A stretch of DNA of 64,000 bases from Amycolatopsis acidicola. GTDB taxonomy: Bacteria; Actinomycetota; Actinomycetes; Mycobacteriales; Pseudonocardiaceae. The notes under the pieces were generated by a model. That model saw only the letters and a list, made by a program, of their open reading frames with translations. It was not told the origin of the DNA and made no database searches. Positions 1 through 64,000 of this stretch are shown in pieces. A program made the position numbers and the translations under genes. The stretch is taken from assembly GCF_007713735.2 (NCBI RefSeq), contig NZ_VMNW02000045.1, positions 1 through 64,000 on the forward strand. Direction: 5' to 3'. Position 1 is the stretch's first letter. Each line of letters opens with the position of its first letter.

Positions 1-17
1 GGGGCGGCTCGCTTCGC

Positions 18-150
18 GTTGCCGGGTGGCGGTTGGTGTCGTGGTCGGTGGGGTGGCTTGCGTTGCGTTGCGTTGCCGGGTGGCGGTTTGGTCCGTGGTG
101 GGGTGGCTTGCGTTGCGTTGCGTTGCTGGGCGGTGGTCGAGGGTGGGGAA
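18..150. repeat. Imperfect tandem repeat, period 50-54 bp
   Basis: A unit beginning GTTGCCGGGTGGCGG recurs at 18 and 72, with a diverged third start at 122. Each unit ends in a run of GCGTT pentamers. Both strands are open over short stretches, but the composition is simple-sequence and no convincing protein is encoded. The left border of the window may cut the array. Confidence 0.6.
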
Positions 151-527
151 GCCGCCACCCATCCCGCCCGGCATGCTCATCCGTGCGGTCATCGCGCAAG
201 TAGTTGACTTATCACCGACACAAGTCGGTAACTAACAAACCACCCGTCAACCAAGTGTCTCTTCACCGGGAACACACGGGTTTTCCGCCCCGCTGGGCCA
301 AGATCTTTTCCCGAACTGCCGGTATCCGGGGGTGACTCACCGTCGTAAACCCACTACCAGTTTTCTTGATCTGTGTCCATTCCCACGCGCGCTGTACACC
401 TGGAGTTTCCATTTCGTAATGTTCACGGCGCTTTCGCGGTGACCTGCGATCTACCCCGAGGATCAGCGACCGCAAGCCACCGCGAAAACCCCGTTCACGG
501 GTCCCCCGGCCCGCGAACAGGGGCGGT
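151..527. other. Intergenic region and probable 5' leader
   Basis: No gene is seen here. The stretch is less G+C-rich than the flanking genes and leads into the Rpf-like gene at 528. It contains the strong inverted repeat listed separately. I looked for the c-di-AMP (ydaO) riboswitch often found before actinobacterial cell-wall hydrolase genes and could not match its conserved blocks. Confidence 0.5.
432..487 (+). promoter_or_regulatory. Long-stem hairpin in leader of the Rpf-like gene
   Basis: TTTCGCGGTG at 432-441 pairs perfectly with CACCGCGAAA at 478-487, enclosing 36 nt that can fold further (two GATC blocks). It ends 40 nt before the start codon at 528, so it would sit in the mRNA leader. 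It could be a cis-regulatory RNA element or an attenuator; the class is not recognised. Confidence 0.4.
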
Positions 528-1247
528 GTGAGTTCGAAAAGGAGCCCCACCCCCGTGGGACGTCACAGCAAGAGCAGCAAGACCAAAACCGTTCTCAAGC
601 GGACCGGCGCGACCGCGGCACTCGCGGGCGCGGCGATCGGCGGTATCGGCATTGCCGGCGCGGGCACGGCCAGCGCTTTCCCCGGGCAGTCCGGCATCGT
701 CAAGTGCGAGAGCGGCGGCAACCCCACCGCGGTCAACAACACGGCCGCGGGCCAGCGCGCCGGACGGCCCGCCGGCCTGTTCCAGATCGTGACGAAGACC
801 TGGCTCGCCAACGGCGGTGGCGCCTACGCCCCGACCGCGGACAAGGCCACCCCGGCCGAGCAGCAGATCGTCGCGGACCGGATCTACGCCAAGCAGGGTT
901 CGGCGCCGTGGGAATGCGGCACCGGCTCCGGCCCGTCGAAGTGGTCCTACTTCGGCGGCGCGACCGGTGGCGGCTCGGCCGACTCCGGATCCGGCGCGAA
1001 GGCCAAGGTGAAGGTCGAGGCCAAGGCACAGCCGAAGACCGAGACCAAGAAGTCCACCACCACGCAGTCCGGCACGTCGAAGTCGAACCCGAACGGCGAC
1101 TACACCGTCGTCGCGGGGGACACGCTCTCGAGCATCGCGAAGAAGGCCGGCGTGTCCGGCGGCTGGCAGCACCTGCAGCAGCTGAACTCGCAGTACATCC
1201 CCAACGCGGACCTGATCCTGGTCGGGCAGAAGATCGCCACCAAGTGA
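528..1247 (+). CDS. Secreted resuscitation-promoting-factor-like transglycosylase with LysM domain
   Basis: 239 aa. A basic N-terminus (about 1-25) is followed by a hydrophobic Ala/Gly-rich signal segment ending near TASAFPGQ. The mature part begins with an Rpf/lysozyme-like fold: IVKCESGGNP carries the Glu expected to be catalytic, followed by AGLFQIVTKTW. A Lys/Ser/Thr linker (about 155-190) leads to a C-terminal LysM module (YTVVAGDTLSSIAKKAG). Rpf proteins cleave peptidoglycan glycan strands and promote growth or resuscitation; LysM anchors them to the wall. The Rpf core is slightly divergent (AGLFQI rather than GGLQF), so a general transglycosylase-like hydrolase is possible. A structured leader precedes it and a strong hairpin follows. 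Confidence 0.85.
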   Translation: MSSKRSPTPVGRHSKSSKTKTVLKRTGATAALAGAAIGGIGIAGAGTASAFPGQSGIVKCESGGNPTAVNNTAAGQRAGRPAGLFQIVTKTWLANGGGAYAPTADKATPAEQQIVADRIYAKQGSAPWECGTGSGPSKWSYFGGATGGGSADSGSGAKAKVKVEAKAQPKTETKKSTTTQSGTSKSNPNGDYTVVAGDTLSSIAKKAGVSGGWQHLQQLNSQYIPNADLILVGQKIATK

Positions 1248-1260
1248 CCCGCTGAAGGAC

Positions 1261-1313
1261 CGCCTGCCGCGTCCGCATCGCATTCCCCCCAGGCGGCGCG
1301 GGCGCGGCAGGCG
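1261..1313 (+). terminator. Strong hairpin terminator after the Rpf-like gene
   Basis: The 16-nt arms 1261-1276 and 1298-1313 pair at 15 of 16 positions around a 21-nt loop. The hairpin starts 14 bp after the stop codon. No T-run follows, which is usual for high-G+C actinomycete terminators. Confidence 0.6.
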
Positions 1314-1503
1314 AGCCGTCGGCGGACCCCCGGCCGGCGGTGCGCTCGGGCATCCGCCCGGGACCGGCGGCGGCGAAAGGACGGGGTGGGCCGGGCCCGC
1401 TCGGCGGGAGCTGCGGCCCGCCCACTCCGTTGCCGCTGCGCCGGTTCTCCCACCCCGTTATCGTCGATCCCGGACCACAAGGGCGTGGATGGGAGCGTGC
1501 GTC

Positions 1504-1845
1504 ATGACCGCGACGGAGCACTACACGGTCGTCTCACTGGGAGCGCTCGCCGCCGAGTTGCTCGAACAGGCCCGCACGCAGCACGCGCGGCGAACGGCCC
1601 GGACGGTCGTTTCGAGCACCTCCATGCGCGCCACGGTCATCGCGCTCGCGGAGGGCGCCCAGCTCGCCGAGCACGACGCCCCGGCGGCCGCCACCGTGCA
1701 CGTGCTCACCGGCCGCGTGCGCCTGCACACCGAGGACCGCGAGTGGATGCTCGAGGGCGGCGAACTGGTGCAGGTCCCGCCGCAGCGTCATGGCCTCGAC
1801 GCGCTGACCGACGCCACGGTCCTGCTCACGGTTGCCTTGCGCTGA
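1504..1845 (+). CDS. Small cupin-fold protein
   Basis: 113 aa from the ATG at 1504, chosen because GGGAG lies 9 bp upstream; an in-frame ATG at 1489 lacks such a site. The pattern H-D-x-P...ATVHVLTGRVRLHTEDREW...LEGGELVQVPPQRHGLDAL is a single cupin_2 barrel: the first conserved motif, the glycine-rich turn and a final P-x-x-x-H ligand are all recognisable. Such proteins are often regulatory or protective cupins; the substrate is unknown. It is monocistronic, and its stop abuts the convergent acyl-CoA synthetase gene. Confidence 0.75.
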   Translation: MTATEHYTVVSLGALAAELLEQARTQHARRTARTVVSSTSMRATVIALAEGAQLAEHDAPAAATVHVLTGRVRLHTEDREWMLEGGELVQVPPQRHGLDALTDATVLLTVALR

Positions 1846-3339
1846 CTAGGAAAACCGGGCACGCAGCTCGTGCTTGACCACCTTGCCCGAGGCGTTGCGC
1901 GGCAAGGCGTCCACCACTTCGAGCGCGGTCGGCCGTTTGTACGAAGCGAGTTTGTCCCGGCACCACGCCGTCAGCTCGTCCAGCGTCGGCGCGCTCCCGG
2001 CGGGCACGACCACGGCGAGCGGGGTTTCGCCCCAGCGCTCGTGCTTGATCCCGATCACGGCCACGTCGCCGACGCCGGGATGGTCCGCGAGCACGTTCTC
2101 GACCTCGGCGCAGTAGATGTTCTCGCCGCCCGAAATGATCATGTCCTTCTTGCGGTCGACGACGTACACGAACCCCTCGTCGTCCACCCGCACCAGATCT
2201 CCGGAGTGGAACCAGCCGCCTTCGAACGCCTCCGCGGTCGCTTCCGGGTTGTTCCAGTAGCCGGACATCGTGCCCGGGCCGCGGTAGACGATTTCGCCGA
2301 TTTCGCCCGGCGGCAGGTCGCGCATCGTTTCGTCGACCACGCGCGCGGCGACCGTGGGGACCGGTTTGCCCACGGAACCGATCTTGCGTTCCGCGTCCGT
2401 GCCCTCCAGGACGCACGTGACGGGGGACATCTCGGTCTGCCCGAAGAGCGCGACGATCGCCGCCCCGGGAAACGTGGACCCCATGCGCCGCAACAGATCC
2501 ACGGTCGCCGGGGCGGCACCCCACGAAACCGTCCGGAGTGTGCGGGCGCGCTCCCGGGTGGCCGGGTCCGCGCACAGCAGCTGCCACTGCGCGGGGACGA
2601 GGAAGGTGCTGGTGACCTGTTCGCTTTCCAGGAGGTCCAGCGTGCCAGGGGCGTCGAAGCTGCCGCTGGGCATGATCACCGTGGTGCCGCCGATGAGCAC
2701 GAGGGGAGCGACGCCGCCGAGCGCTCCGATGTGGAACAGCGGCGAACCGCAGAGGTACACCTCGTCGTCCCCGTGCAGGCGCCACGCCCTGATCACGGTC
2801 AGCGACTGCAGCAGCAGGTTCAGATGGGACAACATCGCGCCCTTGGGGCGTCCCGTCGTGCCCGACGTGTACATGATCAGCGCCGTGTCGGCTTCGGCGA
2901 TCGTGACCTCGGGCGGGACGGCTCCGGCGGCGATCACGTCCTCGTAGGACTCGCCGGTCACCAGGACGGTCAGCCCGGCGCCGGCCGCCTCGCGCGCCTG
3001 ATCCTCCAGCCCGGGATCGGTGATCAGCACGGAAGCCCCGCTGTCACCGAGGATGTAGGCGATTTCCGCGGGCGCGAGCCGGAAGTTGACCGGGACCGCG
3101 ATGGCGCCGAGCGCGTTCGCCGCGATCAGGGTTTCGAGGAACTCGGGCCGGTTGGTCATCAGGATCGCGACCCGGTCGCCCCGGCCGACCCCGCGGCCGC
3201 TCAGCCACCCGGCGAGCGCCCGCACCCGCCGGTGCAGCTCGCGCCAGCTGAACGACCGGCCTTCGAAGCGCACGGCCGTGGCATCGGGGCGGGTGAAGGC
3301 GTGCCGGGTGAGGTGGTCACACCAGTGTGCGCCGTCCAT
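1846..3339 (-). CDS. Acyl-CoA synthetase (AMP-forming, FadD family)
   Basis: 497 aa, normal for the ANL superfamily. The AMP-binding P-loop YTSGTTGRPKG lies near residue 157, FGQTEMSP is the A5-type motif, GWFHSGDLV holds the A7 Asp, and the C-terminal LPRNASGKV carries the catalytic lysine. It activates a fatty or aryl acid to its CoA thioester through an acyl-adenylate in the cytoplasm; the acid cannot be read from sequence. GGAGGAC precedes the ATG. The promoter region carries a TTAGCG-N2-CGCTAA dyad, so control by a TetR-type fatty-acid regulator encoded elsewhere is likely. Confidence 0.88.
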   Translation of the reverse strand: MDGAHWCDHLTRHAFTRPDATAVRFEGRSFSWRELHRRVRALAGWLSGRGVGRGDRVAILMTNRPEFLETLIAANALGAIAVPVNFRLAPAEIAYILGDSGASVLITDPGLEDQAREAAGAGLTVLVTGESYEDVIAAGAVPPEVTIAEADTALIMYTSGTTGRPKGAMLSHLNLLLQSLTVIRAWRLHGDDEVYLCGSPLFHIGALGGVAPLVLIGGTTVIMPSGSFDAPGTLDLLESEQVTSTFLVPAQWQLLCADPATRERARTLRTVSWGAAPATVDLLRRMGSTFPGAAIVALFGQTEMSPVTCVLEGTDAERKIGSVGKPVPTVAARVVDETMRDLPPGEIGEIVYRGPGTMSGYWNNPEATAEAFEGGWFHSGDLVRVDDEGFVYVVDRKKDMIISGGENIYCAEVENVLADHPGVGDVAVIGIKHERWGETPLAVVVPAGSAPTLDELTAWCRDKLASYKRPTALEVVDALPRNASGKVVKHELRARFS

Positions 3340-3358
3340 CGGTGTCCTCCGTGCTCGC

Positions 3359-3379
3359 GTTATACTTAGCGCTCGCTAA
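3359..3379 (-). promoter_or_regulatory. Dyad operator and -10 element before the acyl-CoA synthetase
   Basis: TTAGCG-CT-CGCTAA (3366-3379) is a perfect 6-bp dyad. On the minus strand it is followed by TATAAC (3364-3359), a good -10 hexamer 20 bp before the start codon, so a bound repressor would block the promoter. Dyads of this kind are typical of TetR-type lipid-metabolism repressors; no candidate gene adjoins it. Confidence 0.55.
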
Positions 3380-3382
3380 TCT

Positions 3383-4051
3383 ATGGTCGCTCGGCGGGAA
3401 GGTCAACGGCCGCTGCGCTACCGTGCGCCGGTGAACTCCTGGAACTCCGCGGGCAGGCGGCTCGCCCTCTCGGTCGTGGTGGGCGCGCTGGCCGGCGTGC
3501 TCGTCGGGGTACTGGCGGACGTGCCGCTGGGTGTGCTCGCCGGCATCGCCGCCGCGGAGGCGGTCTTCGTGGTGACCGGCTGGATCCTGTTGTGGCCGAT
3601 GGACGCCGGCGCCACCCGGCGCAACACCCGGCGCGAGGACTTCCGGCCAGTGGCCGACGAGATCGCCGTGGTCGCGGCCGCGCTGTGCGGCCTGATCGCC
3701 ATCGTGGTGCTGATGATCCGCGGCGATTCGGACATCGGGGACGCGGTCGCGCTCGCGGGCGTGTTCATGGCGTGGGCGGCGCTGCACCTGATGTACGCCA
3801 CGCGGTACGCGCACCTGTACTACCTGGGGAAGGCGGGCGGGATCGACTTCAACTCCGAGGAAGAGCCCACGTACCGCGATTTCTTCTACTTCAGCTACAA
3901 CCTCGGCATGACCTACCAGGTCTCCGACACCGCCGTCGCGAGCTCGACGATCCGCGCCGTGGTGCTGCGGCACACGCTGCTGTCGTACCTGTTCGGCACG
4001 AGCGTCCTGGCCACGACGATCAACCTCGTCGCGGGCGCCGTCACCGGCTGA
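3383..4051 (+). CDS. DUF1345 family membrane protein
   Basis: About 222 aa. Hydrophobic segments at roughly 27-45, 50-70, 95-112, 122-140 and the C-terminus give five membrane helices. The stretch [20 protein letters not shown] matches the conserved signature of DUF1345. Function is unknown across the family. The start is uncertain: ATG 3383 lies only 4 bp from the dyad operator and lacks a Shine-Dalgarno sequence, and GTG 3431 would remove 16 hydrophilic residues. It is divergent from the acyl-CoA synthetase and may share its operator. Confidence 0.75.
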
Positions 4052-4055
4052 GCAT

Positions 4056-6536
4056 TCAGTCGTCGCGCACGATCCGCAGTTTCGGGGGCGACGGGTCGAC
4101 CAGGAGGCGCACTTTGGCGGCGTCCGGGTCGCCGAGCGCGTCGTAGATGGTGAGCGCCCGGCGCCAGTGCGCGGTGGCGTGCTCGGTGTCGCCGCGGTCG
4201 GCGAAGGTGTGCCCGATGCCGGTCAGGCACCGCGCCACGGTGCGCTGGTCGTCGAGCATCTTCGCGACATCGAGCGCCTCGCCGAAGCGCTGCACCGCTT
4301 GGTCGTGGTCACCGGCGTCGCGGTGGATGTCGCCGAGGCTCAGCAGCGTGAAGCGGCGGCCCGCGTCGTCGGCGTGCTCCTGGATCGCCAGCGCCCGTTC
4401 GAGATGGCCGATCGCCTGCCCCGGCCGCTCGGCGCGGCGGGCGGTGTCGCCGAGGTTGTTCAGGCAGATGCCTTCGCCGAGGACATCGCCCGTCGCGCGG
4501 AACAACCCGAGCGCCTCGGTGAAGCACGCCTCCGCGTCGCCGAGCCTGTCGACGTCGACGTAGACCACGCCGAGGTTGTTGAGGTTCCAGGCTTTCCCGC
4601 CCGTGTTGTCCCCGCCCGCCAGCAGTTCCTGCGCCCGCCGGTGGCATTCGATCGCGTCGTCGAACCGGCGCAGGTCGCTGAAGGCGACGCCCAGCCCGCG
4701 CAGGATCGCCGCTTCGCCTTGCTCGTCCCGCAGCTCTTTCGCGGCGCGCAACGCCGTCTCGTGCGTGCCGATCCAGTCCGTCCAGTAACTGCGCACGTAG
4801 TAGAACGTCAGCAAAGTCGCCGCGAGCCGCCAGGCCACCGGGCGCAGGCCCGGCTCGCCGGCGGCGGCCTCGATGACCGCGCGGAGGTTCGCGCGTTCGT
4901 CCTCGTACCAAGCCAAAGCGCCCGCGTAGTCGGCGAACCCGGGCACGACGACACCCTCGGCGAGCGGGCCGAGCGTGATCTGCCGGGGCGACGTCGGCGC
5001 GAGCCTGCTTCGCGCGGCGTCGGCGGCGTGCAGGTACCAGCCGCACAGTCGCTCCAATGCGGACAGTCGCTCGTCCGGGGTCGTCTGTTCGGTGGCGTAG
5101 AGCCGGACGAGGTCGTGCAGCCGGTACCGCCCGGCCGACGCCTCCATGACGAGGTGCTCGTCGGCGAGAATTTCCAGCAACTGCCGGGTTTCCGTGACGT
5201 CGGCCGGGTCCAGCGCGGTCACCGAGTCCGCCCCGAACTCCACGCCGGGATGCACGGCGAGCAGCCGGAAAAGCCGTTGCGGCCGTTGCGGTAGCGCGCG
5301 GTAGGACAGGTCGAACACCGCGCGGAAATCCTGGCGCACGGACAGCTGGTCCAGCCGTTCCCCGCGGGCCGCGTCGAGCCGGTCGACGAGGTCCGCAACG
5401 GTCCACTGTGGACGACTACGGAGCCGTCGGGCGGCGATGGCCAGCGCGATCGGCAGGTGGTCGCACAGCGCGGCGAGGCGTGCCACGTGCTCCGGTTCGC
5501 CGCTGATCCGGTCCTCGTCCGCGATCCTCGCGAGCAGGTCCCTGGCCTCGCCCGTGCTGAAAACCGTGAGCCGCAGCGGAGTCACACCGTCCAAACCGGA
5601 CAGCGCGCGCCTGCTGGTGATCAGCACGAAGCAGTCCGGCGTGCCCGGCAACAAGGGCCGGACTTGCTCCTCGCTGACGGCGTTGTCCAGCAGTACCAGC
5701 GCCCGCTTCCCGGCGAGGCGTTCACGGTAGAGCGCGGCGCGTTCGTCGAGCCCGGACGGGACGTCGGAGCCCGGAACGCCGAGCAGGTGCAGGAAACCGG
5801 CCAGCGCGGTGCTCGCGTCGACCGGGGGAGCGGCGGGGTCGAACCCGCGCAGATCGGTCCAGAGCTGGATTTCGTCGAACAGGCCGCGCCGGACGAGCTG
5901 GTGCGCGGCGTGCACGGCGAGCCTCGTCTTGCCGACGCCGGGCATCCCCTCGATCGCGGCGATCCTCGTCCCGGCCTGGCCGGCGAGCGTGTACAGGGCC
6001 CGCAGCTCGGCCTCGCGCCCGGTGAAATCGGCGATGTCCCTCGGCAGCTGCCGGTGGGCGCTGACCGGGACCCGCGGGCCGTGCGCTTCGGCGGCCAAGG
6101 CGTGCTGCCGCGCCACGGCCTGTCCGCGTTCGCTCAGCCGCGCCAGCTCGGCCTGAAGCTCGGGGCTGACCGGCTGCCCTTCGAGCGGTTCGCCGCGCCA
6201 GAGCCGCAAAGCGCGGGCGAGCAGGTCCTCCGCCGCGACGAAATCTCCCGCGCGCAGGGCTTGTTCGCCCTCCGCCGCGAGCCGTTCGAACAGCAGCAGG
6301 TCCAGCTCCTCGGGCTGGACGCGCAGGAGGTGGCCGCCGGGCCGGGTTTCGATGCGTGACTCCCCGAGCACGCGGCGCAACGCATCCACGGCTCGTTCCC
6401 CGCCGTCGGGAAGGCGTGTCACCTCGTTCGCCCGCATCAGCAACGCGGCCAGCGCGGCCCGTTGCCGTTGACCGTCCACTTCGATCGCCCGCTCGCCTTC
6501 GCGCACTTCGAGCGGCCCCAGGAGCGCGAAGTACAT
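4056..6536 (-). CDS. AfsR/SARP-like regulator (degenerate wHTH, short BTAD, NB-ARC, TPR)
   Basis: 826 aa from the ATG at 6536, which starts at the canonical MYFALLGPLEV of SARP proteins; an upstream in-frame extension is basic and unlike the family. Order: winged-helix region (1-75), a short BTAD-like helical stretch (75-150), an NB-ARC ATPase with Walker A GMPGVGKT near 197 and Walker B RALVLLDNA, then about five tetratricopeptide repeats with paired LNNLG motifs. AfsR-like proteins are ATP-dependent activators of secondary metabolism. Compared with the usual SARP layout, about 20 residues between ANEVT and LRRVLGE are missing (helix 2 and the turn before the recognition helix), and BTAD lacks roughly its second half, so DNA binding may be altered. 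It shares an intergenic region with marR. Confidence 0.8.
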   Translation of the reverse strand: MYFALLGPLEVREGERAIEVDGQRQRAALAALLMRANEVTRLPDGGERAVDALRRVLGESRIETRPGGHLLRVQPEELDLLLFERLAAEGEQALRAGDFVAAEDLLARALRLWRGEPLEGQPVSPELQAELARLSERGQAVARQHALAAEAHGPRVPVSAHRQLPRDIADFTGREAELRALYTLAGQAGTRIAAIEGMPGVGKTRLAVHAAHQLVRRGLFDEIQLWTDLRGFDPAAPPVDASTALAGFLHLLGVPGSDVPSGLDERAALYRERLAGKRALVLLDNAVSEEQVRPLLPGTPDCFVLITSRRALSGLDGVTPLRLTVFSTGEARDLLARIADEDRISGEPEHVARLAALCDHLPIALAIAARRLRSRPQWTVADLVDRLDAARGERLDQLSVRQDFRAVFDLSYRALPQRPQRLFRLLAVHPGVEFGADSVTALDPADVTETRQLLEILADEHLVMEASAGRYRLHDLVRLYATEQTTPDERLSALERLCGWYLHAADAARSRLAPTSPRQITLGPLAEGVVVPGFADYAGALAWYEDERANLRAVIEAAAGEPGLRPVAWRLAATLLTFYYVRSYWTDWIGTHETALRAAKELRDEQGEAAILRGLGVAFSDLRRFDDAIECHRRAQELLAGGDNTGGKAWNLNNLGVVYVDVDRLGDAEACFTEALGLFRATGDVLGEGICLNNLGDTARRAERPGQAIGHLERALAIQEHADDAGRRFTLLSLGDIHRDAGDHDQAVQRFGEALDVAKMLDDQRTVARCLTGIGHTFADRGDTEHATAHWRRALTIYDALGDPDAAKVRLLVDPSPPKLRIVRDD

Positions 6537-6624
6537 TCGCCGGAGTGTAGTGACGCCAGGGGTGTCCCGTGGTCGTTTCGGCGCCACTCTCACCCTCGCC
6601 GCTGTGGCCGCCGCCACGCCCCGA

Positions 6625-6668
6625 TTTACACAGTCTGCCTGTACAATTTACACAGTTAGGCTGTACAA
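6625..6668 (+). promoter_or_regulatory. Two tandem 22-bp operator copies before marR
   Basis: Two directly abutting 22-bp units (6625-6646 and 6647-6668) share TTTACACAGT and CTGTACAA and differ at three of the four central bases. Each has an ACAG...CTGT dyad core. They end 8 bp before the GTG start of the MarR gene, the position expected for autorepression of the marR-MFS operon. Confidence 0.7.
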
Positions 6669-6676
6669 CTAAGTGC

Positions 6677-7129
6677 GTGGACGAGATCGAACGGGTCGCC
6701 GCCGGCCTCGATGACCTGGTGACCGCCTTCGTGCCCTGGGCACGGCGACTGCGCGCGGAACTGAGCCCGACAGCGGCTTCGGTGCTCAACAAGCTGTGCC
6801 GCGAGGGCCCCGCGCGGGTGATCGACCTCGCCGCCGCGGCGGGGATCACCCAGCAGTCGATGACCACCCTCCTCGTCCAGCTGGGGGAGCAGGGCGTGGT
6901 GCGGCGGGAGCCGGACCCGGACGACGGGCGCGCGGTGCGCATCTCCGTGACGCCCGAGGGGGAGCGGCTGGTGGCCCGGCGCCGCGCCGGCCGCACGGAG
7001 GCTTTCGCGCCACTGCTGGCGGAACTGTCCGCTGATGAGCTCAGTGATCTCGCCGGCGTCCTGCCGGCGTTGAACCAGCTGACCGAAGCGCTGCGACGGT
7101 CGCGATCCGGAGTGGAGGTGTCCCGGTGA
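6677..7129 (+). CDS. MarR family transcriptional regulator
   Basis: 150 aa from the GTG at 6677. The region upstream in the same frame is operator DNA rather than protein, so this start is preferred. Winged helix: LSPTAASVLNKL, then PARVIDLAAAAGITQQSMTTLLVQLGEQGVVRREPDPDDGRAVRISVTPEG, the classic MarR recognition helix and DxRA wing. MarR proteins usually repress an adjacent exporter and release DNA on binding a phenolic or drug ligand. The downstream MFS gene overlaps by 4 bp (GTGA), so the two are co-transcribed and probably co-regulated through the tandem operator. Confidence 0.85.
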   Translation: MDEIERVAAGLDDLVTAFVPWARRLRAELSPTAASVLNKLCREGPARVIDLAAAAGITQQSMTTLLVQLGEQGVVRREPDPDDGRAVRISVTPEGERLVARRRAGRTEAFAPLLAELSADELSDLAGVLPALNQLTEALRRSRSGVEVSR

Positions 7130-8418
7130 GTTCATCCGGATCCGGGATTTTCAGGCAGCCGAAGGCGGTGCTGGCCGTCGCGTTCGCCTGCGTGGTCAGC
7201 TTCATGGGCATCGGGCTGGTCGACCCGATCCTGCCCGCGCTGTCCGAGCAGCTGCACGCGACGCCGAGCCAGGTGAGCCTGCTGTTCACCAGCTACCTCG
7301 TGGTGACCGCGGTGGCGATGCTGGTCACCGGCTGGGTCTCCAGCCGGATCGGTCCGAAGTGGACACTCATCGCCGGGCTCGTGCTCATCGTCGTCTTCGC
7401 CGCGGCGGCCGGGTTCTCCGGCTCGATCGGCGGGATCGTCGGGTTCCGCGCGGGCTGGGGACTGGGCAACGCGCTGTTCATCGCGACCTCGCTCGCGGTC
7501 ATCGTCGCGTCCGCCACCGGCGGGTTCGCCGGCGCGATCGTGCTGTACGAGGCGGCGCTCGGGCTCGGTATCGCGGCCGGGCCGCTGCTGGGCGGCCTGC
7601 TCGGGGAGGTCAGCTGGCGCGGGCCGTTCTTCGGCGTCGCCGCGCTGATGGCCATCGCCCTGCTGGCCACGGTGACGCTCGTGCAGGAGGCGCCCAAGCC
7701 CGCCAAGAAGATTTCGCTCGGGGCGCCGCTGGCCGCGTTGCGGCACCGCAGCCTGCTCACGATGAGCGTGACCGCGCTGCTGTACAACTGGGGCTTCTTC
7801 ACGATGCTCGGCTACGCGCCCTATCCGATGGACCTCAGCGCGATCCAGCTCGGCTTCGTGTTCTTCGGCTGGGGCCTGCTGGTGGCGTTCTTCGCGGTGG
7901 TCGGCGCGCCGCGGCTGCAGGCCCGCTTCGGCACCGCGCCCTCGCTCTACGGCGCGCTCGGGTTCTTCGCGTTGCTGTTGCTGCTGATCGGGTTGTTCAC
8001 CGGCAGCCGCTGGACGCTGATCGTCTGCGTCGTGGCGTCGGGCATCGTCGTCGGGATCAACAACACCCTGACCACGCAGGCGGTCATGCTGGTTTCGCCG
8101 GTCGAGCGTTCGGTCGCTTCGGCGGCGTACGGCTTCGTCCGGTTCATCGGCGGCGGGCTCGCGCCGTTCTTCGCGGGCAAGATGGTGGACGCCTGGAACA
8201 TCCACGTCCCGTTCGTCGTCGGCGCGGTCGCCGTCGTGCTCGGGATCGGCGTGCTCGCGACCGGGCACCGGTTGCTCAGCCGCGCGGACGCGGCACAGGC
8301 GAAGGAATCCGCGGAGGAGGAGATTCCCGGTGAAGTGGCCGACGAGTTCGGCGGCGCGCCGGGAGCGATCGACGACGAACTACGGCTGGAACACGGCCGG
8401 CACGCGAGCGGAGCCTGA
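7126..8418 (+). CDS. MFS efflux transporter (DHA1 type)
   Basis: 430 aa with 12 predicted membrane segments. FMGIGLVDPILPAL in helix 1, the loop motif SSRIGPKW after helix 2 and GxxxGPxxGG-like LGIAAGPLLGGLLGE in helix 5 (antiporter motif C) mark a drug:H+ antiporter. The C-terminal 50 residues are acidic and cytoplasmic. Translationally coupled to marR, which suggests inducible export of a toxic compound, perhaps an aromatic or antibiotic. The substrate is not readable from sequence. Confidence 0.85.
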   Translation: MSSSGSGIFRQPKAVLAVAFACVVSFMGIGLVDPILPALSEQLHATPSQVSLLFTSYLVVTAVAMLVTGWVSSRIGPKWTLIAGLVLIVVFAAAAGFSGSIGGIVGFRAGWGLGNALFIATSLAVIVASATGGFAGAIVLYEAALGLGIAAGPLLGGLLGEVSWRGPFFGVAALMAIALLATVTLVQEAPKPAKKISLGAPLAALRHRSLLTMSVTALLYNWGFFTMLGYAPYPMDLSAIQLGFVFFGWGLLVAFFAVVGAPRLQARFGTAPSLYGALGFFALLLLLIGLFTGSRWTLIVCVVASGIVVGINNTLTTQAVMLVSPVERSVASAAYGFVRFIGGGLAPFFAGKMVDAWNIHVPFVVGAVAVVLGIGVLATGHRLLSRADAAQAKESAEEEIPGEVADEFGGAPGAIDDELRLEHGRHASGA

Positions 8419-8424
8419 CCCGGA

Positions 8425-8468
8425 ACCCGGGTCCGCCGCCCGTCAGCGATCGGTGCGGCGGACCCGGT
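8425..8468. terminator. Bidirectional terminator between convergent genes
   Basis: The arms 8425-8439 and 8455-8468 pair over 14 bp (GGGTCCGCCGC core). The hairpin straddles the stop of the minus-strand MBL gene (8443) just after the MFS stop, so it can terminate both transcripts. Confidence 0.5.
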
Positions 8469-9510
8469 CCGGGCCGGGTCCGCGCGTGTCCAGGGTGAGA
8501 AAGCCTTGCCCGGCAAGGTATTCCAGGTGGGCCACGGTTTCGGAGACCGCGCTCAGCCGCATCGCGCCGATCTCCGGCCACGGGCGCGACCAGGTCAGGT
8601 TCGTGGCCACGTCCCACGGCGTCGGCTCGCCGAGCTGGGCCAGCACGCCGAGGATTTCCATACAGCGGCGGTCGTGGTGCTCACGCAGCTGCTTGCTGCG
8701 CAGGCCGAGCCCGCGGAAGCGGTACTCGTGCGCGGGAAACGCGTCGTGGTCGTCGAAATCCGCCGTGCGGTCGAGAGAATCGAGGAATTGCGCCAGCGGC
8801 GGCACTTCCGCGTCCGGCCGCGCGCCGATCGCCGGGGTGATCCGGGGCAGCACGTGGTCGCCGGTGAGCAGCACCTGCGCGTCGGGCTCCTGCAGGCACA
8901 GGTGTCCCGGCGTGTGCCCGGGCGTCCACACGGCCCGCAACCGCCTGCCGTGCACCGGAATCAGGTCACCGTCTTCCAGCAGCACGTCCGGCTCGGCCAT
9001 TTCGCCGGGCGAGCGCGGGCCGCTGGAGAGCATCTTCAGCAGGTCATCGAGATCGGGCTCCGGCGTGCCGCAGCGGCGCAGCCAGGTGGTGAGCTCCGCG
9101 AACGGGTCGCCGTGCTCGTGCTGGCGGTGGGGCAGGGTTTCGCGCTCGGCGGGGTGCATGCCGATCCAGGCGCCGGTCCGCTCGCGCAGGCGGCCGGAAA
9201 GCCCGTGGTGGTCCGGGTGGACGTGCGTGGCCACGATCCCGGCGACGTCGCCGATGGACGCCCCGGCCGCGGCGAGGCCGGCGTGCAGCGCCGCCCAGCC
9301 TTCGTCGGTGTCCCAGCCCGGATCGACGACCACGAGGCCCTCGTCCGCGGGCACGAGGTAGGAAAGCGTGTAGCGCAGCGGGTTGTCCGGGATGGGAACG
9401 GGCACCGACCACAGCCCGCCCGCGAGGCGCTCCACCGGGGGCAGCTCCTTGCGGCGCCAGGCCTCCTGCTGGTCCGTGCCCAGTACTTCGATGCCCGGTC
9501 CGGCCGACAT
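8443..9510 (-). CDS. Metallo-beta-lactamase-fold hydrolase with C-terminal winged helix
   Basis: 355 aa. The zinc motif THVHPDHHG lies near residue 95, a further ligand block is HTPGHLCL, and Asp is in LLTGDHVLP. The C-terminal about 70 residues (SKQLREHHDRRCMEILGVLAQLG...VAHLEYLAGQGFL) resemble the small winged helix found in glyoxalase II/LACTB2-like members, which act on thioesters or RNA; family members cannot be assigned a substrate without assay. It is divergent from a TetR gene across a 70-bp promoter region, a common arrangement for a regulator and its target. Confidence 0.8.
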   Translation of the reverse strand: MSAGPGIEVLGTDQQEAWRRKELPPVERLAGGLWSVPVPIPDNPLRYTLSYLVPADEGLVVVDPGWDTDEGWAALHAGLAAAGASIGDVAGIVATHVHPDHHGLSGRLRERTGAWIGMHPAERETLPHRQHEHGDPFAELTTWLRRCGTPEPDLDDLLKMLSSGPRSPGEMAEPDVLLEDGDLIPVHGRRLRAVWTPGHTPGHLCLQEPDAQVLLTGDHVLPRITPAIGARPDAEVPPLAQFLDSLDRTADFDDHDAFPAHEYRFRGLGLRSKQLREHHDRRCMEILGVLAQLGEPTPWDVATNLTWSRPWPEIGAMRLSAVSETVAHLEYLAGQGFLTLDTRGPGPDRVRRTDR

Positions 9511-9580
9511 GGGTCCGTACCCCCTCCGCTTTTTCCTGAACAGGTTTCGTCCAGTAATGACTCCACCCTATGCTAGCCGC

Positions 9581-10195
9581 GTGGCGTTCAGCAATGATCT
9601 CGGTCACGAGGCCCCCGCGGCCGGGCGGCCCCGGGACCCTGAGGTGGACCGCCGGATCCTGAGCGCGGCCGCGGAGGTTTTCGGCGAGGACGGGTGGGGC
9701 CGGTTCACCGTCGACTCCGTCGCGCGGCGCGCGGGCGTCGGCAAGGCGTCGATCTACCTGCGCTGGCCCGGCAAGAAGGAACTGCTGGCCAGCGCGCTGG
9801 AATCCCGGATCACCGTGGTCGGCGACATCGACACCGGGGCCGTGCGTGACGACCTCGTCCAGCTCGCCGAGCAGATCCTGGCCTCGTACTCCGGCGGCTC
9901 GGGGCCCGCGACGATCCGGCTGCTGACCGAGGCCGGCCGGGTGCCCGGCGTCGGCGAGCGCGTCGCGGAATTCCGGCAGGCGCAGGTGCTCGCGGGCCGC
10001 GCGATCGTCAAACGGGGGATTTCCCGGGGCGAGCTGAAACGCGGGACCAGCGTGACCCTGCTGCTCGACGCCATCTGCGGCGGCTGCCTCAACCACGCGC
10101 TGACGACACCGGCCGACTCGCGCGAGCAGGCGGGGGAGGCGAAGTACGCGCGGAAGCTGGTCGACTTCGTCCTCGGCCCCGTGCTCGCCGGGTGA
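9581..10195 (+). CDS. TetR family transcriptional regulator
   Basis: 204 aa from the GTG at 9581. The HTH is RRILSAAAEVFGEDGWGRFTVDSVARRAGVGKASIYLRWPGKKELL (residues about 22-66), a canonical TetR_N domain; the C-terminal effector domain resembles TetR_C families with a GGCLNHAL segment. ATG 9557 is an alternative start, but TATGCT at 9570-9575 would place the transcript start at or next to the GTG, making the mRNA leaderless. Probably controls the divergent MBL hydrolase. Confidence 0.82.
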   Translation: MAFSNDLGHEAPAAGRPRDPEVDRRILSAAAEVFGEDGWGRFTVDSVARRAGVGKASIYLRWPGKKELLASALESRITVVGDIDTGAVRDDLVQLAEQILASYSGGSGPATIRLLTEAGRVPGVGERVAEFRQAQVLAGRAIVKRGISRGELKRGTSVTLLLDAICGGCLNHALTTPADSREQAGEAKYARKLVDFVLGPVLAG

Positions 10196-10228
10196 GGTTG
10201 TCCCTTACCGCACCCTTTTTCGGTGGTG

Positions 10229-10903
10229 TCAGGCCGGATCGGCCAGGATGCCGTTCACGTAGGTGCCCGGGTGGGTGGCGCTGTCCTGGCGCAGCACCGG
10301 GAGGTTCGAGGGCCACTGCGCGGTCAGCGCGGTGGTTTCGCCGGGCGGGATGGTCTTGACCGTGGTCGGCGTCCAGTTCTTGGACCCGTTGCTGCCCTCG
10401 GAGCCGTCGGTGTCCTTGAGGACGGTGATGCCGGCGGACGCGGTGCCGCCGGGCGTGACCACGTTGTATTTCACGCCGTTGTCGACGCGGGTCAGGTGGT
10501 AGGTGTCGCCGTTCGGGTCGTCCGGGCCGACCAGGTCCACTCCCGGAACCCCGTAGAGCCCGCAGTCGCGCGAGGAGTTGTTCTTGTACGTCAGCGGAAC
10601 CTCGTACTGGCCCGGGTACTGCTGCGATTCCTTCGGCGTACCCAGCGAAACCGAAAGGTCGCCGGTGGTGCAGCGCGGCGTGCTGTCCGTCTGCGCGGCC
10701 TGTGCCGTCGTGGTGCTCTTCGACGCCGGGGTGGACTCCGTCGCCGCGAGCGAGCCGGACGCGGCCGTGGACTGCTCCGCGGCCGACGTGGTCGCGGACG
10801 CCGGTGCCGCCGAACCGGTGGAGCTCCCGCACGCGCCGAGGGCGCAGGCGCCGGCCACCGCCGCGACGCCGACGGTGAACCGGGTGATCATGCTGTGTGC
10901 CAT
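10229..10903 (-). CDS. DUF4232 lipoprotein
   Basis: 224 aa from the ATG at 10903. Signal peptide with lipobox LGAC (cysteine near residue 24), then a Ser/Thr/Ala-rich linker (about 25-80) and a DUF4232 domain: CTTGDLSVSLG...YEVPLTYKNNSSRDCGLYGVPGVDLVG with the two cysteines and GxPGV motif typical of the family. Such proteins are exported, lipid-anchored and of unknown role in actinomycetes. It appears monocistronic. Confidence 0.82.
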   Translation of the reverse strand: MAHSMITRFTVGVAAVAGACALGACGSSTGSAAPASATTSAAEQSTAASGSLAATESTPASKSTTTAQAAQTDSTPRCTTGDLSVSLGTPKESQQYPGQYEVPLTYKNNSSRDCGLYGVPGVDLVGPDDPNGDTYHLTRVDNGVKYNVVTPGGTASAGITVLKDTDGSEGSNGSKNWTPTTVKTIPPGETTALTAQWPSNLPVLRQDSATHPGTYVNGILADPA

Positions 10904-11071
10904 GGAGTTTCCCCTTCCCCCGTGTCCGTTGTGGACGGACACCCTCGTTGCCCCGTGAGAAAGCAACGTATTTGGTCTGCACAAGGGGAGACGGTCACGG
11001 AACTGGCGGGTGCAGCGGACGTGGCGCAGGTCACACGAAGTCGGGGCGATCGCGTGCGGAAGCAAAGGGGT

Positions 11072-11749
11072 TCAGAGCCATCCTTCGAGTGTTCTCACGA
11101 AGGTTTCGAAGTCGTCGTTGTGCACGACGTGGCCGGTGCCGGGCGCGACGCGCACAACGAAACCCTCGGCGCGCAATTGTCCGGCGAGGGTTTCGCCGAC
11201 CATCGGCTGGAGGTCGCCGCGGACGACCAGCGACGGAACCGGTGCCGTTCGCGCGCCGGGATATTCGCGAACCAGTCCGAGGGTTTCCGGGTCCCACCGG
11301 GAGAGCGCCGCGTGTTTCTCCCGGACGGCCTCCGCCGGCCACGCCGGATGGAAAGCCGTGAGCTGGTCGAGCGTCCAGCCTTGCTGCGCACGAAGAAAAG
11401 CGGCCACCTCCTCGCCGGGCGGCGTGCCCCACGGCGGATCCACGTAAACCGCGCGGGCGGGCCGGAGCGCTCCCACAGCGGCGGCCAGGACGAGACCGCC
11501 CAGCGAATGCCCGATCGCCAGTGCGGGATTCGCCGGCACGGCCGCGGTCACTGCCTCCGCCATCCCGCGCAACGTGTATTCGCCGCGGGCGCTTCGGCCG
11601 TGGCCGGGGAGATCCGGCGCGAGTACGCGGTAACCCCGCTCCGCCAACGCAGGCCCGAGACGCCACCACGAACCGGAGTCCGTCGTCATCCCGTGCACGA
11701 GGACAGCCACTCGCTCGCCGTCGCCCCATTCCCTGAGGTACAGACTCAT
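11072..11749 (-). CDS. Alpha/beta-hydrolase
   Basis: 225 aa from the ATG at 11749, which has GGGAGGC upstream. Motifs: oxyanion loop VLVHGMTTDSGSWW, APDLPGHGRS strand-loop, nucleophile elbow GHSLGG near residue 89, and a C-terminal GTGHVVHNDD with the catalytic His. Length and order fit the esterase/lipase-like Abhydrolase family; the substrate is unknown. A short reading frame upstream ends on its start codon (ATGA). Confidence 0.83.
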   Translation of the reverse strand: MSLYLREWGDGERVAVLVHGMTTDSGSWWRLGPALAERGYRVLAPDLPGHGRSARGEYTLRGMAEAVTAAVPANPALAIGHSLGGLVLAAAVGALRPARAVYVDPPWGTPPGEEVAAFLRAQQGWTLDQLTAFHPAWPAEAVREKHAALSRWDPETLGLVREYPGARTAPVPSLVVRGDLQPMVGETLAGQLRAEGFVVRVAPGTGHVVHNDDFETFVRTLEGWL

Positions 11750-11907
11750 CGGGCCTCCCGCCACATCCCGTACAGCGTAGGGGCCGTCGCGGCCCGGGTC
11801 TCGCTCGTGACACGGAAACCGGCGCCGGTGCCGCGGAAGCCCGGGTGGGTGCCCAGGATCGCCTGGTAACCACGCGGTTCGTGAGGCCGCGCCGCGTCGA
11901 TCTCCAC
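11746..11907 (-). CDS. Possible small protein overlapping the hydrolase start
   Basis: 53 aa from GTG 11907, ending in a TGA that overlaps the ATG of the hydrolase by 4 bp. The sequence (VEIDAARPHEPRGYQAIL...) has balanced composition, unlike the repeat DNA immediately upstream into which the frame continues. No family is recognised. It could be a coupled leader gene or the 3' remnant of a longer gene broken by the 21-bp array at 12002. Confidence 0.3.
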   Translation of the reverse strand: MEIDAARPHEPRGYQAILGTHPGFRGTGAGFRVTSETRAATAPTLYGMWREAR

Positions 11908-12001
11908 GGCGAGGTCCCATTGCGGGCGCCCGCGCCCACCCAGCGCGGCGCCGCCAGCGTGCCCCGGCCCGGCACCCTGCCCCGCCACTCCGCCAACGCG
12001 G

Positions 12002-12119
12002 GCGGCCAACACGCCGAGCCTGGCTTGCGGCCCGGCGTGTTGGCCGTTCCTGGGCGTGTGTTGGCCCGTTGCGGGCGTGTGTTGGCCCTTCCCGTGAGTG
12101 TGTTGGCCGAGCCGGACGC
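12002..12119. repeat. 21-bp inverted-array element, copy A
   Basis: One left-hand unit (GCGGCCAACACG..., 12002-12022) is followed by a 13-bp gap and four right-hand units of exactly 21 bp, at 12036, 12057, 12078 and 12099, each beginning with a variant of CGTGTTGGCC. The left unit is the reverse complement type. Intergenic, between LysR and the small frame upstream of the hydrolase. Confidence 0.75.
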
Positions 12120-12127
12120 GGCGGGGG

Positions 12128-13039
12128 TCAACGGCTTTCCGTCGCGTAGTCGCGGAACGTGCGGACGGCGGGGAGCAGCGGCCGGTCCGCGGACCAGACC
12201 AGTCCGATCTCACGGAAGGCTGGCGGCTCGAGGGAAATCTCCACCGTGCCGGGGTTGGGCAGCGGCTCGGACTCGGGCAGGATCGCCACCCCGAGCCGGG
12301 CCGCGACCATGCCGCGCAGCGTGTCCGCTTCCTCGCCCTCGAACGAAATCCGCGGCGTGCAGCCCGCGTCGGCGAGGAGGCCGTCGATGATCCGGCGGAG
12401 CCCGAACCCCGTCTTCAGCGACACGAACTCCCACTCCGCCAGCTTCGCGAGCCGCACGCGTTTCCGGGCGGCGAGGGGATGTCCCGCCGGGACGACGGCC
12501 ACCAGCCGCTGTTTCGCGAGCGCGCGGGTTTCCAGGCCGGGGTCGTCAGCGGGCAACGGCGAGGTGAGCACCAGATCCGTTTCGCCGTCCCGCAATCGCT
12601 GCACGATCTCCTCGCTCGCGCCCTGCACGAGGGTGAACCGCACGCCAGGGTGCGCGGCGCGGAACCCGGCCAGCAGTTCGGGCACCCGCACGCCGCCCAT
12701 CGTGTGCAGGAACGCCAGCGAGACGTGCCCCTGCTCGGGATCGGCCTCCGCCAAGGCCGCGCGGTAACCGAGCCGGAGCTCGTTCGCGGCCCGCCGTCCG
12801 GACTCCGCCAGCTGCTGCCCGGCCGGGCTGAGCCGGATACCCCGGCCCGCGCGGTGGACCACCGGCGTGCCGAGCCGCGCGCCCATCTCGTTCAGCCAGC
12901 GGCTCGCGGTGGGCTGGGGTACCCCGGCCAGCGCCGCCGCGCGCGTGAGGTTGCTCTCTTCGGCCAGCGCGTCCAGCAGCGCCACGCGGGGAGCCAGCCA
13001 CGTGATGTTCGTGGTCAGCGCGTCGTCCATCGCATTCAT
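12128..13039 (-). CDS. LysR family transcriptional regulator
   Basis: 303 aa. N-terminal HTH: LDALAEESNLTRAAALAGVPQPTASRWLNEMGARLGTPVVHRAGRGIRLSPAGQ, followed by the two-lobed LysR effector domain (SLAFLHTMGG... to ...LGVAILPESEP). Divergent from an MFS gene with a 71-bp promoter region that contains a TAAGC-N4-GCTTA dyad; the standard inference is that it activates or represses that exporter in response to a small molecule. Its stop lies 8 bp from the 21-bp repeat array. Confidence 0.87.
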   Translation of the reverse strand: MNAMDDALTTNITWLAPRVALLDALAEESNLTRAAALAGVPQPTASRWLNEMGARLGTPVVHRAGRGIRLSPAGQQLAESGRRAANELRLGYRAALAEADPEQGHVSLAFLHTMGGVRVPELLAGFRAAHPGVRFTLVQGASEEIVQRLRDGETDLVLTSPLPADDPGLETRALAKQRLVAVVPAGHPLAARKRVRLAKLAEWEFVSLKTGFGLRRIIDGLLADAGCTPRISFEGEEADTLRGMVAARLGVAILPESEPLPNPGTVEISLEPPAFREIGLVWSADRPLLPAVRTFRDYATESR

Positions 13040-13072
13040 CCACCAGTGACTCGATCAAGCCTGTTCTGCGTA

Positions 13073-13102
13073 TTGGACGAATGATAAGCCGCTGCTTACG
13101 GT
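13073..13102 (+). promoter_or_regulatory. Promoter of the LysR-linked MFS gene
   Basis: TTGGAC (13073-13078) and TACGGT (13097-13102) are separated by 18 bp. The dyad TAAGC-CGCT-GCTTA (13085-13098) fills the spacer and touches the -10, as for a LysR-type binding site. A transcript start near 13110 would make GTG 13111 leaderless. Confidence 0.45.
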
Positions 13103-13110
13103 CGGTGCAC

Positions 13111-14325
13111 GTGACAGCGATTCAGACGGCGGTGGAACGGCACCTGCGCGGCACGCCCGGGTTCCGGCGCATCAACCTGGCGCTCTTCGCGGGCGGGCTG
13201 GCCACCTTCACCACGCTCTACTGCGTGCAGGCGCTGCTGCCCGCGCTGAGCACCGACTTCGGCCTGAGCCCCGCGGAAGCGAGCCTCGCCGTGTCACTCG
13301 GCACGGCCGGGCTCGCGGTCGGCGTGATCCCGCTGACCGCGCTGTCCGGGGTGATCGGGCGGACCCCGATGATGACCGCCTCGCTGTTCGCCGCCGCCGT
13401 GCTCGGGATCGCGCAGGCGTTCAGCCCCTCGTTCGCGGTGATGCTCGTCCTGCGGGCGCTGCAGGGGCTCGCGCTCGCCGGGCTGCAGGCGACCGCGATG
13501 TCCTATCTGGCCGAAGAGATCGACCGCCGTTCGCTCGGCTACGCGATGGGGCTCTACATCGCGGGCAACGGGATCGGCGGGATGGCGGGCCGGATCATCG
13601 CGAGCTTCGTGCTGGACGTGTCGAACTGGCGGTGGGCGCTGGCCGTCGTCGGGCTGGTCGCGCTCGGCTGCGCCGTCGTGTTCCGGGTGAGCATCGTGCC
13701 CTCGGCGTTCTTCGTGCCCAGCCCGCCGCGCCTGAAGCACCTGGCGGGCGCGGTCGGCCGCGCGTTCACCGACCACGGTCTGGTGCGGCTGTTCGCCTGC
13801 GGCTTCCTGTTGATGGGCTGCTTCGTGACCGTCTACAACTACCTGGGCTTCCGGCTGCTGGACGCGCCGTTCGGGCTGTCCTCGGCGGTGGTCGGGATGA
13901 TCTTCGTCGTGTACCTGGCGGGCTCGGTCTCCTCGACCGTCGCGGGCCGGCTCGTGGATGTCCTGGGGCGCCCCAGGATGCTGCCCGTCACGGCCGCGCT
14001 GACGCTGGCCGGGATCGCGCTGATGATCCCGTCGAACCTCGTGCTCGTCGTGCTCGGCCTGATCATCACCACCGTGGGTTTCTTCGCCGCGCATTCCGTG
14101 GCCAGTGGCTGGGTCGGTCCGCGCGCGGCGACGCTGGGCGTGCAGGGGCCCGCGGTGTACTTGTTCTGCTACTACCTGGGCTCGAGCGTGGGCGGCTCGG
14201 TGGGCGGGATCGCCTACGGCGAGGCCGGCTGGCACGGCGTGTCGCTCTACACGGGAGCACTCGTGGTGGTGGTGCTGATCGTGGCGCTCACCCTGCGGAA
14301 GCTGCCCCAGGCGAAACCCCGCTGA
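13111..14325 (+). CDS. MFS transporter (YnfM/arabinose-efflux type)
   Basis: 404 aa from GTG 13111 (an in-frame ATG at 13081 would lie inside the promoter elements). Twelve membrane segments; LSGVIGRTPMM is the motif-A loop, ALQGLALAGLQATAMSYLAEE helix 4, and IAGNGIGGMAGR helix 5. Family members export sugars, amino acids or drugs by proton antiport. Divergent LysR control suggests ligand-induced efflux. Confidence 0.82.
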   Translation: MTAIQTAVERHLRGTPGFRRINLALFAGGLATFTTLYCVQALLPALSTDFGLSPAEASLAVSLGTAGLAVGVIPLTALSGVIGRTPMMTASLFAAAVLGIAQAFSPSFAVMLVLRALQGLALAGLQATAMSYLAEEIDRRSLGYAMGLYIAGNGIGGMAGRIIASFVLDVSNWRWALAVVGLVALGCAVVFRVSIVPSAFFVPSPPRLKHLAGAVGRAFTDHGLVRLFACGFLLMGCFVTVYNYLGFRLLDAPFGLSSAVVGMIFVVYLAGSVSSTVAGRLVDVLGRPRMLPVTAALTLAGIALMIPSNLVLVVLGLIITTVGFFAAHSVASGWVGPRAATLGVQGPAVYLFCYYLGSSVGGSVGGIAYGEAGWHGVSLYTGALVVVVLIVALTLRKLPQAKPR

Positions 14326-14388
14326 CCTCCTGGGCCGTGCGGGTGATCACAGAGTTTCCGCCGAAATGATCTCGTTTGCCGAGGCCAT

Positions 14389-14451
14389 CCCATTGAACAA
14401 ACATCAATGGGAAGACCTGTTAGCCGGAAAGGGTTGTTTTTTTCCAAACCC
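14389..14451 (+). promoter_or_regulatory. Two AT-rich hairpins upstream of the small-protein genes
   Basis: CCCATTG (14389-14395) pairs with CAATGGG (14405-14411). A second hairpin pairs GGGTT (14431-14435) with AACCC (14447-14451) around seven T residues. The block is strikingly A+T-rich for this genome. It could terminate the MFS transcript or act as operator for the gene at 14471. Confidence 0.4.
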
Positions 14452-14470
14452 GTTGTCAGAATTCGCGGCC

Positions 14471-14848
14471 ATGAGTTACCAGCCTCCCGGCCAGTACGAC
14501 CGGTACCCGCCTCAAGGGTCCGGCATGCAGCAGGAACGGCGGGATCAGCCCGGCTACGGACGGCGCCCCGAACGTGGCGCGGAAACCCTTGCGAATATCA
14601 TTCACGTCGTCGTCGGCCTGGTCATTCTCGTGTTCGCGCTGCACGTGCTGTTCGTGGTGCTGCAGGCCAACCACGGCAACGGGTTCGTGCACGGGATCTA
14701 CGTGACGGCGAAGGCGCTGGTGCTCGGCCTCGGTGACGTGTTCACCCCGGACGACGCGGTTCTCGGCGTCGTGATGAACTACGCGCTGGCCGCCCTGATC
14801 TACGCCATCGTAGGGCACCTGATCGTCCGCGCGCTGCGCCGTCGCTGA
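14471..14848 (+). CDS. Small two-helix membrane protein, unknown function
   Basis: 125 aa from the ATG at 14471. A proline/glutamine/arginine-rich cytoplasmic head (SYQPPGQYDRYPPQ...) is followed by two membrane helices (IIHVVVGLVILVFALHVLFVV and LGVVMNYALAALIYAIVGHLI) linked by a short loop, and an Arg-rich end. No family recognised with confidence. First of three closely packed small genes. Confidence 0.65.
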   Translation: MSYQPPGQYDRYPPQGSGMQQERRDQPGYGRRPERGAETLANIIHVVVGLVILVFALHVLFVVLQANHGNGFVHGIYVTAKALVLGLGDVFTPDDAVLGVVMNYALAALIYAIVGHLIVRALRRR

Positions 14849-14862
14849 ACCGGGAAGAATCC

Positions 14863-15021
14863 ATGGCGAGACATCGGCTCGACGAGAACGAAAACGACGA
14901 GAAATGGGGTGGCCCGGTGCTCGCGGAAGCGCCGGCGCCCTCGGGTTCGCGACGCGCGCGGGAGCGGGAGACCGAGCCGCTTCGGTTGCCGGACAAGGAA
15001 AAGAAGGAACAGTCGCGGTGA
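14863..15021 (+). CDS. Very small charged protein
   Basis: 52 aa (MARHRLDENENDEKWGGPVL...), extremely rich in Arg, Glu, Asp and Lys, ending EKKEQSR. GGAAG lies 8 bp upstream and the stop overlaps the next start (GTGA), supporting real translation. No hydrophobic segment; probably disordered. No family recognised. Confidence 0.5.
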   Translation: MARHRLDENENDEKWGGPVLAEAPAPSGSRRARERETEPLRLPDKEKKEQSR

Positions 15022-15251
15022 CCATGGAAGTTCTCGTCGCGGGCGCGGTGCTCGTCGGATCCGGTTTCCTCGTGCGCGCGCTGCTGGTGTTGCGGCGCTA
15101 CATTCTCGGACTGCGCGAAGCGGTCCGGGAAATGGCCAGGATCAATGTGGAGCTCGCCTGCGATCTGTTCGACAAAGGGCATTTCACGGCAGCCGCGGAA
15201 CACGAATCACTCGCGGCGGGCCTGGAGAATCTCGCGGAAACGGGGAAATAG
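15018..15251 (+). CDS. Small single-helix membrane protein, unknown function
   Basis: 77 aa from GTG 15018, coupled by a 4-bp overlap to the preceding small gene; ATG 15024 is an alternative start. One N-terminal membrane helix (VLVAGAVLVGSGFLVRALLVL) is followed by an amphipathic helical tail (LREAVREMARINVELACDLFDKGHFTAAAEHESLAAGLENL). No family recognised. The trio looks like a small envelope-associated unit. Confidence 0.6.
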   Translation: MTMEVLVAGAVLVGSGFLVRALLVLRRYILGLREAVREMARINVELACDLFDKGHFTAAAEHESLAAGLENLAETGK

Positions 15252-15340
15252 CGCGCGAAACGCGGTATGCACCCCGTTCATACCGCGTCATGCGAAACAG
15301 GTGATTGCCCGCGGGTGCCTCCGGTCATTTCACTGAGGGC

Positions 15341-16519
15341 ATGACCGGATCCCCTCCCGCCACCGATCTCGACCTGTTCGCCGACGACGTGCTCGTCGAC
15401 CCGTACCCGTCCTATGCCGACTTGTGCGAGCTCGGCGGCGTCGTCCACCTCCCGTCGAACGACGTCTACGCGCTGACCAGGTACGACACCATCCGCGCCG
15501 CGCTGAGGGACTGGGAAAGCTTCTCCTCGGCCGGGGCGATCGGCTTCAACCCGGCCGTCAACGAAGCGCTCGAAGGCACCTCCCTCGCCTCCGACCCGCC
15601 GGTGCACACGCGGCTGCGCGCCACCCTCACGGCCAACCTCTCGCCGCGGGCGTTGCGCGGACTCAAGGACGGCATCGACGCCAAGGCCGACAATCTGGTC
15701 GAAAAGCTTGCCGCCCAAGGTTCCTTCGACGCGATCGACGCCCTCGCCCGCGCCTTCCCGCTCGAAGTCGTCGCGGATCTCATCGGGTTCACCGGGCACG
15801 TCCGCGACAACATGCTCCGCTGGGGGCAGGCCGCGATGCAGGTCATCGGCCCGATGAACCAGCGAACCGCGGAGAGCTTCCCGATCGCGGGGGAGCTCTA
15901 CGGCTGGTGCTCCGAGGTCACCGCCGAGGACCTCGCGCCGGACTCGGTCGGGCGCGGGATCTTCGAGGCCGAGGCCCGCGGCGACATCCCGTCCGGTACC
16001 GCAGGCCACATCATCCACCAGTACCTCGGTGCCGGGGTCGACACCACGATCGCCGCGATCGGGAACCTCGTCGCCCTGTTCGCCGCCCACCCCGGACAGC
16101 TCTCGCTGGTGCGGGCCGACCCGTCACTGGTGCCCGCCGCGTTCAACGAAGTGCTCCGCTACTGGGCCCCGGTCCACGCCTGGGGCCGCCGGACGACCCG
16201 CGACGTCGACATCGACGGCGCGGTGGTCCCGGCGGGATCGCGGATCGCGCTCCTGTTCGGCGCGGGGAACCGGGATCCGCGCCACTACGAGAATCCCGGC
16301 GAATTCCTGGTGCGGCGCAATCCCGTCGACCACCTGTCCTTCGGCTACGGCCCGCACGGCTGCGCCGGCCAGGGCTTGGCCCGCCTGGAGGCGCACGCGG
16401 TGATCCAGGCGTTGTCCCGCCACGTCGGGCGGCTCGTCGTCGGCCCCGAGGTTCGGGTGCCGAGCAACATCACCCGGAGCATCGACGCGCTCCCCGTCCT
16501 GGAAGTGGTTCCCGCATGA
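15341..16519 (+). CDS. Cytochrome P450
   Basis: 392 aa, bacterial soluble class. I-helix GAGVDTT near residue 229 (oxygen activation), K-helix NEVLRYW (the E-x-x-R pair), and heme loop FGYGPHGCAGQGLARLE with the cysteine ligand near 344. ATG 15341 is chosen because the N-terminus then matches the usual short PxxxDLF start. It hydroxylates an unknown substrate using electrons from the ferredoxin whose start overlaps its stop. The usual third partner, a ferredoxin reductase, is only a stub downstream. Confidence 0.9.
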   Translation: MTGSPPATDLDLFADDVLVDPYPSYADLCELGGVVHLPSNDVYALTRYDTIRAALRDWESFSSAGAIGFNPAVNEALEGTSLASDPPVHTRLRATLTANLSPRALRGLKDGIDAKADNLVEKLAAQGSFDAIDALARAFPLEVVADLIGFTGHVRDNMLRWGQAAMQVIGPMNQRTAESFPIAGELYGWCSEVTAEDLAPDSVGRGIFEAEARGDIPSGTAGHIIHQYLGAGVDTTIAAIGNLVALFAAHPGQLSLVRADPSLVPAAFNEVLRYWAPVHAWGRRTTRDVDIDGAVVPAGSRIALLFGAGNRDPRHYENPGEFLVRRNPVDHLSFGYGPHGCAGQGLARLEAHAVIQALSRHVGRLVVGPEVRVPSNITRSIDALPVLEVVPA

Positions 16520-16704
16520 AGATCGTCCTCGACCGTCCCCGCTGCGAAGGGCACGGGCTCTGCGAAGAGGCCGCGCCCCTGCTGCTGCACCTCGACGACG
16601 ACGGCGAACTGGTCCTCGACCGGGAGGAGATCGGCGACGCCGAAGTCCCGCAGGCCACCGCCGCGGTCCGGGTCTGCCCGGTCGCCGCCCTGCGGCTCGC
16701 ATGA
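16516..16704 (+). CDS. [3Fe-4S] ferredoxin, P450 partner
   Basis: 62 aa, overlapping the P450 stop by 4 bp. RPRCEGHGLCEEAAP and VCPVAAL give the CxxHxxC...CP pattern; His in place of the second Cys marks single-cluster ferredoxins that reduce actinobacterial P450s. Electrons would come from an NAD(P)H-ferredoxin reductase, which must now be supplied from elsewhere because the adjacent gene is truncated. Confidence 0.88.
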   Translation: MKIVLDRPRCEGHGLCEEAAPLLLHLDDDGELVLDREEIGDAEVPQATAAVRVCPVAALRLA

Positions 16705-16892
16705 GCGGGATCGGCCGGATCGTCGTCGTCGGCAACGGCATCGCCGGGCTCACCGCCGCGGATTCGTTGCGGGACAACAGTTATGACGGTGAGCTGACCA
16801 TTGTCGGACTTCCGCCGCGCGGCACGGCCGTGGCGCTGAACCACCGGATCGCGATGCCCCGGCTGCGGTGGCTGAGCCGGGCGGCCGCGTAA
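16701..16892 (+). pseudogene. Truncated ferredoxin/NAD(P)H reductase (N-terminal stub)
   Basis: 63 codons, overlapping the ferredoxin stop (ATGA). Residues 4-36 (IGRIVVVGNGIAGLTAADSL, then RDNSYDGELTIVG) are the FAD-binding GxGxxG strand-helix of an FAD-dependent ferredoxin reductase of about 400 aa. After residue 36 the sequence no longer matches the family and stops at 16892, 8 bp before the next gene. A deletion removed about 90% of the gene. Translation may persist because coupling signals are intact, but the stub lacks NAD-binding and dimer domains. Confidence 0.7.
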
Positions 16893-16899
16893 GGTCGGC

Positions 16900-17808
16900 G
16901 TGGTGAGCGACGAGGGTTCCGAGCTGGACCGGCTGGCAGCGGTCAACCTCAACCTGCTGGTGCCCCTGCTCGCGGTGCTGGAGGAGCGGTCGGTCACCAG
17001 GGCCGCCGAGCGGGTCGGCCTCTCCCAGCCCGCGATGAGCCACGCGCTGAGCCGGATGCGGCGGCTGCTGAACGACGATCTCCTTGTGCGGCAACGAAAT
17101 GGCGTCACGCTGACTCCGCGCGCGATGGAGCTCGCCGCGCCGCTGCGGGAAGCCCTGCGGCAGGCCGCCGACGTGATCCGGTTCCCCGGGTTCGACCCGG
17201 CGGCCGACCGCCGCGTCATCACCATCGCGCTCACCACGAGCACGGCGTTCGTCCTCGGCGGCAAGCTCGCGCGGCTCGTGGCGGAGCGCGCTCCGAACGC
17301 GACACTGCGCCTGCGCACCATCACCGTGCCGACCGAAGCCACCTTCACCGAGCACGGCGTCGACGTCGTCCTGGTGTCGGAGGCCTTCGCGACACAGCAC
17401 CCGCGCGAGCGCCTGTACGACGACCGCTGCGTGGTGGTGGCCTCCGCGGACACGCCGCCCGAGGCGACCCCGCTCGACCTGGTGACTACGCAGCCGCACA
17501 TCGTGGTGGACACCGAACGCCGCGTCTTCCCGTATTCGGTGCTCGACGAAAGGGGAATCGGCTACCGGGTGGGCATGTGGATCTCGGACTTCCTGCTGGT
17601 GCCTTACCTGATCGGCCGCTCGGGCGGGGTGGGCCTGCTGCGCTACCGGGTCGCCGCCGAACTGCGGACGCTGCTGGACCTGCGGATCGAGGAGTTCCCG
17701 TTTCCCTTGCCCAGCCTGGGAATCGACATGGTCTGGAACCCGCGTCTGCACGACCACCGCTTCATCGAATGGCTGCGGCAGCTCCTCTTCGACGCCGCAC
17801 GCCCGTGA
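16900..17808 (+). CDS. LysR family regulator (NodD-like)
   Basis: 302 aa from GTG 16900 (GTG 16903 also possible). HTH: LLAVLEERSVTRAAERVGLSQPAMSHALSRMRRLLNDDLLVRQRNGVTLTPRA; the effector domain (ALTTSTAFVLGG... to ...GIDMVWNPRLHDHRFIEWLRQLL) follows the NodD/LinR subgroup ending with a conserved WNPR and HxxFxxWLR. Same strand as the P450 unit and 7 bp after the reductase stub; its target may be elsewhere or the P450 genes themselves. Confidence 0.87.
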   Translation: MVSDEGSELDRLAAVNLNLLVPLLAVLEERSVTRAAERVGLSQPAMSHALSRMRRLLNDDLLVRQRNGVTLTPRAMELAAPLREALRQAADVIRFPGFDPAADRRVITIALTTSTAFVLGGKLARLVAERAPNATLRLRTITVPTEATFTEHGVDVVLVSEAFATQHPRERLYDDRCVVVASADTPPEATPLDLVTTQPHIVVDTERRVFPYSVLDERGIGYRVGMWISDFLLVPYLIGRSGGVGLLRYRVAAELRTLLDLRIEEFPFPLPSLGIDMVWNPRLHDHRFIEWLRQLLFDAARP

Positions 17809-17844
17809 AGATCACGGGCGCGAGCGCCCACCACACCGCCCCGC

Positions 17845-18024
17845 GCAGCCAACTCACCACCCCGCGCGGCCAACACGTCGACGGGAGCGGCCAACACGTC
17901 GACGGGAGCGGCCAACACGCGGGCTGGTCCGTCCCGCGGGCGTGTTGGCCGCCCGCGTTGGCGTGTTGGCCCTTGCCGCGGGCGTGTTTGCTGTTCGCGT
18001 GCGTGTGTTGGGCGCCCCGGGCGC
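17845..18024. repeat. 21-bp inverted-array element, copy B
   Basis: Four left-hand units of exactly 21 bp start at 17845, 17866, 17887 and 17908 (consensus GCGGCCAACACGTCGACGGGA; the second and third are identical). A 12-bp gap is followed by four right-hand units at 17941, 17962, 17983 and 18004, beginning CGTGTTGGCC or variants. Left and right units are reverse complements, so the array can fold as a long imperfect hairpin. It lies between convergent LysR and TetR genes. Confidence 0.8.
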
Positions 18025-18069
18025 CCCGGGCGGCTGGGCGGCCGGCGCGGGGCCCGGAAAGGGGAGTGG

Positions 18070-18684
18070 TCACCGGCGGCCGATGGAGCCCACCCAGCTT
18101 TCGGTGAGGACGTCGAGCATTTCTTCGCGCTCCACGCCCCAGTGACCGGGCGTCCAGTGGCGGGCGACGTGGTCCAGTTCGGTGATCGCGAGGACACTGC
18201 GGAAATGCCGGGTGCCCGGCGGAAACCGGCCCGCACGATTGAGGCCGTCTTCGACGTCGCCGATGGCTTCGTCGAGCCATTCGCTCAGCAGCGCGCGGAT
18301 CCGCGGGTCCACGGCCGCGGCTTCGAACGCGGCCGTGGTGTAGGGGCGGATCGCGTCCCAGCGCCGGGAAATCGCGGCGAGCCACGCGCGGATCCGTTTC
18401 CGTGAACCGTCTTCGACGACGGCGACCAGTTCGTTCGCGGTCGAGCCGTGATCGGCGGAGGGCACCCGGTCCAGTGCGTCGTTGAGCCGTTCCGCGATGA
18501 GCGCCTTCATCAGCTCGACCTTCGAGGGGAAGTACGCGTAGAAGGTGACCCGCGTGGTCCCCGCCGCCGACGCGATGTCGTCGACCGTGGTCGCCGCGTA
18601 GCCCTTCGACACGAACAACTCCACGCCCGAGTCGAGCAGGAGCTTCCGCGTCATCTCCTTCTGAGCCTCGCGAAGCGTCGCCAT
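18070..18684 (-). CDS. TetR family repressor of the adjacent MFS and hydrolase operon
   Basis: 204 aa from the ATG at 18684. HTH: MTRKLLLDSGVELFVSKGYAATTVDDIASAAGTTRVTFYAYFPSKVELMKALI (residues about 11-63). The C-terminal domain has no obvious ligand signature. A TTRACAT-G-ATGTYAA palindrome lies between it and the divergent MFS gene, and a related site precedes the operon at 20455, so it probably represses both units until an inducer binds. Target assignment is inferred from the shared sites. Confidence 0.85.
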   Translation of the reverse strand: MATLREAQKEMTRKLLLDSGVELFVSKGYAATTVDDIASAAGTTRVTFYAYFPSKVELMKALIAERLNDALDRVPSADHGSTANELVAVVEDGSRKRIRAWLAAISRRWDAIRPYTTAAFEAAAVDPRIRALLSEWLDEAIGDVEDGLNRAGRFPPGTRHFRSVLAITELDHVARHWTPGHWGVEREEMLDVLTESWVGSIGRR

Positions 18685-18733
18685 GACCGTCAGCGTAGCG
18701 CGCTGGTCACTGAAAATACATGCCGACAGAACT

Positions 18734-18752
18734 CTTGACATGATGTTAAGCG
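18734..18752 (+). promoter_or_regulatory. TetR operator 1 (MFS promoter)
   Basis: CTTGACATGATGTTAAGCG contains the palindrome TTGACAT-G-ATGTTAA (6 of 7 arm positions pair). TTGACA (18735-18740) is itself a consensus -35, so repressor binding would exclude RNA polymerase. In reverse complement it matches the site at 20411-20428 in most positions. Confidence 0.65.
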
Positions 18753-18811
18753 AAGTGACATCGTGCCCGATCATCAGGCCGCCCGGCCTCTTCGGCAGAA
18801 AAGAGTCCGCA

Positions 18812-20416
18812 ATGACGCAGACCCCTCCGCGCAAGCAGGGTTACACCGCCACGGTGGTGGCCGGCTGCTTCGCCGTACTCCTCGCGCAAGTCGCGTATTC
18901 GTTGCCCGGCGCCCTCAATGGCACCTTCCAGCAGGAGTTCGGGGCCACCGGGGCCCAGCTCACCTGGGTCACGGCCGCGTTCGCGATCCCGATGGTCGTC
19001 TTCGAGCTGACGACCGGTGTGCTCGGCGATCTGTTCGGCCGCAAGCGTCTACTCCAGGCCGGGGCGCTGCTGACCGTCGCCGGGTCGGTCGTCTGCTACT
19101 TCGCCCCGGTGATCCAGGTCCTGTGGGCGGGCCAGGTCGTCGCCGGTCTCGGCGCGGCGATCCTTTACCCGACTTCGCTCGCGATGCTGGCCGCGGTGAG
19201 CCCGTCGCAGGAGGCGCGCTCCAAGGCCATCGCCGTCTGGGCCGGTTTCCTCTCGATCGGCGCGGCGATCTCCCCGCTGATGGGCGGCTGGCTCGCCGCC
19301 GACGCGAGCTGGCGGACCTCCTACCTCGTGGTCGTCGTGGCCGCGGTCGTGTCGATCGTGCTCACCCAGTTCTCCGCCGACTCCTCGGCGCCGGAGGGCC
19401 GCAAGCTGGACATCCCGGGTCAGGTGACGCTCGCGCTCGGGCTCATCGCGCTGCTGTTCGCCGCCACCCAGGGGTCCGAGGCGGGCTTCGGCAGGCCCGA
19501 GATCATCGGCGCGTTCGCCGCGGCCGCGATCCTGCTCGCCGCGTTCGTCGTGATCGAGCTGCGCAGCCGGGTTCCGTTGCTGCACCTGAAGATCTTCGCC
19601 AACCGCGCCTACGCCGTCGTCGCGCTGGCGACCGTCGTCGGCATGTTCGCCTTCCTCGCCACCTGCTACTCGATGAGCATCTGGCTGGGCGCGATCCAGC
19701 ACCAGAGCGCGCTCAAGGTCGGCATCCTGTTCGTCTGCATCCAGGGTCCCGCCTTCGCGCTGGTGCCCGTGGTTTCCCACTTCATCCGGCACTTCTCGCC
19801 GCGCTGGGTGCTCACGGCCGGGTTCGCGCTCATCGCCGTCAGCGGGATCTGGTGCTCCACCTTCGACATCGGCGACCCGAGCTGGACACGGTTCATCCCG
19901 CCGATGCTCGCGCTCGGCGTCGGCTTCGCGCTGACCGTCGGTTCGGTCACCGCGGTCGCGATCAACACCGTCCCGCTGAAGCTCGCCGGCATGGCCAGCG
20001 CCACCACGAACCTGTTGCGGGACTTCGGTTTCGCCCTCGGCCCGGTGCTCATCGCCGCGCTCGCGGTCAGCAAGGCGAACAGTGACCTGACCGCGGGCCT
20101 CGGCACCGCGCTCGGCGGGCTGAAGGCGCCGTACACCGACATCGCGGGCGGAATCGCGCACGAGGGCGGCGCGATGGCGATCAACTCCATGCCGGTGGTG
20201 CCCGGCGCCGGCCCGGACCTCCCGGCCGTCCCGATGCCGGAAGCCCTGCACGCGCTGGCTTTCGAGTCGCTCGGCAGCGCCTACAACATCGCGTTCCTGG
20301 TGGCCGGGTCGTGTGCCGCCGTGGCCGCGGTCCTGACGCTGGCGGGGCTCTTCCGGTCGAAGGCCGCGGACGTCGAGGAGCCGGTGACCGAGTTTACACA
20401 TGCGCAACTCGCTTAA
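18812..20416 (+). CDS. MFS transporter, DHA2 (14-helix) type
   Basis: 534 aa from ATG 18812. Fourteen predicted membrane segments; motif A is GVLGDLFGRKRLL and the helix 4-5 region GLGAAILYPTSLAML and GAAISPLMGGWLA fits EmrB/QacA-type transporters. It has a large loop near 420-470 and a C-terminal acidic tail. Because it shares a TetR operator with the downstream catabolic operon, uptake or export of that pathway's substrate or product is more likely than generic drug efflux. Confidence 0.85.
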   Translation: MTQTPPRKQGYTATVVAGCFAVLLAQVAYSLPGALNGTFQQEFGATGAQLTWVTAAFAIPMVVFELTTGVLGDLFGRKRLLQAGALLTVAGSVVCYFAPVIQVLWAGQVVAGLGAAILYPTSLAMLAAVSPSQEARSKAIAVWAGFLSIGAAISPLMGGWLAADASWRTSYLVVVVAAVVSIVLTQFSADSSAPEGRKLDIPGQVTLALGLIALLFAATQGSEAGFGRPEIIGAFAAAAILLAAFVVIELRSRVPLLHLKIFANRAYAVVALATVVGMFAFLATCYSMSIWLGAIQHQSALKVGILFVCIQGPAFALVPVVSHFIRHFSPRWVLTAGFALIAVSGIWCSTFDIGDPSWTRFIPPMLALGVGFALTVGSVTAVAINTVPLKLAGMASATTNLLRDFGFALGPVLIAALAVSKANSDLTAGLGTALGGLKAPYTDIAGGIAHEGGAMAINSMPVVPGAGPDLPAVPMPEALHALAFESLGSAYNIAFLVAGSCAAVAAVLTLAGLFRSKAADVEEPVTEFTHAQLA

Positions 20417-20427
20417 CGTGATGTAAA
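20413..20427 (+). promoter_or_regulatory. TetR operator 2 (before the phosphotriesterase-like operon)
   Basis: TTAACGT-G-ATGTAAA matches the centre and most arm positions of the site at 18734-18752 read in the opposite direction; the shared outer block is CGCTTAAC. It begins inside the last codons of the MFS gene and ends 27 bp before ATG 20455, with AAGGGAG as ribosome site between. Confidence 0.6.
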
Positions 20428-20454
20428 GTGAACGAAAGGAAAGGGAGTGACTCA

Positions 20455-21417
20455 ATGAAGAGCGTCAACACCGTGCTCGGCCCCGTCCCCGCGGCGGAGC
20501 TGGGCACAGTCGCCGTCCACGAGGCCCTGCTGTCGGTCCTCCCTGGCGCGGAGCACGCGTTCGACCTCGAGATCGACCGCGCCGCGATCTTCGAGACGCT
20601 GGCCGCGAAGCTGGCCGACTTCCGTGATCAGGGCGGGCAGACGATCGTCGACACCACCGGCATGTTCCACGGCCGGGACGTGCTGCTGCTGGAGGCGCTT
20701 TCGCGCTCGACGGGCGTGCACATCGTCGCCTCGACGGGGATGGGGCCGGAGGAATTGCTGGGCGGGTATTTCCTTACGCCGCAGACGAATCCGCCGACCC
20801 CGTGGCCCGCCGAGAAGTTCGCGGACCTGTTCACGAAGGAGATCACCGAGGGCATGGTGGTGCCGCGGGTGGAGCGCCGCGGCGCCGCGGGCGTCGTGGT
20901 CACCGCCGCCACCAGACAGGGCATGACGGCCACCGACGAGAGTCTGGCGCGGGGCGCGGCGAGGACGGCTTCGGCCACGGGCGTGCCGGTCTCGATCCGT
21001 TACGGGGCCGACGTACTCCACGACCTCGGCGTCGTGCTGGACGAGGGGCTCCCGGCCGATCGTGTCGCGGTCGCCGGACTCGACCGCAAGGACGCCGCCG
21101 GCGCGCAGCTGGAAGTCGCCCATCGCGGGGCCTACGTCGTCCTCGACCACGTGGGCACCGAGGACGACGAGCACATCACCGACGCCGAGCGGGTTTCCCT
21201 CGTCCTCGACCTGATCAAGGCAGGCCACGCGGACCGGATCCTGTTGTCCGCCAACGCGACCGGCGAGGCAGTCGGCCATCCGGGCAACGACCTGCCGTAC
21301 GGGTTCGTCCTGGCGAAGTTCGTGCCCCTGCTCGCGGCGCAGGGCGCCACCGACGAGGACGTCCAGCGGATCCTCGTGGACAACCCGCGCGAACTGCTGA
21401 CCCTGCACGGAAAGTGA
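20455..21417 (+). CDS. Phosphotriesterase-family pseudoenzyme (metal ligands lost)
   Basis: 320 aa, first gene of the operon. It aligns end to end with the next protein (same MKSVNTVLGPVPAAELG start and NPRELL/NPADFL end), a phosphotriesterase-family amidohydrolase. The binuclear metal site is destroyed: the N-terminal HxH is H22-E-A24, the carbamylated Lys is Val in GVVVTAAT, the strand-5 His is Arg in PVSIR, the strand-6 His is Gly in VAVAG, and the strand-8 Asp is Asn in LLSAN. Only H22 survives. The frame is intact with normal codon use, so it is maintained. A role as non-catalytic partner or regulator of the paralogue is inferred. Confidence 0.85.
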   Translation: MKSVNTVLGPVPAAELGTVAVHEALLSVLPGAEHAFDLEIDRAAIFETLAAKLADFRDQGGQTIVDTTGMFHGRDVLLLEALSRSTGVHIVASTGMGPEELLGGYFLTPQTNPPTPWPAEKFADLFTKEITEGMVVPRVERRGAAGVVVTAATRQGMTATDESLARGAARTASATGVPVSIRYGADVLHDLGVVLDEGLPADRVAVAGLDRKDAAGAQLEVAHRGAYVVLDHVGTEDDEHITDAERVSLVLDLIKAGHADRILLSANATGEAVGHPGNDLPYGFVLAKFVPLLAAQGATDEDVQRILVDNPRELLTLHGK

Positions 21418-21425
21418 GCCATCGA

Positions 21426-22382
21426 ATGTCCAAAGTGAACACTGTCCTCGGTGCGATCCCGGCCGAGGAGCTGGGTGTGGTGGCCGTCCACGAGCACATC
21501 GGGTACGGCATGCCCGGGTCCGAACTGGACACGAAGTGGTGGGCCTCGCCCGAGGAGCGCTACGCCGAAACCGTGCCGAAGCTGCGCAAGTTCCACGAGT
21601 ACGGCGGCGGCACCTTCGTCGACGTGACCGGCATCTGCAACGGCCGCGACGTGGACTACTACAAGTCGCTGTCCGCGAAGACCGGCGTGCACATCGTCGC
21701 CTGCACCGGTTTCGTCGGCGGGGACACGGCTTTGCCGTTCTTCGCGCGGGCTTCCGTCGAGTACCTGGCGGAGCATTTCGTGCACGAGATCACCGAGGGT
21801 ATCGGCCGCACCGGCAGCCGCGCGGGCGTGATCAAGGTCGGGGTGAGCCGCGGCGGCCGCATGACGGAGCTGGACAAGCGCATCTACCGCGCCGCCGCCC
21901 GCGCCGCGCTGACCACCGGTGTGCCGATCCTGACGCACCTGGCCATCGACGCCGAGAACGCGATCGCGATCTTCAACGAGGAGGGCCTCCCGCTGGATCG
22001 CGTGTTGTTCGGGCACGCCGACGACGGCGTCAATGCCGAGAAGACGCGTGACACCTGGATCGCGAAGCAGGGCGGCCGCGTCGGCTTCGACACCTTCGGC
22101 TACGAGACCGAACTCGAGGACCCGCCGTTCTGGGCCCGCCCCCGCAAGGAGCGCCTCGACCACTTCCTCCGCTTCATCCTCACCGAGGGCTTCCTCGGCC
22201 AGGCACTCGCTTCGGCCGACGCCAACTGCAGCCCGCTGGGCTGGCCGGGCGTCAAGGGCCACACGGTGAACTACATCTTCGAAGACCTCATCCCGGATCT
22301 GCGCGCCGCCGGAGTGGACGAAGCGACCATCCGGACCCTGTTCGTCGAGAACCCCGCGGACTTCCTGACCATCCGGAACTGA
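21426..22382 (+). CDS. Phosphotriesterase-family metal-dependent hydrolase (lactonase-like)
   Basis: 318 aa. Complete ligand set of the family: H22 and H24 (AVHEH), carbamylated K137 (GVIKVGVSRGG), H171 (PILTH), H197 (LFGHADD) and D265 (LASADAN). The family hydrolyses phosphotriesters, lactones or related esters; the neighbouring monooxygenase (which could produce a lactone or hydroxylated acid) and hydrolases favour a lactonase or esterase step. Only 8 bp separate it from the dead paralogue upstream. Confidence 0.88.
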   Translation: MSKVNTVLGAIPAEELGVVAVHEHIGYGMPGSELDTKWWASPEERYAETVPKLRKFHEYGGGTFVDVTGICNGRDVDYYKSLSAKTGVHIVACTGFVGGDTALPFFARASVEYLAEHFVHEITEGIGRTGSRAGVIKVGVSRGGRMTELDKRIYRAAARAALTTGVPILTHLAIDAENAIAIFNEEGLPLDRVLFGHADDGVNAEKTRDTWIAKQGGRVGFDTFGYETELEDPPFWARPRKERLDHFLRFILTEGFLGQALASADANCSPLGWPGVKGHTVNYIFEDLIPDLRAAGVDEATIRTLFVENPADFLTIRN

Positions 22383-22395
22383 ACGAGAGAGACCC

Positions 22396-23523
22396 ATGCA
22401 GACTTCCACGTTGCAGGACCTGGACATCGCCGTCGTCGGCGCGGGATACGGCGGCGCCGCCGCGGCCAAGGCGCTGACGCTGCTCGGCGCGAACGTCCAG
22501 GTCTACGAGCAGGCCACCCGGATCCGCGAGGTCGGCGCCGGGATCGGGCTGCGCCCGCCGACCCTGGAGCTGTTCCGCGCCTGGGGGATCTTCGACGACA
22601 TGGCGGCGGTCAGCTCGCCCAGCGACTACTTCGAGATCCTCGACGCCACCGGCGGCCGCATCATGATCGAGGAATGGCCGGGGATCAACGACTACGCGCT
22701 GCCGAACAAAACCCGGCTGATCCACCGCGGCGACTTCATCGAGACCTTCCTGAAGGTGCTGCCTGCCGAGCGCGTGCACCTCGGGCACAAGATGGAGACG
22801 ATCACCGACCACGGCGACAAGGCGACGGTGCGCTTCGCGAACGGCGTGGAGGTGACCGCCGACCTCGTGATCGGCGCGGACGGCATCCGTTCCCTCGTGC
22901 GGCAGCAGTTGTTCGCCGACCGCGAGCCGGTCTACTCGGGCGAGCACGCCTACCGCATCGTGATCCCGGCCGACGACGCGTACGGGCTGGTCGTCGACGA
23001 CAACCTCCGGATGTACCTCGACGACAAGGGCACGAAGGTCTACTTTCTCCCGCTGCGCCACCGCAACCAGCTCTCCTACGACATCACGGCGCTGTCCGAA
23101 GACGCGTCGTGGTCGCCGGAGATCACCAAGGAGCAGCTGGTCGAGCTGATGGGCGGCTTCGACCAGCGGCTCGTCGACATCACCCGCAACCTCGACATGA
23201 GCCGGCTCAACTGCCGCGCGGTGTTCGACATCGACCCGGTCGACGTATGGCATTCGGATGCGGTCACGCTGCTCGGCGACGCCGCGCACGCGATGCTGCA
23301 CCACCAGGGCCAGGGCGCGAACCAGGCGATCCAGGACGCGGGCGGGCTCGCGGACGCCTTGCGGGAAGCCGATTCCGTGCGGGAGGCGCTCGCGTTGTTC
23401 CAGGAGAAGCGCAAGCCGGTCACCGACGAGCTGCAGCGCATCTCACGTCAGTCATGGGACGCGGAGAAGGTCGACGACGTGTTCCCTGGCCAGAAGCCCG
23501 CGACCGTGGGGGTGAAGCCGTGA
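22396..23523 (+). CDS. FAD-dependent aromatic monooxygenase (group A, salicylate-hydroxylase-like)
   Basis: 375 aa. Rossmann FAD motif VVGAGYGGAAAAKAL near residue 14, DG motif VIGADGIRSLVR near 158, and GD motif LLGDAAHAMLHHQGQGANQAIQDA near 293 are all intact. These enzymes use NAD(P)H and O2 to hydroxylate aromatic acids. AGAGAGAC precedes the ATG. The next gene overlaps by 4 bp. In this operon it would act before or after the hydrolytic steps; the substrate is unknown. Confidence 0.88.
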   Translation: MQTSTLQDLDIAVVGAGYGGAAAAKALTLLGANVQVYEQATRIREVGAGIGLRPPTLELFRAWGIFDDMAAVSSPSDYFEILDATGGRIMIEEWPGINDYALPNKTRLIHRGDFIETFLKVLPAERVHLGHKMETITDHGDKATVRFANGVEVTADLVIGADGIRSLVRQQLFADREPVYSGEHAYRIVIPADDAYGLVVDDNLRMYLDDKGTKVYFLPLRHRNQLSYDITALSEDASWSPEITKEQLVELMGGFDQRLVDITRNLDMSRLNCRAVFDIDPVDVWHSDAVTLLGDAAHAMLHHQGQGANQAIQDAGGLADALREADSVREALALFQEKRKPVTDELQRISRQSWDAEKVDDVFPGQKPATVGVKP

Positions 23524-24416
23524 CCCTGCACCCGAAGATCGCCGAGGCGCTCGCCTCCATGCCGGCGCCGCCGCCCGGCCCACCGGATCCGCAGGTCCTG
23601 CGCGCCGCCGAAGAAGCCGAAGTCGTGCTGCCGGAGGAACGGCTTCCGCTGTCCAAAGTGGAGGATGTCAAGGCCGGCGACGTTCCGGTGCGCGTCTACA
23701 CGCCGGAAGAGGCCGACGGCGTGCTGGTCTACTTCCACGGCGGCGCGTTCTTCCTCGGTGGCCTGGAAACGCACGACCACGTCGCGCGTTCGCTGGCGAA
23801 GGAGACCGGTCGTCAGGTGGTCTCGGTCGGCTACCGGCGGGCGCCCGAAGCGGCTTACCCGGCCGGGCTCCAGGACTGCTACGCGGCAGTGCGCTGGGCG
23901 GTGGAAAACCTTGCGGTGGAAGGGAAAACGCTTGCCCTCGCGGGGGACAGCTCGGGTGGCACGTTCGCCGCCGCCGTCGCCGCGATGGCCCACGACGACG
24001 GCTTCGACCGCATCACCCATCAGATCCTGTACTACCCCTCGCTGGATCTCGACTTCGACGTCGACCGCTACGCGTCGCTGCGGGAGAACGCCGAAGGGTA
24101 CGGCCTGGAGACGGCCGGTTTGAAGCCCTTCAACGCCTTCTACCTCCAGAGCGGGGCCGACCCGGCGGACCCGCTCGTCTCGCCGATGAAGCGCAAGGAC
24201 CTCACCGGCCTGCCTCCCGCGCTGATCGTCACGGCCGAGCACGACCCGCTGCGCGACGAGGGCGAGCTGTACGGCCTGCGGTTGAAGGACGCGGGCGTGG
24301 ACGTGACGGTCAGCCGGTACGAGGGCGCCGGGCACGGGTTCGTCCAGCACTTCTCCTGGATCCCGGAGTACCACCGGGTCTTCGGGGAGACCCGCGAGTT
24401 CCTGAACCGGCGTTGA
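23520..24416 (+). CDS. Alpha/beta-hydrolase of the HSL (hormone-sensitive lipase) family
   Basis: 298 aa from GTG 23520, overlapping the monooxygenase stop. Hallmarks: VYFHGGAFFLGG (HGGG oxyanion motif), LAGDSSGGTFAA nucleophile elbow with Ser near 143, HDPLRDEG with the acidic residue, and GAGHGFVQHF with the His near 276. It is an esterase for small carboxylic esters, cytoplasmic, and presumably removes an ester group from the pathway intermediate. Confidence 0.88.
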   Translation: MTLHPKIAEALASMPAPPPGPPDPQVLRAAEEAEVVLPEERLPLSKVEDVKAGDVPVRVYTPEEADGVLVYFHGGAFFLGGLETHDHVARSLAKETGRQVVSVGYRRAPEAAYPAGLQDCYAAVRWAVENLAVEGKTLALAGDSSGGTFAAAVAAMAHDDGFDRITHQILYYPSLDLDFDVDRYASLRENAEGYGLETAGLKPFNAFYLQSGADPADPLVSPMKRKDLTGLPPALIVTAEHDPLRDEGELYGLRLKDAGVDVTVSRYEGAGHGFVQHFSWIPEYHRVFGETREFLNRR

Positions 24417-24430
24417 GAGGAGAGACCGAA

Positions 24431-25351
24431 GTGGACGTTCATCCGCTGTTCTCGCCGTGGGGCCGGTTCGGGCTCTACAGCTTCTTCATCGACGCCCCGG
24501 AACCGGCCATTGTGGACACCGGCATCGCGTCCTCGCCCGCCGAAGGCATGGCGCCCGCGCTCGAAGCGATCGGGCGCCGGATCGAGGACGTGCGCTGGAT
24601 CCTGCTGACCCACGGCCACATCGACCACGTCGGCGGCGCGCACGCGTTGTGGGAGCTGACCGGCAGGCGGGCGCAGGTCGTGATCCACGAGGCCGACGCG
24701 CCGCTGCTGCGCTCGCGCCGGGCGCACGTGGAGAACTACCTCGACGTGCGGCAGCAGTACCTGAACGACCCCGAGGGTGAGGCGAAGCAGACCGCCGCGG
24801 CGAACGCCGTCATCTCCGGTGAGCTGGAGCCGACCGTGCTCGTCAAGGGTGGCGAAAAGCTTTCCCTCGGCGGGGATGTCACGGTGTCGGTGCACGCGAT
24901 CCCCGGCCACACCGCGGGTTCCGTCGCCTACGCCGTGGACGGTCACGTGTTCACCGGCGACGCGGTGCAGGTGCACGGCGCAGCCAACGGCTTCCCCGGG
25001 TACGAGGATCCGTTGGCGTATCGGGAAAGCCTGCGGTATCTGCGGGACGAAGTCCGCCCGGAACACCTGTACCTCGGGCATCCCTACCGGCGCGCGGATG
25101 GCGTGGCGTACGGCGTCGAGCTCGACAATGAGCAGGCGAGGGAAGCGCTGGAGCAGAGCCTCGAAATCGAGGCACGCGTGAGCGAGGCCGCGCGGCGTTG
25201 CCTCAAGAACGGCTTGCAGGACACGGATTCCCCGTACTCGCCGTTCGCCCCGGTGGCCGAAGAGGTCGGCTACACCGGCGATCCGACGCTCGAGCCGTCC
25301 CCGTTCTTCACGACGCTGCACGGCTACCGGACAAGGAGCACAGATGACTGA
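24431..25351 (+). CDS. Metallo-beta-lactamase-fold hydrolase
   Basis: 306 aa from GTG 24431, with GAGGAGAGACC just upstream; an in-frame TTG at 24413 would overlap the previous stop. The zinc motif LLTHGHIDHVGG (HxHxDH) is near residue 60, then IPGHTAGSVAY and VFTGDAVQVHG supply the third His and bridging Asp, and YLGHPYRR the last His. Lactonase, glyoxalase II-like or thioesterase activity is possible. It is the second metal hydrolase of the operon, and its last codons overlap the next start by 8 bp. Confidence 0.85.
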   Translation: MDVHPLFSPWGRFGLYSFFIDAPEPAIVDTGIASSPAEGMAPALEAIGRRIEDVRWILLTHGHIDHVGGAHALWELTGRRAQVVIHEADAPLLRSRRAHVENYLDVRQQYLNDPEGEAKQTAAANAVISGELEPTVLVKGGEKLSLGGDVTVSVHAIPGHTAGSVAYAVDGHVFTGDAVQVHGAANGFPGYEDPLAYRESLRYLRDEVRPEHLYLGHPYRRADGVAYGVELDNEQAREALEQSLEIEARVSEAARRCLKNGLQDTDSPYSPFAPVAEEVGYTGDPTLEPSPFFTTLHGYRTRSTDD

Positions 25352-27053
25352 GTTCGAACTGGACGCGGGCGGGCGGAAGATCGCCGTCCGCAAGGATCTC
25401 CGGGTGCCGATGCGCGACGGCGTCACCCTCGTCGCCGACAGCTACAGCGGCGTCGAGGACAAGCCGCGGCCCGCGCTCGTGGCGCTGAGCCCGTACGGCA
25501 AGGAGTTGCAAGCGCTTGCGCTGACCACGCCGCCGCAGCGGAGGCCAAGCCCGATGTGGGACGGCTGCATCGAAGCGGGCGACATCGCGCGCGTGGTCGA
25601 GGAGGACTACGTCCACGTCATCGGTGACCTGCGTGGTTCCGGTGGGTCCGAGGGCGAGCACATCGGCAACTACAACGCCGGGGGAGTCTCGCTCGGGCAA
25701 GACGCGTACGACTTCATCGAGTGGGTCGCCGCGCAGCCCTGGTGCGACGGGAACGTCGGCATGATCGGCATCTCCTACTACGGCTCGATGCAGGTGCTGG
25801 CCGCGGCCGAACGCCCGCCGCACCTCAAGGCGATCTTCGTCAGCGGCGGGCACTACGACTTCTACGAGACCACGTACCACGGCGGCATCATGTGGTTCAT
25901 GCCGCGCGCGGCGCGCGAAGGGCGTGGCGGGGACTCGGGCTGGGCGTTCACCGACCGGGTCAAGTCGCGGATGCTGGAGGCCTACTCGCCCGAGGAGATC
26001 AAGGCGCGGGTCGAGAAACGCCTGCGGGACCCTGATGTCGCGGCGTGGCCGAACCTCGTGCACGTGCTGCACTACCCGAAGCACCACGAGGCGTGGTTCG
26101 ACATCATCACGAACGAAGTCGACGGGGAGTGGTACGAGGAGCGCAACCCCGTGACGCTGGCGCCGAACATCGAAATCCCGGTGTGGCTGCAGATCGACCA
26201 GGGCCGCGGCTGGACGATGGACGGCACGATCGAGCTGTTCGATTCCCTGCGGGGGCCGAAGAAACTGGACATCGGCCCGTACCCGCCGATGCAGTCGCGG
26301 CCCTTCGTCGAAGAGCACGACAAGATGTTCCGGTGGTACGACTACTGGCTCAAGGGCATCGACAACGGGGTCATGGACGAGCCCGCGGTGAGCGTGTTCG
26401 TCGAGGGCAGCCGTGAGCGGGTGACCGGGGATCACTGGCCGCCCAAGGAAGTGGAGTACCGGTCGCTGTACCTCCGGCCGCGGCGCAAGCTGTCGTTCGA
26501 GCCGGAGCCGATGGGCGCGGAGTACGCCGCCCCGGACGGCTTCTACCAGGCGCCGCTGACGGTCACCGACAAGGTCGAGATCCTCAGCTGGAGCACGGAA
26601 CCGTTCGAGGAAGCCACGGAGCTGGCCGGCACCGGCGCGGCGCACCTGTTCGCGGAGATCGACCAGGACGACACGAACTTCATCCTGCGCCTGTGGGACT
26701 CCGCCCCGGACGGCAAACGGCAGCTCATTACCACCGGCTACCTCAAGGCCTCGCACCGGGAGCTGGACGAGCGCACCACGGAAGGCAATCCGTACCACCC
26801 GCACACGCGTGCCGTGCCGGTGGAGCCGGGGAAGATCGAGGAGTACGTGCTGCGTGTGTATCCGTTCGCCGCCAGTTTCCGGCCGGGGCACCGGCTGGTG
26901 GTGGAGCTGTCGAACGACGAGCCGCTGGCGGACGCGCACAACGCGCTGCTGCCGCCGGACGCCTTCCACCTGCCCGTGGGGCGCCCCGTCACACACAAGA
27001 TCTACCGCGACGCGACACACCCTTCACGGCTGGTGCTGCCCTTCACCCGTTAA
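25344..27053 (+). CDS. CocE/NonD-family hydrolase (X-Pro dipeptidyl-peptidase S15-like)
   Basis: 569 aa. Residues 1-330 form an alpha/beta-hydrolase with nucleophile GMIGISYYGSMQ (Ser near 144) preceded by DLRGSGGSEG; residues from about 350 form the beta-jelly-roll domain of the S15/CocE family (RHxYRDATHPSRLVLP-like end: THKIYRDATHPSRLVLP). CocE hydrolyses aryl esters such as cocaine; other members cut acyl-amino acids. AAGGAG precedes the ATG. It is the last gene of the operon and runs into the convergent SRPBCC gene by 30 bp. Confidence 0.85.
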   Translation: MTEFELDAGGRKIAVRKDLRVPMRDGVTLVADSYSGVEDKPRPALVALSPYGKELQALALTTPPQRRPSPMWDGCIEAGDIARVVEEDYVHVIGDLRGSGGSEGEHIGNYNAGGVSLGQDAYDFIEWVAAQPWCDGNVGMIGISYYGSMQVLAAAERPPHLKAIFVSGGHYDFYETTYHGGIMWFMPRAAREGRGGDSGWAFTDRVKSRMLEAYSPEEIKARVEKRLRDPDVAAWPNLVHVLHYPKHHEAWFDIITNEVDGEWYEERNPVTLAPNIEIPVWLQIDQGRGWTMDGTIELFDSLRGPKKLDIGPYPPMQSRPFVEEHDKMFRWYDYWLKGIDNGVMDEPAVSVFVEGSRERVTGDHWPPKEVEYRSLYLRPRRKLSFEPEPMGAEYAAPDGFYQAPLTVTDKVEILSWSTEPFEEATELAGTGAAHLFAEIDQDDTNFILRLWDSAPDGKRQLITTGYLKASHRELDERTTEGNPYHPHTRAVPVEPGKIEEYVLRVYPFAASFRPGHRLVVELSNDEPLADAHNALLPPDAFHLPVGRPVTHKIYRDATHPSRLVLPFTR

Positions 27054-27458
27054 GCGGCGGCTCAGTGCCGCGGCCTCCTCGTCGACCATGCTCTTGATCT
27101 TGCCGGCGCCGAGTCTGCCGAGGAGGCCGCCGACCGGCCCGGTCATGGTGAAACTGAGCCGGACGGTGCAGGACCGCGGGCCCTCCGGGGTGATCACGTG
27201 GTCGGCGGCCTGGCGCACCCCGCCGCGGGCGCTGCCCCAGCGGAACCTGTGCCCCGGCTCGAAGACGTCGACGGTGTAGCGCACAGGGTTGCGGCCGGGC
27301 TGCTTGAGCGTGACATTTTGCCCTGCCTCGGTGATCGGGCCGGCGGCGTGGACGGATTCGACCGTGGGCGTCCAGCCGGGCCACTGCCGCACGTCGGTCA
27401 GCAGCTCCCAGACGGCGGTGGCGGCGACCGGGAGCGAGAAGGATGTGGTGTAGTGCAC
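27024..27458 (-). CDS. SRPBCC/polyketide-cyclase-like protein
   Basis: 144 aa from GTG 27458, which has a perfect GGAGGA 4 bp upstream; an in-frame ATG at 27476 lies inside the operator. The fold signature is VAATAVWELLTDVRQWPGWTPTVESVHAAGP at the N-terminus and a long C-terminal helix (GGLLGRLGAGKIKSMVDEEAAALSRRL). Such START-like proteins bind hydrophobic ligands. It is divergent from a TetR gene with a large shared palindrome, so it is probably its target. The 3' end overlaps the convergent CocE gene. Confidence 0.78.
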   Translation of the reverse strand: MHYTTSFSLPVAATAVWELLTDVRQWPGWTPTVESVHAAGPITEAGQNVTLKQPGRNPVRYTVDVFEPGHRFRWGSARGGVRQAADHVITPEGPRSCTVRLSFTMTGPVGGLLGRLGAGKIKSMVDEEAAALSRRLTGEGQHQP

Positions 27459-27460
27459 GA

Positions 27461-27519
27461 GTCCTCCGTTGACCATCTGGTCTAACTGGGGATAGTAGAC
27501 CACATGGTCAACGGAGGAC
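27461..27519. promoter_or_regulatory. Near-perfect 24-bp inverted repeat: double TetR operator
   Basis: Arms 27461-27484 and 27496-27519 pair at 23 of 24 positions around an 11-bp spacer. Each arm also contains its own GACCA-N2-TGGTC palindrome (27471-27482 and 27498-27509), with centres 27 bp apart. The left arm carries the GGAGGA ribosome site of the SRPBCC gene. Two repressor dimers could bind and silence both divergent genes. Confidence 0.75.
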
Positions 27520-27533
27520 GGTAGAGTCTTTTC

Positions 27534-28079
27534 ATGGCAACGAGTCCCCGGGGTGCCCAGGCGCGGCGGCGGCTGGCCGGATCCGCGCTCGATCACCTGC
27601 TCGCCGACGGCAGCCCTGACCAGAGCCTCCGGGCGTTCGCGACAGCGCTGGACGTGAGCCATTCCCTGCTGCTGTACCACTTCTCGTCGGCCGCCGGGCT
27701 GCTCGCCGAGGTACACCGCCTCGGGGAGCAGCGGCAGCGGGACCATTTGACGGCGCTGCGCGTCCGGTCGCCGGACCCGCGGGCGGTGATGAACGCGATG
27801 TGGAAGCACCTCGCCGCGCCGGAGATGTGGCCGCTGTACCGCGTCGGTTTCGCGCTCCAGCTCCGGGACGATGTGTCGACCCCGGACGAGGAACGCGCGG
27901 CGTGGGCCGAGGTCCTCATCCCGGTGCTCCGCGATCTGGGCTTCACCCCAGCCCACGCCCGGGACGAGGCGCTCCTGTGGGTCGCCACCTGCCGCGGGTT
28001 GCTGTGGGAGCTGGTGACCGGCGCCGACGAGAAGTCCGTACACCGCGCCGCGCGGCGGTTTTTCGCGCACTACCGCTGA
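27534..28079 (+). CDS. TetR family transcriptional regulator
   Basis: 181 aa. The HTH is less canonical than most (AGSALDHLLADGSPDQSLRAFATALDVSHSLLLYHFSSAAGLLAEV, about 15-60) but keeps the LLYHF recognition-helix end. The C-terminal domain resembles TetR_C members of actinomycetes. It begins 15 bp after the large inverted repeat and should repress itself and the divergent SRPBCC gene. Confidence 0.8.
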   Translation: MATSPRGAQARRRLAGSALDHLLADGSPDQSLRAFATALDVSHSLLLYHFSSAAGLLAEVHRLGEQRQRDHLTALRVRSPDPRAVMNAMWKHLAAPEMWPLYRVGFALQLRDDVSTPDEERAAWAEVLIPVLRDLGFTPAHARDEALLWVATCRGLLWELVTGADEKSVHRAARRFFAHYR

Positions 28080-28139
28080 CGGACCGGTGTCACACGGGCA
28101 GCTTCGGCCAGAGGTCGGCGCCACCGGCCGCCCCGGGGG

Positions 28140-29483
28140 TCAGACGAAGATCGACAGCACCAGCACCCCGGCGAGCCCGATCACCGACTGCAGCGAAAGC
28201 ATCAGGCTCCAGGTGCGGAAGGTCTGCTTGACCGACAGCTGGAAGTACTCCTTGAACAGCCAGAACCCGGAGTCGTTGACGTGCGAGAGCATCACCGAAC
28301 CGGAAGCCGTCGCCAGCACCAGCAGTTCGGGCGAGATCGAGGGGTTCGCCATCGCGAGCGGGGCGACGATCCCGGCCGCGGTGACCGTGGCGACGGTGGC
28401 CGAGCCGAGGCAGATTCGCAGCAGCGCGGCGATCACCCAGGCCAGCACCAGCGCCGGAATGTGCCACCCCTGCGCGAAGTCCACGATCACGTCGCTGACG
28501 CCGGTCTTGGACAGCATCTCCGCGAGACCACCACCGGCGCCGACGATCAGCAGCACCGGCCCGACCGTCTTCAGCCCCGAACCGGCCACGCCCTGCACCG
28601 CGCCGATCGACATGCCCGATGCCTTGCCGAGCCCGATCAGCGCCACCACGACCGACAGGACCAGCGCGACGACCGGGTCGTCACAGAACGAGAACACGGT
28701 GTGCGCGAAGGAACCGTCGGCGGTGTTGTCCACTCCCAGCGCGCCGATCACGAGCAGCACCGGCGGCAGCAGTACGACACCCAGCGACAGCCACAGCGGC
28801 GGCTGCCGGTCCGACTTCTGTTCGGCCCCCGCGGCCGGGCCCGCGTTCAGGTCCGGCGCCGGCCCGAACCAGCGGCTGGCCACCTTCGTCAGCAGCGGGC
28901 CGCAGATCAGGATCGTCGGCACGGCCACGATGAGGCCGAGCGCCAGCGTCAACCCGAAACTGGCGTGGTAGGCGCTGACCGCCGCGGTGGGCGAGGGGTG
29001 CGGCGGCAGCAGGCCGTGCGCGGTGTAGATCCCGGCGGCCAGCGGCATCCCGACGAACAACAGGTGGCTGCCCGTGCGCCGGGCGAGCGCGTAAGCCAGC
29101 GGCACCAGCATCACGAAGCTGACGTCGAAGATGTTCGGCAGCCCGATGATCAGCGCCGCCACCGCGATACTGATCGGGATCCACTTCGCCGGCCGGTTCC
29201 CCACGAAGGCGTCCGCGATCCGGTTCGCGCCGCCGGTGCCGGTGATGATCGCGCCCAGCAACGAGCCGAGCCCGATCACCGGCGCGGTATCGGAAAGCGT
29301 GTCCCCGAAACCCGATTCGAAGGCGTCGACCGTGCCGCCGACCCCGAGCCCGCTGGCGAAGCCGAGCAGGACCGCGCCCAGCAGCAGCGCCAGGAACGGG
29401 TTCATCTTGAACTTCGCGATCGCGACGACGACCAGGACGATCGCGACCGCGGCGAAGATCAGGTGCAGTTCGTTCGCGCTCAT
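28140..29483 (-). CDS. GntP-family gluconate/sugar-acid permease
   Basis: 447 aa with about 12-13 membrane helices. GLGSLLGAIITGTGGANRIAD, GLPNIFDVSFVMLVPLAYALAR and the C-terminal SHVNDSGFWLFKEYFQLSVKQTFRTWS are strongly conserved in GntP transporters. It imports gluconate-like aldonic acids by proton symport. It overlaps the upstream dehydrogenase gene by 4 bp, and the divergent kinase/aldolase genes suggest a four-carbon acid (erythronate/threonate type) as substrate. Confidence 0.9.
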   Translation of the reverse strand: MSANELHLIFAAVAIVLVVVAIAKFKMNPFLALLLGAVLLGFASGLGVGGTVDAFESGFGDTLSDTAPVIGLGSLLGAIITGTGGANRIADAFVGNRPAKWIPISIAVAALIIGLPNIFDVSFVMLVPLAYALARRTGSHLLFVGMPLAAGIYTAHGLLPPHPSPTAAVSAYHASFGLTLALGLIVAVPTILICGPLLTKVASRWFGPAPDLNAGPAAGAEQKSDRQPPLWLSLGVVLLPPVLLVIGALGVDNTADGSFAHTVFSFCDDPVVALVLSVVVALIGLGKASGMSIGAVQGVAGSGLKTVGPVLLIVGAGGGLAEMLSKTGVSDVIVDFAQGWHIPALVLAWVIAALLRICLGSATVATVTAAGIVAPLAMANPSISPELLVLATASGSVMLSHVNDSGFWLFKEYFQLSVKQTFRTWSLMLSLQSVIGLAGVLVLSIFV

Positions 29484-30772
29484 CGGGCCTCACCCCGGAA
29501 CAGCGCGGCGGCGGTCTCGTCGTAGCCGGTCACGTCGCCGAAGCCGAGCACGTGCCCGGCCGGGACCTCGCGCACCAGGCGGGCGCCACCGAGCAGGTAG
29601 AAGGGCAGGGTGTCGTCCTGTTTCGCTTGCCGCACCAGGGGATCCACCCCGTCGACCTCGTGGTGATGGCCCTCGACGGCGAACGCGTCCCCGGCGCGGA
29701 AGGCGCGGGCGGTGCGTCCGGCGAGGACTGAATGCCTTGCGGGAGCAGGGACTTCGGAGCCGTGCACCGCAGCCGCGATCGTCAACGGTGTCTCCACGCC
29801 CATCAGGTGGTACGGCCAGAACACGCAGGCATACCGGCCGTCCCGGCTGACCACGTGCCCCTTGCCCGCGAGCATCCGCCAGGTCTCCGCGTCGCCCGTG
29901 CGGACGACGGCGAACACCCCGCCCGCGAAGCTCGCTTCGCCGGGCAGTCGCAGCGCGGAGAAGACGTCGAGCGAGCGAGGCGTCCCGATCAGGCCGCCGT
30001 GCTCGCGTTCGGCGTAGATGTCGGCGAGTTCGGCCGGGCGGGCGACGGGGTAGTGCATCTCCTCGGCGTCCACCGGCGCCCCGGTGTACAGGGAAACGAC
30101 GGTCATTTCGCAGTAGTCAGCGGCGGCGCGAAGCTTCAGCGGCGCCACGAGCTCGGCGCGCGCGGCCAGCGTGTCACGCGGGTTTTCGCCCAGCCGCAGC
30201 AGATCCGCCATGCCGGGGGCGTCGATCGTGCTGTCGAGCTGGGTCACGGTGCCGGCCGCGGGGTCGAAGACCAGGTCGTACTCGCTGGACTTCCCGAGCG
30301 CGACGATCTCCAGCCCGACCCGCTCGACCCACGACACGAGGCGGACGAGGTTCGCGGGCTGGTCGCCGTCACCCGGCAGATACCGGACACCCGCCGCGGC
30401 CGCGGTCTCGGCCAGCGCGACACCGGCGACCGTCTCGACCTCCTTGCTCACCATCACGACGTGGCAGCCGTGGGCGATCGCGGCACGGGCGTACCCGACC
30501 CCGGCGCCGACCCGGCCGGTCGCCTCGACGAGAACGTCCACTTCGGACCAATCGACCGCGGATCCGTCCGCCACGACGGGAATCCCGGGGAGGCCGAGCT
30601 CGGCGAGCATCGCGCGCACGCCCTCGGTATCGGGGTCGACGAGCACGGCCGGGGTCATGTCACCGACGGATTTCAGCTGGGCCAGCAGCGTGCGGCCGTA
30701 GCCGCCGCGCGCCCCGGTCAAGGCGACCCTGATCGGGCCGCCGCGGTTCGTTGCTTCGTGCTGGATCACCAT
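29480..30772 (-). CDS. NAD(P)-dependent oxidoreductase with SAF domain (homoserine-dehydrogenase-like)
   Basis: 430 aa from ATG 30772 (GAGGACC upstream). The N-terminal Rossmann strand RVALTGARGGYGRTLL (about 13-28) is followed by VDVLVEATGRVGAGVGYARAAI and an HSDH-like catalytic part; the C-terminal stretch (ARHSVLAGRTARAFRAGDAF... to ...LGGARLVREVPAGHVLGFGDV) is a SAF-like domain. Proteins of this architecture occur in sugar-acid loci with DUF1537 kinases. It likely oxidises the imported acid or a derivative; the exact reaction is not established here. Confidence 0.78.
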   Translation of the reverse strand: MVIQHEATNRGGPIRVALTGARGGYGRTLLAQLKSVGDMTPAVLVDPDTEGVRAMLAELGLPGIPVVADGSAVDWSEVDVLVEATGRVGAGVGYARAAIAHGCHVVMVSKEVETVAGVALAETAAAAGVRYLPGDGDQPANLVRLVSWVERVGLEIVALGKSSEYDLVFDPAAGTVTQLDSTIDAPGMADLLRLGENPRDTLAARAELVAPLKLRAAADYCEMTVVSLYTGAPVDAEEMHYPVARPAELADIYAEREHGGLIGTPRSLDVFSALRLPGEASFAGGVFAVVRTGDAETWRMLAGKGHVVSRDGRYACVFWPYHLMGVETPLTIAAAVHGSEVPAPARHSVLAGRTARAFRAGDAFAVEGHHHEVDGVDPLVRQAKQDDTLPFYLLGGARLVREVPAGHVLGFGDVTGYDETAAALFRGEAR

Positions 30773-30833
30773 CGGTCCTCGCTGTGCTCGTCCTGTACCC
30801 ACACTGTAACATCGACTGTACAAATTCAGATAA

Positions 30834-30847
30834 GATATTCACATATC
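30834..30847. promoter_or_regulatory. Probable DeoR operator between divergent sugar-acid operons
   Basis: GATAT-TCAC-ATATC is a perfect 5-bp-arm dyad in an A+T-rich patch midway between the dehydrogenase start (30772) and the kinase start (30876). Two ACTGTA blocks lie upstream (30803 and 30815). Assignment to the DeoR protein at 32749 is inferred from gene context. Confidence 0.5.
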
Positions 30848-30875
30848 ATCACATGCCGCAGGTCAGGAGGAAGTA

Positions 30876-32090
30876 GTGCCCGAGATCGGGGTCCTCGCCG
30901 ACGACTTCACCGGCGCGACCGACATCGCGACCGCGTACGCGTCCCGCGGCTACCGGCCGGTCGTGCTGACCGATCCGGCGGGGGAGGCGGGGGCGGACGC
31001 CGACGTCGTCGTGGCCGCGTTGAAGACGCGCACGGCGCCGGTCGAGGAGGCCGTCGCTGTGTCGCTGGCGGCGTTCGACCGGCTGCGCGCGCTGGGTTGC
31101 GAGCGGTTCGTGTTCAAGTACTGCTCGACGTTCGACTCCACCGACCGCGGCAACATCGGCCCGGTGCTCGACGCGCTCGTGGACCGCACCGGCGCGCGCC
31201 ACGTCGTGGTCGTGCCCGCGTTCCCGGCCAACGGGCGGACGGTCTACCAGGGGCAGCTCTTCGTCGGCGACCAGCTGCTGGAGAACTCGCCGATGCGCCA
31301 CCACCCGCTCACCCCGATGACGCGGTCCCGGCTCGCGGAGATCCTCCGGCCGCAGACCCGCCAGAGCGTCGGCGAGATCCACCTCGACGTCGTCCGCGCC
31401 GGGAAGCTGCGCGAGGCCATCGACGCGGCCGCCGAGCGTTACCTCGTACTGGACGTGATCACCGACGAAGATCTCGTGGCCATCGCCGAAGCCACTGCGG
31501 GCGACGTGCTCGTGTCGGGCGGAGCGGGCCTCGCGCTGGGTGCGCCTGCTGGAGGGAGCGACCCGGCACAGGCCTGGGAAGCGCCTGCGGGAAGGCGATT
31601 GGTGGTGTGCGGCAGCGCATCCGCCCGCACCAGGGAACAGGTCGCGTACGCGGCGGCGCACGGGCAGCCGATGCTTCGGCTCGATGTGCCCGGGCTCGCC
31701 GAACGGCCGGAAGAAGTCGTTCAGTCCAGTTTGGACTGGTTCGAGCGGCAGGATCCCGCGAGCGCGCCGGTGATCTACTCGGTCGGCGAGCCCGGCGATG
31801 TGCGATCGGGCCCGGAAACCGCCGCGCGGACGGAAAAAGCGCTCGCCGCGATCGTGTCCGGGGCGGTGCGTCGTGGAGTCACTCGGTGCATCGTCGCGGG
31901 TGGCGAGACTTCGGGCGCCGTGGTCGGGCGGCTCGGGATCGCCGCGCTGCGCATCGGAAGCCCGATCGCGCCGGGCGTGTGCTGGGCCGAAGGTGTTACG
32001 GGGGAAGGGGATCGCGTGGCACTCGCCCTGAAATCGGGAAACTTCGGCGAGCCAGGGATGTTCGCCACGGCCTGGGAGGTGCTCCGGTGA
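30876..32090 (+). CDS. Four-carbon acid sugar kinase (DUF1537/OtnK family)
   Basis: 404 aa from GTG 30876 with GGAGGAAG upstream. N-terminal substrate domain: IGVLADDFTGATDIATAY and FKYCSTFDSTDRGNIGPV; C-terminal nucleotide domain: VAGGETSGAVVGRLGI and a final GNFGEPGMF. These are the family signatures. Members phosphorylate D-erythronate, D-threonate, L-threonate and related acids. The next gene is a class II aldolase, the usual partner that decarboxylates the oxidised phosphate. Confidence 0.9.
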   Translation: MPEIGVLADDFTGATDIATAYASRGYRPVVLTDPAGEAGADADVVVAALKTRTAPVEEAVAVSLAAFDRLRALGCERFVFKYCSTFDSTDRGNIGPVLDALVDRTGARHVVVVPAFPANGRTVYQGQLFVGDQLLENSPMRHHPLTPMTRSRLAEILRPQTRQSVGEIHLDVVRAGKLREAIDAAAERYLVLDVITDEDLVAIAEATAGDVLVSGGAGLALGAPAGGSDPAQAWEAPAGRRLVVCGSASARTREQVAYAAAHGQPMLRLDVPGLAERPEEVVQSSLDWFERQDPASAPVIYSVGEPGDVRSGPETAARTEKALAAIVSGAVRRGVTRCIVAGGETSGAVVGRLGIAALRIGSPIAPGVCWAEGVTGEGDRVALALKSGNFGEPGMFATAWEVLR

Positions 32091-32725
32091 TCGATCAGCT
32101 CGTCGAGGCCGGGCGCCGGCTCGCCGCCGCCGGGATCAGCCCTGGTACGAGCGGGAACCTCAGCGTGCGCGACGGGGACCGGATGCTGATCACCGGCACG
32201 GGCGCGGACCTGGGCAGGCTGAGCGAAGCGGACGTCGCCGAGGTCGGGATGGACGGGGGCCGGCTCGGCGGGCCGCGACCGTCCAAAGAGGTCTCCGTGC
32301 ACCTCGCGATGTACGAGCGGAATCCCGGGCATACCGCCACGGTGCACGTCCATTCGCCGCACGCGGTCGCCGTCGCCTGCCTGCCGCCGTGGTCCGAGGC
32401 GAGCGCGCTGCCGCCGCTCACGCCGTACTTCGTGATGCGCGTCGGGCAGACTCCGCTGATCCCGTACCGCGCGCCGGGCGACCCTGAGCTCGGCACGCTG
32501 ATCGCCGGGCACCCGCTGGCGTTCCGCGCGGCGCTGCTCGCGAACCACGGGCAGGTCACCAGCGGCACCGGCCTCGACGACGCGCTGACCGCCGCCGTCG
32601 AACTCGAGGAGACCTGCCGGATCGCCCTGCTCACCGACGGCAGGGCGCCGCGCACGCTGGACGCCGCCGCGATCGCGGAGCTGACGCGGCGGAACGGCAC
32701 CAGCTGGGACACGCCCGCTCGATAG
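32087..32725 (+). CDS. Class II aldolase/adducin-family protein (OtnC-like)
   Basis: 212 aa from GTG 32087, overlapping the kinase stop by 4 bp. GISPGTSGNLSVRDGDRMLITGTGADLG is the phosphate-binding N-terminus, TVHVHSPHAVAVAC provides the two zinc histidines and LLANHGQVTSG the third. In DUF1537 pathways this enzyme converts 3-oxo-tetronate 4-phosphate to dihydroxyacetone phosphate and CO2; that role is inferred here. Confidence 0.9.
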   Translation: MIDQLVEAGRRLAAAGISPGTSGNLSVRDGDRMLITGTGADLGRLSEADVAEVGMDGGRLGGPRPSKEVSVHLAMYERNPGHTATVHVHSPHAVAVACLPPWSEASALPPLTPYFVMRVGQTPLIPYRAPGDPELGTLIAGHPLAFRAALLANHGQVTSGTGLDDALTAAVELEETCRIALLTDGRAPRTLDAAAIAELTRRNGTSWDTPAR

Positions 32726-32748
32726 ACTGTGCGACGAGGAGGTCGGAG

Positions 32749-33549
32749 ATGGCAGAGGCACCGCCGCTGATCCCGGAGCAGCGGCGGGATCTGATCCTGG
32801 GGCAGCTGCGCCGGGATTCCGTGCTCAGCTACCGGCAGCTGGCGAAGCTCGTCGGCGTCAGCCACATGACGATCCGGCGTGACGTCGCGGAGCTGGAGCG
32901 GCAGGGCAAGGTCGTGGCGACGCAGGGTGGCGCGAAGATCGTGGCGCGGGTGGCCACGGAGCCGCCGCGCACCGAGAAGGCCGCCGCGGACGTGTGGCAG
33001 AAGGACGCGATGGCCCGGTACGCGGCGGGCCTGGTGCGCGAGTCGATGACCATCTACCTCGACGCCGGGACCACGCTGCAGGCGATGCGGCCGTACCTGC
33101 AGGATTTCGGCGATCTCACGGTGGTGACCAACGACCTCGTGATCGCTTCGTCGTATCTGGACCACCCGGCGATCGAGATCATCACGCTCGGCGGCCGGGT
33201 CGAGAAGCGGAACTCCTCGACCGTCGGCCGGATCCCGGCGCTGGCGCTGCGCGAGCTGTCGCTGGACATCGCCTTCCTGACCAGCAGCTCGTGGGACCTG
33301 CGGCGCGGGGTGACCATCCCGGCGGAGTCGAAGGTGGAGCCCAAGAAGGCCGCCGTCGCCGCCGCGACCACGCCCGTGCTGGTCGCCGCGAGCTCGAAGT
33401 ACGGCACCTTCGGCAGGTACCGGATCCTCGGCCTGGACGACCTGGACCTCATCATCACCGACGACGGCCTCCCGGCCGACGACGCGGCGGAAATCCAGGC
33501 ACGGTGCGGGGTTTCCGTCGAGCGCACCTCGGCGGCGGAGGAGTCGTAA
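32749..33549 (+). CDS. DeoR/GlpR family repressor of the sugar-acid genes
   Basis: 266 aa. The DeoR helix-turn-helix is RRDLILGQLRRDSVLSYRQLAKLVGVSHMTIRRDVAELERQGKVVATQGGAKI (about 11-64), followed by the sugar-phosphate isomerase-like sensor domain: YLDAGTTLQAM, VTNDLVIASSYL, LGGRV and the C-terminal ITDDGL. These repressors respond to phosphorylated sugars. It is the third gene of the kinase/aldolase operon and probably binds the GATAT dyad at 30834. Confidence 0.88.
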   Translation: MAEAPPLIPEQRRDLILGQLRRDSVLSYRQLAKLVGVSHMTIRRDVAELERQGKVVATQGGAKIVARVATEPPRTEKAAADVWQKDAMARYAAGLVRESMTIYLDAGTTLQAMRPYLQDFGDLTVVTNDLVIASSYLDHPAIEIITLGGRVEKRNSSTVGRIPALALRELSLDIAFLTSSSWDLRRGVTIPAESKVEPKKAAVAAATTPVLVAASSKYGTFGRYRILGLDDLDLIITDDGLPADDAAEIQARCGVSVERTSAAEES

Positions 33550-33642
33550 GGACTCTCCCCGGTCCCGTGACCGCCGGTCGCCGCCCGGCGGTCGGTGGGC
33601 CCGCGCGACGCTCGCCGGTCGGTGGGCCCGCGCGCGCTCGCC

Positions 33643-33886
33643 ATGTTGGCCGCTCCCGCGCGCGTGTTGGCCGCTCCCGTCGGTGTGTTTGCGGTTCCCG
33701 GCGGAATGTTTGCCGTTTCCGTCCGTGTGTCTGCTGTTCCCGGCTCGCATCCGCGACCGCCCGGGCCACCACATCGTCCACGGCAGCCAACACACTCGCG
33801 GGGGCGGCCAACGCATCGACGGGGGCGGCAAACACGCGCGCGGGGGCGGCCAACGCATCGACGGGGGCGGCAAACACGGCCGGACG
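33643..33886. repeat. 21-bp inverted-array element, copy C
   Basis: Five right-hand units of exactly 21 bp (33643, 33664, 33685, 33706, 33727; core TGTTGGCCGCTCCCG) are followed by a 34-bp spacer and five left-hand units (33782, 33803, 33824, 33845, 33866; core GGCGGCCAACGC). The second and fourth left units are identical. The two halves are reverse complements. The rest of the 450-bp gap between the DeoR gene and the membrane-protein gene holds a GGTCGGTGGGCCCGCGCG direct repeat (33590 and 33617) and the downstream promoter, but no gene. Confidence 0.85.
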
Positions 33887-33999
33887 GCGAACTTTCCACG
33901 CGGTTCCCCCGTTTTTCGTTGCCGCCCAACGGAATTCGTGCCAGTCCGCATTCCCCCGGAAGCGGGGTTCCGGTGCTGAACCTTGTGTAATACTTGCTT

Positions 34000-35664
34000 G
34001 TGCTGATCAAGGACGCGCCCGCCGCGCGCCGAAGACGGAGACGAAGATCGTGGCTGCTGCTGGTGCCCTTGGCGTTGGTGGCAGCGGGATGCTCGGCGTG
34101 GCTGGGGCTGAACTTCGACATCCGTTACGTGTTCGGCGGTCTGCGCGCGGGCCCGGGATCCGTGTTCGACACCTTCGTGCACCGGCCGCTCGCGTACCGG
34201 CTCGTGGCGTGGGTGCTGGATCTGGGGCCGTCGCTGGTGACCCCGGGAAACCGGTCGGGCCTGGTCGCGGAGGCACTCGTCCGCGTGGAGGCGCTGCTGT
34301 GGGTCACGGCGGTGTGCGTGGGGTTGCGGGCGGGGCTGCGGCGCTACCGGCCGGGCCGGTTGCCGGTGCTGGTATCGGTGGCCGTGTGGTGCGCGTTCGC
34401 GTTGTGCCCGAACTGGACTTTCCTCGAACCTGACTGGGCGGGCGCGTTATGGGCGACCGCGGCGATCGGCGCCGCGTTGACGCCCAAGCGCCTGTCCGTC
34501 GCCGGCCCGGTCGCGGGCTTGCTGGTTTTGCTTTGCGTGGCCACGAAACTGACGACAGCGCCGTACGCCCTGATGGCCGGCGGCGTGGTGTGGCTGCTGG
34601 ACCGCCGCCGCGCGTATGTCGTGACCGGCTGGTCGGCGGGGCTCGTTTCGGTGTGGCTGCTGGGAACCTGGCTCTTCCTGCCGCTGGAATGGCAGTGGCT
34701 GCACGACATGTCCGCGCTGGTGCCGACCTCGCCGCTACGGCTGGGGCTCGGCGGGATGGACTGGCGCGGGTTCGTCGGGTCGGCCGCGAACGTGCTCGTC
34801 GTTTCGCCGGTGATCCTGGTGATCCCGGCGGCGACGGTGGTGCTGGCGCGCGTCGTGGCGCGGCCGCGGTGGCTGGTGTGCGGGGTGGCGGCGGCGGTCG
34901 TGCTGGCGACGGTGCCGGTGATCGGGCAGGGCGAGTGGTACCTGTACCAGTGGGTCGCGCTGCTGGTGTTCGCGGCCGGGCTCGGCGCGGCGGCGATCGC
35001 GCTGGCCCCGGAGCGGACGGCGGCGGTCCTGATCCCGGCGGTCGCGGGTGGGCTGGTGTCGGCGTTCGGGCTGACGCGGTCGATGGAATGGCGGGCTTCG
35101 CACCTTCCGCATCTCGTGGGGGAGTGCGTACTCGCCGCGGCTTTGGGCGTTGCCGCGGCTTTCCTGCGCCCAACGACGCGGGGATGGCTCGCCGGGGCGA
35201 TGGCGGCGCTGGTGGTGACCTTCGGGGCGGCGAACCTCCCGTCGGCCGCGTACAGCGTGACGATGGCGCACGCCGAGGACACCAACGTCTCGGAGTTCCG
35301 GGACTCGGCCGGTCTGCGCGGCGCTTTCGATGCCCTGCGCGCCCGGATCGGTTCGGGCGCCACGGTTCTGTACTTCGCGCCCGGCGAGATCAACTACCTC
35401 GTGGCGAGCCCGACGGACTGCCGGTACCCGTCCCCGGTGTGGTTGCAGCGGTCCGCCTTCCTGCCCTACGTCACGGATTTCGCCAGCTACCACGACAATG
35501 TGTCCTGTTTGGACACCGCGGAGGACTACCTGATGGTGGCCGAGTACTGGTTCGACCTGCCCGGCCAGCAGGACGCCGTGCAGGCGCGGGTCGACGAGCT
35601 CTACGACTGCGACCGGTCCTGGCGCGCCACCGAAAACATCTACATCTGCCCCCGCCGGACGTGA
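34000..35664 (+). CDS. Polytopic membrane protein, GT-C glycosyltransferase-like
   Basis: 554 aa from GTG 34000. TAATAC at 33988-33993 ends 6 bp upstream, so the mRNA is probably leaderless. An Arg-rich N-terminus is followed by about 10-11 membrane helices to residue 420, then a soluble extracellular domain of about 130 aa with six cysteines (DCRYPS..., DNVSCLDTAEDY..., LYDCDRSW, IYICPRRT). A first-loop acidic pair (FDIRYVFGG) and the overall layout resemble GT-C mannosyl/arabinosyltransferases, but no diagnostic motif is certain. Function is therefore open. Confidence 0.7.
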   Translation: MLIKDAPAARRRRRRRSWLLLVPLALVAAGCSAWLGLNFDIRYVFGGLRAGPGSVFDTFVHRPLAYRLVAWVLDLGPSLVTPGNRSGLVAEALVRVEALLWVTAVCVGLRAGLRRYRPGRLPVLVSVAVWCAFALCPNWTFLEPDWAGALWATAAIGAALTPKRLSVAGPVAGLLVLLCVATKLTTAPYALMAGGVVWLLDRRRAYVVTGWSAGLVSVWLLGTWLFLPLEWQWLHDMSALVPTSPLRLGLGGMDWRGFVGSAANVLVVSPVILVIPAATVVLARVVARPRWLVCGVAAAVVLATVPVIGQGEWYLYQWVALLVFAAGLGAAAIALAPERTAAVLIPAVAGGLVSAFGLTRSMEWRASHLPHLVGECVLAAALGVAAAFLRPTTRGWLAGAMAALVVTFGAANLPSAAYSVTMAHAEDTNVSEFRDSAGLRGAFDALRARIGSGATVLYFAPGEINYLVASPTDCRYPSPVWLQRSAFLPYVTDFASYHDNVSCLDTAEDYLMVAEYWFDLPGQQDAVQARVDELYDCDRSWRATENIYICPRRT

Positions 35665-35703
35665 TGCGCTGCGAACGGTCACGCGGTCTGCGACAGTCGG
35701 AGG

Positions 35704-36063
35704 ATGAGCGCGCGCGTGATCGCCGTGGCCGTCGACTGCCACGAGCCGGAAACCCTGGCGGAGTTCTGGAAAGCGGCCCTGGGCTACCCGGAAACCGAAC
35801 GCTGGCAGGACAGTCACGGCGTCACGTACGTGGAACTCAAGGCACCGGGCCAGGCTTCTCTGCTGTTCCAGCCGGTCCCGGAGGCGAAAACGGTGAAGAA
35901 CCGGCTCCACCTCGACCTCGCGCCCGGCACCGGCGGGCAGCGGGAAGAAGTGGAACGGCTCGCGGCCCTCGGCGCGGAACTGGTCGAAGACCCGCACGAC
36001 GACCCGTGGATCGTCCTCCGCGACCCCGAAGGCAACGAGTTCTGCGTGCTGCCGCCCCGCTAG
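35704..36063 (+). CDS. VOC-family (glyoxalase/bleomycin-resistance-like) protein
   Basis: 119 aa. One complete VOC module: VIAVAVDCHEPETLAEFWKAALGYPE, then VKNRLHLDLAPG and DPWIVLRDPEGNEFCVLPP. The conserved His of strand 1, the His of RLHLDL and the Glu of NEFCV are the usual metal ligands. GGAGG is only 1 bp before ATG 35704, so GTG 35716 may be used instead. Function is unassigned; such small proteins bind metabolites or antibiotics. Confidence 0.8.
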   Translation: MSARVIAVAVDCHEPETLAEFWKAALGYPETERWQDSHGVTYVELKAPGQASLLFQPVPEAKTVKNRLHLDLAPGTGGQREEVERLAALGAELVEDPHDDPWIVLRDPEGNEFCVLPPR

Positions 36064-36079
36064 GCCGAGCCGGGCGCGC

Positions 36080-37603
36080 TCAGGTCGAAAGCTTGAACCG
36101 CCGCACCTTGCCCACGCTGGTGCGCGGCAGCTCGTCGATGAGGTGCCATTCGCGTGGCCGGGCGGCGGGCGTGAGGTTCCGCGCGGCCCATTCCGCCAGT
36201 TCTCCGGTGCCCGGCGGGTTCGCGCCGTCCCTGGCGACGACGTAGGCGACCGGGACAACGTCGCGCACCGGGTCGGGCTGGGCGACGACGGCGGCTTCCA
36301 GCACGCCCGGTGCCTGGGCGACGGCCGCCTCGACCTCGGTCAGGCTGACGTTCTCGCCGGAGACCTTGATGACGTCGTCGACCCGGCCGACGAACCGCAG
36401 CACGCCTTCCGCGTCGGCGGAAACGAGGTCGCCGGTGGCGAACCAGGTGCCGTCGCCGGTGTGCTCGAAGGCGCGCGCGGTGGTGACCTCGTCGTCGAGG
36501 TAGCCGGAGAACAGGTCGACCCCGGGGGTGCCGAGCACGTGCAGGTTCCCCGGCTCGCCGGGCGCCGCGGGTTCGCCGGTGGCGGGGTCGTCGAGCCGGA
36601 TGCGGCGGCCGGGCATCGCCTCGCCGATCACGTTGTGCGTAGGCGGTTCGCCGGTGTCGCGGCACACGATCGCCACCGTCTCGGTCATGCCGTAGAGCTG
36701 GCGCGGCCGGACGCCGGTGAGCTTCGTGAACTGCTTGTAGTGGCCGGCGCCGAGACTTTGGGCGAACCACACGTGTTCCAGCCGCAGCGGCGGTTCGGCG
36801 GGGGAGCAGCGCGCGAGGATCATCCGGATCGGCGCGGCGAACAGGCTGGCGTGCGTGACGCCGAGTTCGCGCGCGTGCGGAACCCAGCCGGAGGCGCTGA
36901 AAGTGGCGCTGAGCGCGACGCTCGCCCCGACCGCGATCGCCGGCGCGAAGCAGTAGTACTGGGCGTTGGCGTGGAACAACGGGAGCGTGACGTGCCAGCG
37001 GTGCCGGGGTTCCAACGCCGCCGCGTCGGCCATGCGCTCGGCGACGTCGGCGTAGTTGGCCTGCGTCAGCACGACTCCCTTGGGCTGCGACGTCGTGCCC
37101 GACGTGAACATGACAGCCAGCCGGTCCGAAGGCAGCACCGTAGCCGGTGCGGTGACGGGCTCTCCGGAGAGCGGGCCGCCGGGCGCGACATCGCTGCTGT
37201 CCTCGGAAAGTTCGACGACAGGCGTGTCCCCGGCGCCCTCGCGGTACGCGCTCGCGCGCGCGGCCGCGCAGAGGCCGACGACCGGCCGCACCCGCTGGAC
37301 CTGGCTCGCGATGTCCCGCGCGGACGACGCCGGATCGACCGGGACCATCCACGCGCCCAGCCGCGCGGCGGCGAGCCAGAGCGCCACGAACGCCGGGCTG
37401 TTGCGCAACACCAGGTGCACGGGCGAACCCGCCCGCGCACCCTGTGCGGCGAGCGCGCCGGCGGCCCGCGCGACGACGGCGTCGAACTCGCCGTACGTCC
37501 ACTCGGTCACGACGCCGGATTCGGCGCGGAACACCAGGAACGGCGCGTCACCGTGAGCGACGACTGCGGTGTCCCAGACGCGCTGGAACGTGTGGGCTTC
37601 CAT
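36080..37603 (-). CDS. Adenylate-forming ligase (acyl/aryl-CoA synthetase)
   Basis: 507 aa. ANL motifs: FTSGTTSQPKGVVLT near 165, LYGMTETVAIVCRD, GTWFATGDLVSADAEG, VDDVIKVSGENVS and C-terminal LPRTSVGKVRRFKL with the catalytic Lys. Closest in pattern to carnitine/crotonobetaine- or long-chain-type CoA ligases. It lies 33 bp behind an MFS gene on the same strand, and the promoter of that pair carries ATTGT-type GntR sites matching those of the large catabolic operon, so it may activate a substrate or product of that pathway. Confidence 0.85.
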   Translation of the reverse strand: MEAHTFQRVWDTAVVAHGDAPFLVFRAESGVVTEWTYGEFDAVVARAAGALAAQGARAGSPVHLVLRNSPAFVALWLAAARLGAWMVPVDPASSARDIASQVQRVRPVVGLCAAARASAYREGAGDTPVVELSEDSSDVAPGGPLSGEPVTAPATVLPSDRLAVMFTSGTTSQPKGVVLTQANYADVAERMADAAALEPRHRWHVTLPLFHANAQYYCFAPAIAVGASVALSATFSASGWVPHARELGVTHASLFAAPIRMILARCSPAEPPLRLEHVWFAQSLGAGHYKQFTKLTGVRPRQLYGMTETVAIVCRDTGEPPTHNVIGEAMPGRRIRLDDPATGEPAAPGEPGNLHVLGTPGVDLFSGYLDDEVTTARAFEHTGDGTWFATGDLVSADAEGVLRFVGRVDDVIKVSGENVSLTEVEAAVAQAPGVLEAAVVAQPDPVRDVVPVAYVVARDGANPPGTGELAEWAARNLTPAARPREWHLIDELPRTSVGKVRRFKLST

Positions 37604-37636
37604 GACATCCGAGTGTCAGGGGCCCGGCGATGGCGG

Positions 37637-39079
37637 TCAATGGCTGCGCGCGGGCCGTTCGGCGAACACGAAGACCGCGGCCGCGCACGCGAACAACAGC
37701 ACGGCGCAGAACAGCATCGCGTTGCTCAGCCCGGACAGGAAACCGCTCGCGCCGGATCCGGCCGAATGGACCAGTACGCCGAGCAGCGCCACACCCAGTG
37801 AGCTGCCGATCTTCCGGCTGGTGTTGTGCACCGCGGAGGCCGTCCCGCTGAAGTCGGCGGAAACGCTGGACACGGCGGCGTTGCTCATCGGCGAGCTCAT
37901 CAGCGCGACCCCGGCGCCGAACAGCGCGAGCCGCCATTCCAGTTGCGGCAGCGCGGCCCCGTGGGGGAGCAGGAACAGGGCCAGGCACCCGATCCCGGAC
38001 ACGATCAGCCCCCACGTGAGCACCGGGTAGGTGCCGAACCGGGCGGCGAGCCGTCCCGCGACCGGCGCCAGCCCGGCCATGCACACGGTCATCGGCAGGA
38101 ACAGCAGCCCGGCCACCAGCGCCGAACGGTGCTGGTACGTCTGGAGGTAGAGGTTGTAGAAGAAGATGATCCCGGTCTGGGTGAGGAAGTAGACCAGCCC
38201 GGCGGCGTTCGCGGTAGAGAACCCGCATACGCGCCACAGGTGCAGCGGCATCAGCGGACGCCCGCCGCGGCGCGCGATCCTGGCCTGCAGCAAGCAGAAC
38301 AGCACCGCGCCGAGTACCGCCACCACGAGCGCGACGATCACCTGGGGCGAGCCCCAGCCGTAGTCGCTCACCTCGATCAGCCCGTAGGCGAGCGCGATCA
38401 GCCACACCGCGCTCAGCACCGTGCCGGGGAGGTCGAAAGCCGCGGGCCGCTCGGGGCGCCCGTGCCGTGTGCCGGGTACGCCGCGGTAGCCCAGCACGAG
38501 TGCGGCAAGGGCGAGCACGAGCGAAAGCACGAACGCCGCACGCCAATCGGCGATCGCGATCAACACCCCGCCGAGCACCGGCCCGGCCGCGACGCCGAGG
38601 CTGGACACCCCGGCCCAGATGCCCACGGCGCGGGCGCGCGCGGCCGGTTCCGGGTATTCGTGCACCAGGATCGAGAGCGTCTGCGGGAGCATCACGGCGA
38701 CGCCGATCGCCTGGATCACCCGCGCGACGAGCAGCACGGCCAGCACCGGCGCGAGCGCGCACAGCAGTGACCCGACCGCGAAAACCGCCACGCCGCCGAG
38801 GAAAGCGGCGCGGCGGCCGATCCGGTTCCCCAGCGCGCCGCCGGGGAGCAGCAGGGCCGCGTAGCCGAGGGTGTAGATGTCGCCGACCCACTGGAGCCCG
38901 CTCAGCGAGGAAGCACCCATCGCCGCGCCGATCTGCGGCGTGATGATGTGCATCATCGAGGTGTTCAGCATCGACAGCATCAGGCCGAGGCACAGGGCGG
39001 TGAGCACCCGCCCCGTGCCAGGCCCGGCTGTCGCTCCGGTCGTTTCCGGCCTGCCCGTCAGGTCCCCCGGGTGCGCCAT
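37637..39079 (-). CDS. MFS transporter, DHA2 (14-helix) type
   Basis: 480 aa from ATG 39079, with GGGAGGGGC upstream. About 14 helices; motif A is GALGNRIGRRAAF and helix 5 has VAAGPVLGGVLIA. It heads a two-gene unit with the CoA ligase. The promoter holds a GntR-type operator overlapping a GACAAT -10 and an 11-bp GCAAGCTAACA block that is repeated before the gene at 41824, so it probably belongs to the same regulon and may import or export a related acid. Confidence 0.85.
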   Translation of the reverse strand: MAHPGDLTGRPETTGATAGPGTGRVLTALCLGLMLSMLNTSMMHIITPQIGAAMGASSLSGLQWVGDIYTLGYAALLLPGGALGNRIGRRAAFLGGVAVFAVGSLLCALAPVLAVLLVARVIQAIGVAVMLPQTLSILVHEYPEPAARARAVGIWAGVSSLGVAAGPVLGGVLIAIADWRAAFVLSLVLALAALVLGYRGVPGTRHGRPERPAAFDLPGTVLSAVWLIALAYGLIEVSDYGWGSPQVIVALVVAVLGAVLFCLLQARIARRGGRPLMPLHLWRVCGFSTANAAGLVYFLTQTGIIFFYNLYLQTYQHRSALVAGLLFLPMTVCMAGLAPVAGRLAARFGTYPVLTWGLIVSGIGCLALFLLPHGAALPQLEWRLALFGAGVALMSSPMSNAAVSSVSADFSGTASAVHNTSRKIGSSLGVALLGVLVHSAGSGASGFLSGLSNAMLFCAVLLFACAAAVFVFAERPARSH

Positions 39080-39100
39080 TGCCCCTCCCGCTTGCCCAAA

Positions 39101-39131
39101 ATTGTCAAACAAAATCTGAGGCAAGCTAACA
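39101..39131 (-). promoter_or_regulatory. GntR-type operator and promoter of the MFS-ligase unit
   Basis: ATTGTCAAACAAA (39101-39113) is a FadR-class half-matched palindrome. On the minus strand TTAGCT (39129-39124) and GACAAT (39106-39101) are -35 and -10 hexamers 17 bp apart, the -10 lying within the operator. GCAAGCTAACA (39121-39131) recurs at 41863-41873. GCTTGCC/GGCAAGC (39090-39096, 39120-39126) also flank the site. Confidence 0.7.
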
Positions 39132-39208
39132 GTCAGGCTGGACAGGGATCAAGAAGATCGCGGATATGAACAGAAAAGCGGTCGGTAGATCCTTTTTGTC
39201 CACTCTAG

Positions 39209-39221
39209 ATTGTAAGACAAT
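39209..39221. promoter_or_regulatory. Perfect GntR-type palindrome upstream of ABC-F gene
   Basis: ATTGT-AAG-ACAAT is fully symmetric. It lies 80 bp upstream of the MFS promoter and 103 bp before the ABC-F start, so it could act on either gene. Confidence 0.6.
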
Positions 39222-39324
39222 GTGGCGCCGTCGGCGCCCTAGGGTGGTGTCCCGAACGACGTGGACGGTTTGCGCGCGCGGGCTGCCTGCCGGGCATGCC
39301 CGGCAGGCGGGTTAGGTTTTCCCC

Positions 39325-40962
39325 ATGAGCGTGACTCTCACGGCGAAGGGCCTGGCCGCCGGGCATGGGGACCGGGTGCTCTTCTCCGGGCTGGACATGG
39401 TTGTCGCGCCTGGGGAAGTGGTGGGGCTGGTCGGCGTGAACGGCGCCGGGAAGTCCACGCTGCTGCGGATCCTCGCGGGGCTCGACAGGCCCGAAGCAGG
39501 CGAGATCCGGGTCAACTCGCCGAACGCGACGATCGGTTACCTGCCGCAGGAGCCGGAGCGCAGGCCGGGGGAGTCCGTGCGCGCGTTCCTCGCCCGCCGG
39601 ACCGGGGTTGCCGCCGCGCAGGCCGAGTTGGACGAGGTGACCGAAGCGCTGACGGCGGGCGTCGAAGGCGCCGACGACCGTTACGCCACAGCGCTCGACC
39701 GCTGGCTCGTCCTCGGTGGCGCGGATCTGGACGAACGCGCCGAGGAGGTCGCCGCGGAACTCGGCCTCGCGGTCGGGTTGGAGCAGGCCATGACGTCCTT
39801 GTCCGGCGGGCAGGCCGCGCGCGCCGGGCTGGCGTCGTTGCTGCTCAGCCGGTACGACGTGTTCCTCCTCGACGAGCCGACCAACGACCTCGACCTCGAC
39901 GGACTCGCCCGGCTGGAGCGGTTCGTCACCGGGCTGCGGGCGGCGACCGTGCTCGTCAGCCACGACCGCGAGTTCCTCGCCCGCACCGTCGATGCCGTGC
40001 TGGAGCTGGATCTCCCGCAGCAGCAGGTCCGCTTGTACGGCGGTGGATACGAGTCCTATCTGGAGGAACGCGAGATCGCCCGGCGGCACGCGCGCGCCGA
40101 GTACGAGGACTACGCGAAGACGCGCGAGGGGCTGGAGGCGCGGGCCCGGACACAGCGCGCGTGGATGGAGAAGGGCGTCAAGAACGCCCGGCGCAAGGCC
40201 ACCGACAACGACAAGGTGGGCCGCAAATTCCGGGCCGAGGCAACGGAAAAGCAGGCCTCGAAGGCGCGGCAGACCGACCGGATGATCGAGCGGCTGGACG
40301 TCGTGGAGGAGCCCCGCAAGGAGTGGGAGCTGCGGATGGAGATCGCGGCGGCGCCGAGGGCGGGCGCGGTCGTGGCGACGCTGCGGGGCGCGGTCGTCCG
40401 GCGCGACGGGTTCACGCTCGGCCCGGCCGACCTGCAGATCGACTGGGCCGACAAGGTCGCCATCACCGGCCCGAACGGCGCCGGGAAGACGACCCTGCTC
40501 GCCGCCATGCTCGGCCGGATCCCGCTCGACGAGGGTGCCGCCGCGCTCGGCCCGGGCGTGGTCGTCGGCGAGGTGGACCAGGCACGCCGGCTGTTCCTCG
40601 GCGACGTCCCGCTGGCGGACGCTTTCGCCCGCGAGGTCCCGGAATTCGCCGACGCCGACGTTCGGACGCTGCTCGCGAAGTTCGGCCTCAAGGCGGCGCA
40701 CGTCCTCCGGCCCGCGGCAACGCTCTCCCCGGGCGAACGGACCCGGGCGGCGCTGGCGTTGCTGCAGGCGCGGGGCGTGAACCTGCTCGTGCTCGACGAA
40801 CCGACCAACCACCTCGACCTGCCCGCGATCGAACAGCTCGAGTCCGCTTTGGACACCTACCCCGGCACGCTCCTGCTGGTCACCCACGACCGCCGCATGC
40901 TCGACGCCGTGCACGTGAACCGCCGCCTGGAGGTCGACGGCGGGAAGGTCACCGAAGCGTGA
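39325..40962 (+). CDS. ABC-F ATPase (ribosome-protection/antibiotic-resistance type)
   Basis: 545 aa with two ATP-binding domains and no membrane segments. First domain: Walker A GVNGAGKST (about 37-45), signature LSGGQAARAG and Walker B VFLLDEPTND; second domain: Walker A GPNGAGKTT (about 384), signature LSPGERTRAAL and LLVLDEPTNHLD. The linker (about 230-330) is basic and helical (ARTQRAWMEKGVKNARRK). ABC-F proteins of this size dislodge macrolide, lincosamide or similar drugs from ribosomes. The 3' end overlaps the convergent gene by 14 bp. Confidence 0.9.
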   Translation: MSVTLTAKGLAAGHGDRVLFSGLDMVVAPGEVVGLVGVNGAGKSTLLRILAGLDRPEAGEIRVNSPNATIGYLPQEPERRPGESVRAFLARRTGVAAAQAELDEVTEALTAGVEGADDRYATALDRWLVLGGADLDERAEEVAAELGLAVGLEQAMTSLSGGQAARAGLASLLLSRYDVFLLDEPTNDLDLDGLARLERFVTGLRAATVLVSHDREFLARTVDAVLELDLPQQQVRLYGGGYESYLEEREIARRHARAEYEDYAKTREGLEARARTQRAWMEKGVKNARRKATDNDKVGRKFRAEATEKQASKARQTDRMIERLDVVEEPRKEWELRMEIAAAPRAGAVVATLRGAVVRRDGFTLGPADLQIDWADKVAITGPNGAGKTTLLAAMLGRIPLDEGAAALGPGVVVGEVDQARRLFLGDVPLADAFAREVPEFADADVRTLLAKFGLKAAHVLRPAATLSPGERTRAALALLQARGVNLLVLDEPTNHLDLPAIEQLESALDTYPGTLLLVTHDRRMLDAVHVNRRLEVDGGKVTEA

Positions 40963-41824
40963 GGTAATCCGCGAACAGCTCGTCCACGGTGGGCTCCCGC
41001 GTGATCAGATGTTGTTGCGCCGCATAGCGGATCCCGATCTCCAGTGAGGCGCGCACGGAGTCGGTGAGGCCGTGGCCGATCCGGTGCGGGCCCGCCTCGC
41101 CCGAGGTTTTCGCGTCGATTTCGGCGGCGAAGGCGTCGTACACGCCGCGCACGGCTTCGGGGTCGTTGCGCAGGACGTCGGTGCGCACGGTCAGCAGGTG
41201 GTTGATCGGCACCGTCCCGTGCCGCTGGGACCAGGCCTGCGCGGCGGCTTTCGCGTCCGGCAGCAGTTGTTCCACCGGTGCGCCTTCGGGGACCGCGCGC
41301 GGGCCGATCACGAGCGCCGAGATGTCGCCCGCCTGCAGGAGATCGACCAGCTTGCCGCTCGAGCGCTCGACGTTGGCGGGTTCGGCGTACTCGCTCACGT
41401 GCGGTTCTTCGGTGGTGACCCAGGTGATCGCGTCGCAGTCCACCCCGTACTCTTCCGCGAGCACGCCGCGCACCCACAGCCCGGTGGTCTGGGTGTAGGA
41501 ACGGACGCCGACGCGCTTGCCTTCGAGGTCCTTCGGGTTCCGCACGTCGTTCCCGGTGAGCCGGAAGAGCGAGCCGTGGTGGAAGTTCCCGTGCAGCACC
41601 ACCGGCAGGAAGCTGAGCTCCTTGCCCGCCTCCCACGCCTGCAGCCCGGTGGCCAGCGCCAGCTCACTGAAGTCGAACCGCAGCTCCCGCACCATCGGCG
41701 CGAACGCCTTGTGGATCGGGTCGATCTCCGCGAACTCCAGCCGGGCCCCGGCCGGCGGGTGCTCGCCGCTCTTGACCGGTGTCGTGTGCGGATAGTCGCG
41801 GACCGCGGCGCGGTAGGTCTTCAC
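40949..41824 (-). CDS. 4,5-dihydroxyphthalate-decarboxylase-like protein, paralogue A
   Basis: 291 aa from GTG 41824. Fold and motif order match the 4,5-dihydroxyphthalate decarboxylase family, which has a periplasmic-binding-protein (PBP2) fold: FDFSELALATGLQA, PVVLHGNFHHGSLF, DLEGKRVGVRSYTQTTGLWVRGVLAEEYGV, LVDLLQAGDISALVIG and VPINHLLTVRTDVL. No signal peptide, so it is cytoplasmic and not a transport protein. Shorter than the roughly 330-aa reference enzymes. It is divergent from the large operon and shares its GntR-type sites; two further paralogues are at 48133 and 49045. Confidence 0.75.
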   Translation of the reverse strand: MKTYRAAVRDYPHTTPVKSGEHPPAGARLEFAEIDPIHKAFAPMVRELRFDFSELALATGLQAWEAGKELSFLPVVLHGNFHHGSLFRLTGNDVRNPKDLEGKRVGVRSYTQTTGLWVRGVLAEEYGVDCDAITWVTTEEPHVSEYAEPANVERSSGKLVDLLQAGDISALVIGPRAVPEGAPVEQLLPDAKAAAQAWSQRHGTVPINHLLTVRTDVLRNDPEAVRGVYDAFAAEIDAKTSGEAGPHRIGHGLTDSVRASLEIGIRYAAQQHLITREPTVDELFADYLTLR

Positions 41825-41843
41825 TGGTCACCAGCTCTTTCGG

Positions 41844-41873
41844 ATTGTCCAACAAGTTGACCGCAAGCTAACA
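41844..41873 (-). promoter_or_regulatory. GntR-type operator and promoter of paralogue A
   Basis: ATTGTCCAACAAG (41844-41856) plus GCAAGCTAACA (41863-41873) reproduce the block before the MFS gene at 39101-39131 with one base less in the spacer. On the minus strand TTAGCT and GACAAT are 16 bp apart. The operator begins 20 bp before the start codon, against 22 bp at the other locus. Confidence 0.7.
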
Positions 41874-41898
41874 CCTGGCCAGGGGCGTCGTCCAGTGG

Positions 41899-41911
41899 AT
41901 TGTTAGACAAG
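41899..41911. promoter_or_regulatory. Auxiliary GntR-type site in the divergent region
   Basis: ATTGTTAGACAAG lies between the promoters of paralogue A and the ATPase-led operon, in a position to support repressor cooperativity or DNA looping. Confidence 0.55.
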
Positions 41912-41966
41912 ATGCACCGGTCAAACCGGATAGACCGCCTGAACGCGCAGGTCAGCAAAGAGGGCC

Positions 41967-42020
41967 TTGCTGATTGTCGAACTATCCTGTTACGGTGGCG
42001 GAGCAACTTTGTTAGACAAT
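41967..42020 (+). promoter_or_regulatory. Promoter of the large catabolic operon with two GntR-type sites
   Basis: TTGCTG (41967-41972) and TACGGT (41991-41996) form a promoter with an 18-bp spacer. ATTGTCGAACTAT (41973-41985) occupies the spacer and TTTGTTAGACAAT (42008-42020) covers the early transcribed region, a classic repressor layout. The first gene starts at 42048. Confidence 0.65.
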
Positions 42021-42047
42021 CTGGAAGCCCGGTCAAGGGAGACTGCG

Positions 42048-42845
42048 ATGCCCAGTGAGCTCGACCCCGCCACGGACGCCCTCCGGCTCGACAATGTCAC
42101 GCTGGATTTCCCGGGTAGTCCGCGGCCCGCGATCGAGAACGTGTCGCTCCGCGTGGCCCGCCGCAAGTTCGTCGCGGTGATCGGGCCCAGCGGCTGCGGC
42201 AAGAGCACGATCCTGAACCTCGCGGCCGGCCTGCTGACGCCGACCGAGGGGGAGGTGTACTTCGACGGCGAGCCGATCACCGCGGTCAACTCGTCGGCGG
42301 CGTACGTCACCCAGGCGGCGAACCTGCTGCCCTGGCTGACGGTACGGGCGAACATCGGCCTGGCGCTGAAATTCCGCGACGTGCCCAAGAGCGAACGGGC
42401 CGAGAAGATCGCGCACTGGGTCAAGGTCGTCGGGCTCACCGGGTTCGAGGACAGCTACCCGCGTGAGCTCTCCGGCGGGATGCAGAAGCGGGTGTCGATC
42501 GCCAGGGCGCTGATCTACGACCCGTCCATCGTGCTGATGGACGAGCCGTTCGGCCCGCTGGACGCGATCACCCGGCTGCGCCTGCAACAGGATCTGCTGA
42601 ACCTGTGGGAGGAGCAGAGCGGCACGCTCGTGTTCGTCACCCACGACCTGAACGAGGCGATCTACCTGGCGGACGAGGTCGTCGTGATGTCCAAGGGGCC
42701 GGGCACGGTCCGGCAGGTGCTGCCGGTGCCCTTCGAGCGCCCCCGCCACATCGGTTCGCTCATCGAGTCCCCCGAGTTCTCGGAGCTCTACAACGAGCTC
42801 TGGAGCCTGTTCAAGGCCGAACTCGACCTGTCAGAAGCCGCCTGA
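42048..42845 (+). CDS. ABC transporter ATPase (NitT/TauT family)
   Basis: 265 aa from ATG 42048. Walker A GPSGCGKST near residue 46, Q-loop YVTQAANLLPWLTV, signature LSGGMQKRVSIARAL, Walker B VLMDEPFGPLD and switch His VFVTHDLNEA. Typical of the taurine/nitrate/sulfonate-type importers that take up small organic anions. It opens the operon, while its permease (54440) and binding protein (53374) are encoded about 11 kb downstream; no other ATPase is present, so the three are taken as one importer. Confidence 0.9.
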   Translation: MPSELDPATDALRLDNVTLDFPGSPRPAIENVSLRVARRKFVAVIGPSGCGKSTILNLAAGLLTPTEGEVYFDGEPITAVNSSAAYVTQAANLLPWLTVRANIGLALKFRDVPKSERAEKIAHWVKVVGLTGFEDSYPRELSGGMQKRVSIARALIYDPSIVLMDEPFGPLDAITRLRLQQDLLNLWEEQSGTLVFVTHDLNEAIYLADEVVVMSKGPGTVRQVLPVPFERPRHIGSLIESPEFSELYNELWSLFKAELDLSEAA

Positions 42846-42864
42846 ACCAGCGAGGACCCCCGCT

Positions 42865-43431
42865 TTGATCAAGATCACCGAAGACATCGCCGTTCCCAGC
42901 CCGCCCGACCGCGTCTGGGAGGTGATCTCCGACCCCAAGGAGGTCGTCGCCTGCATCGGCGGCGCCGAGCTCGGCGAGTCGCACGAGGACGGCTCCTTCG
43001 ACGGCACGCTGGTGGTGAAGTTCGGCGCGGTGCGGGTGAAGTTCGGTGCCCGCGTGTCGCTGGACCTCGACGAGCCCGCCCGCGAAGGACGCCTTTCCGC
43101 GCGTGGCAAGGACGGGCAGGGCGCGACCAGGTTCAAGGCCGAGGCCACGTTCGGGGTGAGCGACGACGGCAACGGCGGCTCCAAGGTGAGCATGAACGGC
43201 GAGATCACGTTGTCCGGCAAGCTCGCGTCGCTGATCGAAGCCGGGGCCGGGGCCGTCGTCTCCCGGATGACCAAGGAGTTCACGGCCGAACTGATCCGCC
43301 GCTGCGGCGGGGAGCCCGAGCCGGCACCGGCGCGCAAGTCCTTCTGGGCGCGCGTGCGGGACTGGTGGCGGCGGATCGTCCACAAGGGACAGAACGAGCA
43401 GGAAGGAGTGCGCAGTGGCAAGGCTCAATAG
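42865..43431 (+). CDS. SRPBCC protein, CoxG (carbon-monoxide dehydrogenase subunit G) family
   Basis: 188 aa from TTG 42865 with GAGGAC 9 bp upstream. The START-like barrel (IKITEDIAVPSPPDRVWEVISDPKEVVACIGGAEL... to ...LIEAGAGAVVSRMTKEFTAELIRR) matches the CoxG family, which binds hydrophobic ligands or aids molybdenum-hydroxylase maturation. The C-terminal WARVRDWWRRIVHKG is an amphipathic, possibly membrane-associated tail. No molybdenum hydroxylase genes are in the window, so a ligand-binding role in the pathway is more likely. Confidence 0.78.
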   Translation: MIKITEDIAVPSPPDRVWEVISDPKEVVACIGGAELGESHEDGSFDGTLVVKFGAVRVKFGARVSLDLDEPAREGRLSARGKDGQGATRFKAEATFGVSDDGNGGSKVSMNGEITLSGKLASLIEAGAGAVVSRMTKEFTAELIRRCGGEPEPAPARKSFWARVRDWWRRIVHKGQNEQEGVRSGKAQ

Positions 43432-44269
43432 CATCATCCGCGCACTGGAGTCGGGTCAGCACGCGTTCGCGGCGTTCGCCGCGCCCGAACCCGCGGCGGC
43501 ACTGGACTTCGCGAACACCGACTACGACGGGCTCGTCTTCGAGGCCGAGCACAAGGCCTGGGACGCCACGGTCCTGCGGGACAGCCTGCAGTACCTGCTC
43601 GACCGGCGCCGGATCTTCGAGGGCGACACCCTCGCGCCGTCGCCCACCCCGCTGATCCGGGTTCCCGTCAACGGCGCGGAATACGGGCAGTGGCACGCGA
43701 AGCAGGCGCTCGACCTCGGCGCGTTCGGCGTCGTGTGGCCGCACGTCACCACCGTCGAAGAGGCGCGCAACGCCGTCGCCGCCTGCCGCTACCCGCGGCT
43801 GCCGGGCGAGAAGCTGTACGAGCCCGCGGGTGTCCGCGGTGACGCGCCGACGGCCGCCGCCCGCTACTGGGGCATCTCGAACCAGGAGTACTACCGGAAG
43901 GCCGACGTCTGGCCGCTCGACCCGGACGGCGAAATCCTCGTCGTGCTCATGATCGAGGACCAGCGCGGTATCGAGAACCTGCCCGACATCCTGAAGCAGG
44001 TTCCCGGCATCGGCATGGTGCTGATCGGCGAAGGCGACCTCAGCCAGGAGCTGGGTGTGCCGCGGCAGCTCGACCACCCGAAGATGGTCGACGCGCGGCG
44101 CCGGATCGTCGGGATCTGCAAGGAAAACGACGTCGTCGTCGGCCACCCGCACGTGACCGCGAACAACGTGGAACAGGTCCTCGAAGACGGCTACCGCTTC
44201 CTGATGTCCGCGCCCGTGCGCACCTTCCCCGGCCTCGAGAAGGGCCGCAAGCTCACCGGCCGTTCCTAG
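43415..44269 (+). CDS. HpcH/HpaI-family aldolase
   Basis: 284 aa from GTG 43415, overlapping the previous gene by 17 bp, with GGAAGGAG 6 bp upstream. TIM-barrel class II aldolase pattern: VFEAEHKAW, PLIRVPVNGAEYGQWHAKQALDLGAFGVVWPHV, metal Glu in MIEDQRGIENL and Asp in IGEGDLSQELG. The family cleaves 4-hydroxy-2-oxo acids to pyruvate plus an aldehyde or oxo acid. Next to a LigJ-like hydratase it is well placed to cleave the hydrated oxo-acid; this step is inferred. Confidence 0.85.
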   Translation: MARLNSIIRALESGQHAFAAFAAPEPAAALDFANTDYDGLVFEAEHKAWDATVLRDSLQYLLDRRRIFEGDTLAPSPTPLIRVPVNGAEYGQWHAKQALDLGAFGVVWPHVTTVEEARNAVAACRYPRLPGEKLYEPAGVRGDAPTAAARYWGISNQEYYRKADVWPLDPDGEILVVLMIEDQRGIENLPDILKQVPGIGMVLIGEGDLSQELGVPRQLDHPKMVDARRRIVGICKENDVVVGHPHVTANNVEQVLEDGYRFLMSAPVRTFPGLEKGRKLTGRS

Positions 44270-44290
44270 AGTCTGTTGGAGAAACCCGCA

Positions 44291-45340
44291 ATGATCATCG
44301 ACTGTCACGGTCACTTCACCACGGCGCCGCCGGCGCTCGGCAAATGGCGCGAGCGCCAGATCAAGGCCTACGAGTCCTCCGGTTTCCGTGTGCTGCCCAA
44401 CGAGCTGCGCATCGAGGACGAGGAGATCGTCGCCGCCATCGAGGGCGGGCAGCTGAAGCTGCAGACCGAACGCGGCACCGACGTCACGATCTTCTCGCCG
44501 GGCGCGGGGAAGATGGCCCACCACTACGGCGACGCGACGACCAGCCTGCACTGGTCCCAGGTCGCCAACGACCTCATCGCGCGGGTGTGCAAGTTGTTTC
44601 CCGGCCGTTTCATCGGCGGCTGCCAGCTTCCGCAGTCGCCGGGTGAGGGGCTGGAGACGTCGATCCGCAACTCGGTCGAGGAGCTCGAGCGCTGCGTGAC
44701 CGAGCTGGACTTCGTCGGCTGCCTGCTCAACCCGGACCCCTCCGACGGCTACTGGCAGGCGCCGCCGCTGACCGACAAGGTCTACTACCCGCTGTACGAA
44801 AAGCTGGTCGAGCTGGACGTGCCCGCGATGGTGCACGTGGCGATGTCGCGCAACGACGCCATCCAGGGCACCTGCGCGCACTACCTCAACGGCGACACCT
44901 CCGTCTTCATGCAGCTGTGCGAGTCGGACTTGTTCTCCGACTTCCCGACGCTGCGCCTGGTGATCCCGCACGGCGGCGGCGCGGTGCCCTACCACTGGGG
45001 CCGCTACCGCGGGATGATGCTCGACCGCGGCCGCCCGCCGCTCGAAGAAGCGTTGCTGCGCAACGTTTTCTTCGACACCTGCGTCTACCACAAGCGCGGC
45101 CTGGAGCTGCTCACCGACATCGTCGGAGCGGGGAACATCCTGTTCGCCTCCGAGATGATCGGCGCCGTCCGGAGCGTGGACCCCGAGACCGGGCGCCGCT
45201 TCGACGACGTGAAGGCCACCCTCGACACCATCGAACTCGCCGACGAAGACCGCGCGGCGATCTACGGCGGCAACGCGCTGAAGGTGTTCCCCCGCCTGGA
45301 AGGCGTGCTGCGCAAGAACAAGCAGGAGGTCGCGCTGTGA
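44291..45340 (+). CDS. LigJ-like 4-oxalomesaconate hydratase (amidohydrolase superfamily)
   Basis: 349 aa from ATG 44291 (GGAGA 8 bp upstream). N-terminal metal motif IIDCHGHFT, then RGTDVTIFSPGAG, GFVGCLLNPDPSDG-like region (DFVGCLLNPDPSDGYWQAPP), VPAMVHVAMS, LVIPHGGGAVPYHWGR, NVFFDTCVYHK and ILFASEMIGAVRSVDPETG. These blocks match LigJ of the protocatechuate 4,5-cleavage pathway closely, which hydrates 4-oxalomesaconate to 4-carboxy-4-hydroxy-2-oxoadipate. The following TPP gene overlaps by 4 bp. Confidence 0.85.
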   Translation: MIIDCHGHFTTAPPALGKWRERQIKAYESSGFRVLPNELRIEDEEIVAAIEGGQLKLQTERGTDVTIFSPGAGKMAHHYGDATTSLHWSQVANDLIARVCKLFPGRFIGGCQLPQSPGEGLETSIRNSVEELERCVTELDFVGCLLNPDPSDGYWQAPPLTDKVYYPLYEKLVELDVPAMVHVAMSRNDAIQGTCAHYLNGDTSVFMQLCESDLFSDFPTLRLVIPHGGGAVPYHWGRYRGMMLDRGRPPLEEALLRNVFFDTCVYHKRGLELLTDIVGAGNILFASEMIGAVRSVDPETGRRFDDVKATLDTIELADEDRAAIYGGNALKVFPRLEGVLRKNKQEVAL

Positions 45341-46986
45341 AGGTCTACGAAGCGCTGGCAAGGGCGTTCGCCGCGGAGGGCGTCACCGACGTCTTCGGCA
45401 TGATGGGCGACGCCAACATGCACTGGATGAACGCGCTCGCCGGGCACGGCGTGAAGCTGTACGAGGTTCGGCACGAGGGCGCCGGCCTGAGCATGGCGCA
45501 CGGCCACGCCCGCGCCACCGGCCAGCCGGGCGTCGTCACCACCACCAGCGGTCCGGGCACCGCGCAGCTGGCCACGTCGATGATCGTCGCCAGCCGGGCC
45601 CGCGTCCCGCTCGTCGCGTTCTGCGGCGAGACTTCGCTGGGGGACACCGGCGCCGTGCAGTACCTCGACCAGCGCCGCTTCGCCGCCGCGATCGAGGCCG
45701 AGTTCCTCCAGGTGACCAAGGCGGACACGGCCGAGGAGGTCGTGCAGAAGGCGTTCTACATCGCCCGCACCGAGTCCAAGCCGGTGCTCGTGAGCGCCCC
45801 GTTCGACGTGCAGCTGCAGGACTTCGAGGACATGGTGGACTACACCCCGTCCACCGAGCTGATCCGCGCCCCGAAGCTGCTGCCGCACCCGGAGCTCGTC
45901 GAGCAGGCCTGCGAGATCATCGCGGGCAGCAAGCGCCCGGTGATCATCGCCGGCCGCGGTGCCCGCCGCGCGGGCGCGGCCGAGCAGATCCTCGAGCTGC
46001 AGCGCCGGACCGGCGCCGTGCTCGCGTGCACCCTGCAGGCGAAGAACTGGCTGTACGGCGAAACCGACTACCACGTCGGGATCGCGGGCCTGTTCGGCAG
46101 CAAGGTCGCGATGGAGATCCTGCAGGAGGCCGACTGCGTGATCGCGGTGGGCGCGAGCCTGAACCACTACACGATCGAGAGCGGTTATCTCTTCCCTGAA
46201 GCCAAGTTCGTTCAGATCGACACCGCGCCGCACGTGGTGATGGGCAACGGCCAGGTGGCCGACAGCTACCTCCAGGCCGACGCCGTCGCCGGGCTCACCG
46301 GGCTCATCAGCGGGCTGGACAGCCGCGGCGTGCGGATCGAAGGCTTCCACACGCCCGAAATCCACGCCAAGCTCAGCGCCCCGCTGGTCGACCCCGCGGA
46401 GTTCCGCAGCGGCAACGGGCTGCTCGACCCGCGCGAGGCGATCTCCGTGATCGACGCCGAGCTGCCGGGTGAGATCGGCCTCGTGCTCGGCAGCGGGCAC
46501 CAGACCGACTTCGGCACCATGCTGTTCCAGCGCTCCCGCGAGATCACCTCGAACTACGGGATGTTCGGCGCCATCGGGCAGGCCCCGCTGCTGACCATCG
46601 GCACCGCGGTCGCCACCGGCAAGCCGACGTTCGTGGTCGAGGGCGACGCGAGCTTCCTGATGCACCTGTCCGAGTTCGACACCGCGGTCCGCTACGGGCT
46701 GCCGGTGCTCGTCGTGGTGATGAACGACGAAGGGCTCGGCGCGGAGTACCACAAGGCGGCGGCCAAGGGCCTGAACCCGGAGCTCGCGGTGATCCCGACA
46801 CCGGAGCTGGGCACGGTGGCGCAGGCACTCGGCGGTGGCGGCGCGACCGTGCGCACCACCGACGAGCTGCGCGCCGCGCTGGCCGAGTACGTCCGCGCGC
46901 CGCGGCCGACGGTGATCGACGTCCGCATCACGCGCGAGGTGCTCAGCGTTCCCTACCGGAGGATCCAGTACGGCGAGGACGTCTGA
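45337..46986 (+). CDS. Thiamine-diphosphate enzyme (acetolactate-synthase/decarboxylase-like)
   Basis: 549 aa from GTG 45337. Three-domain TPP architecture: N-terminal PYR domain with the catalytic Glu in VRHEGAGLSMAHGHAR (about residue 47), a central nucleotide-like domain (VIIAGRGARRAGA), and a C-terminal PP domain with GDASFLMHLSEFDTA...NDEGLG, the GDx-N motif for Mg-TPP. Likely decarboxylates or condenses a 2-oxo acid. It could act on the oxo-acid products of the aldolase; substrate unknown. Confidence 0.87.
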   Translation: MKVYEALARAFAAEGVTDVFGMMGDANMHWMNALAGHGVKLYEVRHEGAGLSMAHGHARATGQPGVVTTTSGPGTAQLATSMIVASRARVPLVAFCGETSLGDTGAVQYLDQRRFAAAIEAEFLQVTKADTAEEVVQKAFYIARTESKPVLVSAPFDVQLQDFEDMVDYTPSTELIRAPKLLPHPELVEQACEIIAGSKRPVIIAGRGARRAGAAEQILELQRRTGAVLACTLQAKNWLYGETDYHVGIAGLFGSKVAMEILQEADCVIAVGASLNHYTIESGYLFPEAKFVQIDTAPHVVMGNGQVADSYLQADAVAGLTGLISGLDSRGVRIEGFHTPEIHAKLSAPLVDPAEFRSGNGLLDPREAISVIDAELPGEIGLVLGSGHQTDFGTMLFQRSREITSNYGMFGAIGQAPLLTIGTAVATGKPTFVVEGDASFLMHLSEFDTAVRYGLPVLVVVMNDEGLGAEYHKAAAKGLNPELAVIPTPELGTVAQALGGGGATVRTTDELRAALAEYVRAPRPTVIDVRITREVLSVPYRRIQYGEDV

Positions 46987-46987
46987 C

Positions 46988-48136
46988 ATGGGGCTGCGAG
47001 ATCGCGGCAGCCCCCCGACGAGAGCGCCCGAGGTATGGACTCCGCAGCTGCTCGCGAAGGTCGAGTGGCGGGTGCTGTCCACGGCCGTCCCGTTCCGTGG
47101 ACTGTCCACAACGGACGGTCCGCTGCCTGGCCTGTTCCCGCTGGAGCGGACCGGCGTCGACGTTACCGGGCTCCGCCGCGCGGCGGAGGACTACCTCGGC
47201 GCGCTGACCGCGAAGGAGCGCGCCGAGGGCCGGTTCGTCATGCACGACGTGTCGTGGCGGTACTGGGCCAACGGGGCCCGGTACTTCCTGCGGCACGGCC
47301 TGTGCCTGGAGGAGCTGGACGAGCGCAAGCGTGAGCTGGCGCTGGAGATCCTGCGCCGCAGCCTGAGCGACGCCGGGTTCCAGCAGGTGCTCGACATGAT
47401 GCGGCTCAACCTGACCATCGGCGAGCTGCGCGGCGAGACCGACACGCTCAACGAATGGCTCTACTGGTTCAGCATCTACGGCGAGCCGGAGAAGGGCAGG
47501 CCGTGGGGCTGGCAGCTCGACGGGCACCACGTGAACGTCAACTGCGTGTTCGTCGGGGACCAGATGGTGCTCACCCCGACGTTCCTCGGGGCGGAGCCGG
47601 TCACCGCCGAGGGCGGGAAGTACGCGGGCACCACCGTGTTCCGGCGCGAGGAAGCCTTGGGGCAGCAGCTTTTCGCCAGCCTCGACGACGTCCAGCGCAA
47701 ACAGGCCGTGATCGGCGACGTGCTGCCGGAGGACCTCTTCGTCGGCGCGTTCCGGGACAACTTCGAGCTCAACTACGAGGGCGTCCCGTTCGCCGGCCTG
47801 AACGAGGAGCAGCACCGGACCGCGCTGGAACTGGTGGACCTGTATGTGGGACGGGCGAATCCCGGCCACGCGCGGGTGCGCCGGGACGAGGTCCTCGCCC
47901 ACGCGGACGAGACGCATTTCGCGTGGGTGGGCGACGCGGACGGGGTCTTCTACTACCGCGTGCACAGCCCGGTGATCCTCATCGAGTTCGAGCACCAGGC
48001 GGGCGTGATGTACGACAACGACACCCCCACGCGCCGCCACATCCACACCATCGTCCGCACGCCGAACGGTAACGACTACGGCGCCGATCTGCTGCGGCAG
48101 CACCACGAACGGCACCACGGAGGGAGCAGGAAATGA
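46988..48136 (+). CDS. DUF3500 family protein
   Basis: 382 aa, starting 2 bp after the TPP gene. YWFSIYGEPEKGRPWGWQLDG, HHVNVNCVFVGDQMVLTPTFLGAEP and a His-rich end (RRHIHTIVRTPNGNDYGADLLRQHH) match DUF3500, a family without established function. The conserved His, Glu and Asp clusters suggest a metal site. Its stop overlaps the next start (ATGA), tying it to the decarboxylase-like paralogues. Confidence 0.83.
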   Translation: MGLRDRGSPPTRAPEVWTPQLLAKVEWRVLSTAVPFRGLSTTDGPLPGLFPLERTGVDVTGLRRAAEDYLGALTAKERAEGRFVMHDVSWRYWANGARYFLRHGLCLEELDERKRELALEILRRSLSDAGFQQVLDMMRLNLTIGELRGETDTLNEWLYWFSIYGEPEKGRPWGWQLDGHHVNVNCVFVGDQMVLTPTFLGAEPVTAEGGKYAGTTVFRREEALGQQLFASLDDVQRKQAVIGDVLPEDLFVGAFRDNFELNYEGVPFAGLNEEQHRTALELVDLYVGRANPGHARVRRDEVLAHADETHFAWVGDADGVFYYRVHSPVILIEFEHQAGVMYDNDTPTRRHIHTIVRTPNGNDYGADLLRQHHERHHGGSRK

Positions 48137-49014
48137 AGATCGTGCTGGGCAGGGACGACCTCGCCGCGGTGGCCGTCGGCGCGGGCAAGGACGCGGGCGC
48201 CGCGGCCGAGCGCGTCGAGGTGAAGCCGGTGAACAAGGCTTCGCGCGCCTTCATGAACGACAACGCCTACGACATCTGCGAAATCCCGCTGGTGACCCTG
48301 TTGCAGGCGGCCGCCTACGACAAGCCGGTGTCGCTGCTGCCGGTCACCACGCTCGGCCGGTTCCAGCACCAGACATTGGTGACCCTCGGCGAGCAGGGGG
48401 TCGAACGCGTCAAGGGCAGCACCGTCGGCCAGCGCTCATGGAGCCAGACGACCGGGGTGTGGCTGCGCGGGTTCCTCACGGAGCAGTACGGGATCGCGCT
48501 GTCCGATGTGGAATGGCGCACCTACGAGGACGGGCACGTCGACGAGTACACCGACCCGTCGTGGGTCAAGCGGGCGCCGGAAGGCGTGAAGCTGCAGGCC
48601 GAGTTCCTCGCGGGCGAGGTCGCCTACGGGATCATGGGCAACGAGCTGCCGGACGACGACCGGATCCGCACGGCCGTCCCGGACGCGCTCGACGCGGCCG
48701 AGAAGTGGGCCTCCGCCAAGGGTTTCGCCCCGGTGAACCACGTGGTCGGCGTGAGCGTGGAGTCGGCGAAGCAGAACGCGAAGCAGGTGCTCGCGGTGTA
48801 TGACGCGCTCGCCGAGGCCGCCGCGGCGAAAGGCCCCGCGCCCGCGCCGGTCGACCTGAACCCGGTGGGCTTCGCCGCGCTGCGCGGCCCGTTCACCGCC
48901 GCCGCGAACTACGCCTTCGAGCAGGAGGTGCTGCCCCGCCGCGTCGAGTTCGACGAGCTGGTGGAGCGCACCTGCGCCGCGCTGGGCGTGTCCGCGTCGC
49001 GGCTCGGGGCCTGA
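48133..49014 (+). CDS. 4,5-dihydroxyphthalate-decarboxylase-like protein, paralogue B
   Basis: 293 aa with GGAGG before the ATG. Same PBP2-type fold as paralogues A and C: YDICEIPLVTLLQAAAY, GSTVGQRSWSQTTGVWLRGFLTEQYGI, FLAGEVAYGIMG and FAPVNHVVGV. It is the most divergent of the three: the R-F-H-H segment of the others is R-F-Q-H and the central acidic loop is reduced. No signal peptide. It may have a different substrate or act with paralogue C, which follows 30 bp later. Confidence 0.72.
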   Translation: MKIVLGRDDLAAVAVGAGKDAGAAAERVEVKPVNKASRAFMNDNAYDICEIPLVTLLQAAAYDKPVSLLPVTTLGRFQHQTLVTLGEQGVERVKGSTVGQRSWSQTTGVWLRGFLTEQYGIALSDVEWRTYEDGHVDEYTDPSWVKRAPEGVKLQAEFLAGEVAYGIMGNELPDDDRIRTAVPDALDAAEKWASAKGFAPVNHVVGVSVESAKQNAKQVLAVYDALAEAAAAKGPAPAPVDLNPVGFAALRGPFTAAANYAFEQEVLPRRVEFDELVERTCAALGVSASRLGA

Positions 49015-49044
49015 ATCACAAGAAATTCTTTCGAAAGGCAGACA

Positions 49045-50025
49045 ATGACTAAGCTCTCGGTGGTACTAGGGGAGTACGCGCACGGGAAGCCGTTGCTGGA
49101 CGGCGACGTCGCGATCGACGGTTACGAGGTCAACCCGGTCGAGGTGAAGCCGGTCATCGGCGCGTACCGCCGGATGATCCGCGACCTCGAGTTCGACGTG
49201 TGCGAGCTCGCCCCGACCTCGTACCTGATGGCGCTGCAGGCGGGGGTGCGGCTCACCGCGATCCCGGTCTTCCTCAACCGCCGCTTCCACCACGCCGATG
49301 TCCAGTGCGGTACGGCTTCGGGCATCCGGTTCCCCGGTGACCTCAAGGGCAAGCGGATCGGCGTCCGGGCGTACACGGTGACCACCGGCGTGTGGGTGCG
49401 CGGCATCCTGCGCGACGAGTACGGCCTCGACATCGACTCCGTCACCTGGGTCGTGGACGACGACGACCACATCGAAGGCCGCGCGCCCTCGAACGTCGAG
49501 CGCGTCACCGACGGCCGTTCGCTCGGCGAGCACCTCCGCAGCGGCGACATCGACGCGGCCTTCAGCGGCAACGCCGGCACCGGCCGCGCGGGCGCCCCGC
49601 GCGCCGGCTGGGCGGCGCCAGCCGAGCAGCCCGCGGGCGAGGACGGCCCGTACCCGCTGTTCCCCGACCACGACGTGCTCGCCGCGGACTGGTTCCTGCG
49701 CACCGGGATCTACCCGCTGCACTCGGTCATCGCGGTCCGCAGCGAACTGGTGGAGGCAGACCCCTCGCTGCCGACGAAGCTGTACGCCGCTTTCGCCGAG
49801 AGCAAGAAGCGCCAGGTCGCGGCCGACCCGGAGTGGACGGCGCTGCCGCGTCTGGCCAAGCAGGCCAAGCAGGTCGACGGGGACCCGATCCCGTACGGCA
49901 TCACGTCCAACGACGCCAGCCTGCGCGCGCTCGTGAAGTTCTCGCGGGACCAGGGCCTGCTCGACGCGGACTTCGACGGCGAGCCCGCCGCGCTGTTCGC
50001 CGCCGGCGACTACCCGGACGCCTGA
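49045..50025 (+). CDS. 4,5-dihydroxyphthalate-decarboxylase-like protein, paralogue C
   Basis: 326 aa, full family length. FDVCELAPTSYLMALQAG, PVFLNRRFHHADVQC, DLKGKRIGVRAYTVTTGVWVRGILRDEYGL, LRSGDIDAAFSG and FLRTGIYPLHSVIAVRSELV reproduce the conserved blocks of 4,5-dihydroxyphthalate decarboxylases, which remove a carboxyl group from the phthalate-derived catechol to give protocatechuate. No signal peptide. It is the best candidate for a catalytically competent member of the trio. Confidence 0.8.
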   Translation: MTKLSVVLGEYAHGKPLLDGDVAIDGYEVNPVEVKPVIGAYRRMIRDLEFDVCELAPTSYLMALQAGVRLTAIPVFLNRRFHHADVQCGTASGIRFPGDLKGKRIGVRAYTVTTGVWVRGILRDEYGLDIDSVTWVVDDDDHIEGRAPSNVERVTDGRSLGEHLRSGDIDAAFSGNAGTGRAGAPRAGWAAPAEQPAGEDGPYPLFPDHDVLAADWFLRTGIYPLHSVIAVRSELVEADPSLPTKLYAAFAESKKRQVAADPEWTALPRLAKQAKQVDGDPIPYGITSNDASLRALVKFSRDQGLLDADFDGEPAALFAAGDYPDA

Positions 50026-50038
50026 AAAGGAGACCTCC

Positions 50039-50890
50039 ATGGAAATCATCGACACCCACTGCCACGTCATCTCCGCCGACGAGGCCCGCTACCCGCGCGC
50101 CCCGATCGGCGGGAAGCAGTCCGGCTGGGCGAGCACCCGGCCGGTCACCGCGGACGGCATGGCCGAGGCGATGGACAAGGCAGGCATCAGCAAGTCGGTG
50201 CTGGTGCAGGCCACCACGGCGTACGGCTACGACAACTCCTACGTCGTGGACAGCAAGGCGCAGCGGCCGGAAAAGTTCATCGCGGTCGGCACGTTCGACC
50301 CGCTGCCCGCCGACGCGGCCGACAACCTCGTCAAGCTGACCGGTGAGGGCGGCCTGTCCGGCGTCCGGCTGTTCACCACCGGCAGCACGGTCGCCACCCA
50401 GGGCGAGTGGTTCGCCGCCCCGGAGACCTTTCCCTTCTGGGAGAAGGCGACCGAGCTCGGCGTGACGGTGTGCCTGCAGATGCGGCTCGGCCCGGCCACC
50501 GCGCAGCTCGTCGCGCTGCTGGAGCGGTTCCCGTCGGTCAACGTGCTGCTCGACCACATGGGCTACCCGGACATCGCGGCCTCGCCCGCGGACGCCGCCG
50601 CGGAGGTGGCGAAGCTGGCCGTCCACCCCGGACTGAACCTGAAGCTGACCCACCGCAGCCTCGAACCGCTGCACGAGGTCGGCGACCGGGCGAACGAGTT
50701 CCTCGAGCCGGTGATCGCCGCTTTCGGCGCGAACCGGATCGCCTGGGGCTCCAACCTTCCCGCCGCCGAGCAGTCCCTGCCCGAGCTGGTCGAGCTGGCC
50801 ACCGGCGTGCTCGCCGGGGTGCCCGAGACCGATCGCGCGGAGATCTTCGCCGGTACCGCGAAGCGCCTCTACCCGGACCTCGCCGGATAG
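50039..50890 (+). CDS. Amidohydrolase (Amidohydro_2/LigI superfamily)
   Basis: 283 aa; AAAGGAGA precedes the ATG. IIDTHCHV provides the N-terminal HxH, SVLVQATTAYGYDN, LSGVRLFT, VLLDHMGYPD and RIAWGSNLPAAEQ follow the COG3618 order that includes 2-pyrone-4,6-dicarboxylate lactonase LigI. The strand-8 position is Asn (GSN) rather than the Asp of LigI (GTD), a variant also seen in other members of this superfamily, so hydrolysis of a lactone or pyrone ring is plausible but not proven. Confidence 0.8.
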   Translation: MEIIDTHCHVISADEARYPRAPIGGKQSGWASTRPVTADGMAEAMDKAGISKSVLVQATTAYGYDNSYVVDSKAQRPEKFIAVGTFDPLPADAADNLVKLTGEGGLSGVRLFTTGSTVATQGEWFAAPETFPFWEKATELGVTVCLQMRLGPATAQLVALLERFPSVNVLLDHMGYPDIAASPADAAAEVAKLAVHPGLNLKLTHRSLEPLHEVGDRANEFLEPVIAAFGANRIAWGSNLPAAEQSLPELVELATGVLAGVPETDRAEIFAGTAKRLYPDLAG

Positions 50891-50894
50891 CGTC

Positions 50895-51677
50895 GTGGAC
50901 GAGAACGACAGGGGTTCCGCGACCCGCTACGGCCAGGTGTACGAGGAACTGCGCGTGCTGCTGCTGTCCGGCACGTTCGAACCCAACACCCGGCTGACCG
51001 AGGCCGACCTGACCCGGATGTTCGCCGTCTCGCGCGGCACCATCCGGTCGGTGCTGGTGCGCCTGGCCCAGGAGGGCTACGTCACCGCCGAGGTCAACCG
51101 GGGTGTCCGCACGAGGAGCTTCACGGTGGAAGAAGCGGCGGACATCCTGGAGGCGCGGGAAACCCTGGAGTCGGCGCTGGCCGGCAAGGCCGCCGAGCGC
51201 GCGACCGACGAGGAGATCGCCGAGCTGCGCCACACGCTCGACGAGATGGAAGCGGCGCAGAAACGCGGGGACCAGGCCGCGTACTCGCGCGGCAACCGGA
51301 CGTTCCACCAGCAGGTGAAGCACGCCTCGCACCAGACGACACTGGCGCGCGCGTACGACACCCTGCTGTACCCGCTGGTGATGCGGCAGTACCGCAACCT
51401 CAGCGCGCAGCACCCGCGATCCGGTTCGCTGCAGGAACACCAGGCGATCTTCCTCGCCATCGTCACACGGAACCCCGACGCCGCCGTGGCGGCCATGCGC
51501 CACCACGTCGGGTCGGCCCGCCGCGCCCTGCTGCTCGACGACCAAGTGGTCAACGCGGCCCAAGGAACAGTGGAGAGGAGTTTGCGTAGCGGTGCGGGTG
51601 GCGGCCCCTCCCGTCGCCCGCCACCACCCTCAACGGGCGCGCTGCGCGCGGCTAGCCACATTCAAGGCGGCCCCTGA
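50895..51677 (+). CDS. GntR-family repressor (FCD/FadR subfamily) with repeat-derived tail
   Basis: 260 aa from GTG 50895. Winged HTH (YEELRVLLLSGTFEPNTRLTEADLTRMFAVSRGTIRSVLVRLAQEGYV, about 15-62) and FCD effector domain (about 80-215; ESALAGKAAERATDEEIAELRHTL, FHQQVKHASHQTTL, EHQAIFLAIVTRNPDAAVAAMRHHV carry the metal-binding Asp/His positions). FadR-type proteins bind TNGT-N3-ACNA sites, matching the six sites found here. The last 30-35 residues (VERSLRSGAGGGPSRRPPPP...) are encoded by the dispersed repeat at 51580 and replace the native C-terminus. Confidence 0.87.
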   Translation: MDENDRGSATRYGQVYEELRVLLLSGTFEPNTRLTEADLTRMFAVSRGTIRSVLVRLAQEGYVTAEVNRGVRTRSFTVEEAADILEARETLESALAGKAAERATDEEIAELRHTLDEMEAAQKRGDQAAYSRGNRTFHQQVKHASHQTTLARAYDTLLYPLVMRQYRNLSAQHPRSGSLQEHQAIFLAIVTRNPDAAVAAMRHHVGSARRALLLDDQVVNAAQGTVERSLRSGAGGGPSRRPPPPSTGALRAASHIQGGP

Positions 51678-51745
51678 CTGTGGGATCGCCTCCTCATGAA
51701 TGCCCGCCTGCCAGCGCACGGCCCACCGCAAGCGGCTCCGCCGCT
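51580..51745. repeat. Dispersed repeat, copy 1 (overlaps the gntR 3' end)
   Basis: It shares two blocks with copy 2 at 56770: a 5' block (GTTTGCGT-GCGGTGCGG, then GGCCCCTCCCGTCGCCC and CCACCACCCTCAAC) and a 3' block (ACCGCAAGCGGCTCCGCCGCT, self-complementary). The middle is variable and longer here. The 5' block is translated as the tail of the GntR protein. The remaining bases to the next start at 51781 hold only its ribosome site. Confidence 0.75.
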
Positions 51746-51780
51746 GTGAAAAGAAGAACCGACAGTCCCGGAAGGAACCC

Positions 51781-53367
51781 ATGCGCACCCCAGTGGAAAC
51801 CGAATCCGGCCTGCTGCGAGGCATTCCGGGCCGGAACCCCGCCGTCACGGTGTTCCGCGGCGTGCCCTACGCGGCGCCGCCCGTCGGCGAGCTGCGCTGG
51901 CGCGCGCCGCAGCCGCCCGCGCCGTGGGCCGGGGTGCGCGAGGCCGTCCACTTCGGACCGATGTGCCCGCAGTCCCCGCAGGACGCCGCCGCGGCCGGGA
52001 TCGACCTCCCGCAGTCGGAGGACTGCCTGCACCTCAACGTCTGGACCCCGGCGAACTCGGCTTCGGAAAAGCTGCCGGTGCTGGTGTGGATCTACGGCGG
52101 CGGTTTCCGCGGCGGCACCGGGGCGAACCCCCGGTTCGACGGGGAGCACCTGGCGGGCAAGGGCATCGTCGTCGTCACCTTCAACTACCGGCTGGGGGTG
52201 TTCGGGTTCCTTGCCACGCCTGAGCTGAGCGCGGAGTCCGGGCACCACGCCTCCGGCAACTACGGGCTGCTCGACGACATCGCGGCGCTGAAATGGGTGC
52301 AGCGCAACATCTCCGCGTTCGGTGGCGACCCCGGCCGGGTCACCGTCGCCGGCCAGTCGGCCGGCGCGGGCTCGGTGAACTTCCTGGCGATGTCCCCGCT
52401 CGCGCGCGGCCTGTTCCACCGCGCCATCGCGCAGAGCCACACCCGCCACCCCGGCGACCCGGAGCTGCGGTACCTGGCCACGTCGTACCGCACGCTCGCG
52501 GACGCCGAGCAGGCCGGGGAAAGGTTCGTCCGCGCGCACGGCGGCGGCTCGCTGGCCGAGCTGCGGGAATTGCCGTGGCGCAAGCTGATCGACGGGCACG
52601 CGGGCCTCGATGAGGCGGTCGAGACCGGCAGCCCGGCCAAGCCTCCGCTGTTCCGCCCGGTCGTCGACGGGTGGGTGATTCCGCACGGCTACGCCGACAC
52701 CTACGCGCTCGGCGAGCAGAACGACGTCGCCTACCTGACGGGGAACAACCTCGACGAGAGCGGCGCGGTCCCGGCCGAAACGTTCGAGGATTACCGGCAG
52801 GCCAAAGGATTGCGCCCCGGGGCGCCGCCGGTGCACGTGACGCTCGACGCGTACGTCCGCGCGGCGCACGAGAAGTTCGGGCCGATGGCGGAGGAGTTCC
52901 TGATGCTCTATCCCGCGACGAACGACGACGAGGCCGCCGCCGCCTCGGCGACCGCGGTGCGGGACAACTCGCGGGTCTCGACTTTCCTGTGGGGCACCGA
53001 ATGGACGCGCCACGCGACGAAACCGGTGTACACGTATTTCTGGACGCACGCCTCGCCCGCGCACAGCGACGGCGTCCGGCGTGCCTCCCACAGCTCGGAA
53101 ATCGACTACGTGTTCGGGAACCTCGACCGGGACCGGGCACAGTGGACCGACGAGGACCGCGAGGTGGCGGAGAAAATGTCCTCGTACTGGGCCAACTTCG
53201 TCATCGCCGGTGACCCGAACGGCCCCGGGCTGGCCGAATGGCCCGCCTACTCGCCCGACGTGCCCGCGGTGATGGAAGTGGGCGCGGGCTTCGGGCCGGT
53301 CCCGCTCACCGAGGCGGGGCGAACCGGCTTCTGGCAGAGATTCTTCCGGACTCAGAAGGAGTGGTGA
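51781..53367 (+). CDS. Type-B carboxylesterase
   Basis: 528 aa from ATG 51781 (GGAAGGAAC upstream). N-terminal GLLRGIPGRNPAVTVFRGVPYAAPPVGELRW and SEDCLHLNVWTP are diagnostic; WIYGGGFRGG is the oxyanion motif, VTVAGQSAGAGSV holds the serine near 192, NLDESGA the Glu and HSSEIDYVFGN the His. No signal peptide. In this operon it likely hydrolyses the ester form of the imported compound. Confidence 0.9.
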   Translation: MRTPVETESGLLRGIPGRNPAVTVFRGVPYAAPPVGELRWRAPQPPAPWAGVREAVHFGPMCPQSPQDAAAAGIDLPQSEDCLHLNVWTPANSASEKLPVLVWIYGGGFRGGTGANPRFDGEHLAGKGIVVVTFNYRLGVFGFLATPELSAESGHHASGNYGLLDDIAALKWVQRNISAFGGDPGRVTVAGQSAGAGSVNFLAMSPLARGLFHRAIAQSHTRHPGDPELRYLATSYRTLADAEQAGERFVRAHGGGSLAELRELPWRKLIDGHAGLDEAVETGSPAKPPLFRPVVDGWVIPHGYADTYALGEQNDVAYLTGNNLDESGAVPAETFEDYRQAKGLRPGAPPVHVTLDAYVRAAHEKFGPMAEEFLMLYPATNDDEAAAASATAVRDNSRVSTFLWGTEWTRHATKPVYTYFWTHASPAHSDGVRRASHSSEIDYVFGNLDRDRAQWTDEDREVAEKMSSYWANFVIAGDPNGPGLAEWPAYSPDVPAVMEVGAGFGPVPLTEAGRTGFWQRFFRTQKEW

Positions 53368-53373
53368 GTTCAG

Positions 53374-54411
53374 TTGGGAAACAGGCAACGGCGCCCAGGA
53401 TCCCGGAAGGGGCTGCGGGCCGGTGCGCTCGCGGCCGCGCTGGCCCTGTGCTCGGGTTTGCTCGCCGCGTGCGGTTCGAGTGAGGCGGACGGGCTCACGG
53501 AGGTCACCGTGGGGGTCGGCGGCAACGTCTTCGACACCCCGATGCGGGTCGCCGCGGAGAAGAACTTCTTCCGCGCGCAGGGGCTGGACGTCAAGTTCAT
53601 CTCGCTGACCGCGTCGATCGGCGCGGCCGCGCTGCAGTCGGATTCCGTGCAGTTCCTCAACGACAGCCCCAACGACTTCCTCACCGCGGTCAGCCGCAAG
53701 ATCCCGGAGATCGCGGTTTCCATGGACGGCGGCGGGAACCCGCTCGGGCTGATCGTGAGCACGAAGTTCGCCGCCGAGCACGGGCTGACTTCGCAGAGCC
53801 CGCCGGAGGCGGTGGCGAAGGCGCTGGTGGGCTCCACCGGTGGCGCGAGTTCGGCCACCACCAAGGGACAGGCCGGGCTGCTGATGCAGGAGTACGGCGT
53901 GGACCCGGCCTCGGTGCACTACGTCGCGCTGCCCAGCCCGGCCGCGGACAAGGCTTCGCTGGCCAACAACCAGATCGACTGGTTCGTCACCTCCGAGCCC
54001 ATCCCGCTGGAGGTGCAGGACGACGGCGACGGGGTCGTGGTCGCGAGCCCGGACAGCGTGCCGGCGTGGTCGCTCCCGCGCAGCGGTTACGGCCAGGTCG
54101 TGGTGGTGCGGCAGAGTTTCGCCGACGAGAACTCCGATGTGGTGCGGCGGTTCGTCACCGCGGTGGAGCAGGGCAGTGCTTACGCCCGCACGCACGAAAC
54201 CGAAGCTGTGAACATCATGAAGAAGACGCTCACCGGCGTGCCCGACGACGTGCTGCTGGCCAGCCTCCGTCTCGTCGACTGGCCGGAGAAGGACACGATG
54301 AGCGCCGAGGGATGGAACACCAGCATGACTTTCCTCGGCAAACTGGGCTCTTTGCCCAAGAACACGAAGCTGCCGCAGAGCAGCTGGACCAACCAGTATC
54401 TGCCGCAATGA
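53374..54411 (+). CDS. Lipoprotein substrate-binding protein of NitT/TauT ABC importer
   Basis: 345 aa from TTG 53374. Arg-rich n-region, hydrophobic core and lipobox LLAAC (Cys near 29). The mature part is an NMT1/SsuA-like binding protein: VTVGVGGNVFDTPMRVAAEKNFFRAQGLDVKFI, ALQSDSVQFLNDSP, ANNQIDWFVTSEP. It binds the imported anion outside the membrane and delivers it to the permease 28 bp downstream; the ATPase is at 42048. Confidence 0.87.
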   Translation: MGNRQRRPGSRKGLRAGALAAALALCSGLLAACGSSEADGLTEVTVGVGGNVFDTPMRVAAEKNFFRAQGLDVKFISLTASIGAAALQSDSVQFLNDSPNDFLTAVSRKIPEIAVSMDGGGNPLGLIVSTKFAAEHGLTSQSPPEAVAKALVGSTGGASSATTKGQAGLLMQEYGVDPASVHYVALPSPAADKASLANNQIDWFVTSEPIPLEVQDDGDGVVVASPDSVPAWSLPRSGYGQVVVVRQSFADENSDVVRRFVTAVEQGSAYARTHETEAVNIMKKTLTGVPDDVLLASLRLVDWPEKDTMSAEGWNTSMTFLGKLGSLPKNTKLPQSSWTNQYLPQ

Positions 54412-54439
54412 CGCCAGCACGGACTGGAAGGACGAAACG

Positions 54440-55294
54440 ATGGTGACAGCGACCGGCGTGAAGGCCCCGGCGAAGGCCGAGGGCGCGACAGCACGGAAGA
54501 AGCAGGGCTGGGGGAGCGGCCGGATCGTCGCCGCGCGCGTCGGCGTGATCGTGGTCGTGCTCGCGTTGTGGCAGGTGCTGAGCGGGCCCCTCATCCCCGA
54601 GTACGCGATCAGCAAACCCACCGAGGTCGCGGTTTCGCTGTGGAAGGTGCTCACCAGCCCGACCGGCTGGACCGACATCTGGGCCACCACGGTGGAAATC
54701 GCGGTCGGCTTCGGGCTCGGGGTGCTGATCGGCACCGTGCTCGGCCTGCTGCTCGGCACGTTCCCGGTCGCGGGCCGCGTGCTGGAGCCGCTGATCGCCG
54801 CGATCAACGGCATCCCGAAGATCGCGCTGGCGCCGTTGTTCCTGCTGTTCTTCGGGATCGGCGCGTGGTCGAAGATCACCATCGCCGCGACCGGCGTGGC
54901 GTTCGTGGTCTTCTACAACCTGTATCTCGGGTTGCGGGAGCGGCAGCGTGAGCTGGTGCAGGTGGTCGAGGTGATGGGCGGGCGCGCCCACCACGTGCTG
55001 GCCTACGTGACCATCCCGACGCTGGCGTCGCCGTTCTTCGCGGCGCTGAAGGCAGGCGGGCCGCTGGCGATCCTGGGTGTGATCGGCGGTGAGTTCATCG
55101 CGTCCTCGGAGGGCGTCGGGCACGAGCTGTTCAACTCGGCGATGGCGCTGGACGCGTCGGCGGAGTTCGCCGGGCTGATCGTGCTGGTCGTGATGACGCT
55201 GGTCCTCAATGGACTGCTGACCCAGCTGGACAAGTACGCGCTGAAGCGGCTCGGCCTCGTTCCCCGGAAGAAGGCCGCGCGCACCCGCGCCTGA
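54440..55294 (+). CDS. ABC transporter permease (NitT/TauT family)
   Basis: 284 aa; a basic N-terminus is followed by six membrane helices. The cytoplasmic EAA loop is ELVQVVEVMGGRAHHVLAYVTIPTL, the coupling site for the ATPase. Sequence style (PLIAAINGIPKIALAPLFLLFFGIG) is that of SsuC/TauC permeases. Works with the binding protein at 53374 and ATPase at 42048. Confidence 0.9.
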   Translation: MVTATGVKAPAKAEGATARKKQGWGSGRIVAARVGVIVVVLALWQVLSGPLIPEYAISKPTEVAVSLWKVLTSPTGWTDIWATTVEIAVGFGLGVLIGTVLGLLLGTFPVAGRVLEPLIAAINGIPKIALAPLFLLFFGIGAWSKITIAATGVAFVVFYNLYLGLRERQRELVQVVEVMGGRAHHVLAYVTIPTLASPFFAALKAGGPLAILGVIGGEFIASSEGVGHELFNSAMALDASAEFAGLIVLVVMTLVLNGLLTQLDKYALKRLGLVPRKKAARTRA

Positions 55295-55314
55295 GAAAAC
55301 TCGAGGAGACAGCG

Positions 55315-56643
55315 GTGTCCACTCTGGACGATCGCCGGGCGAAACGCGCCGTTTTCGGTGCCGCGTTCGGCTTCTTCGTCGACATGTTCGACGTGTACCT
55401 CCCCACCGTCGCGCTCGTCCCGGCCATGGACTACTTCACGCCCGAGGACATGCCGGTGAACGCGAAGGCCGTGGCCGCGGCGCTGATCTTCGTGTCCACG
55501 CTGCTCGGCAGGCCGCTCGGTTCGGCCATCTTCGGCTGGTTCGCCGACCGCGTCGGGCGGCGGCGCGTGACGCTCATTTCGGTGACGGGCTGCGCCGTAT
55601 GCACCGCGCTGATCGCTGCCCTGCCCGGGTATTCGTCGCTCGGCATCACGAGTGTGGTGCTGCTGATCCTGCTCCGGCTCGTCGACGGCGTGTTCCTCGG
55701 CGGTGAGTACACCGGGGCGACGCCGCTGGCGATGGAGGCGGCGCCCCGGGAGCGGCGCGGCTGGTACGGCGGCATGGTCGGTGCCGGTTCGGCGCTGGCC
55801 AACTGCGTGATCGCGCTGGTGACGCTGGTGGTGCTGCAGTTCTCGCCGGAGGGCGGGCCGGACGCGCCGTACTCGGTGTGGGGCTGGCGGATCCCGTTCC
55901 TGCTGGGGGCCGTGCTGTGCGTGGTCTTCCTCGTCTACTACTCGCGCTCGGTCGAGGAGTCGGAGACGTGGAAGTCGGTGCGCAAGGTGAAGAACCCGTT
56001 GCGGGAGGTCGTTTTCGGCCGCCAGCGGAAGGTCTTCGCGCAGGTTTTCGTGCTGATGACCGGGGTGTGGTTCACCTCGAACATGGCCTCGGGACTGCTG
56101 CCCACCGCGTTGAAGCAGGAAGGGCACATCAGCGGCACGGAGGTCACCGCCGCGCTGGTGATCGCGCAGGGCGTGCACACGCTGTTGTTCCCGTTCGTCG
56201 GCCTGCTCAGCGACCGCATCGGGCGGCGGAAAACGTTGGTGCTGAACGGAATCGCCGTCGCCGTGGTGTGCGCGGGCGCGTTCGCGACGCTGGCCGCGGG
56301 CTGGTGGGGCGGGTTCGCCGCGCTCCTGCTGATCACGTTCCTGGTGCGCGTCGCGGGCGGGAGCGTCTTCGCGGTCACGCCGTCCTACTTGTGCGAACGC
56401 TTCCCCCCGGCGACCCGCGGGAGCGGGTTCGGGCTCGGCTACAGCACGCCGCTGCTGATCACGTCGTTCTACGCGTACTACCAGAACTGGCTGGGCGGCA
56501 TCATGCCCCGCGGCTATACCGCCACGGTGCTGCTGGTGATCGGCGGCGCGCTCATCGCTCTGGGCGCGCTGCTCGGGCCGGAGACGCGGGGGAGTGACCT
56601 GTCCGAAACGGCGCCGGTGGAGCCTGCGCCGGTGAGTGGGTAG
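55315..56643 (+). CDS. MFS transporter (metabolite:H+ symporter type)
   Basis: 442 aa from GTG 55315. Twelve helices; FGFFVDMFDVYLPT in helix 1 carries the acidic residue conserved in organic-acid symporters, FGWFADRVGRRRV is motif A and LLSDRIGRRKTLV its C-terminal repeat. Close in layout to ShiA/PcaK/ProP-like carriers of aromatic or carboxylic acids. A second uptake or export route for the same pathway. Last gene of the operon; a 12-bp perfect hairpin follows. Confidence 0.87.
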   Translation: MSTLDDRRAKRAVFGAAFGFFVDMFDVYLPTVALVPAMDYFTPEDMPVNAKAVAAALIFVSTLLGRPLGSAIFGWFADRVGRRRVTLISVTGCAVCTALIAALPGYSSLGITSVVLLILLRLVDGVFLGGEYTGATPLAMEAAPRERRGWYGGMVGAGSALANCVIALVTLVVLQFSPEGGPDAPYSVWGWRIPFLLGAVLCVVFLVYYSRSVEESETWKSVRKVKNPLREVVFGRQRKVFAQVFVLMTGVWFTSNMASGLLPTALKQEGHISGTEVTAALVIAQGVHTLLFPFVGLLSDRIGRRKTLVLNGIAVAVVCAGAFATLAAGWWGGFAALLLITFLVRVAGGSVFAVTPSYLCERFPPATRGSGFGLGYSTPLLITSFYAYYQNWLGGIMPRGYTATVLLVIGGALIALGALLGPETRGSDLSETAPVEPAPVSG

Positions 56644-56652
56644 GGAACGATC

Positions 56653-56692
56653 TTGCCCGCGCCGTGGACCTTCCTCCGCGCGGCGCGGGCAA
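56653..56692 (+). terminator. Terminator of the large catabolic operon
   Basis: TTGCCCGCGCCG (56653-56664) is perfectly complementary to CGGCGCGGGCAA (56681-56692), loop 16 nt, starting 10 bp after the MFS stop. Confidence 0.7.
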
Positions 56693-56769
56693 CGGCCGCT
56701 TCCGCCACCGGGCTCTCGTACCCGGCCGGCGGGAGCGGCTTTCCATGTCCAGGAAGTGTTTCGAATGTG

Positions 56770-56903
56770 GTTTGCGTGGCGGTGCGGGTAGGGGCCCCTC
56801 CCGTCGCCCACCACCACCCTCAACCGACACGCTCCGCGCGACTCCACCGATTCAAACCCGCGGCGGTGCCGGTTGACGGCTCACCGCAAGCGGCTCCGCC
56901 GCT
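56770..56903. repeat. Dispersed repeat, copy 2
   Basis: Same 5' and 3' blocks as copy 1 (51580-51745) with a shorter, different middle. Intergenic, between the operon terminator and the small membrane gene at 57067. The remainder of this 420-bp gap shows no gene. Confidence 0.75.
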
Positions 56904-57066
56904 TCGGCCGCCCGGTGTTTTCAGCAGGTGATGTGCCGCCGGATGGGCTGGCAGGGTGAACATCGTGGATTTTTGATCGCATGGCTGTGGCGGGCGCGGT
57001 CGATCGCTACCTTGGGAGAAGCAATCGTGCGTTCGACGAGTGGTCGCAGCCTGGGGCGGTTTCACG

Positions 57067-57354
57067 ATGTACGACGACGAGGACGATGGCGACGAAGCGG
57101 ATTTCGTGAGTGGCGACACCTCGAACGTTCAATCGGGGTGGGCCGGGGGATGGGTGCGGCTCATCCTCAGTACGTTCCTGGTGGTTCCCGTCTTCCTCGC
57201 GACCGAGTACCGACTGCATGGCGACGAGTTCCTGGGGTTGCGCGCCCTCGGAGCGGTCGTAGTGATCGCCCTTGCCGCGAGTGAAGGGCCGGGAATCAAC
57301 GCGCTGGCGGGCGTGGTCGATCTGCTCGCGCGCTGGCTCGTTTGGCGGTTCTGA
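57067..57354 (+). CDS. Small membrane protein, unknown function
   Basis: 95 aa from ATG 57067: an acidic head (MYDDEDDGDEADFVSGD) and two hydrophobic segments (WVRLILSTFLVVPVFLAT and LRALGAVVVIALAAS) with a short C-terminal amphipathic end. No family recognised. The in-frame GTG at 57040 lacks a clear ribosome site as well. Its stop is immediately adjacent to the convergent TetR stop. Local base composition is less G+C-biased than in neighbours. Confidence 0.55.
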   Translation: MYDDEDDGDEADFVSGDTSNVQSGWAGGWVRLILSTFLVVPVFLATEYRLHGDEFLGLRALGAVVVIALAASEGPGINALAGVVDLLARWLVWRF

Positions 57355-58005
57355 TCAGCTTGCCCGCGCCCCGCGAGCCACTGCGGTCAGCATCTCCGTG
57401 AGCTGTTCCCGGAATCGCAGCGCGTCGTGTGCCCAGCGGGGCTCCTCCTCGTAGAGGCGGCGAAGCGTGTCGGACGGGCGCGAGAGCTGGAAAAGGTAAG
57501 CGCCGCAACTCATCGCGGTCGACAAAAGCGTCTGCGCGCCCTGGCGGTCGAGGTCGGAGGTGGCCACGAGCGCGTCGGTCATGGCGTCGTAAGCCTCGGT
57601 CGCGGCGAGCTTGTACTGGCGCGCGCGTTCGATGCGGACGGCGCCTTCGAGGCTGAGCACCGCGTGCGTGAGCAGATCGCAGAACAGCGGCAGCTCCTCC
57701 AGTGAGCCGCTGACCACCCGCGCGATCTCCTCGGGAGCCAGGCCCCGCGCGTCCCCGAGGCCGGCCAGCAGCGCCTTCCGCCACTCGCCCCACCCGTCCT
57801 CGGCGAGTTGGAGCAAAAGCTCCTCGCACGACTCGAAGTAGCGGCGGAGCGCCGAGGGATGCAGGCCGACGCGCTTGGTCACCGCGGTGAGCGTCACCTC
57901 GCGGACGCCGCGTTCGAGCGCCAGATCTTCGGCGGCCAGCAGCAAAGTAGCCTTCCGGACCTTCTTGTCGTACTCGGACCGGGCGCGGGGGATGGGCTCA
58001 TTCAT
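57355..58005 (-). CDS. TetR family transcriptional regulator
   Basis: 216 aa from ATG 58005 (GAGGGCG upstream). HTH: RKATLLLAAEDLALERGVREVTLTAVTKRVGLHPSALRRYFESCEELLLQL (about 17-66). The C-terminal domain resembles the TetR_C family of AcrR-like proteins. Divergent from an SDR gene; TAACGCAA half sites and a full palindrome in between point to autoregulation and control of the SDR. Confidence 0.85.
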   Translation of the reverse strand: MNEPIPRARSEYDKKVRKATLLLAAEDLALERGVREVTLTAVTKRVGLHPSALRRYFESCEELLLQLAEDGWGEWRKALLAGLGDARGLAPEEIARVVSGSLEELPLFCDLLTHAVLSLEGAVRIERARQYKLAATEAYDAMTDALVATSDLDRQGAQTLLSTAMSCGAYLFQLSRPSDTLRRLYEEEPRWAHDALRFREQLTEMLTAVARGARAS

Positions 58006-58065
58006 CGCCCTCAGGGTAACGCAACGCACTTGCCTTAACTTCGCGGCTAGGCGTACGGTAAGTTA

Positions 58066-58086
58066 TAACGCAATGAGGTTGCGTTA
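58066..58086. promoter_or_regulatory. TetR operator of the TetR/SDR pair
   Basis: TAACGCAA-TGAGG-TTGCGTTA is a perfect 8-bp palindrome, 18 bp before the SDR start. A third TAACGCAA copy lies at 58017-58024, next to the tetR start, so both promoters carry the motif. Confidence 0.75.
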
Positions 58087-58104
58087 ACTGGAGAAGGGAT
58101 CCAC

Positions 58105-58989
58105 ATGAGTTCCGTGTTCTTCGTGACCGGGTCCTCGCGGGGGCTGGGCCGGCACATCGTCGAGGAGGCGCTCGCCGCCGGGCATCGCGTGGTCGCCACC
58201 GCCCGCGACCCGCGCACGCTCGACGACCTCGCCGCGCGGTACGGCGAGCGCGTCCACGTCGAGCCGCTGGACGTCACCGACCCCGAAGCCGTCCAGGCCG
58301 CCGTCTCAGGCGGAGTCGCCGGTTTCGGCAGGCTCGACGTCGTGGTCAACAACGCCGGCCAGGGTGACCGGGTTTCCTTGGAGGACACCACGATCGACGT
58401 CTTCCGCAGGCAGCTCGAGACGAACTTCCTCGGCACGGTTCACGTCACCAAGGCCGTCGTGCCGATCCTGCGCGAACAGGGCGGCGGGCGGATCATCCAG
58501 ATCTCGTCCGTCGGCGGCCGCGTCGGCAGCCCCGGCATGACCGCCTACCAGTCGGCGAAATGGGCTGTCGGCGGGTTCAGTGAGGCACTCGCCGCGGAGG
58601 TCGCGCCGCTCGGCATCAAGATCACCGTCCTCGAACCCGGCGGCATGCGCACGGACTGGGGCGGCGCCTCGATGACCACCCCGCCGATCAGCGAGCCGTA
58701 CCAGGCCACCGTCGGCGCCTCCGCCGAGGCCATGGCCGGGTTCGAGCACGTCGCCACCAGCGACCCGCGCAAGGTCGCCCGGCTCGTGCTCACCGTCGCG
58801 GCCCTGGACGAACCGCCGCTCCGGCTCCTCGCGGGCAGCGACGCCTACCAGTTCGGGCGCGACGCCTGGCGGCACCGCATCGAGACCGACGCCCGCTGGG
58901 AACACCTCAGCCACTCCACCGACCACGACGACGCGGGCGGCGAATGGCAGCACCAGCGGGGCAGCAGCATTCCCGTGCCGCAGGCGTGA
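58105..58989 (+). CDS. Short-chain dehydrogenase/reductase
   Basis: 294 aa. FVTGSSRGLGRHI is the TGxxxGxG cofactor loop, NNAGQGD the NNAG motif, SSVGGRVGSPGMTAYQSAKWA the catalytic Ser-Tyr-x3-Lys, and LEPGGMRTDWGG the substrate loop. ATARDP after strand 2 favours NADP(H). AGAAGGGAT precedes the ATG. An oxidoreductase of unknown substrate controlled by the divergent TetR. Confidence 0.9.
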   Translation: MSSVFFVTGSSRGLGRHIVEEALAAGHRVVATARDPRTLDDLAARYGERVHVEPLDVTDPEAVQAAVSGGVAGFGRLDVVVNNAGQGDRVSLEDTTIDVFRRQLETNFLGTVHVTKAVVPILREQGGGRIIQISSVGGRVGSPGMTAYQSAKWAVGGFSEALAAEVAPLGIKITVLEPGGMRTDWGGASMTTPPISEPYQATVGASAEAMAGFEHVATSDPRKVARLVLTVAALDEPPLRLLAGSDAYQFGRDAWRHRIETDARWEHLSHSTDHDDAGGEWQHQRGSSIPVPQA

Positions 58990-59012
58990 ACCGCGGACGA
59001 AGGTGAGCCGCG

Positions 59013-59702
59013 TCACCGGACGGTTGCAGAATCCTTGAGATCCACAGTGGACAGTCGCCGGGCGCGCAGGATCGTGTCGTGTGTGTGGTGTGTGCCTTCG
59101 GGCGGTGGGACGGTTCGCTCGCGGGTCTCGTCGATCAGCACTGTCCAACCCGCGCCGAGGAGCGCGGCGATTTCGGTGGGGCGGTAGTACTCGGGGTACG
59201 CGTCGTCGGGGAGGGCGTGGCCGACGACGAGCAGCGTGCCGCCGGGCGCGACGGTCGCCAGCAGGGTGCGCAGAGCGCCGTGCCCTGGCTGGCGGCGGAG
59301 TGGGAAGTACTGCGCGGAAACCAGATCGAACGCGCCCGCCGGGAGCGTCGTGGCGGTCAGGTCGGCGCGGGTCCACGCCACGCGCCCCGAGACGTCCGCG
59401 CCTGCCGCGGCCGCGCGCTCCAAGGCCGTGCGGGAGATGTCGACCGCCGTGACGGCCCAGCCGCGCCGGGCGAGCCACAGCGCGTCGCCGCCTTCGCCGC
59501 AGCCGACGTCGAGCGCCTGCCCCGGCGGCAGGTCCGCGACCTCCGTGACGAGCACACCGTTGGGGTTGCCGCTGAACAGCTGTTCGCGGCTGCGGTACCT
59601 CTCGTCCCAGTCCGCCGGGACGATCCCGTGGCGGCGGTCGCCCGTCACCTGTTCGCTCAGGCGCGCTTCGGCCTCGTCGCCGAACGGATCGGTTCGTGTC
59701 AT
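59013..59702 (-). CDS. SAM-dependent methyltransferase
   Basis: 229 aa from ATG 59702. ALDVGCGEGGDALWLARRGWAVTAVDIS (motif I and the acidic residue binding SAM ribose), WTRADLTAT, FDLVSAQYFPL and VAPGGTLLVVGH follow the class I layout of small-molecule methyltransferases (tellurite-resistance/TehB-like or thiopurine-like). Divergent from an XRE-cupin regulator with a perfect 19-bp palindrome between them. Confidence 0.86.
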   Translation of the reverse strand: MTRTDPFGDEAEARLSEQVTGDRRHGIVPADWDERYRSREQLFSGNPNGVLVTEVADLPPGQALDVGCGEGGDALWLARRGWAVTAVDISRTALERAAAAGADVSGRVAWTRADLTATTLPAGAFDLVSAQYFPLRRQPGHGALRTLLATVAPGGTLLVVGHALPDDAYPEYYRPTEIAALLGAGWTVLIDETRERTVPPPEGTHHTHDTILRARRLSTVDLKDSATVR

Positions 59703-59742
59703 GCCACCAAGCTGCCCGAACCCTCGCCGGACTGACAAAGTT

Positions 59743-59761
59743 ATTTGCGGAAACCGCAAAT
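59743..59761. promoter_or_regulatory. Perfect 19-bp palindrome between methyltransferase and XRE genes
   Basis: ATTTGCGG-AAA-CCGCAAAT is fully symmetric. It sits 41 bp before the methyltransferase start and 19 bp before the XRE start, as expected for a site through which the XRE-cupin protein controls both genes. Confidence 0.75.
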
Positions 59762-59779
59762 CGCGGGCACGGTGGGATC

Positions 59780-60364
59780 ATGAGCGACGACTTCGACGCC
59801 GTACTGGCCGCCGTCGGCCCCCGGCTGCGCGAGCTGCGGCGCCGCGGCGGGATCACGCTGACGGTGCTGGCCGAGCGCACCGGCATCCCGGTCAGCACGC
59901 TGTCGCGGCTCGAGTCCGGCCAGCGCAAGCCGGGCCTCGAACTGTTGCTGCCGCTGGCGAAGGCGTACCGCATACCGCTCGACGAGCTCGTCGGCGCCCC
60001 GGACAGCGGTGACCCGCGCGTGTTCCCGAAGCCGTTCAAGCGGCACGACATGACCGTCCTCCCGCTGACCCGCAAACCCGGCGGGCTGCAGGCGTTCAAG
60101 CACATCCTGCCCGGCGGCCGGGCGGACCGGGAGCCGGAGCCGCGCTCGCACGAGGGCTACCACTGGCTGTATGTCCTCAATGGACGGTTGCGGCTCGTGC
60201 TCGGCGACCAGGACCTCGTGCTGGCCGCGGGCGAGGTCGCGGAGTTCGACACCCACCTCCCGCACTGGTTCGGCAACGCCGACGAGCACCCCGTGGAATA
60301 CCTGAGCATCCTCGGCCCGCAGGGCGAGCGCTTCCACGTGCGGGCCCGCTACCGGCGGGATTGA
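59780..60364 (+). CDS. XRE-family regulator with cupin sensor
   Basis: 194 aa. HTH_3: LRELRRRGGITLTVLAERTGIPVSTLSRLESGQRKPGLELLLPLAKAY (about 15-62), then a cupin domain (HEGYHWLYVLNGRLRLVLGDQDLVLAAGEVAEFDTHLPHWFGN) whose His residues could bind metal. These proteins sense small molecules and often regulate adjacent enzyme genes. The divergent methyltransferase is the probable target. Confidence 0.88.
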   Translation: MSDDFDAVLAAVGPRLRELRRRGGITLTVLAERTGIPVSTLSRLESGQRKPGLELLLPLAKAYRIPLDELVGAPDSGDPRVFPKPFKRHDMTVLPLTRKPGGLQAFKHILPGGRADREPEPRSHEGYHWLYVLNGRLRLVLGDQDLVLAAGEVAEFDTHLPHWFGNADEHPVEYLSILGPQGERFHVRARYRRD

Positions 60365-60468
60365 GGCCCAAGGTTCCGTGGCCGGAACCTGTCACCGCGG
60401 ACGCCTCCGCCGCCGGATGCCGCACCCTGGGATCAGGCCGTGGCCACGAAATGCCCAGGGGGACCGGC

Positions 60469-60801
60469 ATGAGCACGTATTCCGCGAAAGGATCCGTGGC
60501 GTCGCGGTTCGCGGCGTTCACGAGCCTGCTCGGGTTTCCGCTCATGGTCCTGTGGCTTCTGGCCGTGACGCTGGCCGGTCAGCGCTGCACCGCCGCGGAT
60601 ACGAGCGGGCTGTGCGTGGGATTCGCGAAGTTCGTGAGAGTCGGCCTGCCGGTGGTGGGCTGGGTGCTGGGCGCCCTGCTCATGGTGGTGGGCCAGTTCG
60701 TGACGGCGGCACTGGGAAGACGGGCAGGGTGGGTGTTCGCCCTCAGCTGCCTCGTCTTCCCCGTGTGCCTGGCGATTTCCGTGCTGGTGACAGTGCGCTG
60801 A
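60469..60801 (+). CDS. Small membrane protein, unknown function
   Basis: 110 aa from ATG 60469, which has AGGGGG 8 bp upstream. Three membrane segments (SLLGFPLMVLWLLAVTLA, VGLPVVGWVLGALLMVVGQF, VFALSCLVFPVCLAISVLV). Two cysteines in the first external loop could form a disulfide (QRCTAADTSGLCVG). No family recognised. Confidence 0.65.
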   Translation: MSTYSAKGSVASRFAAFTSLLGFPLMVLWLLAVTLAGQRCTAADTSGLCVGFAKFVRVGLPVVGWVLGALLMVVGQFVTAALGRRAGWVFALSCLVFPVCLAISVLVTVR

Positions 60802-60813
60802 CGCCGCCGGACC

Positions 60814-61791
60814 CTACTGCGACCGCAGGACCCAGACGTCGTTGTCGTTGACGGCCACCAGGTCCGCGTCGCCATCCCCGTCGACGTCGGCGGTGAGGGT
60901 TTCCTTGGTGCCGGCGAATGCGCCCGTGTACCAGGTTTCCGGTGCGGTGTAAGCGGTTCCGGTGGAGCGCATGACTTGTACGTCGTTGTCGTTGACGGCG
61001 ATCAGGTCCGCGTCGCCGTCGCCGTCGATGTCGGCCGTGAGGGTTTTCTTGGTGCCGGAGAACGGGATCGCCGACCACTGGGCCGCCCCGTCGTGCCAGC
61101 GGTTCGCCGTTCCGGCCGCCACCCGCACCTGCCCGGTGTCCACCAGGATCAGATCCGCCTTCCCATCGCCGGTCGCGTCGGCGGCCAGCGTCGCCTTCTC
61201 GCCGCGCATTTCCGGGCCCCACGCGGTGAGCGGCAGCGACGCGGTGGTGCCGGACAGCGCGGCGAGGTCGACCCCGGCGAACAGGCCGATCACGTCGACG
61301 TGGCCGTCGCCGTCGAGGTCCGCCGCCAGATTCCCGTAGTCCCCGGCGATGGTGTTGTCCAACCACTGCGTCGGCGGCCCGAACCGGCTCACGCCGTAGT
61401 AGTCGACGATGGACTTCGCGACGAAGATCCCGCGCGGGCCGCCCAACGGGTTCCGGACCGCGATCGCGTCCGCGCGCCCGTCGCCGTCCACATCGCCGAC
61501 GAAGTTCGCCTTGCCGTTGAAGCCGGTGTTCAGGAATTTGCCCGCGCCCCAGTTCTGCTGGGCCTGGAATCCGGAGCCGGTGGACAGTTCGACGTAACAG
61601 CCGACGAGATAGCTGTTGTAGCTGACGAGGTCGTCCTTGCCGTCGCCGTTGACGTCCCCGGCCATCACCGCGACCTGCGCGGTGAACGGGCCGGTGGACC
61701 ATTGTTCGAGTACCCCGGTGGCCTCGGCGGGAGCGGCCAGCATCGTCAAGGACAGCAACCCGGCCGCGCCGGTCAGTGCGAGAGCTCGCAT
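60814..61791 (-). CDS. Secreted FG-GAP/VCBS repeat protein 1
   Basis: 325 aa. Signal peptide ALTGAAGLLSLTMLAAPAEA, then about seven FG-GAP repeats, each with a calcium-loop motif such as DVNGDGKDDLV, DVDGDGRADAI or DIDGDGDADLIAVND, consistent with a seven-blade propeller. Such proteins bind ligands or polysaccharides extracellularly. AAGGGGAA precedes the ATG. It is the downstream member of a tandem pair and shares a nearly identical 3' segment with its paralogue. Confidence 0.85.
   Translation of the reverse strand: MRALALTGAAGLLSLTMLAAPAEATGVLEQWSTGPFTAQVAVMAGDVNGDGKDDLVSYNSYLVGCYVELSTGSGFQAQQNWGAGKFLNTGFNGKANFVGDVDGDGRADAIAVRNPLGGPRGIFVAKSIVDYYGVSRFGPPTQWLDNTIAGDYGNLAADLDGDGHVDVIGLFAGVDLAALSGTTASLPLTAWGPEMRGEKATLAADATGDGKADLILVDTGQVRVAAGTANRWHDGAAQWSAIPFSGTKKTLTADIDGDGDADLIAVNDNDVQVMRSTGTAYTAPETWYTGAFAGTKETLTADVDGDGDADLVAVNDNDVWVLRSQ
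60830..61065. repeat. Converted 3' segment shared by the FG-GAP pair
   Basis: 236 bp here differ at only three positions from 61820-62055, with an offset of exactly 990 bp. The remaining parts of the two genes diverge substantially. It covers the last two to three FG-GAP repeats. Confidence 0.85.
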
Positions 61792-61803
61792 CGTGTTCCC
61801 CTT

Positions 61804-62763
61804 CTACTGGGTGCGCAGCACCCAGACGTCGTTGTCGTTGACGGCCACCAGGTCCGCGTCGCCATCCCCGTCGACGTCGGCGGTGAGGGTTTCCTTGGTG
61901 CCGGCGAATGCGCCCGTGTACCAGGTTTCCGGTGCGGTGTAAGTGGTTCCGGTGGAGTGCATGACTTGTACGTCGGTGTCGTTGACGGCGATCAGGTCCG
62001 CGTCGCCGTCGCCGTCGATGTCGGCCGTGAGGGTTTTCTTGGTGCCGGAGAACGGTCTCGTGGTCCATTGGGCCGGGGTGTCGTACCAGCGGTTGGTGCC
62101 GGTGACGATCACCCTGACCCCGGTGTCGTCCACGAGGACGAGGTCCGCCTTGTCGTCGCCGTTCGCGTCCGCGGCCAGTGTCGCGTTCTCGCCGCGGACC
62201 CACGCCGCCCAGGTGACCGGCTGCTGCCCGCCCGTGGGCGTCGACAAACTGACCTGGATCCTGGCGTAGAACAGGCCGATGATGTCCGTCAGCCCGTCGC
62301 CGTTCATGTCGGCGGCCAGGCTCCGGTCCTGGCCCTGCATGACCGCGGACACCCAGGTGGTCGGCGTCCAGAACCAGTCGGTGCCGTAGATGTCGGTCTT
62401 CGATTTCGCCATGTAGGGGCCGAAGTTCGGGCCCACTTCGAGCAGGTCGGCGCGGCCGTCTCCGTCCGCGTCGGCGACGAAGTGGTCGTACCATTCGACC
62501 TGCTGGATCCCGCCCGCGCCCCAGTTCACCTGGTTCTGGAACGCGGAGCCGGTCGACAGCTTGACGTAACTGCCGTACCCGGTCGTGTTGACGCCCACGA
62601 GATCGGCTTTGCCGTCGCCGTTGGCGTCACCGGCCCGCACGGCGATCTGGGCGGTGAACGGGCCGGCGGACCACTGTTCGAGTACTACGGAGGCTTGGGC
62701 CGGCGCGGCGGCCAGTGCCAAGGACACCAACCCGGCCGCCCCGGCCAGAGCGAAAGCGCGCAT
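61804..62763 (-). CDS. Secreted FG-GAP/VCBS repeat protein 2
   Basis: 319 aa from ATG 62763 (GTG 62766 directly before it is an alternative). Signal peptide ending PAQA-S and the same FG-GAP layout as its neighbour: DANGDGKADLVGVN, DADGDGRADLLEVG, DMNGDGLTDIIGLF, DANGDDKADLVLVD and two DxDGDGDADL repeats. It lies 12 bp upstream of paralogue 1, so the two probably form one operon produced by tandem duplication. Confidence 0.85.
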   Translation of the reverse strand: MRAFALAGAAGLVSLALAAAPAQASVVLEQWSAGPFTAQIAVRAGDANGDGKADLVGVNTTGYGSYVKLSTGSAFQNQVNWGAGGIQQVEWYDHFVADADGDGRADLLEVGPNFGPYMAKSKTDIYGTDWFWTPTTWVSAVMQGQDRSLAADMNGDGLTDIIGLFYARIQVSLSTPTGGQQPVTWAAWVRGENATLAADANGDDKADLVLVDDTGVRVIVTGTNRWYDTPAQWTTRPFSGTKKTLTADIDGDGDADLIAVNDTDVQVMHSTGTTYTAPETWYTGAFAGTKETLTADVDGDGDADLVAVNDNDVWVLRTQ

Positions 62764-62891
62764 CACGTCCCCTTCGTGTCGGCTTGTCGTATTTGGGTCG
62801 CGATCAAGCCGGAAACGTTACGGAGAACCGGAAGCCGGAACTGCGGACAACCTCATGGCCGGGCCCGCTCCGCGCCGGCAGGATCGGCTGC

Positions 62892-64000
62892 ATGGCATTC
62901 GGATCCGCTCTCGCCCTCGCCGTCGGCACGGTGCTCGCCGCCGCCGTTCCCGCTTCGGCGCCCCAGCAAGGGCTTTCGCTGCCCGAACCCACCGGCCGGT
63001 ACCAGGTGGGCGAGACCGGCCTGCACCTCGTCGACGAGTCCCGGGGTGATCCTTGGCAGCCCGGCCAACGGGAGCTCATGGTCAGCGTGCACTACCCGGC
63101 GTTGCGCAGCGCGGGTTTTCCCGCGGCGCCGTACATGCTGCCCGGCGCGGCCGCGCATTTCGACGAGACGACGGTGAACGGGTTGCTGGGCTTGGACCTG
63201 CCCACCGGAACGGACTGGGCTTCGGTCCGCACGCACGCGTCGCAGGGCGCGCCCGCAATGCCCGGGCGGCATCCCGTCGTGGTGTATTCGCCGGGGCTGG
63301 GGGAGCCGCGCACCTGGGGCACGGCGGAGGCGGAGGACCTCGCCAGCCGCGGGTATGTGGTGGTGAGCATCGACCACACCCACGAATCGCCCGAGGTGCA
63401 GTTCCCGGACGGGTCGGTGCGCACCATGGTCACCCCTGACGATCCTGACGCGTTCATCCGGAAAGCACTCGAAGTCCGGGTGGCGGACACGAGTTTCGTG
63501 CTCGACGAGCTTTCCGCGCTGGCAGGCGGGCAGAATCCCGACGCGGAGCACCGGCGGTTGCCCACAGGGCTCGCGGGCGCGCTGGACCTCACGCGCATCG
63601 GCATGGTCGGGCATTCCCTCGGCGGTTCGGCCGCCGCGCTCGCGATGCGCGCCGACACCCGGATCAGCGCGGGCGCCGACCTCGACGGGAACCTCACCTA
63701 CTACGACGGCACCCTCATGGCCCCGGCCGAACAGGGCTTGATGGCGCCGTTTTTGTTGCTGGGCAAGGATGGCGACACGGATACGGGTCCGGGCTGGAGC
63801 GCTTTCCTCGCGCACACCCATGATTGGGCACGGCAACTGAAACTGCTCGGCTCGCAGCACGCTTCGTTCACCGACGCGGAAGCCTTGCTGCCCCAGCTGG
63901 GTCAGCCGGATTCAGTGCTGCGGAACGACATCGGCCCGCTCGACCCGGCCACGGCCGTCCGAACGCAACGCGCCTACGTGGCGTCGTTCTTCGACCGTTT
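62892..64000 (+). CDS. Secreted lipase/PAF-acetylhydrolase-like alpha/beta-hydrolase (cut by window end)
   Basis: Open from ATG 62892 to the window end (369 codons visible). Signal peptide FGSALALAVGTVLAAAVPASA; the mature part has YQVGETGLHLVDESR and HYPA (family N-terminus), VVVYSPGLGEPRTW oxyanion loop, GMVGHSLGGSAAA nucleophile with Ser near 240, AGADLDGN with a probable Asp, and GSQHASFTD with the His near 320. This is the pattern of the platelet-activating-factor acetylhydrolase/dienelactone-hydrolase-like family. The region 62764-62891 upstream is the shared divergent promoter area with the FG-GAP genes. Confidence 0.82.
   Translation, partial: MAFGSALALAVGTVLAAAVPASAPQQGLSLPEPTGRYQVGETGLHLVDESRGDPWQPGQRELMVSVHYPALRSAGFPAAPYMLPGAAAHFDETTVNGLLGLDLPTGTDWASVRTHASQGAPAMPGRHPVVVYSPGLGEPRTWGTAEAEDLASRGYVVVSIDHTHESPEVQFPDGSVRTMVTPDDPDAFIRKALEVRVADTSFVLDELSALAGGQNPDAEHRRLPTGLAGALDLTRIGMVGHSLGGSAAALAMRADTRISAGADLDGNLTYYDGTLMAPAEQGLMAPFLLLGKDGDTDTGPGWSAFLAHTHDWARQLKLLGSQHASFTDAEALLPQLGQPDSVLRNDIGPLDPATAVRTQRAYVASFFDR

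Follow-up and report, generated by a model that had tools for sequence, protein, structure and literature searches.

The window analysed here is a 64,000-nucleotide stretch of Amycolatopsis acidicola DNA (contig NZ_VMNW02000045.1), and all the genes that an earlier sequence-only reading had named were present at 40949–50890, as part of the set of features listed in Table 1. Pfam families recognised at the locus were Amidohydro_2 (twice), HpcH_HpaI, COXG, TPP_enzyme N, M and C, DUF3500 and the ABC ATPase. None of the ten locus proteins matched a LigB-, VOC- or intradiol-type dioxygenase family in Pfam, and LigAB, LigC and LigK were not found among these ten proteins and the further window genes. 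As start codon of the importer ATPase, the ATG at 42048 was favoured over the TTG at 41967, and the GTG start of the TPP enzyme gene overlaps the LigJ stop.

Table 1 Features of the catabolic locus in the A. acidicola window
Feature	Position	Strand	Evidence
Paralogue A, PBP2-fold, decarboxylase-like	40949..41824	-	PDB 9jp7, E 3.9e-18; A/B clade in tree; 44/55 loci
Divergent control region with TTGTYNRACAA operators	41845..42019	.	Motif count versus shuffles; 51/58 loci
ABC importer ATPase, nitrate/taurine type	42048..42845	+	PF00005 1.7e-32
CoxG-like SRPBCC protein	42865..43431	+	PF06240 8.9e-15; 45/55 loci
HpcH/HpaI aldolase, replacing LigK	43415..44269	+	PF03328 2.2e-24; 4mf4 1.6e-15
LigJ-like 4-oxalomesaconate hydratase	44276..45340	+	6dwv 2.1e-124; 2gwg 6.7e-122
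TPP-dependent enzyme	45337..46986	+	PF02776/00205/02775 (TPP_enzyme N/M/C)
DUF3500 protein, candidate ring-opening enzyme, putative metalloenzyme	46988..48136	+	PF12006 3.6e-92
Paralogue B, PBP2-fold, decarboxylase-like	48133..49014	+	9jp7 1.1e-8; model and Foldseek 7.7e-17, TM 0.81
Paralogue C, PBP2-fold, decarboxylase-like	49045..50025	+	9jp7 1.4e-33
LigI-like amidohydrolase, WGSN for WGTD	50039..50890	+	PF04909 1.4e-31; 4dia 7.1e-10
GntR/FCD regulator, presumed operator reader	50895..51677	+	PF07729 1e-29; PF00392 2.3e-15; 43/55 loci
Carboxylesterase, accessory	51700..53367	+	PF00135 1.1e-112; 26/55 loci
NMT1-type solute-binding protein of importer	53374..54411	+	PF09084 1.3e-13; 26/55 loci
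ABC importer permease	54440..55294	+	PF00528 6e-21; 27/55 loci

Across 55 related loci (identity of at least 45%, or at least 30% for A and B), C was present in 50, the aldolase and the LigI-like protein in 48 each, the LigJ-like and TPP enzymes in 47 each, CoxG in 45, and A and B in 44 each; such recurrence of one set across related genomes makes the association more than chance. The TPP enzyme and CoxG, set aside as misfits by the sequence-only reading, are therefore core members (47/55 and 45/55 loci). The ABC importer, rightly proposed to belong to the locus, was represented by its ATPase in 26 loci, its solute-binding protein in 26 and its permease in 27. DUF3500, the third supposed misfit, also occurred in 27; among 49 actinobacterial loci 27 carry it, nearly always alongside the importer, with the ATPase usually the first gene in such loci. 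The carboxylesterase is accessory (26/55) and was not found in the loci of A. bartoniae (L031) or Actinophytocola oryzae (L032). A search for neighbourhood conservation, suggested earlier as a check, thus returned conserved neighbourhoods in which no known pathway was apparent, so that the refuting outcome named with that check did not arise, and the locus is a member of a conserved family of modular catabolic operons.

Within this family, front ends are exchanged. A second LigI-like enzyme was seen in 20 of the 22 actinobacterial loci devoid of DUF3500 and in none of the 27 carrying it, as judged from the fetched flanks; this exclusivity is local only, since three Nocardia contigs carry both DUF3500 and a second LigI just beyond the first flanks. 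Other importer gene clusters accompanied 10, 9 and 5 of the 22 loci without DUF3500, and TctABC occurred together with the second LigI-like enzyme in L114 and L116. Window-type DUF3500 (at least 65%) was absent from 14 of 22 type-2 genomes, and the lower module therefore also runs without it. In eight proteobacterial loci C was conserved throughout (40–43%), and in seven of these LigJ (56–61%), the aldolase (52–59%) and an A/B-type protein (30–41%) were present as well. These relatives carry either a LigB- or VOC-type dioxygenase or a second LigI-like enzyme, with LigB front ends in Diaphorobacter, Acidovorax, Cupriavidus and Burkholderia, and VOC proteins in Caballeronia and in the host's own second operon (L135, 67%). 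Two sister operons are found in the host assembly, one with the VOC and one with an importer/second-LigI front end, besides four PF02900 matches outside the window. In P. caribensis, LigB lies elsewhere on the replicon bearing the LigI2 locus. Seven plasmid records with a close LigB (at least 78%) all contained the aldolase, which adjoined LigB in three, LigB being away from the listed aldolase place in the other four. A Comamonadaceae gene labelled 'protocatechuate 3,4-dioxygenase', entertained as an intradiol enzyme, turned out to be a PF02900 LigB. No upstream hydroxylase was conserved among the clustered neighbours of the operon.

A common operator motif, TTGTYNRACAA, also links these genes. 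Copies lie at 41845–41855, 41900–41910 and 42009–42019 of the control region, with a one-mismatch copy at 41974–41984, and the window as a whole holds 11 sites with up to one mismatch versus a mean of 1.37 in shuffles. Of 58 loci, 51 have the motif ahead of system genes. It was also found near a system gene in five of seven DUF3500 modules sited apart from the lower module, and not near one in the other two (L123 and L126). The GntR/FCD protein is its presumed reader.

The LigJ assignment is firm on sequence comparison: the protein matches 4-oxalomesaconate hydratases at 6.7e-122 to 2.1e-124, is 57–59% identical to A. keyseri LigJ and three proteobacterial LigJ proteins, and has H11, H13, H187, H232 and E293, which are shared throughout the six sequences aligned and are conserved His and Glu residues among which we take the catalytic ones to lie. 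An HpcH/HpaI aldolase does occupy the position expected of LigK, scoring 86.4 bits against a Pfam cut-off of 25. The LigI-like protein belongs to the LigI superfamily as proposed, matching 2-pyrone-4,6-dicarboxylate hydrolase (4dia), but a standard LigI is not supported: it reads WGSN, as do all 50 of its matches with at least 50% identity (two genomes counted twice), where A. keyseri LigI has WGTD, and Asn thus replaces the Asp that closes strand 8 (Asp248 in LigI). This substitution weakens the case for a pyrone-hydrolysis step. The TPP enzyme is probably a 2-oxoacid decarboxylase or lyase; the best 25 of its 54 NCBIfam matches all fell under their cut-offs, and no near PDB relative was found at E ≤ 1e-40, a strict self-set limit. 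Orthology of this enzyme across phyla was rejected for the Burkholderiales locus L106, whose copy is 22% identical to that in the window.

The nearest solved structure for A, B and C in a PDB sequence search was 9jp7, a 4,5-dihydroxyphthalate decarboxylase. For B alone, a structure model (pLDDT 94.8) was compared by fold, with 9jp7 again the best Foldseek match, while A and C were placed by sequence. In a tree of 64 sequences, A and B fell into one clade and C into another, both outside the Pht5 sequences from phthalate operons (split support 0.933); three Pht5-type sequences and one other relative lay outside both clades. The paralogues hence represent two old clades outside the tested Pht5 sequences, and the C clade draws members from both Actinobacteria and Proteobacteria. 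Kinship with the decarboxylase family, as first read, was retained, whereas identity as 4,5-dihydroxyphthalate decarboxylases was not. By eye, the N-termini of all three showed no hydrophobic signal segment, in agreement with the earlier reading.

DUF3500 exceeded its Pfam cut-off of 27.2 by a wide margin (PF12006, 309.5 bits), and H180, H181, E333, H351 and H353 (HH...E...HxH) were invariant across 37 sequences, a His4-Glu set that presumably marks a metalloenzyme. The only fold match of its structure model (pLDDT 91.9) at E ≤ 0.001 was 9x86 (Foldseek 4.5e-20, target TM 0.85), and no dioxygenase was named among the best 50 of 477 matches. The 9x86 entry, Amc20/ApmL of amipurimycin biosynthesis, is the only solved DUF3500 relative; it is titled 'dehydratase', and the fold may accordingly do non-oxidative chemistry. 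Among 112 proteins scanned as neighbours of other DUF3500 genes were seven FAD_binding_3, four FAA_hydrolase, three Cupin_2 and three luciferase-like proteins, and in Thioclava DUF3500, FAH, HpaH and HpaI genes are consecutive. A passage of PMC12388069 presents AN10530, a fungal member of the DUF3500 family, as a putative dioxygenase acting on 1,2,3,5-tetrahydroxybenzene, in a route that begins with the monooxygenase PhyA. The best reading is that DUF3500 may be the ring-opening enzyme overlooked in the claim that the locus had no ring-cleavage dioxygenase, a claim that holds for the long-known families only.

We propose, with belief evenly divided, that this modular operon breaks down an imported aromatic polyhydroxy acid. 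An upper module (ABC importer, DUF3500 and A) is here fused to a lower one (CoxG-like protein, aldolase, LigJ, TPP enzyme, B, C and LigI-like protein), and one GntR/FCD regulator would control both through TTGTYNRACAA. The substrate, perhaps a pyrogallol/gallate-type acid, would enter through the NMT1-type importer, and DUF3500 would then open the ring. Because the locus has no dehydrogenase of the LigC type, ring opening should yield an acid or lactone directly, as a pyrogallol/gallate-type ring would. This product may be rearranged, opened or decarboxylated by the LigI-like and PBP2 proteins to an oxalomesaconate-type intermediate, which LigJ would hydrate and the aldolase would split into pyruvate and a second 2-oxoacid, the latter being decarboxylated by the TPP enzyme. 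Against this proposal count the 'dehydratase' title of 9x86, the lower modules that do without DUF3500, the local nature of the front-end exclusivity, the two separate modules (L123 and L126) with no operator near a system gene, the four records in which LigB stands away from the aldolase place, the non-orthologous TPP enzyme of L106, the Asn of the LigI-like protein, and the lack of a conserved upstream hydroxylase, which would oblige the substrate to arrive with its ring fully hydroxylated; the Fisher value, moreover, takes no account of kinship. In a wider reading, DUF3500 would stand as a structural class of its own among non-haem metal ring-opening oxygenases, employed by Actinobacteria (and fungi) where Proteobacteria rely on LigB/VOC dioxygenases, and would feed a lower pathway, so far undescribed, that combines LigJ, the HpcH aldolase, the TPP enzyme and two PBP2-fold clades; in our estimation this is slightly more apt to be wrong than right.

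Alternatively, in keeping with the title of 9x86, DUF3500 may be a metal-dependent dehydratase, hydratase or lactone-forming enzyme in an operon that degrades a pyrone or lactone already formed, or a polyhydroxy polycarboxylate that is not aromatic, with no ring-cleaving oxygenase involved. This account fits the lower modules in which no oxygenase was seen and a second LigI-like enzyme is paired with a TctABC or SBP_bac importer; these occur in either phylum and also in the host (L114, L116, L132 and some type-2 loci). However, relatives of this core are elsewhere joined to a LigB or VOC dioxygenase, aromatic-catabolism genes neighbour DUF3500 in other places, ring cleavage is proposed for the fungal protein, and the window protein is only 26% identical to 9x86; we consider this account unlikely, if worth keeping in view. 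Similarly improbable, and compatible with ring opening by DUF3500, is that A, B and C, as cytoplasmic proteins of PBP2 fold, catalyse a different step, for example a LigU-like allylic isomerisation or MqnA/MqnD-like elimination, or serve as cytoplasmic carriers. The decarboxylase 9jp7 lacks residues conserved in A/B/C, R108 and H142 of C among them, and other enzymes share the fold (Thi5 turns up in the search with B); still, the decarboxylase is the top match by sequence and, for B, by fold. LigU performs allylic isomerisation, and none was seen at the locus.

Close kinship of LigJ to that of the A. keyseri phthalate/protocatechuate 4,5 operon, and the four PF02900 matches of the host, would suit a divergent protocatechuate/phthalate 4,5-cleavage route with LigAB, LigC and LigK encoded elsewhere in the genome. 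We hold this to be very unlikely: none of the three is among the identified recurrent neighbours of type-1 and type-2 loci, A/B/C lie outside Pht5, the LigI Asp is replaced, and the TPP enzyme, CoxG and aldolase would be left without explanation. Flavonoid A-ring degradation (fde/ifc type), suggested by the fungal tetrahydroxy ring, was dropped as leading substrate route because it uses a FAD monooxygenase plus a glyoxalase-type dioxygenase (PMC11069340), and no such monooxygenase recurs in the identified neighbour clusters.

A non-textbook catabolic route joined to LigJ-type chemistry, as first envisaged, is thus supported, and no title or abstract among the literature matches listed describes this operon. 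What had been a set of odd neighbours becomes an operon family that is well delimited and open to test, in soil Actinobacteria as well as in Proteobacteria. It also offers a bacterial setting in which to study DUF3500, for which there is a single 'dehydratase' structure and a single proposal of ring cleavage, in a fungus. Should DUF3500 open rings, annotation has missed a class of aromatic-cleaving enzymes, bacteria have a new way to open multi-hydroxylated aromatic rings, and the 'ABC transporter substrate-binding protein' labels at these loci denote intracellular catabolic enzymes.

The lower pathway of protocatechuate 4,5-cleavage in Arthrobacter keyseri (pRE1) resembles the locus in its LigJ (57%), an Amidohydro_2 LigI-like protein and a final aldol cleavage. 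Unlike the LigI-LigJ-LigK set, the locus lacks LigAB, LigC and LigK, uses an HpcH/HpaI aldolase, has Asn for Asp in its LigI-like protein, and adds the TPP enzyme, CoxG, DUF3500 and three PBP2 proteins. With the Pht5 phthalate 4,5-dioxygenase pathway it shares the PBP2 fold, an N-terminus in which no signal segment was seen by eye and 9jp7 as best PDB match, but it has no Rieske dioxygenase or dihydrodiol dehydrogenase, and A/B/C fall outside Pht5 sequences. Burkholderiales LigB/VOC operons keep C, an A/B-type protein, LigJ and the aldolase together (L106, L107, L109 and L115), along with a LigI-like protein and, in L106 and L109, an annotated TPP enzyme; they differ in using known dioxygenase families, in the non-orthologous TPP enzyme of L106, and in that CoxG and DUF3500 were not detected. 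ApmL/Amc20 has the same fold and HH...E...HxH residues as the window DUF3500, whereas it is biosynthetic and, by title, a dehydratase. The fungal AN10530 pathway likewise sets DUF3500 within aromatic catabolism with ring cleavage proposed, but is initiated by a monooxygenase of a kind not conserved at the bacterial locus, and its lower pathway differs.

The window lies on contig C135 of a 9.47 Mb host assembly with a contamination value of 6.96%. Several genes overlap or abut one another as in an operon, and the plus-strand run encodes an ATPase, an NMT1 solute-binding protein and a permease, which bears out the sequence-only reading's proposal of a dedicated ABC importer.

Coordinates of features in the window and in related loci
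Feature	Coordinates	Strand	Remark
AMP-ligase	36080-37603	-	preceded by the MFS transporter
MFS transporter	37637-39124	-	operator-like sites at its start
Operator-like site	39102-39112		0 mismatches
Operator-like site	39210-39220		1 mismatch
A (PBP2-fold)	40949-41824		divergent from the plus-strand genes
Gene run	from 42048	+	in order: ABC ATPase, CoxG-like, HpcH/HpaI aldolase, LigJ-like, TPP enzyme, DUF3500, B, C, LigI-like, GntR/FCD regulator, carboxylesterase, NMT1 solute-binding protein, permease
LigB-type genes	L106:16411-17397; L109:15906-16904		labelled 'protocatechuate 3,4-dioxygenase'; PF02900 LigB, an extradiol-type family
Thioclava plasmid row	L112:11908-15698		DUF3500, FAH, HpaH, HpaI consecutive (annotated locus)
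Cupriavidus necator N-1 pBB2	L130:4989-7743		PBP2 decarboxylase-like gene near 'homogentisate 1,2-dioxygenase', DUF1302 and DUF1329

Scanning genome contigs with three sequences of paralogue C yielded 55 loci: 49 actinobacterial, holding the whole operon or part of it, one from Phytohabitans and five from Chloroflexi. In this neighbourhood search, which the sequence-only reading had proposed, the core genes recurred on translated mapping (C 50, aldolase 48, LigI 48, LigJ 47, TPP 47, CoxG 45, A 44, B 44 and GntR 43 of 55, loci cut by contig ends included), and about half of the loci carried DUF3500 (27), permease (27), solute-binding protein (26), ATPase (26) and esterase (26). The operon family is real, conserved and modular, a variant of known lower-pathway chemistry, and possibly includes a new ring-opening class.

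DUF3500 was present in 27 of the 49 actinobacterial loci (type 1), none of which had a second LigI-like enzyme; the latter occurred in 20 of the 22 loci lacking DUF3500 (type 2), and L065 and L079 had neither (Fisher p = 8.2e-12, a figure too strong because the loci are related). Clusters with a PF10282 lactonase or a PD40 propeller representative were found in 16 and 13 type-1 loci, respectively. Type-2 importer clusters, assigned to families from their representatives, comprised two-domain permeases (10 loci), solute-binding proteins (9) and NMT1-type proteins (5). Some DUF3500 gene was encoded in 14 of the 22 type-2 genomes, with a window-type copy (65-79%) in eight. These eight, once fetched (L125 duplicating type-1 locus L069), formed a separable module of varying completeness, ATPase-DUF3500-(A or B)-(GntR, esterase)-solute-binding protein-permease, which on three Nocardia contigs lay just past the first flank of the type-2 locus. 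The window operon therefore looks like a fusion of this upper module with a lower one.

In 51 of 58 loci the palindrome TTGTYNRACAA lies no more than 700 bases upstream of a system gene. It was found at 125 sites in total, 113 of them so placed, ten sites being counted twice because L121, L122, L124 and L125 overlap other loci on the same contig; five Markov simulations gave 0, 5, 1, 0 and 1 sites. No such site was seen within that distance in L066, L079, L082, L085, L098, L123 and L126; in L079, L082 and L085 the locus is truncated close to where the operon begins. Five of the seven DUF3500 modules apart from a lower module had it near a system gene (L121, L122, L124, L127, L128; absent in L123 and L126), and one regulon would span operon loci and separate modules alike. 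The host genome contains the pattern at 21 places (four on the window's contig) versus 15 for a control, so that the operator is set apart by position, not by rarity. The two sites at the start of the MFS transporter also precede an ABC-F ATPase; transporter, AMP-ligase and ABC-F ATPase may come under this regulon or one akin to it.

Within the lower pathway, LigJ, already read as LigJ-like from the sequence, is the firmest assignment: the window protein is 57-59% identical to A. keyseri LigJ and three proteobacterial LigJ. The host has two further LigJ homologues (58-59%; L133 on C52, L134 on C15), which sit in different surroundings alongside LysR and MFS genes. The aldolase was confirmed as of the HpcH/HpaI kind, scoring under the NCBIfam cut-offs of named aldolases, and the TPP enzyme would suit a 2-oxoacid that the aldolase is presumed to release. 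The LigI-like protein is distant from LigI (E = 7.1e-10): it carries WGSN in place of the WGTD of A. keyseri LigI, whose Asp is the catalytic residue. SN was found in all 50 matches at ≥50% identity and in 29 of 32 below 50% (a single copy in each of L114 and L116 has AD instead, and one in L107 has SD), matches under 200 residues being dropped and A. bartoniae (L031/L053) and Actinophytocola oryzae (L032/L099) each entering twice. The second LigI-like protein of host locus L132 has WGSD.

For the three paralogues, the only PDB match at E up to 1 was 9jp7, the 4,5-dihydroxyphthalate decarboxylase of Comamonas testosteroni (A 3.9e-18, B 1.1e-8, C 1.4e-33). The structure prediction suggested earlier was run on B (pLDDT 94.8), and the fold comparison, based on this one model, again placed 9jp7 best, with Thi5 and, among further hits, binding proteins for sulfonate or taurine coming next. 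A FastTree phylogeny of 64 sequences, rooted on the Pht5 sequences (the split has support 0.933; a number of inner nodes are weak), resolved one C clade and one A/B clade, both with Actinobacteria and Proteobacteria, leaving outside three decarboxylases of phthalate-type operons and one Cupriavidus relative; R108 and H142 (C numbering) are among residues common to A, B and C and absent from 9jp7. Given the separate clades and differing residues, A, B and C are best described as relatives of the decarboxylase rather than demonstrated members, which keeps the family link first proposed.

On plasmid and chromid records, C, LigJ, aldolase and an A/B-type protein lay close together in seven of eight loci; in Burkholderia multivorans LigJ and aldolase were about 20 kb from C. 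The Diaphorobacter and Acidovorax operons contain a gene labelled 'protocatechuate 3,4-dioxygenase' that matches PF02900 LigB, the label (L106, L109) being a probable misannotation. The Cupriavidus operon contains LigB too, in Burkholderia a single gene separates LigB from C, a VOC protein takes its place in Caballeronia, and Paracoccus denitrificans and Paraburkholderia caribensis have a second LigI-like enzyme with TctABC instead, the latter with LigB elsewhere on the replicon. LigB matched at ≥78% in seven records, all with the aldolase (E ≤ 1e-40 in 11 records); the two adjoin in Diaphorobacter, Acidovorax and Cupriavidus, and in the other four LigB is distant from the aldolase place listed. 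Two queries gave no LigB- or VOC-type match in actinobacterial operon loci L051-L099. Chloroflexi L102, L104 and L105 combine a C-C' pair with a LigB-like gene; tandem C-like genes were seen in L100, L101, L102, L104 and L105. The host itself holds an importer/second-LigI version (L132: aldolase, LigJ, TPP, A, LigI2, solute-binding protein, permease, ATPase) and a VOC version (L135 on C18: LigJ, VOC 67%, A, C, aldolase, SDR 83%, FAH 70%). L135, whose SDR and FAH are very near Caballeronia (L107) genes, could be foreign DNA given the assembly's contamination value, through transfer or contamination.

This swap of LigB, VOC and DUF3500 among related operons suggests that ring-opening enzymes of differing folds supply related lower pathways, DUF3500 being the actinobacterial one. 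Cleavage of a ring with three adjacent hydroxyls is expected to give an acid directly, and since no LigC-type dehydrogenase is encoded, ring opening here would probably do likewise. Operon variants without an oxygenase exist, which, together with the 'dehydratase' title of 9x86, lends some weight to a non-oxidative route with no ring-cleaving oxygenase involved; we consider this unlikely, albeit a serious contender.

Ring opening by DUF3500 has been put forward before: an A. nidulans DUF3500 protein is reported to have been proposed as the dioxygenase for 1,2,3,5-tetrahydroxybenzene (PMC12388069). H180, H181, E333, H351 and H353 are invariant in 37 sequences (27-85% identity to the window protein). 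Eighteen other DUF3500 loci were fetched; around 17 of them (all but L043) 149 neighbours were called, and the 112 scanned included IclR_C (8), FAD_binding_3 (7), FCD (6), FAA_hydrolase (4), Cupin_2 (3) and luciferase-like (3) domains. DUF3500 adjoins FAH and Rieske genes in an annotated P. sprentiae locus, and the Thioclava row offers a compact system for testing it. The model of the window protein (pLDDT 91.9) had a single fold match at E ≤ 0.001, 9x86 (chain name Amc20), 'dehydratase ApmL in Amipurimycin biosynthesis'; amc denotes the amipurimycin cluster (PMC10698177), and no account of Amc20/ApmL chemistry was found in the excerpts of literature text. All five of the invariant His/Glu residues are retained in 9x86.
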